From the NCBI GenBank assembly GCA_030603685.1, contig JAUVXG010000021.1, positions 1 through 39,504 on the forward strand: 39,504 bases of DNA, written 5' to 3'. Below the pieces are notes generated by a model. That model did not search any database. It worked only from the letters and a program-made list of their open reading frames with translations, and was not told the origin of the DNA. Below, one piece after another: positions 1 through 39,504 of the stretch. The DNA comes from Pleomorphomonas sp. GTDB lineage: Bacteria; Pseudomonadota; Alphaproteobacteria; Rhizobiales; Pleomorphomonadaceae. Position 1 is the stretch's first letter, and each line of letters begins with the position of its first letter. The translations under genes and the position numbers were made by a program.

Positions 1-1022
1 CGCTGCTGTTCCTCTTCGGCTGCGTTCTCCTCGTCATGAAGTCGGAGACGGCGAGTGCGGCCCTTGAGGCAATGGTGCTGGGCAGCGATGCGGCCGTTGA
101 CGTTGCGAGCCTGTCCACCGGCATGTTCGTGGCTTTCATCACGGCGTTCGGGCAGGTATCCGCCGCGCTGACGGGGACGATCAATGCGGTGTCCGAGCTG
201 CTCACCATCAACCCGCTGATCGCCCGGACGATGCCGATCGTCGAGGCGGAGCCGGAGATCTCACGGGAGCGGGAGGCTCCGGGCAGGCTTTCCGGCGAGA
301 TCGCCTTCAACAGGGTGCACTTTCGCTACTCGCCCGACGGCCCGTTGATCCTGCGGGACGTCAGCTTCCACATAAGGCCGGGGGAATACATTGGCATCGT
401 CGGCGAATCCGGGAGCGGCAAGTCGACCATCATGCGTCTCCTTCTCGGCTTCGAAACGCCGGAAGAGGGGGGGCTGCTGTTTGACGGCAAGCCGTCGGAC
501 CGGCTCGATCCAACGCTGCTTCGCAAGGAAATCGGCGTTGTCCTGCAGAATGGGCGCATCACGCCGGGTTCGATCTACGAGAACATCGCGGGAGCCTCCG
601 GGCTCGGTCTGGAGGCGGCATGGGCCGCGGCCAGGCTGGTCGCTCTCGCGCCGGATGTCGAAGCCATGCCCATGGGCATGCACACGATTCTGAGCGACGG
701 CGGCGGAGCGCTTTCAGGCGGCCAGCGGCAACGAATACTGCTCGCCCGCTCACTGGTGAACGAACCCAAGATCCTGCTTCTCGACGAGGCGACCAGCGCC
801 CTCGACAACCGGACCCAGCAGGTTGTGACGGATACGCTGGCCCGGCTGCAGGTGACCCGGATCGTCATCGCGCATCGGCTTTCCACCATCCGCGAGGTCG
901 ACCGTATTTTCGTCATGGACAAAGGCCGCCTCGTCGAAAGCGGTACCTACGACCAACTGATCGAGGCCGGGGGGCTTTTCCACGCGCTCGCCCGTCGCCA
1001 ACTCCTGGAGAACGAGGCCTGA
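1..1022 (+). CDS. NHLM-type peptide exporter ABC protein, C-terminal part (5' partial)
   Basis: The gene is open to the left edge (frame from base 3), so only the end of the last membrane segment and the ATPase domain are present. The ATPase has Walker A GESGSGKST, a Q-loop (VVLQNGRITPGSIYENI), signature LSGGQRQR, Walker B ILLLDEATSALD and switch His in IAHRLSTI. The stretches AMPMGMHT and SDGGGALSGG and the ending ALARRQL are characteristic of the second ABC protein of NHLM (nitrile-hydratase-leader microcin) export systems, which move leader-bearing RiPPs out of the cell. It overlaps the next gene by one base (TGATG), implying translational coupling. The peptidase-bearing partner ABC protein usual for this family should lie upstream of the window. 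The Nif11-type precursors about 3.3 kb downstream are the obvious substrates. The family call is firm; the substrate is inferred. Confidence 0.88.
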   Translation, partial: LLFLFGCVLLVMKSETASAALEAMVLGSDAAVDVASLSTGMFVAFITAFGQVSAALTGTINAVSELLTINPLIARTMPIVEAEPEISREREAPGRLSGEIAFNRVHFRYSPDGPLILRDVSFHIRPGEYIGIVGESGSGKSTIMRLLLGFETPEEGGLLFDGKPSDRLDPTLLRKEIGVVLQNGRITPGSIYENIAGASGLGLEAAWAAARLVALAPDVEAMPMGMHTILSDGGGALSGGQRQRILLARSLVNEPKILLLDEATSALDNRTQQVVTDTLARLQVTRIVIAHRLSTIREVDRIFVMDKGRLVESGTYDQLIEAGGLFHALARRQLLENEA

Positions 1023-1567
1023 TGCGCAAAGTGCTTTACATCCTTGGGCAGCTCGATGACGAGGATATCGAGTGGATGGCCCGCACGGGGCGGCGGTTCG
1101 CGGCGGCGCCGGGGCAGGTCCTCATTCGCGAGGGCGAACTGGTCAGCGATCTCTTCTTCGTCCTGTCGGGCGAGGTCGCGGTGACGGTTTCCGGTGTCGG
1201 AGAGGTTGCCCGCCTCGGCCGCGGCGAAGTCGTGGGAGAGATGTCCCTGGTGGACTCGGCGCCTCCGTCCGCCACGGTACAGGCTGCCGACGGAGCCTTT
1301 ATCCTGGCGGTGGACAAATCGGACCTGCAGGCCCGGCTCAATGAAAACCCGGCCTTCTGCGGACGTTTCTACAAGGCATTGGCAATCTTCCTCGCGGACC
1401 GCTTGCGCAACACCACCCAGCGCATGAACTCTCGCAGTGGGCTCAAGGCCGGAGCGGTGATGGAAGACGAGCTGGATGACGGCATTCTCGACACGATATC
1501 GCTGGCAGGCGCTCGTTTCGAACACATGTTGACCCGCCTGTCCCGCAGCGAGGAACACCCGACATGA
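1022..1567 (+). CDS. Cyclic nucleotide-binding-like domain protein linked to exporter
   Basis: A 181-residue soluble protein with a cNMP-binding beta-roll at about residues 20-110. Hallmarks are DLFFVLSGEVAV and the phosphate-binding cassette VVGEMSLVDSAPPSATV. The cassette keeps GE, but the arginine that normally contacts the cyclic phosphate (PRSATV in active members) is Pro82 here, so ligand binding may be lost. There is no DNA-binding helix-turn-helix; the C-terminal 70 residues are helical and acidic. The start ATG overlaps the ABC gene stop, and the stop overlaps the following gene by four bases, so the three are one translational unit. Small cNMP-domain proteins recur beside NHLM exporters, where a role in exporter control or assembly can be inferred but is not proven. 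Confidence 0.75.
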   Translation: MRKVLYILGQLDDEDIEWMARTGRRFAAAPGQVLIREGELVSDLFFVLSGEVAVTVSGVGEVARLGRGEVVGEMSLVDSAPPSATVQAADGAFILAVDKSDLQARLNENPAFCGRFYKALAIFLADRLRNTTQRMNSRSGLKAGAVMEDELDDGILDTISLAGARFEHMLTRLSRSEEHPT

Positions 1568-1905
1568 TGACGGATGGCTTTCTCGTTTCCCTGGCGCTCC
1601 TGATCTTCGGTCATGCGCTCGGAGATTATCCGCTGCAGACCGATTTCATGGCGCGCGGCAAGAACTGGAAGACGCCGGTACCGGGCGTGCCCTGGTACTA
1701 TCTGCTTGGCGCGCATTCGATCGTGCACGGTGGGCTGGCGGGGCTTGCGACAGGCTCGCTCCTTGTCGGAATTCTGGAGACTGCGGCTCATTTTTTGATT
1801 GACTCGCTCAAGAACAGCGGGATTATTTCCATTCATGCAGATCAGGCGCTGCACATCGCATGCAAGGTCGTTTGGGTGGCAATGCTGGTCGGTGGCTTGA
1901 TCTGA
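1564..1905 (+). CDS. DUF3307 family small membrane protein
   Basis: A 113-residue protein with three or four hydrophobic segments and the DUF3307 signature HALGDYPLQTDF near the N-terminus, then HSIVHGG and AAHFLIDSLK. The histidines and aspartates inside membrane helices (HALGD, HFLID) are typical of the family, whose biochemical role is unknown. It begins inside the stop of the cNMP-domain gene (ATGA overlap), so it is co-translated with the exporter. It could assist export or processing of the peptide product, but nothing in the sequence proves this. About 105 bp without a gene separate it from the AraC regulator. Confidence 0.7.
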   Translation: MMTDGFLVSLALLIFGHALGDYPLQTDFMARGKNWKTPVPGVPWYYLLGAHSIVHGGLAGLATGSLLVGILETAAHFLIDSLKNSGIISIHADQALHIACKVVWVAMLVGGLI

Positions 1906-2010
1906 AAACGTATTTAATCTTGAACCGCCCGTTACTCGCATTCCTTGACGCTTTGGCTCAGTTCCGATTGGCCGCGTGAAGAAAGTGAATACCTGTAGAG
2001 AGCGATCCAG

Positions 2011-3045
2011 GTGACCGATAGCCAAATTGAATACCAGCTGATCCGTTCGTCGGACTTGAGTCCTGAAGAAAACTACGAGCGGTGGCGGATTGGCGTGTCC
2101 AGCCTGTTCGACGCGGTACCGGCAACGGACGGGCTCGACGGCTTCAGGGCCGACCTTGCAAGTTACAATCTCGGGCATTTCCTGATCGGCAAGTCGTCGG
2201 CGGTCGCCCAGCGCTTTCATCGTTCGAGCGAACTGGTGGCGGCGACCGGCGTCGATCACCTGCTGATACAGTACTATGTCAACGGTCAGTGCGCCTATAA
2301 CGCCGACGGAGGGCTCGCGAGGGGCGTTGCTGGGGACATCGTCTGTTTCGATCTGAGCCGGCCGATGCGCAGCCAGACCACGGACATGGATATCATCAGT
2401 CTGATCCTGCCGCGCGCGATGATCCGGCTGATGCCTCGGGTCATAGACGAGCTTCACGGCGCGCGGTTGGATGGCTCCTCCACGCTTGGAACCCTACTGG
2501 GCGAACATATGCTGACGATGGCCAAGCTTGCGCCGCAGCTTGCCGGCCCGGATGGAAAGCTGGCGGCCGATGTCGCGTCCGTGCTCGTGTCGAGCGGTCT
2601 TTCGGCCGCGGTGGCCGCCGAGCGCGGTACGCTCATGGATGCCAGCCTTCAAACGATCCAGGTCTTTATCGAGCGCAATCTGACCAACCCGTCTCTTTCG
2701 ACGGAAATGATCATGCGGCAGTTTGCCTTGTCGCGCTCGGCTCTCTACCGCCTGTTCGAACCGCTCGGTGGCATCGCCGACTATATCCGCGAGAGGCGGC
2801 TGAAACTCGCCATGCTGAAGCTTGCCTCGATCGGGACGTCGCGAGGGTCAGTCGCAAAACTCGCCTATGCGACCGGATTTGCCAGCGAGAACGCGTTCTC
2901 CCGCGCGTTCCAGCAATATTATGGCCTTCGCCCGAGCGAAGCGATCCGGAACGCGCGGGACGGCATTCGTCTGAAGACCGATATCGGTTCTCATGAGAGC
3001 AACTGGATGCAGGCCTGGCTCGACAAACTGCACGCCAAAGCCTGA
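2011..3045 (+). CDS. AraC family transcriptional regulator
   Basis: A 344-residue protein with a GTG start preceded by AGAGAG (1997-2002). The N-terminal about 200 residues look like the AraC-binding-like sensor domain (MTDSQIEYQL, ENYERWRIGVSSLFD, then LIQYYVNG and GDIVCFDLSRPM). The C-terminal about 100 residues form the two-helix-turn-helix AraC DNA-binding domain (LSTEMIMRQFALSRSALYRLFE, IRERRLKLAMLKL, VAKLAYATGFASENAFSRAFQQYYGLRPSE). It lies between the exporter operon and the acyltransferase/precursor genes, all on the same strand. It is therefore the likely local regulator of peptide production, although the inducer cannot be read from the sequence. Confidence 0.88.
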   Translation: MTDSQIEYQLIRSSDLSPEENYERWRIGVSSLFDAVPATDGLDGFRADLASYNLGHFLIGKSSAVAQRFHRSSELVAATGVDHLLIQYYVNGQCAYNADGGLARGVAGDIVCFDLSRPMRSQTTDMDIISLILPRAMIRLMPRVIDELHGARLDGSSTLGTLLGEHMLTMAKLAPQLAGPDGKLAADVASVLVSSGLSAAVAAERGTLMDASLQTIQVFIERNLTNPSLSTEMIMRQFALSRSALYRLFEPLGGIADYIRERRLKLAMLKLASIGTSRGSVAKLAYATGFASENAFSRAFQQYYGLRPSEAIRNARDGIRLKTDIGSHESNWMQAWLDKLHAKA

Positions 3046-3179
3046 ACGGCGAGTTTCTGCTCCTCTCCCGGCATCCTATCCCAAACTCCGCCGATATTGT
3101 CCCAAGAGCACGTGCCCCGCTTTATTTCCTGACTGAGTAAAGCCACATAGCCTGCGAGACAGGACGGAGAAGCTACGGC

Positions 3180-4175
3180 ATGCTCGCGGAGGCACAGACA
3201 CGATTGCGCGCCGGGCCACAGGCGCCAACCGACCATGCGGCGAAGCAACCCAGGGCGTCTTTCCCGGTGCTCAGGGGCCATGCGGGGCTTTTCTCCTCGT
3301 TTACTTTCGGACAGATCGGCCGGTTGCTTGCGCCGCTACGGGATGATGTCATCGCGGTTGGTGTCATTGTCGGTGCGCGTCCGGTCGGGCTTGCAGTCGG
3401 CACGCTTCCGTCTGGAAGCACAGAGGCCGAGCTGCTCTCGATCGCCGTTGCCCCGGCGTTACGCAGGCGGGGGCTTGGAAGACGTCTCCTTGAGGCCTGG
3501 CAGACGGAAGCACACGAGCGCGGGGCTGCCGAATGCCGGGCGAGCTACAACGGCTCCATATCGGGTCGGATGGCTTTGGAAGGCTTGTTGGCACGAGGCG
3601 GATGGACAAGCCCTCGCGCCAGCGGCGTTGTCGTGGTTGGTCGCGTTGGAAAAATGGTCGACGAGGTCGGTACCTGGCCCAGCATAGCCGGCCGCCTCGC
3701 CCTGCCTCGATCATATGCTTTCGCTCCTCTGGAGTTGAATGCCGCGGACATCGAGGCGGTCGAGCGCTATCTCTCGGATCCGGAGGCGGCGGACATGTTG
3801 GGACCGATCCGCAATGCAGAGCAACTGGCGCCCGACTACAGCATTGCCATTCGCCGTGACGGCCAACTCGTTGGCTGGCTGCTTGCAACCGAGTCCCACC
3901 GCCCCCTTGTCGAAGGGGACGCCGACGTGCCGACGGTCCGCTATCTGGAAGCCTATCTCGATCCGGCCTATCGAGAGGGGGGGATCATGGTCGGGGCCTA
4001 CTACCATTGCTACGCGAGGCAGATGGCGCTGCTTGGTCGGGACTCCGTCGCGGTCTACTACACCAGCTACGACAGTCGCCCGCGCATGGTGGCCCTGACT
4101 CTGCGCCGCTTTGCACCGATCGCCGAACGTGTCGAAACGATCTTCGGCGCAAGCCGTTGTTTGCCGTCGTTCTGA
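3180..4175 (+). CDS. Two-domain GNAT acyltransferase, candidate RiPP maturase
   Basis: A 331-residue protein with one clear GNAT acyl-CoA-binding motif at about residues 86-108 (LLSIAVAPALRRRGLGRRLLEAW). A second GNAT-like half follows (about 180-331), with YLEAYLDPAYREGGIMVGAYYHCYARQ read in two parts as a degenerate motif A. GNAT enzymes move an acyl group from CoA or a carrier protein to an amine. In selidamide-type RiPP loci such proteins attach fatty acids to lysine or ornithine side chains of Nif11/NHLP-type precursors. Here the enzyme sits 133 bp upstream of two Nif11-type precursors whose cores contain lysines. The Shine-Dalgarno region (AGGACGGAGAAG, 3161-3172) closely resembles that of the first precursor. 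The acyl donor and target residue are inferences; a generic acetyltransferase is the alternative. Confidence 0.8.
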   Translation: MLAEAQTRLRAGPQAPTDHAAKQPRASFPVLRGHAGLFSSFTFGQIGRLLAPLRDDVIAVGVIVGARPVGLAVGTLPSGSTEAELLSIAVAPALRRRGLGRRLLEAWQTEAHERGAAECRASYNGSISGRMALEGLLARGGWTSPRASGVVVVGRVGKMVDEVGTWPSIAGRLALPRSYAFAPLELNAADIEAVERYLSDPEAADMLGPIRNAEQLAPDYSIAIRRDGQLVGWLLATESHRPLVEGDADVPTVRYLEAYLDPAYREGGIMVGAYYHCYARQMALLGRDSVAVYYTSYDSRPRMVALTLRRFAPIAERVETIFGASRCLPSF

Positions 4176-4308
4176 CGTCGGTTGACTCGCGAAAGACGTC
4201 TCGGAACCTGCAGGTTGATCAATTGCGAACTGACGGTCTCTTCAACTCAGGCATTGTTGCCCATGTCGGCGAGGCATTCAAAGCAAAACAAGAAGGACGG
4301 AGAATTAC

Positions 4309-4605
4309 ATGAGTATAGATTCTCTTCTGAAGTTCTACGAAAGCGTTCGCGCTGACCCGGAGCTTGAGGAGCTCGCGGCGAGCGCCCTTGAAGATGGGCC
4401 GGAGGCTCTCGTCGTCTTGGGGATGTTGAGGGGATTCGAGTTCACTGAAGAAGAGCTGTCGGCCGCATTGTCGCATCGGTCGATCCTGACGGACGGCGAG
4501 CTTTCGGACGCGGATCTCGATCTAGTCGCCGGTGGCGGGCGCACCAGCTCCGAGCATTTTGCCGAGAAAAATCACATCAAGACAAGACCGGCGTCTTCCG
4601 GTTGA
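4309..4605 (+). CDS. Nif11-type RiPP precursor peptide 1
   Basis: 98 residues. The leader (1-76) is acidic and helical with the Nif11 pattern: LLKFYESVRADPELEEL near the start, EDGPEALVVLGMLRGFEFTEEEL, then SDADLDLVAGG. The VAGG end is the double-glycine cleavage site used by NHLM/C39-type export peptidases. The remaining 22-residue core is basic, has no cysteine, and carries lysines at residues 87 and 91 (EKNHIKTRP) plus five Ser/Thr. It is preceded by a strong ribosome-binding site (AAGGACGGAG, 4293-4302). The start is supported by alignment to precursor 2, which shares the leader but not the core. The absence of Cys argues against lanthionine or sactionine rings, while the lysines fit side-chain acylation by the adjacent GNAT. 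Confidence 0.85.
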   Translation: MSIDSLLKFYESVRADPELEELAASALEDGPEALVVLGMLRGFEFTEEELSAALSHRSILTDGELSDADLDLVAGGGRTSSEHFAEKNHIKTRPASSG

Positions 4606-4617
4606 CCCACCGGGAAG
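4595..4617 (+). promoter_or_regulatory. Weak hairpin over the stop codon of precursor 1
   Basis: CTTCCGG (4595-4601) can pair with CCGGGAAG (4610-4617) with one bulged G, enclosing an 8-nt loop that contains the end of the stop codon. No T-run follows, so it is not a classic terminator. It might stabilise or partially end the precursor 1 transcript before precursor 2. Confidence 0.22.
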
Positions 4618-4829
4618 CGGCGGTTCTGAGACATGTTTTCTGGCAGCGGGGAGCCGACGCGTCTGTCACGACCTTCGCCTCGTACGCCAGAGCCACTCCA
4701 GCAGAAGCGAAACGGCTCTGCCTGCGGAGTTGCGTCCTGCCACTGAGAGGGAGTTTGCGGTGAGCCTGACTCGCCGTGACGTTCTGACTCAAGTTGGCCC
4801 CTCCGCCGATGAGGAGGGGAGAGTTTTGA

Positions 4830-5117
4830 ATGGAGCGATACATCATGAGCATTGAAGCTTTGGAGCAGTTTTACGACAAGGTTCGGGCGAGCGAAGCGCT
4901 GGAGGCTGAGGCCACGGCGGCCATGCAGGAGGGACCGGCCGCGGTCGTTGCCCTGGGCGCCCGTGAGGGGTTCACTTTCTCCGAGGAAGAACTCGCGGCT
5001 GGGTTGGCAAAGCTTTCAAACAGAGAAGAGCTGTCCGAAAAGGATCTCGACCTCGTCGCGGGCGGAGTTATTGCGCACCCCTACAACCCAACCAAGTTCG
5101 GTAAAGTACTCTACTGA
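4830..5117 (+). CDS. Nif11-type RiPP precursor peptide 2
   Basis: 95 residues. The leader aligns with that of precursor 1 (SIEALEQFYDKVRASEALEAE, EGPAAVVALGAREGFTFSEEEL, SEKDLDLVAGG) and ends at Gly79. The 16-residue core (VIAHPYNPTKFGKVLY) shares nothing with core 1 except two lysines (89 and 92) and the lack of cysteine. It has only one Thr and no Ser, so dehydration-based rings are very unlikely. ATG 4830 has an ideal upstream GGAG (4818-4821, 8-nt spacer). A second in-frame ATG at 4845 matches the start of precursor 1 and has its own GGAGCG at 4832-4837, so either may be used. It lies 224 bp after precursor 1 and presumably uses the same GNAT and exporter. Confidence 0.83.
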   Translation: MERYIMSIEALEQFYDKVRASEALEAEATAAMQEGPAAVVALGAREGFTFSEEELAAGLAKLSNREELSEKDLDLVAGGVIAHPYNPTKFGKVLY

Positions 5118-5402
5118 ACCTGAGTGGGACTGAGCGGTTATCACTCGCAGAGATGACGATCGGCCACGGATCCTTCCTCTTCCTCAAGGGCTGTGCGTCC
5201 CATGGACGTCCCAGGGATGATGCTTCGCTTGTCGCGACGTGTCAGGCTTGGATTCGGTCCCGAAGGGCGAGGTGGAGACGTGGCCTTTCTTGCCGTATCG
5301 GAGTACTCGTTGACTGAGCATGCCCTTGGTCTGAAGACGGATGGCCGTTGTGGAAGACGGCGTGCCGAGGTCGATTGTCGACGATACGCAAGGACAGCCT
5401 GA
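5118..5402. other. Intergenic stretch after the precursors
   Basis: About 285 bp with no convincing gene. A 69-codon open frame at 5193-5402 has no recognisable protein and no good ribosome-binding site. I looked for a third, degenerate precursor (acidic leader plus VAGG) in all frames and did not find one. A possible weak hairpin pairs GAGTG (5122-5126) with CACTC (5142-5146). It marks a plausible 3' border of the RiPP genes. Confidence 0.4.
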
Positions 5403-6002
5403 ATGCCGTCATGGGACGAAGAGTTCTCGAAGCCGGGCTACCGCTATGGCACGGAGCCCAACAGTTTCCTCGTCGAGATGGCGGGGCGCCTTCCGAAGGC
5501 TTCGCGCGTCATTGCCGCCGGTGATGGCGAGGGACGCAACGGCGTTTGGCTGGCCGGCCAGGGGCACCGCGTCCTGGCGCTGGACGCATCCGCCGTCGGG
5601 CTTGCCAAGGCACGGGCGCTGGCCGAGGAGCGCGGCGTTTCGATCGAGACGGCCATCGTCGATCTCTCGACATACGCGCCCGAGGCGGCAAGCGCCGACG
5701 CGGTGGTGCTGATCTACGTTCATATGCCACCCGCCGTCCGTCGTGCCGCCCACCGCAATCTGGCGAGCGCCCTGAAGCCGGGCGGCCTGATCATTCTGGA
5801 GGCCTTCCACCGCGATCAGCTTGGCCGGTCGAGCGGCGGACCAAAGGACATTGACATGCTGTTCGACCTCGCGCTTCTCGCCGAGGACTTCGGGCCGGAC
5901 ATCCGTGTCGTCCATGCGTTCGAAGGTGAGGTCGAACTCGACGAGGGGCGCGGCCACGTTGGCAAGGGCGCCATCGTCCGCTTCCTCGGCGTCAAGGTCT
6001 AG
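5403..6002 (+). CDS. Class I SAM-dependent methyltransferase (TehB-like)
   Basis: 199 residues with a Rossmann methyltransferase fold. Motif I is VIAAGDGEGRNGVWLA (residues about 36-51), where Ala and Asp replace the usual Gly/Cys of GCGEGRN. The acidic residue ending strand 2 is in VLALDAS, and the post-I region reads ADAVVLIYVHMP, then LKPGGLIILEAF. The family includes tellurite-resistance-type and small-molecule thiol or metalloid methyltransferases; the substrate cannot be read. An AAGGA ribosome-binding site (5390-5394) supports the ATG. It follows the RiPP precursors on the same strand but after a 285-bp gap, so a role in peptide tailoring is possible but unproven. It converges on the persulfide-reductase gene. 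Confidence 0.8.
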   Translation: MPSWDEEFSKPGYRYGTEPNSFLVEMAGRLPKASRVIAAGDGEGRNGVWLAGQGHRVLALDASAVGLAKARALAEERGVSIETAIVDLSTYAPEAASADAVVLIYVHMPPAVRRAAHRNLASALKPGGLIILEAFHRDQLGRSSGGPKDIDMLFDLALLAEDFGPDIRVVHAFEGEVELDEGRGHVGKGAIVRFLGVKV

Positions 6003-6039
6003 TTCCACCCCCTGGCGTTTACGCAACGGTGTTTGTGGG

Positions 6040-6071
6040 CGTTTGGCGCCGACGCGGGCCGCCGCCAAACG
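6040..6071. terminator. Candidate bidirectional terminator hairpin
   Basis: CGTTTGGC (6040-6047) pairs perfectly with GCCAAACG (6064-6071) around a 16-nt GC-rich loop that may fold further. It lies between the convergent methyltransferase and persulfide-reductase genes. No clear T-run follows on either strand, so the efficiency is uncertain. Confidence 0.4.
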
Positions 6072-6089
6072 ACTTCAGTAGACCTCAAC

Positions 6090-7835
6090 TCAACCGTTGC
6101 GCCGGCTCTCGATCTCACTGGCATCGAGCAGCCGGATGTTCTCGTAGTCGAAGAGGTCCGGGTTGGCCTGTTTCTCCGTCGCCCAGGCGTATGTCTTGAA
6201 GCCGCCGGTCAGGTTGCGAACGTCCTTGAAGCCGGACTGTTTCAGGATCCGGTAGGCGACGTAGCCGCGAAGACCGACCTGGCAGAAAATGACCAGAGGC
6301 TTGTTGCGGTCTATCTCATCGAGCCGCTGCCGAAGCCGATTGAGCTCGATGTTGCGAGCGCCGGGCAGGCTGGCGATCGCGTATTCCTCCGGCGTCCGGA
6401 CATCGATCAGCTCGATCGTGTCGGGCGCATCGTGAAGGATATCCCTCAGTTCGGTCCAGCTGACGATGTCATGGCTGCCGTCGAGGACGTTGCTGGCCAC
6501 ATAACCGGCCACGTTCACCGGGTCCTTGGCGGAGCCGAACGGAGGCGCGTAGGCGAGCTCCAGGTCGGCGAGATCCTCGACCGTCATGCCGGCCTTGATG
6601 GCGGTGGCGATGACGTCGATCCGCTTGTCCGCTCCGTCGATGCCGATGGCCTGCGCCCCGAGAACGCGCCCGTCCAGCCCATAGACGAGCTTCAGGCTGA
6701 TCTGCTGGCTGCCGGGATAGTAGGAGGCATGCGAACCGGAATGGGTGATGCTGGCCCGATGGGGAATGCCCAGCGCCTTGGCAGTGGCTTCGTTGAGGCC
6801 CGTGCAGGCGGCGGCCAGGTCGAACACCTTGAGAATGGCTGTCCCCATGGCGCCGCGATAGGTTCTGTAGGCGCTGGGGTTGGCGGTCAGAATGTTGTCG
6901 GCCACGATGCGGGCCTGTCGATTGGCAGGGCCGGCCAGTGGAATGAGAGCCAGCTTTCCCGAAACCCTGTTGACCACTTCGACGGCGTCGCCGACGGCGA
7001 AGATCGACGGGTCGGAGGTCTGCAAGTGCTCGTCCACCTTGATGCCGCCGATGTTGCCGAGCGCGAGACCGGCCTCGCGGGCGAGCTTCACTTCCGGCCG
7101 CACGCCGATGGACAGGATGATGATGTCGGCCTGGATGCGCTTGCCGGAGGCGAGGAAGACGATGGTATGGTCGGCTCGATCCTCGAAGTGCGACACCTTG
7201 TCGCCAAGATAGAGTTCGACCGACTTCTCGCGCATGTGCGCGTGAGCGATGGCCGCCATCTCGTCGTCGAACGGCGGCAAGATGTGTGAAGCCCCCTCGA
7301 CCACCGTTGTGAAGAGCCCTCGATCATGAAAGTTTTCGGCCACTTCAAGGCCGATGAAGCCTCCGCCGATCACAACGGCTCGGCGTGGCTTGCTGTCTGC
7401 CATCGCCGTCATGATGCGGTCGAGGTCGGGTACGTTGCGCAGCGTGAAGATGCGCGAAGAACCGATGCCGGGGATCGGTGGCTTCAGCACTTCGGCGCCC
7501 GGCGACAGCAGTAGCCGGTCGTAGCTTTCGATCGTGTCTTCCCCGCTGTCGAGGTTGCGCAGCGTCACGCTCTTGTTGGTGCGGTCGATCGACAGCGCCT
7601 CGGTGCGTGAGCGAACGTCGACGTTGTAACGCGCCTCGAACATCTGCTCGGTGGTGACCAACAGCTTGCCGCATTCGGCGATCGCGCCGGAGATGTGGTA
7701 GGGGAGGCCGCAGTTAGCAAAGCTGATGTATGGCCCGCGCTCGACGAGGATGATCTCGGCCTGCTCGTCGCAACGGCGAAGGCGAGCTGCCGCCGTTGCG
7801 CCGCCAGCCACGCCGCCGATGATGATGATCTTCAT
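6090..7835 (-). CDS. CoA-disulfide / persulfide reductase with C-terminal rhodanese domain
   Basis: A 581-residue flavoprotein of the CoADR-rhodanese (NADH-dependent persulfide reductase) type. The N-terminal FAD site is IIIIGGVAGGATAAARLRR. The single redox Cys42 lies in SFANCGLPYHISG, typical of CoA-disulfide reductases. The NAD site is VVIGGGFIGLEVAENF (about 155-170) and a second FAD motif is IFAVGDA. The dimerisation domain is followed by a rhodanese domain from about residue 460, with active Cys518 in IFCQVGLRGY. Such enzymes reduce CoA persulfide or polysulfide to sulfide using NAD(P)H. AAGGAG lies 6 nt before the ATG. The tail after the rhodanese domain (NPDLFDYENIRLL to the end) is about 20 residues. 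It opens the sulfur island. Confidence 0.9.
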   Translation of the reverse strand: MKIIIIGGVAGGATAAARLRRCDEQAEIILVERGPYISFANCGLPYHISGAIAECGKLLVTTEQMFEARYNVDVRSRTEALSIDRTNKSVTLRNLDSGEDTIESYDRLLLSPGAEVLKPPIPGIGSSRIFTLRNVPDLDRIMTAMADSKPRRAVVIGGGFIGLEVAENFHDRGLFTTVVEGASHILPPFDDEMAAIAHAHMREKSVELYLGDKVSHFEDRADHTIVFLASGKRIQADIIILSIGVRPEVKLAREAGLALGNIGGIKVDEHLQTSDPSIFAVGDAVEVVNRVSGKLALIPLAGPANRQARIVADNILTANPSAYRTYRGAMGTAILKVFDLAAACTGLNEATAKALGIPHRASITHSGSHASYYPGSQQISLKLVYGLDGRVLGAQAIGIDGADKRIDVIATAIKAGMTVEDLADLELAYAPPFGSAKDPVNVAGYVASNVLDGSHDIVSWTELRDILHDAPDTIELIDVRTPEEYAIASLPGARNIELNRLRQRLDEIDRNKPLVIFCQVGLRGYVAYRILKQSGFKDVRNLTGGFKTYAWATEKQANPDLFDYENIRLLDASEIESRRNG

Positions 7836-7992
7836 GCCCGACTCCTTGCTTCTTAAATTCGTACGTTCTTATATAAACACTATACAGATATCGTCTCGAT
7901 CCGCACTTCTACGGCAGCTGGTTCCGGCCCTTGAGGGCCCCGTCCAACGGTGCACACCTTGCGCCGCTGCGCGAAGAGTGCGGCGGTTCTTG

Positions 7993-8013
7993 TTATGGGT
8001 ATTCTCCCAAAAT
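7993..8013. promoter_or_regulatory. Operator-like motif upstream of persulfide reductase
   Basis: TTATGGGTATTCTCCCAAAA contains GGG-N6-CCC symmetry. It shares the blocks TTATGGG and TATTCTC with the palindrome at 8661-8682. It lies about 160 bp upstream of the persulfide-reductase start. It is a candidate binding site for a common regulator of the neighbouring genes. Confidence 0.4.
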
Positions 8014-8117
8014 CCCGCGAACAAGATCGGGAAAGCCCTGTTCTCATTTGGTCTGCATCGGTCGGCTATCGCTTATCGAAAAGTGAGACAAAAGAGTGCA
8101 GTTGGGCGTCGGTGGGG

Positions 8118-8597
8118 TTATCGAGCAGTGCGGCAAAACTTACCCTTCGCCACGGCTAACCGCTTTTCTTCCAGCGAGAGACTAGCGGCCACTTGGAACA
8201 CGCCGTGACGCTCGCCGAGAAGCTTCGCGCCGACGCTCACATCACAACCCAAAGGGACCTCACGCAGGAAGCGCACTGTCATTTCGGCCGTTACGGCCGT
8301 TACACCCTGAGCGAACAGGCAATGAACCATCGCAGCGTCCAGAAGCGTTGAAATCACCCCGCCGTGCAGGATCCCTTCATAGCCCTGATACCGCCTTGCG
8401 GTCCTGAACGTCGCTTGAACGCCTCCCGCCTGGTCGGGCGTGAAGCGAAGCCCGTAACTCGGAAAATCTGGTCCGCCAATGCCGCAAACCATGCAGGCAG
8501 CGTGAGCTTGTCTCGTTCTTGCGTAAGGCTCGCTGGCAAGGGAAGCGGTGCCGGGGCATGCGTCTTCCGGCGGCTGTGGGTTCGCAGTTTCAAACAT
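8118..8597 (-). CDS. PaaI-type hotdog-fold thioesterase
   Basis: 159 residues with a single hotdog domain. The core pattern YEGILHGGVISTLLDAAMVHCL matches the PaaI/YigI thioesterase helix, with the HGG loop and the catalytic acidic residue one turn into the helix. The second half (VTAEMTVRFLREVPLG, AKLLGERHGVFQVAASL) is the usual beta-sheet. The N-terminal part has CMVCGIG, a Cys pair found in a subset of these proteins. They hydrolyse acyl-CoA thioesters. Placement between a CoA-persulfide reductase and the NifX/MinD module suggests clearance of an acyl-CoA or CoA-thiol side product. It is divergent from the NifX-like gene, sharing a 137-bp promoter region with a strong palindrome. Confidence 0.85.
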   Translation of the reverse strand: MFETANPQPPEDACPGTASLASEPYARTRQAHAACMVCGIGGPDFPSYGLRFTPDQAGGVQATFRTARRYQGYEGILHGGVISTLLDAAMVHCLFAQGVTAVTAEMTVRFLREVPLGCDVSVGAKLLGERHGVFQVAASLSLEEKRLAVAKGKFCRTAR

Positions 8598-8660
8598 CCT
8601 GGCTCTTTCTGTTATGAATGTATGTGCATAACCCGATTGTGCGGGCGCAGGTCAACCTAT

Positions 8661-8682
8661 ATTATGGGTATATTCTCATAAT
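8661..8682. promoter_or_regulatory. 22-bp palindrome in divergent thioesterase / NifX-like promoter
   Basis: ATTATGGGTAT (8661-8671) and ATTCTCATAAT (8672-8682) form an inverted repeat with 9 of 11 positions matching (outer ATTATG/CATAAT perfect). It sits 64 bp from the thioesterase start and 52 bp from the NifX-like start. A second copy of its core is at 7993-8013. It looks like a dimeric repressor or activator site; the regulator is not identified. Confidence 0.55.
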
Positions 8683-8734
8683 TCGCCGGGTCAGCGGGAC
8701 AGGCCAGTCATCAGCCAACAGCAGGAGCCGTACG

Positions 8735-9073
8735 ATGAAGGTCGTTTTCACCATGCAGGGCGATGGACGCGACGGCCTCCTCGACCGTCGGTTCGGGCGC
8801 GCCGAGACGTTCCTGGTTTACAACAGCGAGACGGACGAAAGGCGGCTGGTTGCCAACTCGGCCGTCGGCGCCGCAATGGGCGCCGGTCTCAAGGCGGCAG
8901 AGGCCATCGTCGCGCTGGGCGCCGTCGCACTGGTGACGGGCGAGTGCGGTGTCAAGGCCCTGCACGCTCTCCAACGGGCCGGCGTCAAGGTCTACTCCAC
9001 CGACAGCGCGACCTTTGCCGATGCTCTCGATGACCTGCGGCAGGGGAGCCTTCGTGAGGCGCATCCGGCATGA
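8735..9073 (+). CDS. NifX / dinitrogenase iron-molybdenum cofactor domain protein (orange-protein-like)
   Basis: 112 residues making up one NifX/NafY domain: MKVVFTMQGDG start, LLDRRFGRAETFLVYNSETDE, then GAGLKAAEAIVALGAVALVTGECG and GVKVYST. The domain binds metal-sulfur clusters in nitrogenase maturation proteins and in the Desulfovibrio orange protein (a Mo-Cu-S protein). The start at 8735 is chosen because AGGAG (8723-8727) lies 7 nt upstream and the domain begins at this Met. It overlaps the first MinD-type ATPase gene by four bases, and a second follows likewise. No nitrogenase genes are in the window, so a role in a metal-sulfur cluster complex outside nitrogen fixation is more likely. 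Confidence 0.85.
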   Translation: MKVVFTMQGDGRDGLLDRRFGRAETFLVYNSETDERRLVANSAVGAAMGAGLKAAEAIVALGAVALVTGECGVKALHALQRAGVKVYSTDSATFADALDDLRQGSLREAHPA

Positions 9074-9906
9074 GGATCGCCATCGCGTCGGGCAAAGGAG
9101 GCACCGGCAAGACCTCGGTTGCGGTCAATCTGGCAGCCATCGCCGGCCGCTCCGTCACGCTGGTCGATTGCGACGTGGAAGAGCCCAATGCCCATATCTT
9201 TCTGAAGGGTGCCGCTGCCACCACCGAGACGGTCTCGATGAAGGTTCCGGTCATCGATGAAGAGCGTTGCACCGGCTGCCGTACTTGCGTCGAGTTCTGC
9301 GGCTTCAACGCGTTGATCTCCTTTGGAGGCGCGCCGCTGTTCTTTCCTGACCTTTGCCACGGCTGCGGTGGCTGCCGCCTCGTCTGTCACGCCGGGGCCA
9401 TCGGTGAGGTGCCCCGCGCCCTCGGCGAGGTCAGACGCATCGATGCTGCCCCCTGCACTCTGGTGGAAGGCCGCCTGGAAGTGGGCGTGTCGTCACCGGT
9501 GTCGGTGATCAAGGCGACCAAGGCGGCCGCAAAGGGCGACTTTGTCATCTACGATGCGCCGCCGGGAACGTCCTGTCCGTTGGTCGCCACGCTACGCGAT
9601 GTCGATTACGTGCTGCTGGTCACCGAGCCGACACCGTTCGGCCTGTCCGACCTTCGCCTGACAGTGGAGGTCCTTCGCCAGATGAACGTGGAGTTCGGTG
9701 TCGTCATCAATCGCGCCGTCAAATCCGAGAGCCTGATCCACGACTACTGTCACCATGAAGCGATCGAGGTTTTGGGCGAGATCCCCGAAGACCGAAGAAT
9801 AGCTGAGGCGTATGCCGCCGGTCGGCTGATCGTCGACGCTCTTCCGGGCTACCGCCTGCTGTTTCGTTCGATCCTGGAAGCCTGCCTGGAGAGGGTGACG
9901 GCATGA
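9070..9906 (+). CDS. MinD/Mrp-family ATPase with inserted ferredoxin domain (1)
   Basis: A 278-residue P-loop ATPase of the deviant Walker A class (SGKGGTGKTS, residues 7-16, with the signature Lys9). DCDVEEPN follows and YDAPPGTSCP is the switch region. Between them is a 2x[4Fe-4S] ferredoxin insert at about residues 58-112, with CTGCRTCVEFC and CHGCGGCRLVC. Proteins of this build assemble or transfer metal-sulfur clusters. Two of them beside a NifX-domain protein is the arrangement of the orange-protein complex genes in sulfate reducers and of related anaerobe loci. ATGA overlaps at both ends show tight coupling with the NifX-like gene and the second ATPase. Confidence 0.88.
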   Translation: MRIAIASGKGGTGKTSVAVNLAAIAGRSVTLVDCDVEEPNAHIFLKGAAATTETVSMKVPVIDEERCTGCRTCVEFCGFNALISFGGAPLFFPDLCHGCGGCRLVCHAGAIGEVPRALGEVRRIDAAPCTLVEGRLEVGVSSPVSVIKATKAAAKGDFVIYDAPPGTSCPLVATLRDVDYVLLVTEPTPFGLSDLRLTVEVLRQMNVEFGVVINRAVKSESLIHDYCHHEAIEVLGEIPEDRRIAEAYAAGRLIVDALPGYRLLFRSILEACLERVTA

Positions 9907-10793
9907 AGGAGCTGATCATTCTTTCGGGCAAGGGCGGAACGGGCAAAACCAGTCTGACCGCCTGCTTTGCATCTCTGGCGCGCCCCGCCGTGCTGGCGGA
10001 TTGCGATGTCGACGCCGCCAACCTTCATCTGATCCTCGCGCCCGAGACCGAGCGTTGCGAAACCTTCAGTGCCGGCCGGGAAGCGCATGTTCGGGCCGAT
10101 GCTTGCCGTGGCTGTGGGCGGTGCGTCGCCGCCTGCCGCTTCGACGCCATGAGATTGGCTGGCCTACACGGCACGGCCACGGTCGATCCGCTCGGTTGCG
10201 AAGGGTGCGGCGTTTGCGCTTTCGTCTGCCCGACCGACGCGATCGCCTTCAAGGAGCGCATGGTGGGATCGGTCATGACCTCGCGGACGCGGTGTGGCGC
10301 CATGGCCCATGCCCGTCTCACGCCCGGGTCCGACAACTCCGGCAAGCTCGTCTCCTGGGTTCGCCAGCAGGCGCGTCGACTGTCGGTGGAGGAGAAGTGC
10401 CAGCTTGTTCTGATCGACGGGCCTCCCGGTCTCGCCTGTCCGACGATGGCGGCGCTTGCCGGGTGCTCGCATGCTCTGATCGTGATCGAGCCGACGATGT
10501 CCGGCTTGCACGACCTTGATCGCATCCTTGCGCTCACACAGCATTTCGAGGTGTCGACTTCCGTCTGCGTCAACAAATGGGACATAGATGCGGAAAAGAG
10601 CGTCGCCGTCGAACGGCGCGTCCGGGCCGCAGGGGGGCATTTCGCTGGGCGCGTACGTTACGACAGCGGCGTCACGCAGGCTCAGATGCGCGCGCGGACG
10701 GCCGTGGAGGACGATACGGCCTCAGCCGCGGACATCCGCTCGGTTTGGCGGCAGGTGGCGGGGCAGATTGCGATGGCCGAGACTGGGTATTGA
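9903..10793 (+). CDS. MinD/Mrp-family ATPase with inserted ferredoxin domain (2)
   Basis: 296 residues and a paralogue of the preceding gene. The deviant Walker A is SGKGGTGKTS (8-17), followed by DCDVDAANLHL. The ferredoxin insert has CRGCGRCVAAC and CEGCGVCAFVC followed by Pro, as in bacterial 2[4Fe-4S] ferredoxins. The ATPase core continues with LIDGPPGLACP and VCVNKWDID. The sequence is divergent enough from its partner to suggest a heterodimer instead of a recent duplication. The pair likely uses ATP hydrolysis to load or move a metal-sulfur cluster for the NifX-like protein. It is the last gene of the three-gene unit; a 409-bp non-coding region follows. Confidence 0.88.
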   Translation: MKELIILSGKGGTGKTSLTACFASLARPAVLADCDVDAANLHLILAPETERCETFSAGREAHVRADACRGCGRCVAACRFDAMRLAGLHGTATVDPLGCEGCGVCAFVCPTDAIAFKERMVGSVMTSRTRCGAMAHARLTPGSDNSGKLVSWVRQQARRLSVEEKCQLVLIDGPPGLACPTMAALAGCSHALIVIEPTMSGLHDLDRILALTQHFEVSTSVCVNKWDIDAEKSVAVERRVRAAGGHFAGRVRYDSGVTQAQMRARTAVEDDTASAADIRSVWRQVAGQIAMAETGY

Positions 10794-11202
10794 ACGTTGC
10801 GCATTGATGCTGGCTAGACGGCAGCCACTCGCCTGTCCTGACAATGCGACGTCGAGTAGGGGCTTTCGCAACGTCAGCCAACTCGTTGCTATGCCCCTCA
10901 CAAAGCACTTTGAGCTGAAATGCCCGTCAAATGGTATGCGAAGCAGTGAAATAACATTACCTGGTAATACAACAAATAAACCGGGACATAGACTTAAGTG
11001 AAATTTAACAATGCGAAAGCATATTAGTTTATCAGTGTTCGAAGGTTCGTGCGGATCGCTCGTTTCCGGAAAAACAGTGCTTGCTTGATGCGGGTCTGAT
11101 GCTTGCTTGATGCGGATCATAACTGCGTAATGCATATACTAAACTTTCTGTAAGTTATTTTTCACTCTTCGCGTTATGCGCGAACAGAGCGTCCGGCGAT
11201 AA
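10794..11202. other. AT-richer intergenic region upstream of chemoreceptor
   Basis: About 409 bp with no convincing gene in any frame. It is clearly richer in A/T than its surroundings, notably 10940-11030 and 11120-11170. It holds two 16-bp direct repeats (11078-11093 and 11100-11115) and a possible -10 element TATACT (11135-11140), with no well-spaced -35. It probably carries the chemoreceptor promoter. No RNA gene or transposon end was recognised. Confidence 0.45.
11078..11115. repeat. Two 16-bp direct repeats, 22-bp period
   Basis: TGCTTGCTTGATGCGG occurs at 11078-11093 and again at 11100-11115. The following bases (GTC, ATC) also partly match, giving a 22-bp period, about two helical turns. 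A shorter echo (GTGCGGATC) is at 11050-11058. Position about 90-125 bp before the chemoreceptor start suggests a regulator-binding tandem site. Confidence 0.5.
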
Positions 11203-11214
11203 ATGGGGGCCACC

Positions 11215-13161
11215 ATGACCAGTATTCGCGCGCGCCTTCTGACGACAATCCTGTCTTTGGCGCTTCTGGGCGCCCTTTCCATCGTGCTTGGTGCACGCTG
11301 GATGTCCGGGGATCTGACAGCGGTCGCGCTCGATCGTGAGGTGAAGAACGCACAGTTCCAGCTCCAGGCCGAGATCGAGGCCCACAGCCGGCAGGCGTTG
11401 CTTCTTGCCAAGGTCGTTGCCGGGCAAACCAACGTTCAGGCCATGTTGGCGACCCGGAATCGCGATGGACTGGCCGCTCAGTTCGTTCCGGAGTTCGCCG
11501 AGCTCAAGAAGCAATACGGAATCCAGCAGTTCCAGTTTCATCTGGCGCCGGCCACCGCCTTCTTTCGCGTCCATCAGCCTGCCAAGTTCGATGACGATCT
11601 CTCCTCCTTCCGCAAGACGGTTGTCGAGACGAACACCACCCTCGAACCGGCTGTTGGTCTGGAAGGCGGTGTCGGCGGTATCGGCATTCGCGGCGTCGTT
11701 CCGGTGTTCAGTGACGGCAAGCATGTGGGATCGGTGGAGTTCGGCCTTGGCTTCGAAGAGCTGTTCGTCAGCGACTTCTCGCGCAAGACCGGTTACCCCC
11801 TCGCCATCATTCTCCTGAAGGAGGGCAAGGACGGCAAGAAAGGTGTGATCGGAAACCAACTTCCGGATGGAATGGATCCGGAAACCGTTCTGGCCGAGAC
11901 GAAGTCGGGCGGTATCGACTCTACGGATGGTCGCTATTTTCTGTCCCAGACCACGGTGTCCGACTATTCCGGCAAGCCTATCGCGACGGCCATCATCGCC
12001 GTCGATCGGAGCATGTACCAAGCGATTGCCGACAAGGCGCGCAATGTCGGCCTGGCAATCGGCCTTCTGCTGCTGGTGATCGCCGGCGGTGCCCTCGTCT
12101 ACGTCAATCAGGGCCTGCTGCGCCCCCTGCGCTGTGCCACCCAGCACATCGCCCGTCTTGCCGGCGGCGAGACCGATTTCGAAGTCCGCAACGCCGATCG
12201 GTCCGATGAAATCGGCGGCATTCTCCGGGCGTTGGTGGTGTTCCGGGACAACCGCATCGAACAGGAGAAGCTGAAGTCGCAGCAACAGGCCGAGAGCGAG
12301 GAAAAGCTGTTGCGCCAGCAGCGCGTCGACCAGCTGATAGGAGCCTTCCACGGCATTGCCGGCAGTCTTCTGGCGGGAATGGACCGTGAGCACGCCACTC
12401 TTCTCGAAGCCGCGCACTCCATGGAACAGATCGCAGGCGCCAGCCTGGAGCAGGCGGAATCGGCGATTGAAGCTTCGCGCCAGACCTCCGGCGGCGTCGC
12501 ATCGGTGGCCAGTAGCTCGGAGGAACTGTCGTCCTCCATCGACGAGATCGGTGCCCAGGCCCTGCGAGCCACCGAGATCGTCACTCGGGCGACGCATGAT
12601 ACCGAGCGCAGCAACAGTCAGATCGCCTCGCTGGCCGAGGCGGCCAACAAGATCGGCCAGGTCATCACCCTCATCCAGACCATCGCCGCCCAGACCAACC
12701 TCCTGGCCCTCAACGCCACCATCGAGGCGGCTCGGGCCGGTGAGGCCGGCAAGGGCTTCGCCGTGGTCGCGGCCGAAGTGAAACTGCTCGCCGACCAGAC
12801 CTCCAAGGCCACCGAGGAGATTGCCGCGCACGTTCAGGCGATCCAGATGTCGACCGGCGAGGCTGTCGACGCCATTTCGGCGATCGCAACGACCATGGGC
12901 GAGGCCAACCAGTATACCGAGGCCATCGCCTCGGCGGTGACCGAGCAGAGCGCCGCCACCGCGGAAATCAGCTCCAACATCCAGACGGTCGCCACCAAGA
13001 CCGACTCCATGGTCGACAGCATCGGCCGCCTGGAGCAGTCGGTCAACGCCACCAACGGCGCCGCGACATCGGTTCTCATCGCCACCACCGAAGCGTTGCG
13101 CAGCAGTTCCAGCCTCAAGGAGGAGATCGAGCGTTTCCTCAGCGAGGTCGCCGCCGCCTGA
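11215..13161 (+). CDS. Methyl-accepting chemotaxis protein with periplasmic Cache domain
   Basis: About 648 residues. The first membrane helix is at about residues 6-28 ([19 protein letters not shown]). The periplasmic sensor of about 250 residues has the double-Cache pattern LQFHL-like [29 protein letters not shown] and [22 protein letters not shown] (dCache_3 type). The second helix is [21 protein letters not shown], then HAMP ([23 protein letters not shown]) and a signalling domain with the hairpin tip [20 protein letters not shown]. An in-frame ATG at 11203 is a possible earlier start. I prefer 11215 because GGGGG lies just upstream and the membrane helix follows directly. The ligand is unknown. 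Its place between the NifX/MinD unit and the octaheme cytochrome hints at taxis toward an electron acceptor or sulfur compound. Confidence 0.85.
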
Positions 13162-13181
13162 CGTGTCTCGCGCGGTCGGCG

Positions 13182-13194
13182 GACAACAATTGTC
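13182..13194. promoter_or_regulatory. Short palindrome upstream of octaheme cytochrome
   Basis: GACAA (13182-13186) and TTGTC (13190-13194) form a perfect inverted repeat around CAA, 85 bp before the cytochrome start. It does not match an FNR or Dnr consensus (TTGAN-N4-NTCAA). It is a weak candidate operator. Confidence 0.25.
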
Positions 13195-13278
13195 AATGAC
13201 GGATGGAACGCGGCCGGCCATGCTGTCGCGCATGGAGTTGCCGACGCCATCGTGGCGGTGAAATGCGGCGGGAATGTC

Positions 13279-14838
13279 ATGTCCCCACGAGCGGTTCTGC
13301 GGGTTGTCGCGTTCCTCGTTGCCAGTTCGGCATTCGCCGCCGCCGCGGCGGGCACCGCCGATCACTCGAGGTTCGGCGTCCTCAAGGGGCCGTTCGCCAC
13401 AGCAGAGGACGTCACCAAGGCTTGCTCGACCTGCCACACCGAAGCGGCCGGCGAGGTGAAGAAATCGATCCACTGGACCTGGGACGGGACGAACTCCTTT
13501 ACCGGCCAGAGACTCGGCAAGCCCCGGATCATGAACAGCTTCTGCGGCTCGCCGATCTCCAACGAGCCGCGCTGCACTTCCTGTCACGCCGGCTACGGCT
13601 GGACCGACCTGCGCATGACCCCGGAAGAGAATGGCGCGACGGTCGATTGTCTGGCCTGCCATGACGGGTCCGGTACCTACAAAAAGACCGCGACGGATGC
13701 CGGCCATCCGCTTTACTCGCCGCGTGTCATTGGCGGCGTCACGGTCGAGCCGCCGGATCTCGCCAAGGCGGCCATGAGCGTCGGCCCGTCGCAGCGGGAG
13801 AATTGCGGCGCATGCCATTTCAATGGCGGCGGCGGCGATGGCGTCAAGCATGGCGACCTCGACAGTTCGCTGACCGACCCGCCGCGCGATCTCGACGTGC
13901 ACATGGCTGCCGATGGCGCCAACATGGCCTGTTCGACCTGCCATACCTTCAACGCCCACATCCCCTCCGGCTCGCGCTATATGACGACGGCGGTCGATCG
14001 GCACGGCCTTGATCTGCCGCACGACGACCACAGCCGCGCGACCTGCGAGTCCTGTCACGGCTCGACACCGCATGCCGAAGCCAAGATCAACGATCACACC
14101 GACCGTGTCGCCTGCCAGAGCTGCCACATTCCCGAGTTCGCCCGCGGCGGCGTCGCCACCAAGACGCTCTGGGACTGGTCGACCGCCGGCCGCAAGGATG
14201 CGAACGGCAAGCCCGTCTACATCAAGGACGAGCACGACCATCTCGTCTACTCGGCCGAGAAAGGCGACTTTGCCTACGGCGAGAACGTCCGTCCGGCCTA
14301 TCTCTGGTACAACGGCACGATCGAGCAGACCGCGATCACCGACAAGCTCGACGGCAAGGTCAAGGACGGCGTCCTGACGCTCAACCGCATCGGCGGCAGC
14401 CCGACGGACGGCAAGTCGCGCATCTGGCCGTTCAAGGAGATGAAGGGCAAGCAACCCTACGATCCGGAGCTCAACACGCTGGTCGTCAATCATGTCTTCG
14501 GAAAGGACGACAGCGCCTTCTGGACCAACTTCGACTATCCCAAGGCAATCGCCTTCGGCATGAACTACGCCGGGCTGCCGTGGAGCGGCAAGTTCGGCTT
14601 CATCGAAACGCGCATGTACTGGCCGATCACCCACATGGTCGCTCCGAAGGAGAAGGCCGTCCCCTGTTCGGACTGCCACACCCGCGATCCCGAGGGGCGT
14701 CTCGCCGGGCTCGGTGGCTTCTACATGCCCGGCCGCGACGGCTCGCGACTGCTCGGCATTGTCGGCTATCTCGCCCTGTTCGGTGTGGTCGTCCATGGCG
14801 GCCTGAGGATCGTCCTCAGGGGAGGGCGCCGGTCATGA
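13279..14838 (+). CDS. Octaheme c-type cytochrome, tetrathionate reductase (Otr) family
   Basis: 519 residues with an N-terminal Sec signal peptide (RAVLRVVAFLVASSAFAAAAAG). There are exactly eight CxxCH haem sites: CSTCH, CTSCH, CLACH, CGACH, CSTCH, CESCH, CQSCH and CSDCH. Other family hallmarks are WTWDGTNSFTGQRLGK, MNSFCGSPISNEPRC and AYLWYNGTIEQ. A C-terminal membrane helix (LLGIVGYLALFGVVVHGGL) anchors it to the inner membrane facing the periplasm. Shewanella Otr reduces tetrathionate and also nitrite and hydroxylamine in vitro; the physiological substrate here is unproven. The start at 13279 is preferred over GTG 13252 because the signal peptide begins there. It overlaps the cytochrome b gene by four bases, so the pair forms a quinol-to-haem electron route. 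Confidence 0.9.
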   Translation: MSPRAVLRVVAFLVASSAFAAAAAGTADHSRFGVLKGPFATAEDVTKACSTCHTEAAGEVKKSIHWTWDGTNSFTGQRLGKPRIMNSFCGSPISNEPRCTSCHAGYGWTDLRMTPEENGATVDCLACHDGSGTYKKTATDAGHPLYSPRVIGGVTVEPPDLAKAAMSVGPSQRENCGACHFNGGGGDGVKHGDLDSSLTDPPRDLDVHMAADGANMACSTCHTFNAHIPSGSRYMTTAVDRHGLDLPHDDHSRATCESCHGSTPHAEAKINDHTDRVACQSCHIPEFARGGVATKTLWDWSTAGRKDANGKPVYIKDEHDHLVYSAEKGDFAYGENVRPAYLWYNGTIEQTAITDKLDGKVKDGVLTLNRIGGSPTDGKSRIWPFKEMKGKQPYDPELNTLVVNHVFGKDDSAFWTNFDYPKAIAFGMNYAGLPWSGKFGFIETRMYWPITHMVAPKEKAVPCSDCHTRDPEGRLAGLGGFYMPGRDGSRLLGIVGYLALFGVVVHGGLRIVLRGGRRS

Positions 14839-15488
14839 GCCATAAACGCGAGGTGATGATCTACACGCGCTACGAGCGCTTCTGGCACTGGTCGCAGGCA
14901 GTCCTCGTCTTCACCCTGTTCTTCACCGGTCTTGCCATTCATGGCACTCACGACCTTGTTCCGTTCGGTCTCGCGGTCAAGATCCACACGAACGCGGCCC
15001 TGTTGCTGATCGCGCTCTGGGTGTTCACGACCTTCTGGAACTTCACCACCGGACAGTGGCGCCAGTATCTCTTCAAGAAGGGGGTGTTCAGGGTCATCCG
15101 CTTCTACGCTTGGGGCATTCTCTTCGGCGAGCCACATCCCTACAAGAAATCCCTGCAACGCAAGCAGAACGCCCTGCAGTCGCTGGCCTACATGACCTTC
15201 ATGACGCTGATCGGGCCCGCCCTGTGGTCGACCGGCATCGCCTATTTTCTCTACAACTCCTGGAGCCACTACGCCTGGGCGGGGACCGGGCTCTGGGCCG
15301 TTGCGTTGCTGCACACCGCCGCGGCCTTCGCCATGGGGGCCTTCGTCATCGTGCATGTCTACATGACGACGACCGGCAAGACGCCGCTCCACTACGTCAG
15401 GACGATGGTCACCGGCTATGACAGCATCGAGCTGACCGAGGTCGAGGAAGCCTACATCGAGGAGACGAAATCGACGGAGATGCGGTGA
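14835..15488 (+). CDS. Membrane cytochrome b subunit for octaheme cytochrome
   Basis: 217 residues with four main membrane helices and the di-haem cytochrome b561/formate-dehydrogenase-gamma pattern. Candidate haem-ligand histidines are His18 (RYERFWHW), in KIHTNAALLL, in LLHTAAAFAMG and in VIVHVYMTTTGKTPL. It would oxidise quinol and pass electrons to the octaheme partner, whose gene stop overlaps this start (ATGA). The C-terminal tail (about 25 residues, Glu-rich) is cytoplasmic. It converges, with a four-base gap, on the FNR-like regulator gene. Confidence 0.86.
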   Translation: MSHKREVMIYTRYERFWHWSQAVLVFTLFFTGLAIHGTHDLVPFGLAVKIHTNAALLLIALWVFTTFWNFTTGQWRQYLFKKGVFRVIRFYAWGILFGEPHPYKKSLQRKQNALQSLAYMTFMTLIGPALWSTGIAYFLYNSWSHYAWAGTGLWAVALLHTAAAFAMGAFVIVHVYMTTTGKTPLHYVRTMVTGYDSIELTEVEEAYIEETKSTEMR

Positions 15489-15492
15489 TCGA

Positions 15493-16212
15493 TCACTCGC
15501 CACCGGCTGCCAGGCGGGCGAGTATCGTGACGTTGCAGCGGCAGCGCCCCGGCGATACGTCTACGATCGCGCCATTCCGGCGGAAATCGGTCACCATCCT
15601 GCTGGCGTGCTCCGGCGTTACCGCGAGCATGGCGCCCAGATCTTCGCGCGAGAACAGGGGGGCCAGGCCGTTGGCGTCGACCATGCGGCGGAGCAGGCGG
15701 GACAAGCGCTGCGGCGCCTTGCCGGTGGAGAGCTCGGTCAGCCACGCATCGGCCTCTTCCAGGGCTATTTGCCAGCGGCGCATCAGTTGATCGTGCAGGG
15801 CGGGGGTGGTTCGACGCAGGCCGTCGATGGCCGCCGTCGAGATCCTGCACACTGCCGCCCGCTCCAGACCGACGGCGCTATGCCCGTAGGCGTCTCCCAC
15901 CAGCGCCTCGAGGCCGAATGTGCAGGATGGCTTCAGGAGGCGAACGATCCGTTGCTGACCGTCGGGCAGGAAACGCAAGTGCTTGATGTAGCCGGATCGC
16001 AACGTGAAGACGGACGAGCGCCGCTCGCCGGTCGAATAGATGACGTCACCGACCGCGTATTCGGCTTCTTCGACCTGGCGAAGGAGCCCATCGAGACGGT
16101 CGGTGGGCAGGATGCCGAATAGCGAGCGCTGGCGCACCGGACAAACCTCGCAACGACTGCCATGGCCGAACGTTGGCGTCGCTTCGTGTCTGTTCGGTAT
16201 TTCCAGCATCAT
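15493..16212 (-). CDS. Crp/Fnr family regulator with partial Fe-S cysteine set
   Basis: 239 residues with a cNMP-fold sensor (DVIYSTGERRSSVFTLRSGYIKHL, residues about 56-80) and a winged helix near the C-terminus (SREDLGAMLAVTPEHASRMVTDFRRNGAI). Cysteines at 21, 24 and 122 correspond to three of the four FNR [4Fe-4S] ligands (E. coli 20, 23, 122). The equivalent of E. coli Cys29 is missing (Ser30); Cys97 could substitute or not. It sits tail to tail with the octaheme cytochrome operon and is the natural candidate for its oxygen or redox control. Two adjacent ATGs (16210-16212 and 16207-16209) could start translation. The family is certain; the sensing mode is inferred. Confidence 0.87.
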   Translation of the reverse strand: MMLEIPNRHEATPTFGHGSRCEVCPVRQRSLFGILPTDRLDGLLRQVEEAEYAVGDVIYSTGERRSSVFTLRSGYIKHLRFLPDGQQRIVRLLKPSCTFGLEALVGDAYGHSAVGLERAAVCRISTAAIDGLRRTTPALHDQLMRRWQIALEEADAWLTELSTGKAPQRLSRLLRRMVDANGLAPLFSREDLGAMLAVTPEHASRMVTDFRRNGAIVDVSPGRCRCNVTILARLAAGGE

Positions 16213-16359
16213 CGACCCTTGGTTGTCGTGGCCAGGACTCCGGCATCGGGACTCGGTCGCGCCTTGCCTGCCACGATGAGCCGCCAGCTTCCATCATGCG
16301 GCACGCTACCTTCTCGACCGGAAGACGCCTATCCGGCAATTGGATGTGCCGCATCGGCA

Positions 16360-17295
16360 TCATGGCAACGGGCTTTGGCTATCTTGCTGCCGACGATCGG
16401 CGATCCAGCGCCGGATCAACTGTGCGATCATGCGAAATCCGGCCGCGCGAGGCGACTGCCGCCGCCAGACGAGCCCGATGGTTCGGCTGTTGGCGCCCTC
16501 TGCCAACGGGATGGCCGCTACCCTGTGTTCGGAGAGCAGGCCCCCAGCCACCGCAAGCTCGGGGAGCAAGGTCGAGCCGAGCCCCTCGGCCACCATGGCC
16601 GCCAGCATGTGCAGGCTGGTCGCCGAATACGCCGCATCGGAGATGTTGGGCCACGTCGCAAACACCGGCAGGGCGTGACGATGCAGGCAGTTCTCCCGCT
16701 CCATGAGCATTATCTCTTCAACCGGCAACCGGGCGGCCTCGACCTCGGCGAGGGCTGCGAGCGGATGATCGAGCGGACAAACAAAGCGGAACGGATCGTC
16801 GAACAGCATTTCGATCTCGAACGGACCGATGTCATAGGGGAAGGCCATCAGAACCAGGTCGAGCCGTCCATCGGCAAGGCGCTCGATCAGCGCCGGCGTC
16901 TTGTCTTCCCGGAGGCCGAACACCAGGTCGGGCAGGTGCTGGCGGGCAAACGGCAAGAACCGTGGCAGCAGAAAGGGGCCGACGGAGGGAATGCAGCCGA
17001 GTTCGATCCTGCCCGCCAATGGGTTGCTGGCCATCTTGCCAAGACCGAGCAACTGCTCGGTCTCATGCAGTATGCGGCGCGCCTGCTCGACAATCCGCAG
17101 TCCGTCGGGCGTCACCATGACAGATCGTCGGGTCCTTTCCGCCAGCCGCACGCCCAAAAGGGATTCCAGCTCGGCAATCCCGGCGCTGAGCGTCGATTGC
17201 GAGACGTTGCAGGCTTCGGACGCTCTCCGGAAATGTTTCTGTTCGGCCAGCGCGATCAGAAAAGTGAGATGGCGGATGTTGGGGTAGGGCTGCAT
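16360..17295 (-). CDS. LysR family regulator (1), paired with SLAC1 channel
   Basis: 311 residues. The N-terminal winged HTH is FLIALAEQKHFRRASEACNVSQSTLSAGIAELESLLGVRLAER, read as the usual LysR block. The effector domain resembles OxyR-type sensors (LGCIPSVGPFLLPRFLP, LVLMAFPYDIGPFE). It has a Cys in ENCLHRHALP, at the place where OxyR-like proteins carry a reactive Cys; a function for it is not established. It is divergent from the SLAC1 gene, with a T-N11-A site between them. It is clearly paralogous to the LysR gene at 18398-19321, which shares the YPNxRHL start and IPxxGPxLLPRxxP. Confidence 0.9.
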   Translation of the reverse strand: MQPYPNIRHLTFLIALAEQKHFRRASEACNVSQSTLSAGIAELESLLGVRLAERTRRSVMVTPDGLRIVEQARRILHETEQLLGLGKMASNPLAGRIELGCIPSVGPFLLPRFLPFARQHLPDLVFGLREDKTPALIERLADGRLDLVLMAFPYDIGPFEIEMLFDDPFRFVCPLDHPLAALAEVEAARLPVEEIMLMERENCLHRHALPVFATWPNISDAAYSATSLHMLAAMVAEGLGSTLLPELAVAGGLLSEHRVAAIPLAEGANSRTIGLVWRRQSPRAAGFRMIAQLIRRWIADRRQQDSQSPLP

Positions 17296-17304
17296 TGGTC
17301 TATG

Positions 17305-17319
17305 ATCGATTTTTCCGAT
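17305..17319. promoter_or_regulatory. LysR-type T-N11-A site
   Basis: ATCG and CGAT flank seven bases (ATTTTTC), a 15-bp interrupted palindrome of the T-N11-A form typical of LysR regulators. It lies 10 bp upstream of the LysR gene start and about 85 bp from the SLAC1 start, a usual place for autoregulation plus activation of the divergent gene. Confidence 0.5.
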
Positions 17320-17402
17320 TACAATGGACAGTTTAATTTGCTTCTCAGGCTACGGGCAATGCCTTATTCGGAAAGCGACCACACCAGTTTGGGTGACGTG
17401 CG

Positions 17403-18383
17403 ATGACAGCAGTTCCTCTCGAAGCTGACGAGACCGACCGACTTGCCCACTTTCCCGTGTCTTTCTTCTCCGTCGTCATGGGGCTCTCGGGCCTTGCCAT
17501 CGCCACGCACAAGCTCGAAGGAGCAGCCGGACTGGGCGGAACTGCCGGAATCATCCTGTTCTGGACGGCGGTTTCGGTCTACGCGGCGATCATGTGCGTC
17601 TATCTCGTCAAGCTGGTTCTGAAGCCTGCCGCCGTGGCCGGCGAATGGAGGCACCCCGTCCGCATCGCTTTCTTCCCGGCGAGTTCCATCGGGCTCATTC
17701 TTCTCTCGATCGCAGCCCTCGGCGTGGCGCCCGGCTTGTCCTTCTGGTTGTGGCTCGCCGGATCTCTCATGCATTTTGCCTTTACCATCATGGTGATAAC
17801 GGCCTGGATCGATCACTCGCGCTACGAGGTGGTTCACCTCAATCCCGCCTGGTTCATACCGGTCGTCGGCAACATCCTGGTGCCGATCGCCGGCATCCGG
17901 CATGCGCCGGCCGACGTCTCCTGGCTGTTCTTCTCGGTCGGGCTGCTGTTCTGGCTGGTGCTGCTGACCGTGGTCGTCAACCGTCTGATCTTCCACAGCC
18001 CGTTGCCGGCGCGGCTGATGCCGACGCTGTTCATCCTGATTGCACCGCCGGCCGTGGGGTTCATCTCCTGGACGACGCTGAGCGGCAGCGTCGATCCGTT
18101 CGGGCGCATCCTGTTCTTCTCGGCGATCTTCTTCTTCCTGATGATGGTGCCGCAGCTCGGAAAGTTCGCCCGTCTGCCCTTCACGCTATCCTGGTGGGCC
18201 TACTCCTTCCCGCTGGCCGCTCTGACCATCGCGCAGTTTGCCATGGCGGAAAAAGCCGGAGTCGATTTCTATCGCTGGATCGGGTTCGGCCTTTACGGCC
18301 TGCTGGCCCTGCTGATCGCCGCTCTTGCCATCCGCACCATCGTCGCCATGGCGCGCGGCGGGATCTGCGTGGCCGAGCACTGA
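17403..18383 (+). CDS. SLAC1 / TehA family anion channel protein
   Basis: 326 residues with about ten membrane helices. The SLAC1/TehA pattern is visible from the start: FPVSFFSVVMGLSGLAIA, then HFAFTIMVITAWID, HLNPAWFIPVVGNILVPIAG, FILIAPPAVGFISW and FTLSWWAYSFPLAALTIA. Family members conduct anions (chloride, nitrate, malate) or give tellurite tolerance. Within this sulfur island, export of a sulfur oxyanion or sulfite is possible but not shown. It is divergent from a LysR regulator and ends 14 nt from the end of a second, convergent LysR gene. Confidence 0.88.
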   Translation: MTAVPLEADETDRLAHFPVSFFSVVMGLSGLAIATHKLEGAAGLGGTAGIILFWTAVSVYAAIMCVYLVKLVLKPAAVAGEWRHPVRIAFFPASSIGLILLSIAALGVAPGLSFWLWLAGSLMHFAFTIMVITAWIDHSRYEVVHLNPAWFIPVVGNILVPIAGIRHAPADVSWLFFSVGLLFWLVLLTVVVNRLIFHSPLPARLMPTLFILIAPPAVGFISWTTLSGSVDPFGRILFFSAIFFFLMMVPQLGKFARLPFTLSWWAYSFPLAALTIAQFAMAEKAGVDFYRWIGFGLYGLLALLIAALAIRTIVAMARGGICVAEH

Positions 18384-18397
18384 CAACCGGCGGGTGA

Positions 18398-19321
18398 TCA
18401 GGCCACCCATGGTCGGATTTCCGTCCGAGCCCACCCCCTGAGGAAGTCGCCGATTTCCCTGAAGGTGTCAGCCCGCCCCGACTGGCGGCGCCATGCAAGG
18501 CCTATGCTGCGCCGGTTGGCCTCGCCCGACATCGGCCGGATGGCGATCTCGCTTCCACTGGCGATGCCTGCGTTGATTGCCAGATCCGGCAAAAGCGTCG
18601 CCCCCATGCCTTCCGCCACCATGGCGACCAGCGTCGGCAGACTGGTGGCGGAAAAGGTCGCTTCTGCGATATCGGGGGCGCCCTGCAACAGCGGCAATGC
18701 GTGACTGTGCAGGCAGTGATCCTTCTCGAGCAGCATAAGCCGCTCGCCGCCGAGGCGCTCCAGCGCAATGCTTTCGACATGTGCGAAAGGGTGGTCCGCG
18801 GCACAGGCGAAGCGGTAGGCGTCCTCGAACAGCATCATGGTCTCGAGTCCATCCGTCTCATAGGGAAAGGCGATCAGCACAAGGTCTAGGCGACCGTGGG
18901 CAAGCCGGTCGAGCAGCTCTCCAGTCTTGTCCTCCCGCAGCGCAAACCTGAGTTCGGGAAAGCGTTCGCGCAGTGCGGGAATGATCCGTGGCAACAGGTA
19001 GGGGCCTATCGTCGGGATCGTTCCGAGCGAAATGGTGCCCGAGAAGGGGGCGGTCGCCTCGGCGGCGATGTCCAGCATGTCGTCGGCCGATCGCAGCAGA
19101 GCCGCAGCTTTGTCCGCCAGGACGTGGCCGATCGGCGTCAGGATGACCGAGCGTTTGGTGCGTTCGGCCACCTGGACGCCCAGAACCGTTTCGAGTTCGC
19201 GAATGCCGGCGCTGAGTGTCGATTGGGTAACCGACGATGCCTCCGCCGCTTTGCCGAAGTGACGGTGTTCGGCCAGGGCGACGAGATAGGCGAGATGCCG
19301 AAGGTTGGGATAGGCCCGCAT
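18398..19321 (-). CDS. LysR family regulator (2), paired with persulfide-dioxygenase operon
   Basis: 307 residues. The start at 19321 (MRAYPNLRHL) is chosen over 19342 because it aligns with the paralogue at 16360-17295 and has GAGGAT upstream. The HTH is LVALAEHRHFGKAAEASSVTQSTLSAGIRELE; the effector domain has LGTIPTIGPYLLPRIIP and LVLIAFPYETDGLE, with a Cys in KDHCLHSHALP at the OxyR-like position. It is divergent from the MBL hydrolase/peroxiredoxin/TauE genes across about 110 bp and is likely their activator, possibly responding to a peroxide or sulfur species. No clean palindrome was found in that gap. Confidence 0.9.
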   Translation of the reverse strand: MRAYPNLRHLAYLVALAEHRHFGKAAEASSVTQSTLSAGIRELETVLGVQVAERTKRSVILTPIGHVLADKAAALLRSADDMLDIAAEATAPFSGTISLGTIPTIGPYLLPRIIPALRERFPELRFALREDKTGELLDRLAHGRLDLVLIAFPYETDGLETMMLFEDAYRFACAADHPFAHVESIALERLGGERLMLLEKDHCLHSHALPLLQGAPDIAEATFSATSLPTLVAMVAEGMGATLLPDLAINAGIASGSEIAIRPMSGEANRRSIGLAWRRQSGRADTFREIGDFLRGWARTEIRPWVA

Positions 19322-19430
19322 GTAATCGCCATCCTCGATCATAGTGACAGGAATTATTCGTTTCCAAGTGTTTTAGAAGTTTCTTATGTAATGAGCAACA
19401 GACAACGCGCGACATATGGGGTCGAGAGCG

Positions 19431-20315
19431 ATGGACAACACCCGAGAGCTGGTCGGAAAGCCGGACGTCAAGGCCTTTCCCGATTCCGAAACCAACACCA
19501 TCAGCTATGTCGTCGCCGATCCGGAAAACGGCGCGGCGGCGATCGTCGACAGCGTCCTCGACATCGATTACGCCGCCGGCCGCCTGTCCTATCGGTCGGC
19601 CGATGCCGTCATTGCCTTCGTCGAGGAGCGCGGCCTCACGGTGGAGTGGTTGATCGAGACGCATGTCCACGCCGACCATCTGTCCGCCGCCCCCTACATT
19701 CAGGCCCGCGTCGGCGGCAAGATCGGCATCGGCGATCGGATCACCGTCGTGCAGGACACTTTCGGCAAGGTGTTCAACGAGGGAACCGAGTTTGCACGCG
19801 ACGGCAGTCAGTTCGACCGGCTGTTCCAGGATGGCGATCGCTACCGGATCGGCAACATCGAGGCCGTCGCCTTGTCGACCCCCGGTCATACGCCGGCCTG
19901 CATGACGCATGTGATCGGCGACGCCGCCTTCGTTGGCGACACTCTGTTCATGCCGGATGCCGGCACCGCTCGTGCCGACTTCCCCGGCGGCGACGCCCAC
20001 GCCCTTTTTCGCTCCGCCCGCCGCATCCTCGAACTGCCGGCCGAGACGCGCCTCTTCATGTGCCACGACTACGGCACGGCGACGCGCAGCATGGCCTGGG
20101 AAACGACGGTGGCCGAGGAACGCGCCCGCAACATTCACGTCGGCGACGGCATCGGCGAGCAAGAGTTCGTCGACAGGCGCACCGCCAGGGACGCGACGCT
20201 CTCCATGCCCCGCCTGATCCTGCCCTCGCTGCAGGTCAACATGAAGGCCGGCCGTCTGCCCGAGCCGGACTCCGCCGGCAAACGCTTCCTCAAGGTGCCG
20301 CTCGACGGCCTTTGA
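19431..20315 (+). CDS. MBL-fold hydrolase, persulfide dioxygenase (ETHE1/Blh) type
   Basis: 294 residues of the glyoxalase II-like metallo-beta-lactamase fold. The metal motif THVHADHLSAAP supplies HxHxDH. Further ligands are in STPGHTPACMTHV (His), FVGDTLFMPDAGTARADFPGGDA (Asp) and MCHDYGT (His). The sequence DAGTARADFPGGDA is typical of ETHE1/Blh proteins that oxidise glutathione persulfide to sulfite. ATG 19431 is preferred, with GAGAGCG directly before it; ATG 19416 in frame is an alternative. It leads an apparent operon with a peroxiredoxin and a TauE/SafE exporter: persulfide to sulfite, then export. The regulator is probably the divergent LysR. Confidence 0.88.
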   Translation: MDNTRELVGKPDVKAFPDSETNTISYVVADPENGAAAIVDSVLDIDYAAGRLSYRSADAVIAFVEERGLTVEWLIETHVHADHLSAAPYIQARVGGKIGIGDRITVVQDTFGKVFNEGTEFARDGSQFDRLFQDGDRYRIGNIEAVALSTPGHTPACMTHVIGDAAFVGDTLFMPDAGTARADFPGGDAHALFRSARRILELPAETRLFMCHDYGTATRSMAWETTVAEERARNIHVGDGIGEQEFVDRRTARDATLSMPRLILPSLQVNMKAGRLPEPDSAGKRFLKVPLDGL

Positions 20316-20356
20316 AATCCGAGCCCACCAACCAACCCCAACCGAAAGGAAACATC

Positions 20357-21088
20357 ATGAGCTGCACCGACTCCGCCCCCAAGGCCGCCACCGCACCGGC
20401 CGCTGTCGCCGCCGCCCCCGCGGCTGCTCCCGCCGCTCCGGTGGCCGCCGCTCCCGTCGTCAGCCTGCCGCGCATCAACGAACCGGCGCCCGCCTTCTCG
20501 GCCAAGACCACCTTCGGCCCTCGCTCGCTCGCCGACTACAAGGGCAAGTGGCTGGTGCTGTTCTCCCATCCTGCCGACTTCACACCGGTCTGCACCACCG
20601 AGTTCATGGCTTTCGCCAAGGCTGCGGACGAGTTCAAGTCGATCAACACCGAGTTGCTCGGCCTGTCTATCGACAGCATCTTCTCGCATATCGCCTGGGT
20701 CCGGAACATCGAGGAGAAGTTCGGCGTCGCCATTCCCTTCCCGATCATCGAGGATCTGAAGATGGAGGTCGCCATGGCCTACGGCATGATCCACCCGGGC
20801 GCTGGCGACACGTCGGCCGTGCGCGCCACCTTCATCATCGATCCCGAAGGCATCCTCCGCGCCATGGTCTACTACCCCATGACCAATGGTCGGTCGGTTG
20901 CCGAGATCATGCGCCTCGTCAAGGGCTTGCAGACCAGCCTCAAGAACGGCGTCGCCACTCCCGAGGGCTGGCAGCCGGGCGACAAGGTCCTGGTCGGCGC
21001 GCCGGTCACCGTCGATGACGTCAAGGCCCGTCTCGCCGCCGGTCTCGAAACCACCGACTGGTACTTCTCGATGAAGACGCTGGCCTGA
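20357..21088 (+). CDS. 1-Cys (Prx6-type) peroxiredoxin with Ala/Pro-rich N-terminus
   Basis: 243 residues. The peroxiredoxin domain starts at about residue 38 (LPRINEPAPAFSAKTTFG). Peroxidatic Cys79 is in HPADFTPVCTTEF. The C-terminal 1-Cys extension is VATPEGWQPGDKVLVGAP. No resolving Cys is seen in the domain; the only other Cys is residue 3. The first about 37 residues are an Ala/Pro-rich low-complexity stretch preceded by MSCTDS, unusual for the family, whose members normally begin near LPRI. The start has a clear GAAAGGA (20344-20350). It would reduce peroxides, organic hydroperoxides or persulfide-derived oxidants arising in the same operon. Confidence 0.88.
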   Translation: MSCTDSAPKAATAPAAVAAAPAAAPAAPVAAAPVVSLPRINEPAPAFSAKTTFGPRSLADYKGKWLVLFSHPADFTPVCTTEFMAFAKAADEFKSINTELLGLSIDSIFSHIAWVRNIEEKFGVAIPFPIIEDLKMEVAMAYGMIHPGAGDTSAVRATFIIDPEGILRAMVYYPMTNGRSVAEIMRLVKGLQTSLKNGVATPEGWQPGDKVLVGAPVTVDDVKARLAAGLETTDWYFSMKTLA

Positions 21089-21097
21089 CGGGGGGCT

Positions 21098-21151
21098 CCC
21101 GAAGCGATGGCCGAGCCGACGGAAACGCCGGCTCGGCAAAGGTGTTTCGGG
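21098..21151 (+). terminator. Nested hairpin after peroxiredoxin gene
   Basis: A 9-bp perfect stem pairs GCCGAGCCG (21110-21118) with CGGCTCGGC (21129-21137) around a 10-nt loop. An outer 6-bp stem pairs CCCGAA (21098-21103) with TTCGGG (21146-21151). No T-run follows. It could be a weak terminator or a processing hairpin lowering expression of the downstream exporter gene. Confidence 0.4.
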
Positions 21152-21176
21152 GTGGGCTGGTTGAAACGACCGTGGA

Positions 21177-21968
21177 GTGACCGACGTGCTGTTTGAAGCT
21201 TTTTCCGCCGTGCTGTCCGGCGCGCTGTCCGGTTTCGTGCTTGGCCTGATCGGCGGCGGAGGTTCGGTGCTGGCGACGCCGCTGTTGCTCTATTTCGTCG
21301 GGGTCGCCTCGCCACATGTCGCACTCGGCACCGGGGCATTGGCCGTCTCGCTCAACGCCTTCGCCAACCTCGTCGGGCACGCACGCAAGGGCCACGTACT
21401 CTGGCGCTGCGCCATCGTCTTCTCGGTCTTCGGCATGGTCGGCGCCTTCCTGGGGTCGACACTCGGCAAGCTGATCGACGGCGACGCGCTTCTGTTCCTG
21501 TTCGGCCTTGCCATGGTCGCCGTTGGCGCCTCCATGCTGCGGCCGCGCAAGCTCATGGCGGACGAAAGACCGACGATCACCCGCCGAAGCTGCTATCGCG
21601 CCGCCGCCATGGCCGTGCTGACGGGCGCCGCCTCCGGCTTCTTCGGCATCGGCGGCGGCTTCCTCATCGTGCCGGCCCTGATCCTTGCCACCGGCATGGC
21701 CACCATCAACGCCGTGGGAAGTTCGCTGATGGCGGTTGGCGTCTTTGGACTGACGACGGCTGCCAACTACGCGGTCTCCGGCCTGATCGACTGGCGCGTA
21801 GCCGCCGAATTCCTGGCCGGCGGTCTTGCGGGCGGCCTCGTCGGCCTCAGCCTCGCAAGCCGTCTGTCGGCCAACAAGGACGCCCTCAACCGCGTTTTTG
21901 CCGCCGTCGTCTTCGTCGTCGCCGCTTATGTTATCTATCGGGCGGGCGGGGCGCTCTTCGCGTCGTGA
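21177..21968 (+). CDS. TauE/SafE family exporter (probable sulfite export)
   Basis: 263 residues with about eight membrane helices arranged as two repeats. The Gly-rich family motifs are GFVLGLIGGGGSVLATPLLLYFVG and, in the second half, GAASGFFGIGGGFLIVPALI. Family members move sulfite, sulfoacetate or other sulfur-containing anions out of the cell. The start is GTG; the upstream GTGGA is only a weak ribosome-binding site. It follows the persulfide-dioxygenase-like gene and peroxiredoxin, which fits a sulfite-export role. It ends 10 nt from the convergent L,D-transpeptidase gene. Confidence 0.87.
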   Translation: MTDVLFEAFSAVLSGALSGFVLGLIGGGGSVLATPLLLYFVGVASPHVALGTGALAVSLNAFANLVGHARKGHVLWRCAIVFSVFGMVGAFLGSTLGKLIDGDALLFLFGLAMVAVGASMLRPRKLMADERPTITRRSCYRAAAMAVLTGAASGFFGIGGGFLIVPALILATGMATINAVGSSLMAVGVFGLTTAANYAVSGLIDWRVAAEFLAGGLAGGLVGLSLASRLSANKDALNRVFAAVVFVVAAYVIYRAGGALFAS

Positions 21969-21978
21969 GAAGGCGCCC

Positions 21979-22599
21979 CTACACCCCAGCCTGCGGGGCC
22001 GGCAGGACGACGACAGACGTGCCGGCGGGGACACGATTGTAGAGATCGATGATGTCGTCGTTCATCAGGCGGATGCAACCCGACGACATGGCCCTGCCGA
22101 TCGAGGCCGGTTCGTTGGTGCCGTGGATGCGGTAGAGCGTGTCCTTGCCCCCCTCGAACAGGTAGAGGGCGCGGGCACCGAGCGGGTTGCCCTCGCCACC
22201 TTCCATGCCATCGGCCCATCGGGCGTAGCGTTCCGGATCGCGGGCGATCATGTCGCGGGTCGGAGTCCAGCGCGGCCATTCCCGCTTGTAGGCGACCCTG
22301 GCTCTGCCGGACCATTCCATGCCGGCCTTGCCGACGCCGACGCCATAGCGAAGCGCCATGCCACCCTCTTGCACCAGGTAGAGGTAGCGGTGGGCCGGAT
22401 CGACGACGATGGTGCCGGGGGCGGCGCCGGTCGGATCGGCCACCAGCTGGCGGCGGTACTGCGGCGGGGGAACGGTCACCCCGGCAGCTGGATATCCGGT
22501 GGAAATCGCCGGCAGCGGCGGCATTGCCGGCCCGTAGGGAGAGCCGACGCAGGCGGCGAGCAGCAGGGGCACGAAGGCAAGGATCGCTGCAAGTCTCAT
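21979..22599 (-). CDS. L,D-transpeptidase (YkuD) lipoprotein
   Basis: 206 residues. A lipoprotein signal peptide (ILAFVPLLLAAC, Cys at about 17) is followed by a Pro-rich linker and the YkuD domain. The domain runs from TIVVDPAHRYLYLVQ to the active site IHGTNEPASIGRAMSSGCIRLMN, with the catalytic His and Cys. It cross-links peptidoglycan stems or attaches proteins in the periplasm. The start at 22599 is fixed by the lipobox distance, by GGAG upstream, and by a four-base overlap with the DsbA-like gene stop. Its catalytic Cys must stay reduced, which fits its position behind a DsbD/DsbA-like pair. Confidence 0.9.
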   Translation of the reverse strand: MRLAAILAFVPLLLAACVGSPYGPAMPPLPAISTGYPAAGVTVPPPQYRRQLVADPTGAAPGTIVVDPAHRYLYLVQEGGMALRYGVGVGKAGMEWSGRARVAYKREWPRWTPTRDMIARDPERYARWADGMEGGEGNPLGARALYLFEGGKDTLYRIHGTNEPASIGRAMSSGCIRLMNDDIIDLYNRVPAGTSVVVLPAPQAGV

Positions 22600-23219
22600 T
22601 GGGCGTCTCCGGTCTGGCGGTTTCGGGCCTGGGCTATGGCTTCGCGGAAACCGTCGTAGTCGAGTGTCGAGGCGAGAAGGGGCCCGATGAGGTAGGTCGG
22701 CGTCCCCTGAAGGCCGAGCGCGTCGGCTTGATCCATGTTGCGGGCGAGCAGCGCGGTGATGTCCTTCTTCCTGGCCTCCAGGTCGGTCCTGAGGCGCGGC
22801 ATGTCGATGCCGGCAGCCTCGATGGCCTTTTCCATGTCCTCTTGCGACACGGCGCGGCCGTTGATCGACATCAGGGCGTGATGGGCCTGCTCGTAGGCGC
22901 CCTGATACCGGGCGGCCAGCGCCATGCGGGCGCCATAGACGGAGGCTTGCGTCAGGATCGGCCAGTCCTTGTAGACGAGTCGGATGTTGCCATCCTCTCG
23001 AACGGCGCGGTCGAGGTCCGGCGCAGCCTTCTTGCAGAATGGGCAATTGTAGTCGGTGAAGGCGACGATGGTGAGGTCACCCTTGGAATTGCCGCCTTCC
23101 GGCGCGTCGGGATCATGGAGGATGTCGTCAAGGCTCGCGTCGGCCGCGAGTGCCTGGGCAGAGCCAAGGCCGAGGGCCAGCGTGGCGGTCGCGCCGGCGA
23201 GGAAGGTGCGTCGTTGCAT
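22596..23219 (-). CDS. DsbA family thiol oxidoreductase with twin-arginine signal
   Basis: 207 residues. The N-terminus QRRTFLAGATATLALGLGSAQALA has RR and a moderately hydrophobic core, suggesting Tat export; the mature part starts near AADAS. The thioredoxin-fold active site is CPFC in FTDYNCPFCKKAAPDL, with the cis-Pro in QGTPTYLIG. The length matches the DsbA/Com1/ScsC type. It lies between DsbD and the L,D-transpeptidase. It may act as a reductant carrier or isomerase fed by DsbD more than as a classical oxidase, an inference from context. AAAGGA lies just before the start. Confidence 0.88.
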   Translation of the reverse strand: MQRRTFLAGATATLALGLGSAQALAADASLDDILHDPDAPEGGNSKGDLTIVAFTDYNCPFCKKAAPDLDRAVREDGNIRLVYKDWPILTQASVYGARMALAARYQGAYEQAHHALMSINGRAVSQEDMEKAIEAAGIDMPRLRTDLEARKKDITALLARNMDQADALGLQGTPTYLIGPLLASTLDYDGFREAIAQARNRQTGDAQ

Positions 23220-23240
23220 GGAGATCCTTTCGTGGAAGCG

Positions 23241-25007
23241 TCAGGCGCCGAGGGCGCCGAGGCGGGCCGCCAGATCGGCGGCGCTGAAGGCGCCAATCAG
23301 GCGTGAGCCGGTGATTTCCCGCCCGTCGGTGTCGAGCAGAAACAAAGCTGGTGGTCCGACTACGCGGAAGCGCTCCATCAGTTCCTCGGCCTCGGCGGTC
23401 TGGGCGGTGATGTCGATGGTGATCCACGCGGTACTGGCGAGGCGAGCGCGGAGGTCCGGGTCGGCGAGGATCTTCTCGTTGGACTTGCAGACGGTGCACC
23501 AGTCGGCCGTGAACAGCACGAGCACCGGCTTGCCGGCGGACGCCTCGGCGGCGAAGGCGCGGTCGAAGTCGGCCGGTAACGTTCGGGACAGGGTGGCCAC
23601 TTCCGTGACCTCGCGGCCGGAGAGGAAGGCGAGCGGTCTGGAAGGATCTCCGCTGCCACCGGCTGCGCCGACGATCAGCACTGCGCCATAAAGAGCAGTC
23701 GAGAGACCCAGCGCCTTGGAAAAGCGGGCACTCCAGGGGCTCGTTCGTCCCATCCGATCGAACGCGCCGAGGAAGGTGGCGACGACTAGGGCCAGGACGC
23801 CCCACAGAGCCAGGCCGGCCGGCGCCGGCAGGAGACGAACGGCCAGCATGACGGCGACGCCGAGAAAGAGGAGACCGAAGAGGCGGCGGAAGCCGTCAAG
23901 CCAGGGGCCGGATTTGGGCAGGAAGCGCGCGCCGAAGGTGCCGGCCAACACCAGTGGCAGGCCCATACCAAGGCCGAGGGCGAATAGCGCTGCGCCACCG
24001 CGCGCGGCATTGCCGGTGTCGATGGCGTAAAGCATGGCCGCGGCGAGCGGCGGGGTAACACAGGGGCCGATCACCAATGCCGAGCCGAAACCAAGCAAGG
24101 CGGCGCCCCCGAGCGAACCGCCGCGCACGGGCAGACTGGCGATCCGCGTGACGACGAAGGACGGCAGCGTCAACTCGAACAGTCCGAACATGGCGAACGC
24201 CAGCGCGACGAATACGGCGGCTGAAAGACCCAGCATCGGCGGTGTCTGCAACAGGGCTTGGAGGTTGGCGCCGCTCCAGCCTGCCACGAGGCCGGCGAGG
24301 CCGTAGGCCGAGGCCATGGCCAGCACATAGGCTGTCGAAAGAGAGAAGCCGCGCGCTGCCGAGGGGCGCCCAGCACCAACCAGCAGTCCCGAGAGGATGG
24401 GGACCATCGGGAGAACGCATGGAGTGAAGGCGAGCAGCAGGCCGAACCCGACGAAGGCGGGAACGATGGTGAAAAGGCCGCCGGAAAGCGCTGCGTCGGC
24501 GCTCTGGTCCGTCGAGACGGCTACGCTCTGCGCTGGGGCAGGCGGATCGGCGGTATCTGCCAACAGAGAGCTGCGTGGCTGTTGGGTGACCGCGAGCGAG
24601 GCCAGGTCGATCCGGCTCCGGACCGGCGGGTAGCAGATGCCGGATTCCGCGCAGCCCTGATAGGTGACATTGAGGGCGCCGCTTTGCGGCAGTCCGGGAA
24701 CCGTCAGGGCGACGGCGTCATGGTAGACCTCGACCTTGCCGAAGTTGGGGTCGTCCTTGGTTTCGCCCGGCGGCGGCGCCAGCGGAAGTTCGGAGCCGGA
24801 AAGCGTCGCCTTCAGGCTGTCGCGGTAGAGATAGGCGCCGGGTGCTACCGTCCAGGAAAGGCGCAATGCGTCGCCGTCGCGGCTGGCGTCGAGCACGAAC
24901 ACCTTGTCGGCCGGTGGTGGTGTCGTCTCGGCCTGGGCAGTCAATGGCGAAAACAGAAGCGGCAGCAGAAGGATGAGAGCCCATTTCGTTTTGATCGAAC
25001 AAAACAT
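23241..25007 (-). CDS. dsbD: DsbD-type transmembrane thiol-disulfide reductase
   Basis: 588 residues with three modules. After the signal peptide (WALILLLPLLFSPLTAQA) comes a periplasmic N-terminal domain with YQGCAESGICYPP, the family's reactive Cys pair. Then follows a membrane domain of about eight helices carrying Cys in AFTPCVLPMVPI and VIGPCVTPPLAA. The C-terminal thioredoxin-like domain has FTADWCTVCKSNE. It carries electrons from cytoplasmic thioredoxin to periplasmic partners. The start at ATG 25007 fits the signal peptide; an upstream TTG at 25040 in frame is less likely. It is first in an operon with the DsbA-like and L,D-transpeptidase genes, and is divergent from a two-component system. 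Confidence 0.92.
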   Translation of the reverse strand: MFCSIKTKWALILLLPLLFSPLTAQAETTPPPADKVFVLDASRDGDALRLSWTVAPGAYLYRDSLKATLSGSELPLAPPPGETKDDPNFGKVEVYHDAVALTVPGLPQSGALNVTYQGCAESGICYPPVRSRIDLASLAVTQQPRSSLLADTADPPAPAQSVAVSTDQSADAALSGGLFTIVPAFVGFGLLLAFTPCVLPMVPILSGLLVGAGRPSAARGFSLSTAYVLAMASAYGLAGLVAGWSGANLQALLQTPPMLGLSAAVFVALAFAMFGLFELTLPSFVVTRIASLPVRGGSLGGAALLGFGSALVIGPCVTPPLAAAMLYAIDTGNAARGGAALFALGLGMGLPLVLAGTFGARFLPKSGPWLDGFRRLFGLLFLGVAVMLAVRLLPAPAGLALWGVLALVVATFLGAFDRMGRTSPWSARFSKALGLSTALYGAVLIVGAAGGSGDPSRPLAFLSGREVTEVATLSRTLPADFDRAFAAEASAGKPVLVLFTADWCTVCKSNEKILADPDLRARLASTAWITIDITAQTAEAEELMERFRVVGPPALFLLDTDGREITGSRLIGAFSAADLAARLGALGA

Positions 25008-25060
25008 GCCGCCGGTTGCCTCGCTGATTCCACAGAACAAGGCGCATAGTGTTGCCCGAC

Positions 25061-25077
25061 CTTAAGCCAGCCTTAAG
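25061..25077. promoter_or_regulatory. CTTAAG direct repeat, probable OmpR-type regulator site
   Basis: CTTAAG occurs at 25061-25066 and 25072-25077. The 11-bp period is typical of OmpR/PhoB-family regulators binding head to tail. Each half is itself palindromic, and CCTTAAG/CTTAAGG adds dyad symmetry. It sits 54 bp from the dsbD start and 49 bp from the response-regulator start, so it could control both directions. Confidence 0.6.
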
Positions 25078-25125
25078 GCAGGCAAGGTCCATCGGAACGA
25101 ATGGTTGCTGGTCGAGGAAAGCGCG

Positions 25126-25788
25126 ATGCGCATCTTGGTGGTCGAGGACGACCCGGTACTGGCCGACGGGTTGAAGGTGGGGCTGGGACTGATGGGGTCG
25201 ACGGTCGATGTGGTGTTCACCGCTGCCGACGCACGCGCCGCGCTTTCGGCAAACCGGTTCGACGCTGTGGTGCTTGATCGCATGCTGCCCGATGGCGCCG
25301 GCCTCGACATTCTGTCCGCTCTACGGCGGCAGGGCGACATGACGCCGGTGCTGCTGCTTACCGCCCTCGACGAGACGCCCGATCGGATCGCCGGTCTCGA
25401 TGCGGGGGCCGACGACTACCTCGGCAAGCCCTTCGATCTCGATGAGCTGGCGGCCCGCTTGCGCGCCATCGTTCGCCGCCGCGAGGGGCGGGCAAGTCCG
25501 GTGCTCGCAGTGGCCGGCATCGTGCTCGACCCTGCCACGTCCATGGTAACAGTGGGCGGCAAGGCCGTGTCGCTGTCGCGGCGGGAGTTCGCGGTGCTCT
25601 CGGCGCTGATGGAGTGGCCCGGCGCCATTCGCTCGCGCACCGAGCTGGAAGACCGGCTCTACGGCTGGCAGGAGGAAGTGGAGAGCAACGCCGTCGAGGT
25701 CCATATCCACAACCTGCGCGCCAAGGTCGGTCGCGCCGCGATCGAGACCGTTCGCGGCCTCGGCTACAGGCTGAGGACCGAACCGTGA
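25126..25788 (+). CDS. OmpR family response regulator
   Basis: 220 residues. The receiver domain has the acidic pocket VVEDD (residues 6-9), phospho-acceptor Asp51 in AVVLDRMLPD, and Lys in LGKPFD. The C-terminal winged helix includes LSRREFAVLSALMEWPG and VHIHNLRAKVGRAAIETVRGLGYRL, as in OmpR/QseB/PmrA-type regulators. The start at 25126 is chosen over TTG 25105 because the domain begins with MRILVVEDD and GAGGAAAG precedes it. It overlaps the kinase gene by three bases. The adjacent CTTAAG repeat suggests it regulates the divergent dsbD operon and itself. Confidence 0.92.
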   Translation: MRILVVEDDPVLADGLKVGLGLMGSTVDVVFTAADARAALSANRFDAVVLDRMLPDGAGLDILSALRRQGDMTPVLLLTALDETPDRIAGLDAGADDYLGKPFDLDELAARLRAIVRRREGRASPVLAVAGIVLDPATSMVTVGGKAVSLSRREFAVLSALMEWPGAIRSRTELEDRLYGWQEEVESNAVEVHIHNLRAKVGRAAIETVRGLGYRLRTEP

Positions 25789-27149
25789 CTTCGCTGCGCC
25801 GTCGCCTGTTCCTGCTGTTGATTTCCGCCACCGCCGCCATCTGGATATGCGCCGTCGGATGGATCTATTTCGCCAACCGGGCCGAACTCGAACACGTGCT
25901 GGATACCCGCCTGCAGGAGGCGGCGCGCATGGTTCATTCCATGGTGGCAAGCTCCAACCTGGAAACCGGCCACGCGGCTGCTGCCATGGCTGCCGACTTC
26001 ACCTATAGCCGGCAGCTGTCTTGCCAGGTCTGGTCGTTGAGCGGCCGGCTGCTCGCAAGGTCGGGTGGCGCGCCCGAAGGCAGTCTGGCCGAGGAAGCGG
26101 AGGGATTCTCCGATCGTCTGATCAACGGCGAGGCCTGGCGCGTCTACACTGTCGTGGATCCCGTGCACGGCGTGCGGGTGGCGGTGGGCGACCGCATCGG
26201 CCTGCGGACCCGGTTGGTGCGCGATCTGATCGTCGGGCTCGTCGGGCCGGCGCTTCTGACGGTGCCTCTGCTCGGTCTCCTGATTTGGGTGAGCCTTGGC
26301 CGAGGGCTGGCGCCGCTCCGCCGGATTGCCGGCGAGATAGCTGCCCGTAACGGCGACGATGTCAGTCCGGTGGCCGGCAAGGACGCTCCCGACGAGGTGC
26401 GGCCGCTGGTCGAAGCGCTGAATGGCCTGTTCGCCAAGGTGGAGACGGCGCGCCGCCACGAAAAGGAGATGACCGCCTTCGCCGCTCATGAGCTCAGGAC
26501 GCCGCTCGCCGGCCTAAAGACGCAGGCCCAGGTGGCCCTGGCGGCGAAGGAAGAGCAGGTCCGCGATGGAGCGCTTCGGCAGATCATCGCCTCGGTCGAC
26601 CGAGCCAGCCGTCTCGTCAGGCAGCTCCTGGCGCTGGCGCGACTGGAGGCACTGCCGGAGGTCGAACATGACGGACGCGAGCTGAACCTCGGCTCGTTGG
26701 TCAGGGAGGTCGCGGCCAGCCTGTCCCTTCGGCGGGAGATTGCGGTTCAGGTCGACGGTTCGCTTGACGGCTTGACCGTCCGGATGGATCGGGACAGCCT
26801 TTATCTCGTCATTCGCAACCTGCATGAAAACGCCGTCGAGCACGTGAGCCCGCCAGGCCATGTCGCCTGGTCGGCACTGCCGCATGGCGCGGGCGTCGTC
26901 ATCGAGGACGATGGTCCCGGCATCCCGGAAGATGAACTGGCCGAGGTGACGCGACGCTTCTTTCGAGGACGTTTCAGGAGCGGTGCCGGCAGTGGTCTCG
27001 GCCTGGCCATCGCCGATCTCGCCGCCCGTCGCCTTGGTGCGCAGCTCGCCTTTTCCAATCGGGCGGACGCCCCCGGCCTCAGGGTGGAGGTCCGCTTTCC
27101 GATGGTGGCAGACGCCGTCGAACAAACCTCATCGCCCCTCGTCGAGTGA
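25785..27149 (+). CDS. Sensor histidine kinase (QseC/PmrB-like)
   Basis: 454 residues from a GTG start that overlaps the response-regulator stop. The first membrane helix is at about 8-30 (FLLLISATAAIWICAVGWIYF). A periplasmic sensor of about 130 residues follows, with one Cys in RQLSCQVWSLSG. The second helix is at about 147-170, then a HAMP-like linker. The H-box is AFAAHELRTPLAGLK (His235). The catalytic domain has NLHENAVEH (N box), VIEDDGPGIP (G1) and GAGSGLGLAI (G2). In N-box alignment the usual Asn-Ala is preceded by HE, as in the QseC group. A periplasmic thiol, metal or envelope cue is plausible given the dsb neighbours. Confidence 0.9.
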   Translation: MTSLRRRLFLLLISATAAIWICAVGWIYFANRAELEHVLDTRLQEAARMVHSMVASSNLETGHAAAAMAADFTYSRQLSCQVWSLSGRLLARSGGAPEGSLAEEAEGFSDRLINGEAWRVYTVVDPVHGVRVAVGDRIGLRTRLVRDLIVGLVGPALLTVPLLGLLIWVSLGRGLAPLRRIAGEIAARNGDDVSPVAGKDAPDEVRPLVEALNGLFAKVETARRHEKEMTAFAAHELRTPLAGLKTQAQVALAAKEEQVRDGALRQIIASVDRASRLVRQLLALARLEALPEVEHDGRELNLGSLVREVAASLSLRREIAVQVDGSLDGLTVRMDRDSLYLVIRNLHENAVEHVSPPGHVAWSALPHGAGVVIEDDGPGIPEDELAEVTRRFFRGRFRSGAGSGLGLAIADLAARRLGAQLAFSNRADAPGLRVEVRFPMVADAVEQTSSPLVE

Positions 27150-27234
27150 CGTTACGGGCCGGCGAAGGAGCGTCTGATCCAGGAAGCCAGTGGTTGCTTC
27201 GGCCTGTGGCGTCAAGCGGCGGTGCGCCCGGGCA

Positions 27235-27304
27235 CGGTCTGCACCGATCTCCAACGTGGCGCTGCCAGCACTCTCGCGACCGGGTCGACCGTCGGTGCAG
27301 ACCG
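27235..27304. repeat. 13-bp inverted repeat with 44-nt loop
   Basis: CGGTCTGCACCGA (27235-27247) and TCGGTGCAGACCG (27292-27304) are perfect inverted repeats separated by 44 nt, in the 214-bp gap between the convergent kinase and LacI genes. There is no T-run, and no transposase or target duplication was seen. It could fold as a terminator-like RNA stem or be a remnant of a mobile end. Confidence 0.5.
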
Positions 27305-27363
27305 CAGCTCCGATGCCGCTGACAAGTCCCCGGGCGCCGGAGTTCTCCGCGCGGGCCCGTCCG

Positions 27364-28350
27364 TCAGGCGGAGCGCTTCGTCGAGTTGCGCTCGATGAGC
27401 TTGCCCGAGAGCATCACCACCCGTGGCGCCATCTCCGGCGTCTCGATGCGCTCGAAAAGAAGGCGCATGGCCGAATGGCCGATGTCGGCCACCGGCTGCT
27501 GGATAACGGTGATGCCGGAGCCGATGAGACCGGTCCAGATCTCGTTGTCGAAGCCGGCCAGTGCGATGTCTTGCGGCGCCCGCAGTTCCAGCTCCTGCAT
27601 CGCCTGGGCTATGCCCAGGAGGATCAGACCGTTGGAGGCGATCAGCGCTTCCGGCTTGTCCTTGCGCGACAGGATCTCGCGGGCAGCCACTACAGCCGCC
27701 TCGGGGTTGGGTGCCACGAAGTTGGCGCGCGGCGTCAGACCACAGTCGTTCATCGCTTCGGTGTAGCCGCTCAGGCGGTCGCGCGCGGTGGACGAGGTGT
27801 TGCCGAACAGACCCTCGATGACCCGGAAGCCCCGCGCGTAAAGGTGTGAAACCAGCGTGGCCGCCGCCTGACGATTGTCGAGTACCACCGAATCGTGCCG
27901 GCCCGGCGGGCCGTGCCGGTCGACCAGCACCACCGGAAAATCGAAGTTCAACCGGTCGAGCTGTGCCGCCGTTTCGCGCGTCGGTGCGTAGATGACGCCG
28001 GTCACCCGCTCTTCCTGCATCAGGCGCAGATACATGGTCTCGCGCGACGGGTTCTCGTCGGTGTTGCACAGCACCACCCGCATGTTGGCGAGATAGGCGG
28101 CATCCTCGACAGCGCGACTCAGCGTCGTGAAAAAGGGGTTCCGGATGTCGGGAACGATCAGGCCGATGGTGTTGGAATGCTGCGAGCGGAGCCGGCGCGC
28201 CGACAGATTCGGCCGGTAACCGGTCAGCCGAATGGCGGTTTCCACACGTTCGCGCAGCTCCGGCTTGACGGTATGGTTGGCGAGAACACGCGAAACCGTT
28301 GCCGGCGAAACGCCTGCCGCAACAGCCACATCCTTGATGCCAACGCTCAT
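27364..28350 (-). CDS. LacI family repressor, probable FruR-type regulator of the fructose PTS
   Basis: 328 residues. The HTH at the extreme N-terminus is GIKDVAVAAGVSPATVSRVLANH, with the hinge helix YRPNLSARRLRS. The periplasmic-binding-like effector domain follows (TIGLIVPDIRNPFFTTLSRAVEDAA, VVLVDRHGP, IALAGFDNEIWTGL). The start at 28350 places the HTH at residue 4; longer in-frame starts are possible but add unrelated residues. It is divergent from the fructose PTS genes, with palindromic LacI-type operators between and inside them. It is therefore the probable fructose-1-phosphate-type repressor, although the effector is inferred. Confidence 0.88.
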   Translation of the reverse strand: MSVGIKDVAVAAGVSPATVSRVLANHTVKPELRERVETAIRLTGYRPNLSARRLRSQHSNTIGLIVPDIRNPFFTTLSRAVEDAAYLANMRVVLCNTDENPSRETMYLRLMQEERVTGVIYAPTRETAAQLDRLNFDFPVVLVDRHGPPGRHDSVVLDNRQAAATLVSHLYARGFRVIEGLFGNTSSTARDRLSGYTEAMNDCGLTPRANFVAPNPEAAVVAAREILSRKDKPEALIASNGLILLGIAQAMQELELRAPQDIALAGFDNEIWTGLIGSGITVIQQPVADIGHSAMRLLFERIETPEMAPRVVMLSGKLIERNSTKRSA

Positions 28351-28351
28351 A

Positions 28352-28367
28352 GCTAAAATCGTTCTCC
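28352..28367. promoter_or_regulatory. Weak LacI-type half-operator at repressor start
   Basis: GCTAAAATCGTTCTCC partly matches the CTGAAAACGTTTTC motif found at 28463 and 29325, with the central CG retained. It abuts the repressor start codon and could serve autoregulation. The match is imperfect. Confidence 0.25.
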
Positions 28368-28462
28368 GTTTACGGCGAAGAAAATCACGTCTAAAGACGG
28401 CCTTCAATAAGGGTTTTTCCAGCTTTCCCCCGAAAGCAAGCCCGTGATATCTGCGTTTTATG

Positions 28463-28482
28463 AACTGAAAAGGTTTTCAGTT
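28463..28482. promoter_or_regulatory. LacI/FruR-type operator upstream of fructose PTS operon
   Basis: AACTGAAAA (28463-28471) and TTTTCAGTT (28474-28482) are perfect 9-bp arms around GG. The form resembles FruR/Cra sites (TGAAAC-GTTTCA). It lies 29 bp before the PTS gene start, next to the ribosome-binding site, where binding would block transcription. Confidence 0.75.
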
Positions 28483-28511
28483 TTCTGAGATGCGGAGGAG
28501 AGGGAAGTTAC

Positions 28512-31034
28512 ATGTCGACCAGCACCAAGCCACTTCTCGCGACCGAGCTCACCCGCATGAAGGCCGCGCCGGCCAACAAGGAGGCAGCCATTCGTCAGGC
28601 CTGCGCTCTTCTGGCCGATGGCGGTTACATCGACCCCGCCTACGCCGACAGTATGATGCGCCGTGAAGAGGTGGCGGAAACCTATCTCGGTCACGGCGTC
28701 GCCATTCCCCACGGCATGAATGCCGATCGCGGCCTCATCAGGCACAACGGCCTAGCGATCCTGCAGATTCCCGGTGGTTTGACCTGGAACGACGGCCAGA
28801 CCGTCAAGCTGGTTGTCGCCATCGCCGCCCAGTCTGACGACCACATTGCCGTGCTGCGCCGGCTGACCCGCCTGTTCCAGAACGAAGCCGAGCTCGAGGC
28901 GCTGTTCGAGGTCGACGATCCCATGGCGATCATCGCCGCGCTCGACAAGACCGCTGCCGCCAACGTTTCCGCTGAAGCCGCCGTTCCCGACGACCTCGAC
29001 CTGAAGATCGACTGGGTCGTCGACTACCCCAACGGTCTGCATGCGCGCCCGGCCAGCCGCTGGGTCGACGCCGCCAAGGCGGCCGGAACGCGCATCCAGA
29101 TCCGGCGCGGCGCCGATGTCGCCGACCCGACACGGCTGGTTTCCCTGCTGCAGCTGGGCCTGCGAGCTGGCGAAACCATTACGGTTTCCGCTGCCGGCGC
29201 CAATGCCGCTGTTGCGCTCTCCACCTTCATGCGCGTGGTCGAAGGCCTCACCGCCGAGGAAAAGGCCGACGCCGCCAAGGCGCCGCAGCCGACCGGTGGC
29301 AAGGGCTGGACGCCCGCTACCAATCTGAAAACGTTTTCTGGTGTTGCCGCCGCCCCCGGCGTGGTCGTCGCCCCCGTGCACGTGCTGAAGAGTGCCATGG
29401 TGGAGATCGCCGACACGCCGACCGATCTCATAACCGCCTCAACGGTGCTCGATGACGCCATCGCCACGACGCTTGCCGAACTGAAGACCGTCGCTGCCGA
29501 AGCAGCCGTCAAGGTGGGACAGTCGGAAGCGGCCATCTTCGAAGCTCATGCCGAACTTCTGGCCGACCCGGAGCTTCTCACCAAGGCCTCGGCGCTCGTT
29601 GTTGCCGGCCACGGCCCCGCCTGGTCCTGGCGCGCGGCCGTCGAGGAAGTCGCCGTCTCGCTTGAAAGCAACGCCAATGCCTTGCTCGCCGCCCGCGCAT
29701 CGGACGTGCGCGACGTCGGTCACCGCGTGCTGACCAAGCTGGCGCCTGAAGCGGCCGGTGGTTCGGCGATCGTGCTGCCGTCGACCCCGTCGATCCTGAT
29801 CGCAACCGATCTCACCCCGTCGGATACCATCGGTCTCGACACCGCGCGCATCGCCGGCCTTGCGACCGCGCAGGGCGGCCCGACCTCGCACACCGCCATT
29901 CTTGCCCGCACGCTCGGCCTGCCGGCCGTGGTGGCGCTGGGTGCCGGCCTTCTCGACACCCCGGCGGGCGCTACGGCCATTCTCGACGGTGCTGCCGGTC
30001 GGCTCTATCTCGACCCCACCGAAGCAGACCTTACGTCCGCGCGCGCCTTCATCGAGGCCGATGCCAGGCGCGCTGCATCGGAGGCCGAGGGGCGCGCGCT
30101 CTCGGCCTCCACCACCGACGGCGTGACGATCGAGATCGGGGCCAACATCAACAAGCCCGCCGACGTTGCCGGCGCCATCGATCAGGGCGCCGAGGGCGTC
30201 GGGTTGATGCGCACCGAGTTCCTGTTCCTCGATGGCGGCCACACGCCGAGCGAGGACGAGCAGTTCGCCACCTATAGCGCCATGGTCGAGAACCTCGGCG
30301 GCCGTCCACTGATCGTCCGCACGCTGGACATCGGCGGCGACAAGCAGGCGCCGCATCTGAAGCTGCCGCGCGAGGAAAATCCCTTCCTCGGGGTGCGCGG
30401 CACCCGCCTCACCCTGCGCCGCCCCGACCTGATGCGGCCGCAACTCCGCGCCCTCTACCGCGTCGCAAGGACCGGCGCCAACCTCAAGATCATGCTGCCC
30501 ATGATCACCTCGCTCGACGAGATCCTGGCCGTCCGCAAGGTGGCCGATGAGGTGAGGACCGAGGTCGGCGCGCCGGCCGTGCCGCTCGGTATCATGGTGG
30601 AAGTCCCGTCGACGGCGGTGATGGCCGATGTCTATGCCGAACATGTCGACTTCTTCTCCATCGGCACCAACGACCTCACGCAATACACGCTCGCCATCGA
30701 CCGGCAGCATCCGGACCTCGCCGCCGAGGCCGACAGCCTGCATCCCGCCGTTCTGCGCCTGATCGGCAAAACGGTGGAAGGCGCCGCCAAGCACGGCCGC
30801 TGGGTCGGCGTCTGCGGCGGCATCGCCGGCGATCCGTTCGGCGCGTCGCTCCTGGCCGGTCTAGGCGTCAACGAACTGTCGATGACCGTTCGCGATATCC
30901 CCGCCGTCAAGGTGCGCCTGCGGTCGGCGTCGATGGCCGATCTGAAGGCGTTGGCCCAGAAGGCGATCGCCGCGCGCACGGCCGCCGAGGTCCGGGCGCT
31001 CGAGTCTGCCGCCCCCACTGGAGATGCGGCATGA
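28512..31034 (+). CDS. fruB: Fructose PTS multiphosphoryl transfer protein, EIIA-HPr-EI fusion
   Basis: 840 residues. EIIA(Fru) is N-terminal (1-150) with active His66 in GHGVAIPHGMN. HPr is in the middle (about 165-255) with NGLHARPAS and phospho-His177. Enzyme I occupies about residue 275 to the end, with phospho-His460 in QGGPTSHTAILARTLG, a PEP-binding region EGVGLMRTEFLF and active Cys in GVCGGIAGDP. One polypeptide can carry phosphate from PEP all the way to EIIB. The EIIA-HPr-EI order and lack of separate general PTS genes nearby are usual for proteobacterial fructose systems. GGAGGAGAGGGA precedes the ATG. It overlaps the 1-phosphofructokinase gene by four bases. Confidence 0.93.
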   Translation: MSTSTKPLLATELTRMKAAPANKEAAIRQACALLADGGYIDPAYADSMMRREEVAETYLGHGVAIPHGMNADRGLIRHNGLAILQIPGGLTWNDGQTVKLVVAIAAQSDDHIAVLRRLTRLFQNEAELEALFEVDDPMAIIAALDKTAAANVSAEAAVPDDLDLKIDWVVDYPNGLHARPASRWVDAAKAAGTRIQIRRGADVADPTRLVSLLQLGLRAGETITVSAAGANAAVALSTFMRVVEGLTAEEKADAAKAPQPTGGKGWTPATNLKTFSGVAAAPGVVVAPVHVLKSAMVEIADTPTDLITASTVLDDAIATTLAELKTVAAEAAVKVGQSEAAIFEAHAELLADPELLTKASALVVAGHGPAWSWRAAVEEVAVSLESNANALLAARASDVRDVGHRVLTKLAPEAAGGSAIVLPSTPSILIATDLTPSDTIGLDTARIAGLATAQGGPTSHTAILARTLGLPAVVALGAGLLDTPAGATAILDGAAGRLYLDPTEADLTSARAFIEADARRAASEAEGRALSASTTDGVTIEIGANINKPADVAGAIDQGAEGVGLMRTEFLFLDGGHTPSEDEQFATYSAMVENLGGRPLIVRTLDIGGDKQAPHLKLPREENPFLGVRGTRLTLRRPDLMRPQLRALYRVARTGANLKIMLPMITSLDEILAVRKVADEVRTEVGAPAVPLGIMVEVPSTAVMADVYAEHVDFFSIGTNDLTQYTLAIDRQHPDLAAEADSLHPAVLRLIGKTVEGAAKHGRWVGVCGGIAGDPFGASLLAGLGVNELSMTVRDIPAVKVRLRSASMADLKALAQKAIAARTAAEVRALESAAPTGDAA
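29325..29340. promoter_or_regulatory. Intragenic LacI/FruR-type operator in fruB
   Basis: CTGAAAACGTTTTCTG lies in the HPr-EI linker coding region. GAAAACGTTTTC is a perfect 12-bp palindrome with the central CG typical of LacI-family sites, and it resembles the promoter site 0.86 kb upstream. It encodes LKTFS in the linker, where sequence constraint is low. It may act as an auxiliary operator for looping. Confidence 0.5.
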
Positions 31035-31978
31035 AGCCGATCGTTACCATTACGCTCAACCCCGCCGTCGACCTGACCATCGAGGTCGCCGGCCTTGCCA
31101 AGGGGGGCGTCAACCGCGCCGAGCGCTCGCAGACCAATGCCGGCGGCAAGGGCGTCAACGTCGCCGGCTGCTCCGCCGACTGGCGCGGCCAGATTACGGC
31201 GACCGGTGTGCTTGGGCGCGGCAACGACGGCACCTTCGTCGAGCTGTTCGCGACCAAGGGCATCTCGGACAAGTTCATCCGCGTCGCTGGCGATACGCGC
31301 ACCAACATCAAGATCGCCGACACAGCCGCCGGCGAGACCACCGATCTCAACACGCCGGGTCTCACGGTCGACGCCGACTGCCTCGCTCGTGTCACCGCTG
31401 CCGCCCGCGAAGCCGCGAAGGGCGGCGCCGTGGTGGTGATCGGCGGCTCGCTGCCGGCCGGCGTTGCACCCGACGCCTTGCGCCCGCTGGTGGCAACCCT
31501 CAACGGCGTCGGCGCCGACGTGGTGGCTGACACGTCCGGCGCCCCGCTCAAGGCGCTGTTGTCCGGCACCGGCAAGGAACTGCCCTACGCGGTGAAGCCA
31601 AACCGGCACGAACTCGAAGAACTGGTCGGTCGTCCGCTCCCCGACTTCAAAGCGCTGATCGGTGCCGCCGAGGAGATCGTCCAGGGCGGCGTGCGTCTGG
31701 TGGTCGTCTCCTGCGGCGAGGATGGTGCGCTGTTCGTCACCGCCGAAGAAAAGCTGTCCGCCCGTCTGCCGAGGGTCGAAGCGCTGAGCACCGTCGGCGC
31801 CGGTGACGCCATGGTGGCTGGCATTGCCACCGCATTGGCCGAGGCCAAGCCGCTCGAGATCATCGCCCGGCAGGCTGTCGCCTTCGCCGCGGCCAAGCTC
31901 CGGCGCGTCGGCCCCCATCTGCCCGAGCGCGCCGTCGTCGAGGCGCTCGCCGCGCAGGCCGAGATCACCTGTCTCTAG
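31031..31978 (+). CDS. fruK: 1-phosphofructokinase
   Basis: 315 residues of the PfkB ribokinase fold. The N-terminus VTITLNPAVDLTIEV is characteristic of FruK/LacC/PfkB. TNAGGKGVNVAG is the first PfkB signature. STVGAGDAMVAGIATALA carries the GAGD anion hole with the catalytic Asp. It phosphorylates fructose 1-phosphate, made by the PTS, to fructose 1,6-bisphosphate. It sits between the fusion phosphotransferase (ATGA overlap) and the EIIBC gene (73-bp gap with its own GGAGG). Confidence 0.92.
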   Translation: MKPIVTITLNPAVDLTIEVAGLAKGGVNRAERSQTNAGGKGVNVAGCSADWRGQITATGVLGRGNDGTFVELFATKGISDKFIRVAGDTRTNIKIADTAAGETTDLNTPGLTVDADCLARVTAAAREAAKGGAVVVIGGSLPAGVAPDALRPLVATLNGVGADVVADTSGAPLKALLSGTGKELPYAVKPNRHELEELVGRPLPDFKALIGAAEEIVQGGVRLVVVSCGEDGALFVTAEEKLSARLPRVEALSTVGAGDAMVAGIATALAEAKPLEIIARQAVAFAAAKLRRVGPHLPERAVVEALAAQAEITCL

Positions 31979-32051
31979 CACCCACTTTCGAGAATATCCC
32001 TGACCTCCCGCCGGGGGATGGCAGCGGGAAGACCTTTAACGGAGGATGACA

Positions 32052-33731
32052 ATGGCAAAGTTGGTAGTCGTGATCGGCGGCAAGGAGACGGGGAGCAAAC
32101 CCCTGATCGCTGCCGAAGCCCTGAAGAAGGCGGCGGAAGCCGCCGGCGTCTCACTCAGCATCGAAACACCGGCCGCGCCGGTCGACACGGCGACCGTCGC
32201 CGCCGCTGACACGGTGCTGCTCCTCGGCGAGGTTGCCGACGACAGCCGCTTTGCCGGCAAGACCGTCCGCCAGATGACGCTCGACGCTGCCCTGGCCGAT
32301 CCGGCCGGAGCCGTTTCGAGCGCTCCGTCGGCGAAAAAGCTGATCGTCGGCATCACGTCCTGCCCGACCGGCATCGCCCACACCTTCATGGCCGCCGAGG
32401 GTGTCGAGCAGGGTGCCAAGGCGCTCGGCTATGATGCCAAGATCGAGACGCAGGGCTCGGTTGGTGCTCAGAACACGCTGACATCTGAGGAAATCGCCGC
32501 CGCCGATCTGGTGATCATCGCCGCCGACACCAACGTCGACATGTCGCGGTTTGCCGGCAAGCGCGTCTACTCCACCGGTACCAAGGGCGCCATCAGCAAC
32601 GGCAAGGCGTTGGTCGAGAAGGCCCTCGCCGAAGCGACCGTTCAGGGCGGCGCGGCCGCCGGCGGCAAGCGCGACCTCGCGGCCGAAGTCGCCGCCGAAA
32701 AGGCGGCCCGTGCCGCCCAGCGCTCCGGCCCCTACAAGCACCTGATGACCGGCGTGTCCTACATGCTGCCCTTCGTGGTGGCCGGCGGCCTGTTGATCGC
32801 GCTCGCCTTCGCCATGGGCGGTATCTACGTCTACGACGACGCCCATGCCGGTACGCTCGGTCAGGCGCTGTTCAACATCGGCAAGCAGTCCTTCTCGCTG
32901 ATGGTGCCGATTCTCGCCGCCTTCATCGCCTACTCGATCGCCGACCGTCCCGGCATCACCCCGGGTGCCGTTGGCGGTGTCATCGCGGCTGCCATCGGTG
33001 CCGGCTTCCTGGGCGGCATCGTCGCCGGCTTCCTGGCCGGTTACGTGGTGCTCTACCTCAATCGCTACATCCGGCTCGGACGAAACCTCGACGGTCTGAA
33101 GCCGGTGCTGATCCTGCCGCTCCTGGGCACAACGATCGTCGGCCTGTTGATGGTCTACGTTCTCGGAGAACCGGTCGCTGTGGCCCTTGCCTGGCTCACC
33201 GACTTCCTCAAGGGTATGCAGGGCGCCAATGCCATCATTCTCGGCGCGATCATCGGTCTGATGATGGCCTTCGACATGGGCGGTCCGGTCAACAAGGCGG
33301 CCTACACCTTCGCCACCGGTCTGATCGCCAGCCAGCTCTACGAGCCGATGGCCGCCGCCATGGTCGCCGGCATGACGCCGCCGCTGGGCCTGGCTCTGGC
33401 CACCAAGCTGTTCCGCGATCGCTTCTCGGCGGACGAGCATGAGGCGGGCAACGCCGCTGCGGTGCTGGGCATCTCCTTCATCACCGAAGGCGCCATCCCC
33501 TTCGCCGCCAAGGACCCGTTCCGCGTCATTCCGTCGCTGATGGCCGGCTCGGCCGTGGCCGGCATGATCTCGATGGCGGTCGGCTCGCAGCTTCGCGTGC
33601 CCCACGGCGGCATCTTCGTGCTGCCGATCCCCAACGCTGTCACCAATCTCGGTGGCTACGTCGTGGCGATGATCGTCGGCACCGTCGTCACCGCCCTGCT
33701 TCTGCGCCTGCTGAAGCCCAAGACCGCCTGA
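32052..33731 (+). CDS. fruA: Fructose PTS EIIB'BC permease
   Basis: 559 residues. The first about 95 residues form a degenerate IIB-like domain without the catalytic Cys. The true IIB follows ([22 protein letters not shown], phospho-Cys104). From about 230 comes the IIC membrane domain with [35 protein letters not shown] and [15 protein letters not shown], then [16 protein letters not shown]. The B'BC layout matches proteobacterial FruA. The start at 32052 is chosen because GGAGG (32041-32045) is 6 nt upstream; ATG 32046 would leave no spacer. It imports fructose as fructose 1-phosphate and ends the operon at a strong hairpin. Confidence 0.92.
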
Positions 33732-33743
33732 TACAAAACGAAA

Positions 33744-33771
33744 ATCACTTCCGGGGCGTCCCGGAAGTGAT
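33744..33771. terminator. Strong hairpin between convergent operons
   Basis: ATCACTTCCGGG (33744-33755) and CCCGGAAGTGAT (33760-33771) form a perfect 12-bp stem with a 4-nt loop. Read on the minus strand it is followed by TTTCGTTTT, so it suits transcripts from the DUF917 operon best; on the plus strand it can still end the fructose PTS mRNA. Confidence 0.8.
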
Positions 33772-33840
33772 CGGATTGACAGAGGCCGTCGCAGACTGCG
33801 ACGGCCTCCGGCGTTTGAGGGCAAGATACGGCAGGCCTCT

Positions 33841-34917
33841 TCAGGCCAGCGTCCGATAGTCCACGTCGTAGCCGAAGTAGCGCGGCCCGACGAGGTTGAT
33901 GCCTTGCGGCGTGCGCCAGAGCGGGTTGCAGGGCAGGGCGAGGACCTTGAGGCGCAGGCCGTAGCGAAGCGCGTCGGCTGTGACGGGGTTGCCGCTTTCC
34001 GCCTCCAACGCCGTAATCAGGTCGGGAGTCGTGACGATGATTTCGCCGTCGCGCTCGGCCACCAGGAACTCGTTCTGGAAGTCGAGACGGAAGTCGTGCC
34101 CCTTCCACTCCTCGACGCCCTCGAAGCGGGCCTTGCCACGGGTAAAGCCACCCACGGTGCGCCGCTCGATGTCCTTGATGCGACCATGGAAGATGACCTG
34201 GGCGTCCAGCTCGTCGACAATCGCCGCGACGGGGTCGCGGTGGCCGGCCCGTGCGCCGCGCAGCGTCTCGCCGAGCTTGGCGGTCAGGCTGAGCGTGCCG
34301 CGCACCACGCATTTCTTGGCGGTGGCGCCGTCCATGGAATAGAAGGCGAGCAGGGCCGACCCTCCCATTTCCACCGTGGCGGCGCGGGCGAGGCGCTCGG
34401 TCCAGGCGTTGGAGACGGTGTCCAGCACCAGCGAGTTGCCCTTGTCGTCGCAGAGCACCATCGGCGTCGCCTTGACGCCATACATGCCGAAGGTCTCCAT
34501 CTGCAGTTCCGGAAAGGCACGCCCCATGCCGTCGCCATCCACCAGCGGCAACCCGGTTTCGGCGGCCACGACGAAGGGGGTCGTGGAGTTGACGCCGCCG
34601 GCTTCGCCGCAGAGCACCGCGTCGATCTTGCGACCGAGCAGTTCTTCGAGCTTGCGGAAGGCGATGATCAGTTCGCGGCCGGCCGGGATCTTCTCGGTCA
34701 TCACCGTCGGCGCGCCCATCATGCAAACGGGCACCACCAGGGCGTCGTCGGCGAGTTCGTCGACGTCGATGATCTTGACCGGTGCGTGCCGGCGGATCGC
34801 CTCCTGGGCCATCAGCTTGCCGACATAGGGATCACCACCGCCTCCCGTGCCGAGAATGGCGCCGCCGGTGGCGATGTCTTCCATGTCCTCGACGTGAACG
34901 ATGCGCTTGATCTTCAT
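33841..34917 (-). CDS. DUF917 family protein (1)
   Basis: 358 residues. Family hallmarks are GGAILGTGGGGDPYVG (about 18-33), DELADDALVVPVCMMGAPTV, GEAGGVNSTTPF and GLPLVDGDGMGRAFPELQMETF. The C-terminal half contains FQNEFLVAE and LPCNPLWRT. DUF917 (S-methyl thiohydantoin desulfurase-like in newer naming) is found beside hydantoinase/oxoprolinase proteins and probably acts on ring-containing or amide substrates; the reaction is not established for this gene. It is last in the minus-strand operon, four nt after a paralogue with which it may form a complex. AAGGA lies 7 nt before the start. Confidence 0.88.
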   Translation of the reverse strand: MKIKRIVHVEDMEDIATGGAILGTGGGGDPYVGKLMAQEAIRRHAPVKIIDVDELADDALVVPVCMMGAPTVMTEKIPAGRELIIAFRKLEELLGRKIDAVLCGEAGGVNSTTPFVVAAETGLPLVDGDGMGRAFPELQMETFGMYGVKATPMVLCDDKGNSLVLDTVSNAWTERLARAATVEMGGSALLAFYSMDGATAKKCVVRGTLSLTAKLGETLRGARAGHRDPVAAIVDELDAQVIFHGRIKDIERRTVGGFTRGKARFEGVEEWKGHDFRLDFQNEFLVAERDGEIIVTTPDLITALEAESGNPVTADALRYGLRLKVLALPCNPLWRTPQGINLVGPRYFGYDVDYRTLA

Positions 34918-34921
34918 GGCT

Positions 34922-36031
34922 TCATCCTTGGATGGACGCTTGCGAGGCGACGATGGGCACGAAGGTGAGCTCGGGATAGCCGAAAGCCTTCGGACCCACG
35001 ACCTCGAGTGCCTTTTCGGTTTTCATGAGCGGGTGGACGGGCAGGCCGAGCACGGCGACGCGCTGACCGTAGCGCAGCACCTCGGTGGTGATCGGCTCGC
35101 CAGTGTCGAGGTCGAGATTGACGATGAGGTCGGGCACCATGACCTTCGGCTCGCCGTCGACCCAGAGAACGAGATTTTCGTTCTGGATGGCGATCCGCGC
35201 CTCCGAGCCGGCAAAGTCGTCAATGCCGGTGAGAATGGCATGGCCCCGCGCGAACCCGCCCGTCAGCTCGCGCCTGACGTCGGTGATCTTGCCGGTGAAG
35301 TAGAGACCGCCGCCGGTCACCTTGAGCACGGCTTCGATGACGTTGCGCCGGTCGCGACGGGCGTCGAGCACAGTGTGACCGATCCTGAGCGCTTCGCTGA
35401 CCGTGCCGGGAACGGCGGTGCGGCGGACGAACTCCATCGTCATCGGCGCCGAGGCAAGCCCGGCCGTTGCGCCCATGGCCACGGCCGCGTCGCGGGCGAA
35501 GCGTTCCAGCCAAAACATGTCGATCACCTTGCGGAAGACGACGACGTTGCCCTTCTCGTCGGCGATGGCCGCCGGTGCCGTCGCGGCCCCGTAGATGAAG
35601 AAGGTCGTCATCTGCACTTCCGGGAAGGCGCGGCCCATGCCATCTCCGTCAATGACCGGCAGACCGGCATAGGCGGCGGCGATGATCGGCTCCAGGCTGT
35701 TCGATCCGCCGATCTCAGCCGAGATGAGGGCCGACATCCTGACGCCGGCTGCCTCCTCGACGGCGCGCATGGCGTGGTAGCACTCGCGCCCTTCCTCGAA
35801 CTTCTCGATGCCGACCACCGGAGCTCCGATGCCGCCGACCTCTCCGATGAAGGCGTCGTCCGGCAGCGTGTCGAGATCGATGACCCGGATCTCGTGGCCG
35901 GACCGGATGAGCTGCCGCGCCCGCAGCATGCCGATGTAGGGATTGCCGCCGCCGCCGGTGCCGAGCAGCGCCGCGCCGAGCGACAGCGGATGGAGATCGC
36001 TCTCCTTCAGAAGATACCCCTTAGACGACAT
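34922..36031 (-). CDS. DUF917 family protein (2)
   Basis: 369 residues. The start at 36031 is set by GGGAG 6 nt upstream and by alignment with paralogue 1. LGAALLGTGGGGNPYIG, DEAFIGEVGGIGAP-like DAFIGEVGGIGAPVVG, ISAEIGGSNSLEP and GLPVIDGDGMGRAFPEVQMTTF are the conserved blocks. The NENLVLWVDGEPKVMVPDL and LGLPVHPLMKT blocks correspond to those in copy 1. Divergence between the two copies is high, so they are old paralogues with likely distinct roles. The gene starts inside the hydantoinase gene (11-nt overlap), indicating coupled translation. Confidence 0.88.
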   Translation of the reverse strand: MSSKGYLLKESDLHPLSLGAALLGTGGGGNPYIGMLRARQLIRSGHEIRVIDLDTLPDDAFIGEVGGIGAPVVGIEKFEEGRECYHAMRAVEEAAGVRMSALISAEIGGSNSLEPIIAAAYAGLPVIDGDGMGRAFPEVQMTTFFIYGAATAPAAIADEKGNVVVFRKVIDMFWLERFARDAAVAMGATAGLASAPMTMEFVRRTAVPGTVSEALRIGHTVLDARRDRRNVIEAVLKVTGGGLYFTGKITDVRRELTGGFARGHAILTGIDDFAGSEARIAIQNENLVLWVDGEPKVMVPDLIVNLDLDTGEPITTEVLRYGQRVAVLGLPVHPLMKTEKALEVVGPKAFGYPELTFVPIVASQASIQG

Positions 36032-37568
36032 GAAGCTCTCCCACGGCCTTGACGCGAACGCGGGTCGCGTTGCCGGGCAGGTAGGCGAGCGGAACGTCCT
36101 CGACGTCGACGATCTCGATGCTGTCGCGGGATGCGCCGGCGCTGACCGCCGCCTCGACTGCCTGGGCCTTGGCATCGGCGAGGGCGGCATCCCGACCGAT
36201 CTCGGCCAGCGCATAGACGCGGTCGACCTCGCCCGAAACCTGGGCGATGGCGGCGCCGACGGCGTTGGCCACGGCAAAGTGGTCGGGCTTGATCAGTTCG
36301 AGGCCGGCGATAGGTTTGTCGACCAGGATCGAACCGCCGCCGACGACGATCACCGGCAGCGGGTCCGGCGACAGGCGCGAGCGCTCGACGCAATCCTCCA
36401 GCATCGCGGCGATGCGCGCCTCAGTGGCGGCGATCAGGGCCGGCGAGAGGTGAGCCACCTTCGAACGGTCGCCGAGATCGTATTTGCCGGCGGCCACCAC
36501 CACGTCGGAGGTGGTCAGCGTCTTGCCGCCGAAGATCAGGGCCTCGGAGATGATGCGATAGCCGACCGAGGTCGGGCCGACCTTGACCCCCTTGTCGGTT
36601 TCGACCACGTGCGAGCCGCCGCCGAGCCCGATCGAGAAAACGTCGGGCATGCGGAAGTTGGTGCGAACGCCTCCCACCTCGACGGCCACCGTCGCCTGAC
36701 GGGGAAAGCCCTTCTGCAGCGAGCCGACGTCGGAGGTGGTGCCGCCGATGTCGACGACGATAGCGTCCTTGACGCCCGACAGGAACGCCGCTCCGCGCAT
36801 CGAGTTGGTCGGACCGGAGGCGAAGGTCAGCACCGGGAACTTCTCGGCGAAGGCGGCCTCCATCAGCGTTCCGTCGTTCTGGGTCAGGAAGAACTTGCCC
36901 TTGATGCCGGCCGAGGCGATGGCGTTGCGGAAGGCCTCAATGACGTCCCGCGACAGATCGCGCAGGCAGGCATTCATGATCGCGGCGTTCTCGCGTTCGA
37001 GGAGACCGATGCGGCCGATCTCCGACGACAGCGTGATGTGAACGCCCGGGATCGCCTTCTCGAAGATCGCGGCCGCCTGCTTCTCGCACTCGTCGCTGAC
37101 CGGCGAAAACACCGAGGTGATGGCGATGGTGTTGACGCCCTTGGCCTTGATGTCCTCGGCAATTTGGAGCAACTCGGCCTCGTCTAGGGGGGATATCTTT
37201 CGGCCGTCGAACTCGTTGCCGCCATGGGCGAGATAGCTGAGGTTGCCGATGGCCTCACGGAGGTCCTCCGGCCAGTCGACCATCGGCGGCAGCGAGGCAG
37301 TAGCAGGCAGGCCGAGACGGACGGCGGCGGTCTTGGCGAGGTCGCGCCGTTGCACCACGGCATTGGTGAAGTGGGTGGTGCCGATCATCACCACGTCTAT
37401 GTCGGCCGCAGCCTTGCCGGACGCCTTGAGCACATCGGCCAGTGCGTTGACGACGCCGGACATGACGTCGGCCGTCGTTGCCGACTTGACGCCGGCAAGC
37501 ACGCGCGCGCCATCCATCACGACGGCGTCCGTATTGGTGCCGCCGACGTCGATGCCAATTCTGATCAT
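36021..37568 (-). CDS. Hydantoinase/oxoprolinase family protein (HyuA-like)
   Basis: 515 residues with an ASKHA-type ATPase fold. The phosphate-1 loop is IGIDVGGTNTDAVVMDG, the phosphate-2 loop is IVVDIGGTTSDVGSLQKG, and conserved blocks include IGTTHFTNAVVQR and SIGLGGGSHVV. The length matches the short HyuA-like type that pairs with DUF917 proteins, not the 700-residue subunit of N-methylhydantoinase. It would use ATP to open a hydantoin-, lactam- or oxoproline-like ring. No HyuB-type subunit is present, suggesting that the two DUF917 proteins take its place. It follows the ABC ATPase gene by three nt, with AGAGGA as ribosome-binding site. Confidence 0.88.
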   Translation of the reverse strand: MIRIGIDVGGTNTDAVVMDGARVLAGVKSATTADVMSGVVNALADVLKASGKAAADIDVVMIGTTHFTNAVVQRRDLAKTAAVRLGLPATASLPPMVDWPEDLREAIGNLSYLAHGGNEFDGRKISPLDEAELLQIAEDIKAKGVNTIAITSVFSPVSDECEKQAAAIFEKAIPGVHITLSSEIGRIGLLERENAAIMNACLRDLSRDVIEAFRNAIASAGIKGKFFLTQNDGTLMEAAFAEKFPVLTFASGPTNSMRGAAFLSGVKDAIVVDIGGTTSDVGSLQKGFPRQATVAVEVGGVRTNFRMPDVFSIGLGGGSHVVETDKGVKVGPTSVGYRIISEALIFGGKTLTTSDVVVAAGKYDLGDRSKVAHLSPALIAATEARIAAMLEDCVERSRLSPDPLPVIVVGGGSILVDKPIAGLELIKPDHFAVANAVGAAIAQVSGEVDRVYALAEIGRDAALADAKAQAVEAAVSAGASRDSIEIVDVEDVPLAYLPGNATRVRVKAVGELHVV

Positions 37569-37571
37569 CTG

Positions 37572-38477
37572 TCAGGTCCTCTTGGGAACTTCGGTTGTTC
37601 GTTGGCTCTCCCGGAGGGCGAGCAGTTTTTCCGCCGTCGGAATTTCTCCGTCGATCAGTGGGATTTCGGGCCTCAGCGCTTCTTCCTCCGCAGAGATCAC
37701 GGGCACGGAGGCAATGAGAAGGCGGGTGTAGTCGTGCTCCGGGTGCTCGAACACCTTGGCGGTCGGTCCACTCTCGACGATACGGCCGCGGTAGAGCACG
37801 CCGACCTCGTCGGCGAAGTTGCGCATCAGGCTGAGGTCGTGGGAAATGAAGAGATAGGTGAGGTCGAGCTGCCGGCCGAGGCTGGTGAGCAGGTCGATGA
37901 CCTTGGCCTGGACCGAGACGTCGAGGGCCGAGGTCGGCTCGTCGAGAACGACCAACTGCGGCGCGACGGCGAGCGCCCGCGCGATGGCGACGCGCTGCTT
38001 CTGACCGCCGGACAGCTCGTGCGGATAGCGCTCGGCGAAGCTGGCCGGCAGTTGCACCATGTCGAGGAGTTCGGAGATGCGCCGCCGCCGGTCGGCTCGC
38101 GGATGGTTGTGCGCTTCCAGCGGCACGGCGATGGACTGACCGATCGTCCGGCGCGGGTTGAGCGACGACCCCGGGTTCTGGAACACCATCTGCACCTGCC
38201 GCGAATGGGCGCGGGTGCCGAGCGTGCCGGTAATGTTGCTTCCCGCGAGCAGGATGTCGCCGCCGGTGGGGGTGAGAAGACCCATGATCAGCCGGGCGAT
38301 CGTCGACTTTCCCGAGCCGCTCTCGCCGGCAAGGCCATAGACCCCGCCGCGCCGGATGGAAAACGACACATGGTCGACGGCGGTTACCTCGCCGGCCCGG
38401 CTACCGAAGGCGTTGTAGACGGGGAAGGTCTTGGCGAGATCGACGATTTCGAGAAGGGGGCTTTGGCGGGCGTTCAT
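37572..38477 (-). CDS. Oligopeptide/dipeptide ABC importer ATPase (DppF/OppF type)
   Basis: 301 residues. Walker A is GESGSGKST, the signature LSGGQKQRV, Walker B LVVLDEPTSALDVS, and the switch His is in FISHDLSLMR. The Q-loop region QMVFQNPGSSLNPRRTIGQSI is diagnostic of the OppF/DppF group. The C-terminal extension (FEHPEHDYTRLLIASVP) is the oligopeptide-transporter tail. It acts with the adjacent DppD-type ATPase (4-nt overlap) in powering uptake. The substrate is likely what the following hydantoinase/DUF917 proteins degrade. Confidence 0.92.
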   Translation of the reverse strand: MNARQSPLLEIVDLAKTFPVYNAFGSRAGEVTAVDHVSFSIRRGGVYGLAGESGSGKSTIARLIMGLLTPTGGDILLAGSNITGTLGTRAHSRQVQMVFQNPGSSLNPRRTIGQSIAVPLEAHNHPRADRRRRISELLDMVQLPASFAERYPHELSGGQKQRVAIARALAVAPQLVVLDEPTSALDVSVQAKVIDLLTSLGRQLDLTYLFISHDLSLMRNFADEVGVLYRGRIVESGPTAKVFEHPEHDYTRLLIASVPVISAEEEALRPEIPLIDGEIPTAEKLLALRESQRTTEVPKRT

Positions 38478-39319
38478 GGCGCGGCCTCCACCGATAGCGT
38501 CGGCCGGGCGCCGGTGAGGCGCGGCACCGCGTCGATCAGCGATCGCGTGTAGTCCACCTTCGGCGCAGCGAACAGATCGGCGGTCGGTGCTTCCTCGACC
38601 ACCACGCCCTTGTGCATGACGTAGACATAGTCGGAGGTCTCGCGCACCACGCCGAGATTGTGGGTGATCATCAACAGCGCCAGTCCCCGTTCTTCGACGA
38701 GGTCCTTGAGCAGCTTCAGGATCTGCGCCTGGGTGGTGACATCGAGCGCCGTGCCCGGCTCGTCGGCAATCAGCAGGCGCGGCTCCGACAGCAGGGCCAT
38801 GGCGATGAGGACACGCTGCCGCATGCCGCCTGAGAGCATGATGGGGTAGGAGCGGGCCACGCGCTCCGGCTCCCGCATCCGCACCTGGGCCAACACCTCC
38901 AGGACGCGCTGCATGCGTTCGCGTCCCGATCGCGACCGGCCCAGCCGTTTGTCGGCGTATTTCAGGATCGTCGACATCTGGTCGGCGATGGTGAAGACGG
39001 GGTTGAGTGAACTCATCGGGTCCTGGAACACCATGGACATGTCGGTGCCCGTGAGTTTCAGGCGCTCGCGTCGGGACATGGTCAGGAGATCGCGGCCGTC
39101 ATAGACAATGGTACCGGAGCTTATGCTGGCCGGCGGCATGTGCAGGAGCCCCATGATCGACTTCATGGTCACCGTCTTGCCGGATCCGCTTTCGCCGACG
39201 AGCGCCACGTGGCTTCTGGCGGGGACATCGAGGTTGACCCCGCGCAGGACCGGTTGCGTGCGGCCATAGGTCGTGAACTCGACCGACAGGTCGCGAACGG
39301 AGAGCAGGGCTTCGCTCAT
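38474..39319 (-). CDS. Oligopeptide/dipeptide ABC importer ATPase (DppD/OppD type)
   Basis: 281 residues. Walker A is GESGSGKTVT, the Q-loop is SMVFQDPMSSLNPVFTIADQM, the signature LSGGMRQRV, Walker B LLIADEPGTALDVTTQAQI, and the switch His is in ITHNLGVVRE. GGMRQRV and DPMSSLNP are typical of the D-type partner. The tail VDYTRSLIDAVPRL is shared with peptide transporters. Its start overlaps the permease stop (ATGA), continuing the operon. Confidence 0.92.
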   Translation of the reverse strand: MSEALLSVRDLSVEFTTYGRTQPVLRGVNLDVPARSHVALVGESGSGKTVTMKSIMGLLHMPPASISSGTIVYDGRDLLTMSRRERLKLTGTDMSMVFQDPMSSLNPVFTIADQMSTILKYADKRLGRSRSGRERMQRVLEVLAQVRMREPERVARSYPIMLSGGMRQRVLIAMALLSEPRLLIADEPGTALDVTTQAQILKLLKDLVEERGLALLMITHNLGVVRETSDYVYVMHKGVVVEEAPTADLFAAPKVDYTRSLIDAVPRLTGARPTLSVEAAP

Positions 39320-39504
39320 CGCACGTTCTCCACGTCGTAGAGGTCGCGCAAGCCGTCACCGAGCAGGTTGAACCCGAGGGCGATGAACAGGATGGCGCAG
39401 CCGGGCAGCACCGATTCCCACCAGTAGTCGGGCAGGAAGGCCGAACCCGAAGCGACCATGGTTCCGAGGTCGGGGGTCGGCGGCTGGATGCCGAGGCCGA
39501 GGAA
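39316..39504 (-). CDS. Peptide-type ABC importer permease (DppC/OppC type), C-terminal fragment
   Basis: Only the last 62 codons are inside the window; the gene continues past the right edge. The reading is FLGLGIQPPTPDLGTM, then WWESVLPGCAILFIALGFN and LLGDGLRDLYDV, the standard end of DppC/OppC permeases. Stop and the next ATG overlap. The other permease and the binding protein are expected further out. Confidence 0.88.
   Translation of the reverse strand, partial: FLGLGIQPPTPDLGTMVASGSAFLPDYWWESVLPGCAILFIALGFNLLGDGLRDLYDVENVR

Follow-up and report, generated by a model that had tools for sequence, protein, structure and literature searches.

What do the genes at the start of this contig make, and do they make it together? 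In the window (the whole 39,504-nucleotide stretch of Pleomorphomonas sp. DNA that was analysed), a preliminary description placed an NHLM exporter subunit, a GNAT and two Nif11 precursors with VAGG leader ends in positions 1-5117, and Pfam and NCBIfam matches bear out both the genes and their coordinates (Table 1). The best explanation places these genes in a larger RiPP cluster of a Pleomorphomonas-like alphaproteobacterium, as its Nif11 arm. The conserved cluster very probably makes small ribosomal peptides that are modified by an enzyme, most likely with a fatty chain on lysine, and exported.

Table 1. Features at the start of the window, with the profile matches and sequence features that identify them
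Feature	Position	Strand	Matches and features
NHLM exporter ATPase/permease subunit 2 (ABC2), C-terminal 339 aa	3..1022	+	TIGR03797, 487.5 bits, model positions 372-686
Half-length cNMP-binding-like protein	1022..1567	+	cNMP_binding; TIGR03896, 147.7 bits (cut-off 161.05)
DUF3307 protein	1564..1905	+	PF11750, 31.7 bits; start overlaps the stop of the cNMP-like gene
AraC-family regulator, GTG start	2011..3045	+	PF14525 and HTH_18
GNAT, 331 aa, putative peptide N-acyltransferase	3180..4175	+	PF00583, 44.6 bits at 62-116
Nif11 precursor A	4309..4605	+	TIGR03798, 50.6 bits (cut-off 32.3); leader end DLDLVAGG; core GRTSSEHFAEKNHIKTRPASSG
Nif11 precursor B	4845..5117	+	TIGR03798, 50.5 bits (cut-off 32.3); leader end DLDLVAGG; core VIAHPYNPTKFGKVLY

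The ABC2 fragment scores below the whole-protein cut-off of 709.4 (TIGR03797, NHLM_micro_ABC2) because the contig start truncates its gene; it is 100% identical across its 339 aa to an ortholog in a relative (locus L032), which has 959 aa and exceeds that cut-off. Precursor A has AAGGACGGAG 5' of its ATG, and the cores following VAGG comprise 22 aa in precursor A and 16 aa in precursor B. A methyltransferase gene at 5403-6002 was considered as a further member, but it has no tblastn match in the locus of genome G005 and is unannotated in the Shinella locus, and so probably lies outside the cluster.

The gene order of positions 1-5117 recurs in three other Pleomorphomonas genomes and on a Shinella plasmid, and in part on contig L045. 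Given this preserved order, and given that in the genus a member of the window's GNAT family adjoins each of the 13 Nif11 leaders detected, the layout is not due to chance. The window does start at a contig edge, where a mis-assembled end could have produced an artefact, but the identical order lies within contigs of 921,629 and 1,291,810 bases in other assemblies and on a complete plasmid; that reading is thereby already refuted, and its probability is practically nil. The cluster continues past the contig start, with the remainder on two further contigs of this genome, C219 and C189. In relatives, this remainder consists of genes for TPR, FecR, CHASE2 cyclase, HlyD, C39-ABC1 and full-length ABC2 proteins, together with a divergent arm containing a second GNAT and NHLP precursors. 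The relatives thus have a complete NHLM exporter (HlyD, C39-peptidase ABC1 and ABC2), which in the window's own genome is spread across contigs: ABC1 is above cut-off on C219, and the HlyD and N-terminal ABC2 there are 98% identical to those of L032, whose three subunits all exceed the NCBIfam cut-offs (TIGR03794, 255.1 bits; TIGR03796, 907.0 bits; TIGR03797, 728.4 bits).

Whether precursor and GNAT genes occur together in related genomes had been proposed as a check, and they do. Within the genus, the GNAT is found in 4 of 14 genomes and Nif11 leaders in the same four (Fisher p 0.001, uncorrected for shared ancestry). A search of the window's own genome with its GNAT at E 1e-3, with all 19 candidates scored and weak matches (E 1e-7 to 1e-3) outside the C189 family left out, returned three genes (on C167, C207 and C189), each adjoining a precursor. 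Precursors lie within about 6 kb in 22 of the 25 NHLM or alphaproteobacterial GNAT loci opened, and the remaining three loci adjoin NHLM genes; no precursor was found at G778, G777 and G652, and the survey excludes G786, where the match spans 54 base triplets. On Mesorhizobium plasmids, Nif11 adjoins the GNAT in both loci opened, these being two of five Mesorhizobium/Aminobacter matches (H13, H14 and H16 left out). The association is not a trivial consequence of ubiquitous Nif11 leaders, an idea that was rejected since they occur in 11 of 289 genomes of the class, own genome included, and in 4 of 14 in the genus. Among those 11 class genomes, a full-length GNAT family member is known only in the window's own genome and in G265, where it has one internal TGA, and two Nif11 leaders lie some 2 to 4 kb away. 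The other nine have matches to the N-terminal P-loop region only, or none at E 1e-5, and a Nif11 leader therefore does not imply a GNAT of this family. Overall, the earlier view of a RiPP locus with NHLM export, in which a GNAT co-occurs with Nif11 or NHLP precursors, is supported.

The GNAT itself is recognised by Pfam in its N-terminal domain only. That domain contains the acyl-CoA P-loop, and the C-terminal half is divergent, with a match to the N-terminal half in a single hhalign comparison (54.7%, E 1.2e-4) as a weak sign of a second GNAT domain. An AlphaFold model from an 8-row alignment was poor (mean pLDDT 37.9). Both P-loop residues R95 and G98 are invariant in alignment A2, and in A3 R95 is invariant and G98 nearly so; the G006 ortholog, a row of neither alignment, has Arg instead of Gly at position 98. 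PDB matches listed for the protein are mostly acetyltransferases. The possibility that it is an ordinary GNAT was nevertheless rejected: a narrow profile found the family in at least 2 of 385 class genomes at 1e-12 and a wide one in at least 7 of 397 order genomes at 1e-15, both tallies including the own genome and scoring the best five candidates per genome, and the narrow profile missing G265. Matches on Nostoc and Gloeothece plasmids lie within TIGR03032 proteins that have no precursor annotated close by, and were set aside as similarity unconnected with RiPPs.

A LanM synthetase, the hallmark of class II lanthipeptide biosynthesis, was not detected in the window's own genome (TIGR03897, no match at E 1e-3). 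Across 18 genomes, this model scored above cut-off in G652 only, with a weak match below cut-off in G437, and there is no LanM annotation in the seven plasmid regions opened. DUF4135 was uninformative as a LanM marker, giving no match in the controls either.

Comparison of the precursors shows conserved leaders and usually divergent cores: orthologous leaders are 67-99% identical and cores 13-95%, and the precursor B leader is 84-99% identical to four orthologs. What the cores retain is lysine, found at K11 and K15 in core A and at K10 and K13 in core B. Lysine is present in 33 of 34 cores from 20 GNAT loci, compared with 13.0 expected from the lysine frequency of neighbouring proteins; the exception is one G688 core. 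Related cores are not independent, and after collapse at 60% identity lysine remains in 26 of 27, with 10.4 expected. The 34 include, beyond the motif-found set, the first precursor of L034 (outside the motif) and the precursors of L076-L080, and leave out two Mesorhizobium cores. In a divergent GNAT clade (G437/G784), however, none of eight cores contains lysine and all contain cysteine, with a GNAT of the same family adjoining, so that lysine acylation should not be taken for granted across the family. The Nif11 control is small and comprises 13 cores from G110, G166 and G335, with lysine anywhere in nine and within the first 20 aa in three; 12 of the 27 control loci gave no motif ORF, and the G265 core, which begins with Lys (loci L082 and L095), was dropped because G265 carries a GNAT family member. 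With the lysine-free clade included and G265 still in the control, lysine anywhere in the core does not differ (33/42 versus 10/14, p 0.42).

The genes between exporter and GNAT are also shared. The AraC regulator shows 92-99.7% identity to its counterparts in three relatives and on L045, and DUF3307 is conserved in the same set. The linkage of AraC, cNMP-like and DUF3307 genes to such a locus had been thought potentially new: the AraC and DUF3307 links prove to be conserved as far as Shinella (78% and 70% identity), but NCBIfam already records the cNMP one in its model TIGR03896, named 'bacteriocin-type transport-associated protein'. The window protein matches the second half of that model only. 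By comparison with the phosphate-cassette motif of cNMP proteins, it has a proline (PPSAT) where the arginine is expected and so lacks the residue by which a cAMP-responsive protein would be recognised; all four orthologs compared have PPSAT or PPSAS, and the proline is shared by L034, Shinella and Ensifer. In the literature searched, which leaves most subscription journals outside, nothing combines NHLP with CHASE2. Among the matches listed, NHLM with adenylate cyclase gave two, both headache-congress abstract books by title, and neither DUF3307 nor Pleomorphomonas appeared.

A dedicated GNAT encoded with a precursor, and a precursor with a Nif11 or NHLP leader, are two of the marks of a selidamide-type pathway, and both are present; a fatty acyl group on a Lys or (hydroxy)Orn side chain and homology of the GNAT to PhaN, KamN and NpuN would be the others. 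From the sequences, we somewhat favor a lanthionine-free pathway of this kind: the GNAT would acylate a core lysine, and the NHLM system would cleave and export the product. The Nif11 leader would guide the GNAT to the precursor, and the enzyme would acylate a core lysine at its side-chain amine, with K11 or K15 in core A and K10 or K13 in core B as candidate acceptors; the group transferred would most likely be a fatty acyl carried by CoA or ACP. The C39 domain of ABC1 would then cleave after VAGG, and the ABC1/ABC2/HlyD complex would export a linear lipopeptide via an outer-membrane channel. AraC, along with the CHASE2 cyclase/FecR/TPR module and the cNMP-like protein, probably controls expression or export.

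Other roles for the GNAT have to be weighed against this. Since its N-terminal domain matches ordinary acetyltransferases, and since the lysine-free G437/G784 cores need another acceptor, the enzyme might serve maturation or self-protection by adding a short acyl group such as acetyl, or by targeting the N-terminal amine instead of a lysine side chain. This reading is unlikely; it fits poorly with the other 20 loci, where lysine is kept in 33 of 34 cores although most ortholog cores diverge, and with a GNAT family that is linked to precursors. A further possibility, rather improbable and in any case compatible with the best explanation, is that enzymes encoded outside the operon make additional modifications and that the GNAT performs late tailoring. 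A radical SAM gene adjoins Nif11 in Shinella, and the Mesorhizobium plasmid loci contain an rSAM epimerase and a C-methyltransferase with the GNAT and Nif11, but in Pleomorphomonas the ORF lists of L032 and of the window show no such gene next to the precursors. Finally, the sequence holds no proof of modification, and the peptides could leave the cell without modification, as linear bacteriocins or signals, with the GNAT acting on another substrate; this seems very improbable given the co-occurrence of GNAT and precursor, which extends to stand-alone GNAT-Nif11 cassettes distant from the exporter (L036, L037 and L038).

Lysine acylation by the GNAT has a precedent in the nostolysamide (npu) cluster of Nostoc punctiforme, in which NpuN (WP_012412981.1), a tandem GNAT whose N domain has a clear P-loop, acylates Lys1 of the Nif11-leader precursor NpuA (PMC13060382). 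As described there, the two systems are alike in the Nif11 leader, the N-domain P-loop GNAT and the C39 transporter, and the acylation of a core lysine, reported for npu, is a proposal here. In npu there are also a LanM and lanthionine rings, and Lys1 is the acylated residue, whereas here no LanM was found and the lysines are mid-core; unlike npu as presented in that account, these operons have two or three precursors each, and the NHLM exporter is accompanied by cNMP, DUF3307 and AraC genes. Phaeornamide (pha, Pseudophaeobacter arcticus) is likewise an alphaproteobacterial GNAT RiPP lipopeptide with dedicated transporters, acylation being predicted in the present case, but the pha cluster as reviewed has an NHLP precursor, a peptide arginase, LanM and a hydroxylase, and the acyl group is on hydroxyornithine (PMC9505594). 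LanM-free GNAT clusters are already in print: SSN cluster 1 of the NpuN relatives similarly combines Nif11/NHLP leaders with a GNAT and mostly an ABC transporter, with the lanthionine synthetase sometimes absent, and section 9 of that paper describes no product of a LanM-free member (PMC13060382). The Mesorhizobium plasmid clusters (L119 and L120) also place a Nif11 precursor gene and the gene for a distantly related GNAT (22-24% identity to that of G778) in one run, with an NHLM exporter annotated in L120, but differ in an added radical SAM epimerase and a second radical SAM protein and in long cores beginning with Lys. The NHLM bacteriocin export system (TIGR03794/TIGR03796/TIGR03797/TIGR03896) is matched by three subunits above cut-off in the ortholog and by a TIGR03896-like protein, which differs in being half length, below cut-off and without the cassette arginine.

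Tentatively, these loci may represent an alphaproteobacterial family of lanthionine-free ribosomal lipopeptides with the GNAT as sole maturase, a broader proposal that is possible but doubtful. Twin Nif11-GNAT and NHLP-GNAT arms would stand head to head around a TPR/FecR/CHASE2-adenylate-cyclase module, stand-alone GNAT-Nif11 cassettes would feed a single exporter, hypervariable cores would keep their lysine, and cyclic nucleotide signalling would gate export or transcription. If so, the cysteine-containing, lysine-free G437/G784 cores would come from a sister pathway that acylates another acceptor. Ribosomal lipopeptides are rare according to one review (PMC9505594), and the side-chain-acylated examples covered in PMC13060382 are lanthipeptides; in that paper, activity showed no significant change upon acylation. 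A minimal pathway of GNAT and leader, if true, would mean that lipidating a freely variable core takes no more than one enzyme, and it would be useful for engineering and for probing what lipidation does; with adenylate-cyclase, FecR and cNMP genes conserved around it, NHLM export also lends itself to direct tests of how it is regulated.

The preliminary description had proposed a RiPP locus at the start of the window, with an NHLM-type exporter ATPase, a GNAT and two Nif11 precursors on one strand, and this locus is real and conserved. In a tblastn search with eight window proteins, its gene order was repeated in three same-genus genomes, G006, G013 (with three Nif11 genes) and G005, and, from the cNMP end onwards, in L045, a 3.8-kb contig whose label as a Propionivibrio MAG is probably a binning error or reflects a transfer. 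The complete plasmid p1 of Shinella sp. H4-D48 carries FecR, cyclase, HlyD, ABC1, ABC2, cNMP, DUF3307, AraC, GNAT, Nif11 and radical SAM genes, with HlyD to AraC 60-79% identical to the proteins of our genome, and an NHLP precursor and second GNAT (GNAT2) convergent to the Nif11 run. Because this order is kept in both the Pleomorphomonas relatives and Shinella, gene order indicates that AraC and DUF3307, whose link to the locus had been suggested earlier, are part of the cluster in Pleomorphomonadaceae as well as Rhizobiaceae.

Features of the window and of related loci
Sequence	Position	Strand	Feature
Window	1-5117	+	RiPP locus
Window	from base 3	+	NHLM ABC2, C-terminal 339 aa, interrupted by contig start
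Window	after ABC2	+	cNMP-like, DUF3307, AraC, GNAT, Nif11 A, Nif11 B, in this order
Window	1564-5117		Third-position GC 0.67-0.70 (DUF3307, GNAT, both precursors) vs 0.75-0.82 (ABC2, cNMP, AraC, methyltransferase)
Window	8618-10793		One small ORF and two ORFs with KGGTGKT nucleotide-binding motif, consecutive
L032 (G006)	9918-10913		GNAT, 95% identical to window GNAT
L033	7198-9375		SulP transporter fused to STAS and cNMP-binding domain, between C39 exporter and second GNAT (NHLP arm)
L045	1-3783		73-94% identical to Pleomorphomonas operon, gene by gene
L038	2571-4056		Stand-alone GNAT-Nif11 cassette
L037	9362-10852		Stand-alone GNAT-Nif11 cassette
L036	8531-10413		Stand-alone GNAT-Nif11 cassette
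L053 (G437/G784)	8367-9621, 15995-16366		GNAT-linked Nif11-like leaders ending ELVAAA instead of VAGG; short cores; NHLM exporter adjoins
L114 (G437/G784)	8109-9214, 14681-14950		As L053
L119 (Mesorhizobium plasmid)	7011-11890		Nif11 precursor, radical SAM epimerase, GNAT, second radical SAM protein in single run; core Lys directly after VGG
L120 (Mesorhizobium plasmid)	6979-18139		As L119, with NHLM export genes in same run
G265:C1	298109-298954		Full-length GNAT family member (E 2.5e-33), one internal TGA, near two Nif11 leaders
L082 (G265:C1)	300853		Core with Lys first after VAGG, as in Mesorhizobium

In this draft genome (4.75 Mb, 96% complete), where the window forms the opening 39.5 kb of contig C167, the cluster is split. 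Contig C219 holds C39-ABC1, HlyD, cyclase and FecR genes, their products 96-99% identical to those of G006, and 622 aa of ABC2, likewise ending at the contig edge. C207 bears a further GNAT-Nif11 pair, and C189 a third GNAT accompanied by an NHLP precursor. The C189 genes represent a divergent arm that adjoins a TPR gene in G006, G013, G005 and our genome (where the TPR end falls outside the coverage of C189), comprising C39-ABC, ABC, SulP transporter, GNAT' and one or two NHLP precursors. In the stretches examined, the stand-alone cassettes have no match to an NHLM exporter; since in our genome ABC1 exceeds the cut-off on C219 only, they probably use the C219 exporter in trans.

A wide GNAT profile matched 7 of 397 genomes of the order (E 1e-15) and a narrow one 2 of 385 genomes of the class (1e-12), our genome counted in each; both tallies are lower bounds, with the best five candidates per genome scored and G265 missed. 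Co-occurrence of GNAT and precursors in relatives, a check named in the preliminary description, was found: within the genus, GNATs occur in 4/14 genomes and Nif11 leaders in the identical four, with all 13 leaders adjoining a GNAT. From the profile searches and a first plasmid search, 25 GNAT loci were examined, 20 with 34 precursors having readable cores, two (G437, G784) with eight precursors of a different kind, and three (G778, G777, G652) with NHLM genes adjoining but no precursor detected. Of four more plasmid loci examined, the two from Mesorhizobium have Nif11, and the other two encode cyanobacterial TIGR03032 proteins that lack an accompanying precursor. In a tree of 24 GNATs, those of the window, G013, G005 (two copies), C207 and Shinella GNAT1 cluster together (100/98), and the Pleomorphomonas NHLP-arm GNATs and Shinella GNAT2 form a separate group (99/96).

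Orthologous precursors share 67-99% leader identity and 13-95% core identity. Lysine is present in 33 of the 34 cores, against 13.0 expected from its frequency in neighbouring proteins (2.5%), and in 26/27 cores after collapsing at 60% identity (10.4 expected), a count reached in 0/20,000 simulations, or 3/20,000 with lysine set to 5.5%. Core A orthologs have their first lysine at residue 11 or 12, those of core B at residue 8 to 10. As a control, Nif11 cores from other parts of the class (13 cores, three genomes, excluding that of G265, which has a GNAT family member) contain lysine in 9/13 cases, and within the first 20 residues in 3/13, compared with 32/34 at GNAT loci; the control cores are longer, small in number and drawn from few genomes, and every p-value is optimistic owing to shared ancestry. 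The G437/G784 cores, which represent a distinct pathway, have lysine in 0/8 and cysteine in 8/8. With them included, against 14 control cores, lysine anywhere (33/42) is indistinguishable from control (p 0.42) and lysine in the first 20 residues is 32/42 (p 0.002). On these cores, the lysine argument thus holds for the clades to which the window belongs but does not extend to the GNAT family as a whole.

A leader, a cleavage motif, a GNAT and a complete exporter are all present. The GNAT would acylate a core lysine, guided by the leader; cleavage would follow VAGG, presumably by the C39 region of the C219 ABC1, where the Cys-, His- and Asp-containing stretches are kept, and the mature peptide would be exported. 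In G513, an outer-membrane efflux protein adjoins HlyD/ABC1. In the GNAT N domain, P-loop residues R95 and G98 are kept in a 13-row alignment and nearly so in a 24-row alignment; the G006 GNAT, absent from both, has Arg for Gly at 98, and its precursors and exporter appear intact. The C half has no consensus P-loop visible by eye, and likewise NpuN of Nostoc punctiforme, as reported in PMC13060382. The same paper gives Lys1 as the sole acylated residue of the precursor NpuA (adduct with K3A, none with K1A), so by analogy one of the two lysines in each window core is the likely target. Lipidation on lysine is the best-supported reading of the locus, held with moderate confidence, and the odds put on rival readings can overlap with it.

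The cyclases of L039, L054 (on which the CHASE2 domain search was done) and Shinella keep the Asp stretches for metal binding and the Lys/Asp stretches that specify adenine. The exporter-linked TIGR03896-like cNMP protein has Pro, in four orthologs compared, at the presumed position of the cassette Arg, whereas in L033 and L042 the SulP-cNMP proteins carry Arg at this site. On these residues, any cAMP acting on the cluster would more likely bind a distant regulator or the SulP protein than the TIGR03896-like one. Cyclase or FecR/TPR genes near GNAT loci also occur in Ensifer, G513, G688 and G778. The FecR-CHASE2 pairing, plus a histidine kinase, is described for a Burkholderia biofilm operon (PMC5192318), which makes the sensor pairing as such already known.

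The locus would work like a selidamide pathway and is a candidate member of that class. It differs from class II lanthipeptide clusters by the LanM test: in a TIGR03897 search of 18 genomes, only G652 exceeded the cut-off and none was found in our genome. As GNAT clusters without LanM are already mentioned in section 9 of PMC13060382, that idea is not the new part; what is new is that the architecture is conserved and that the minimal form has a GNAT only.
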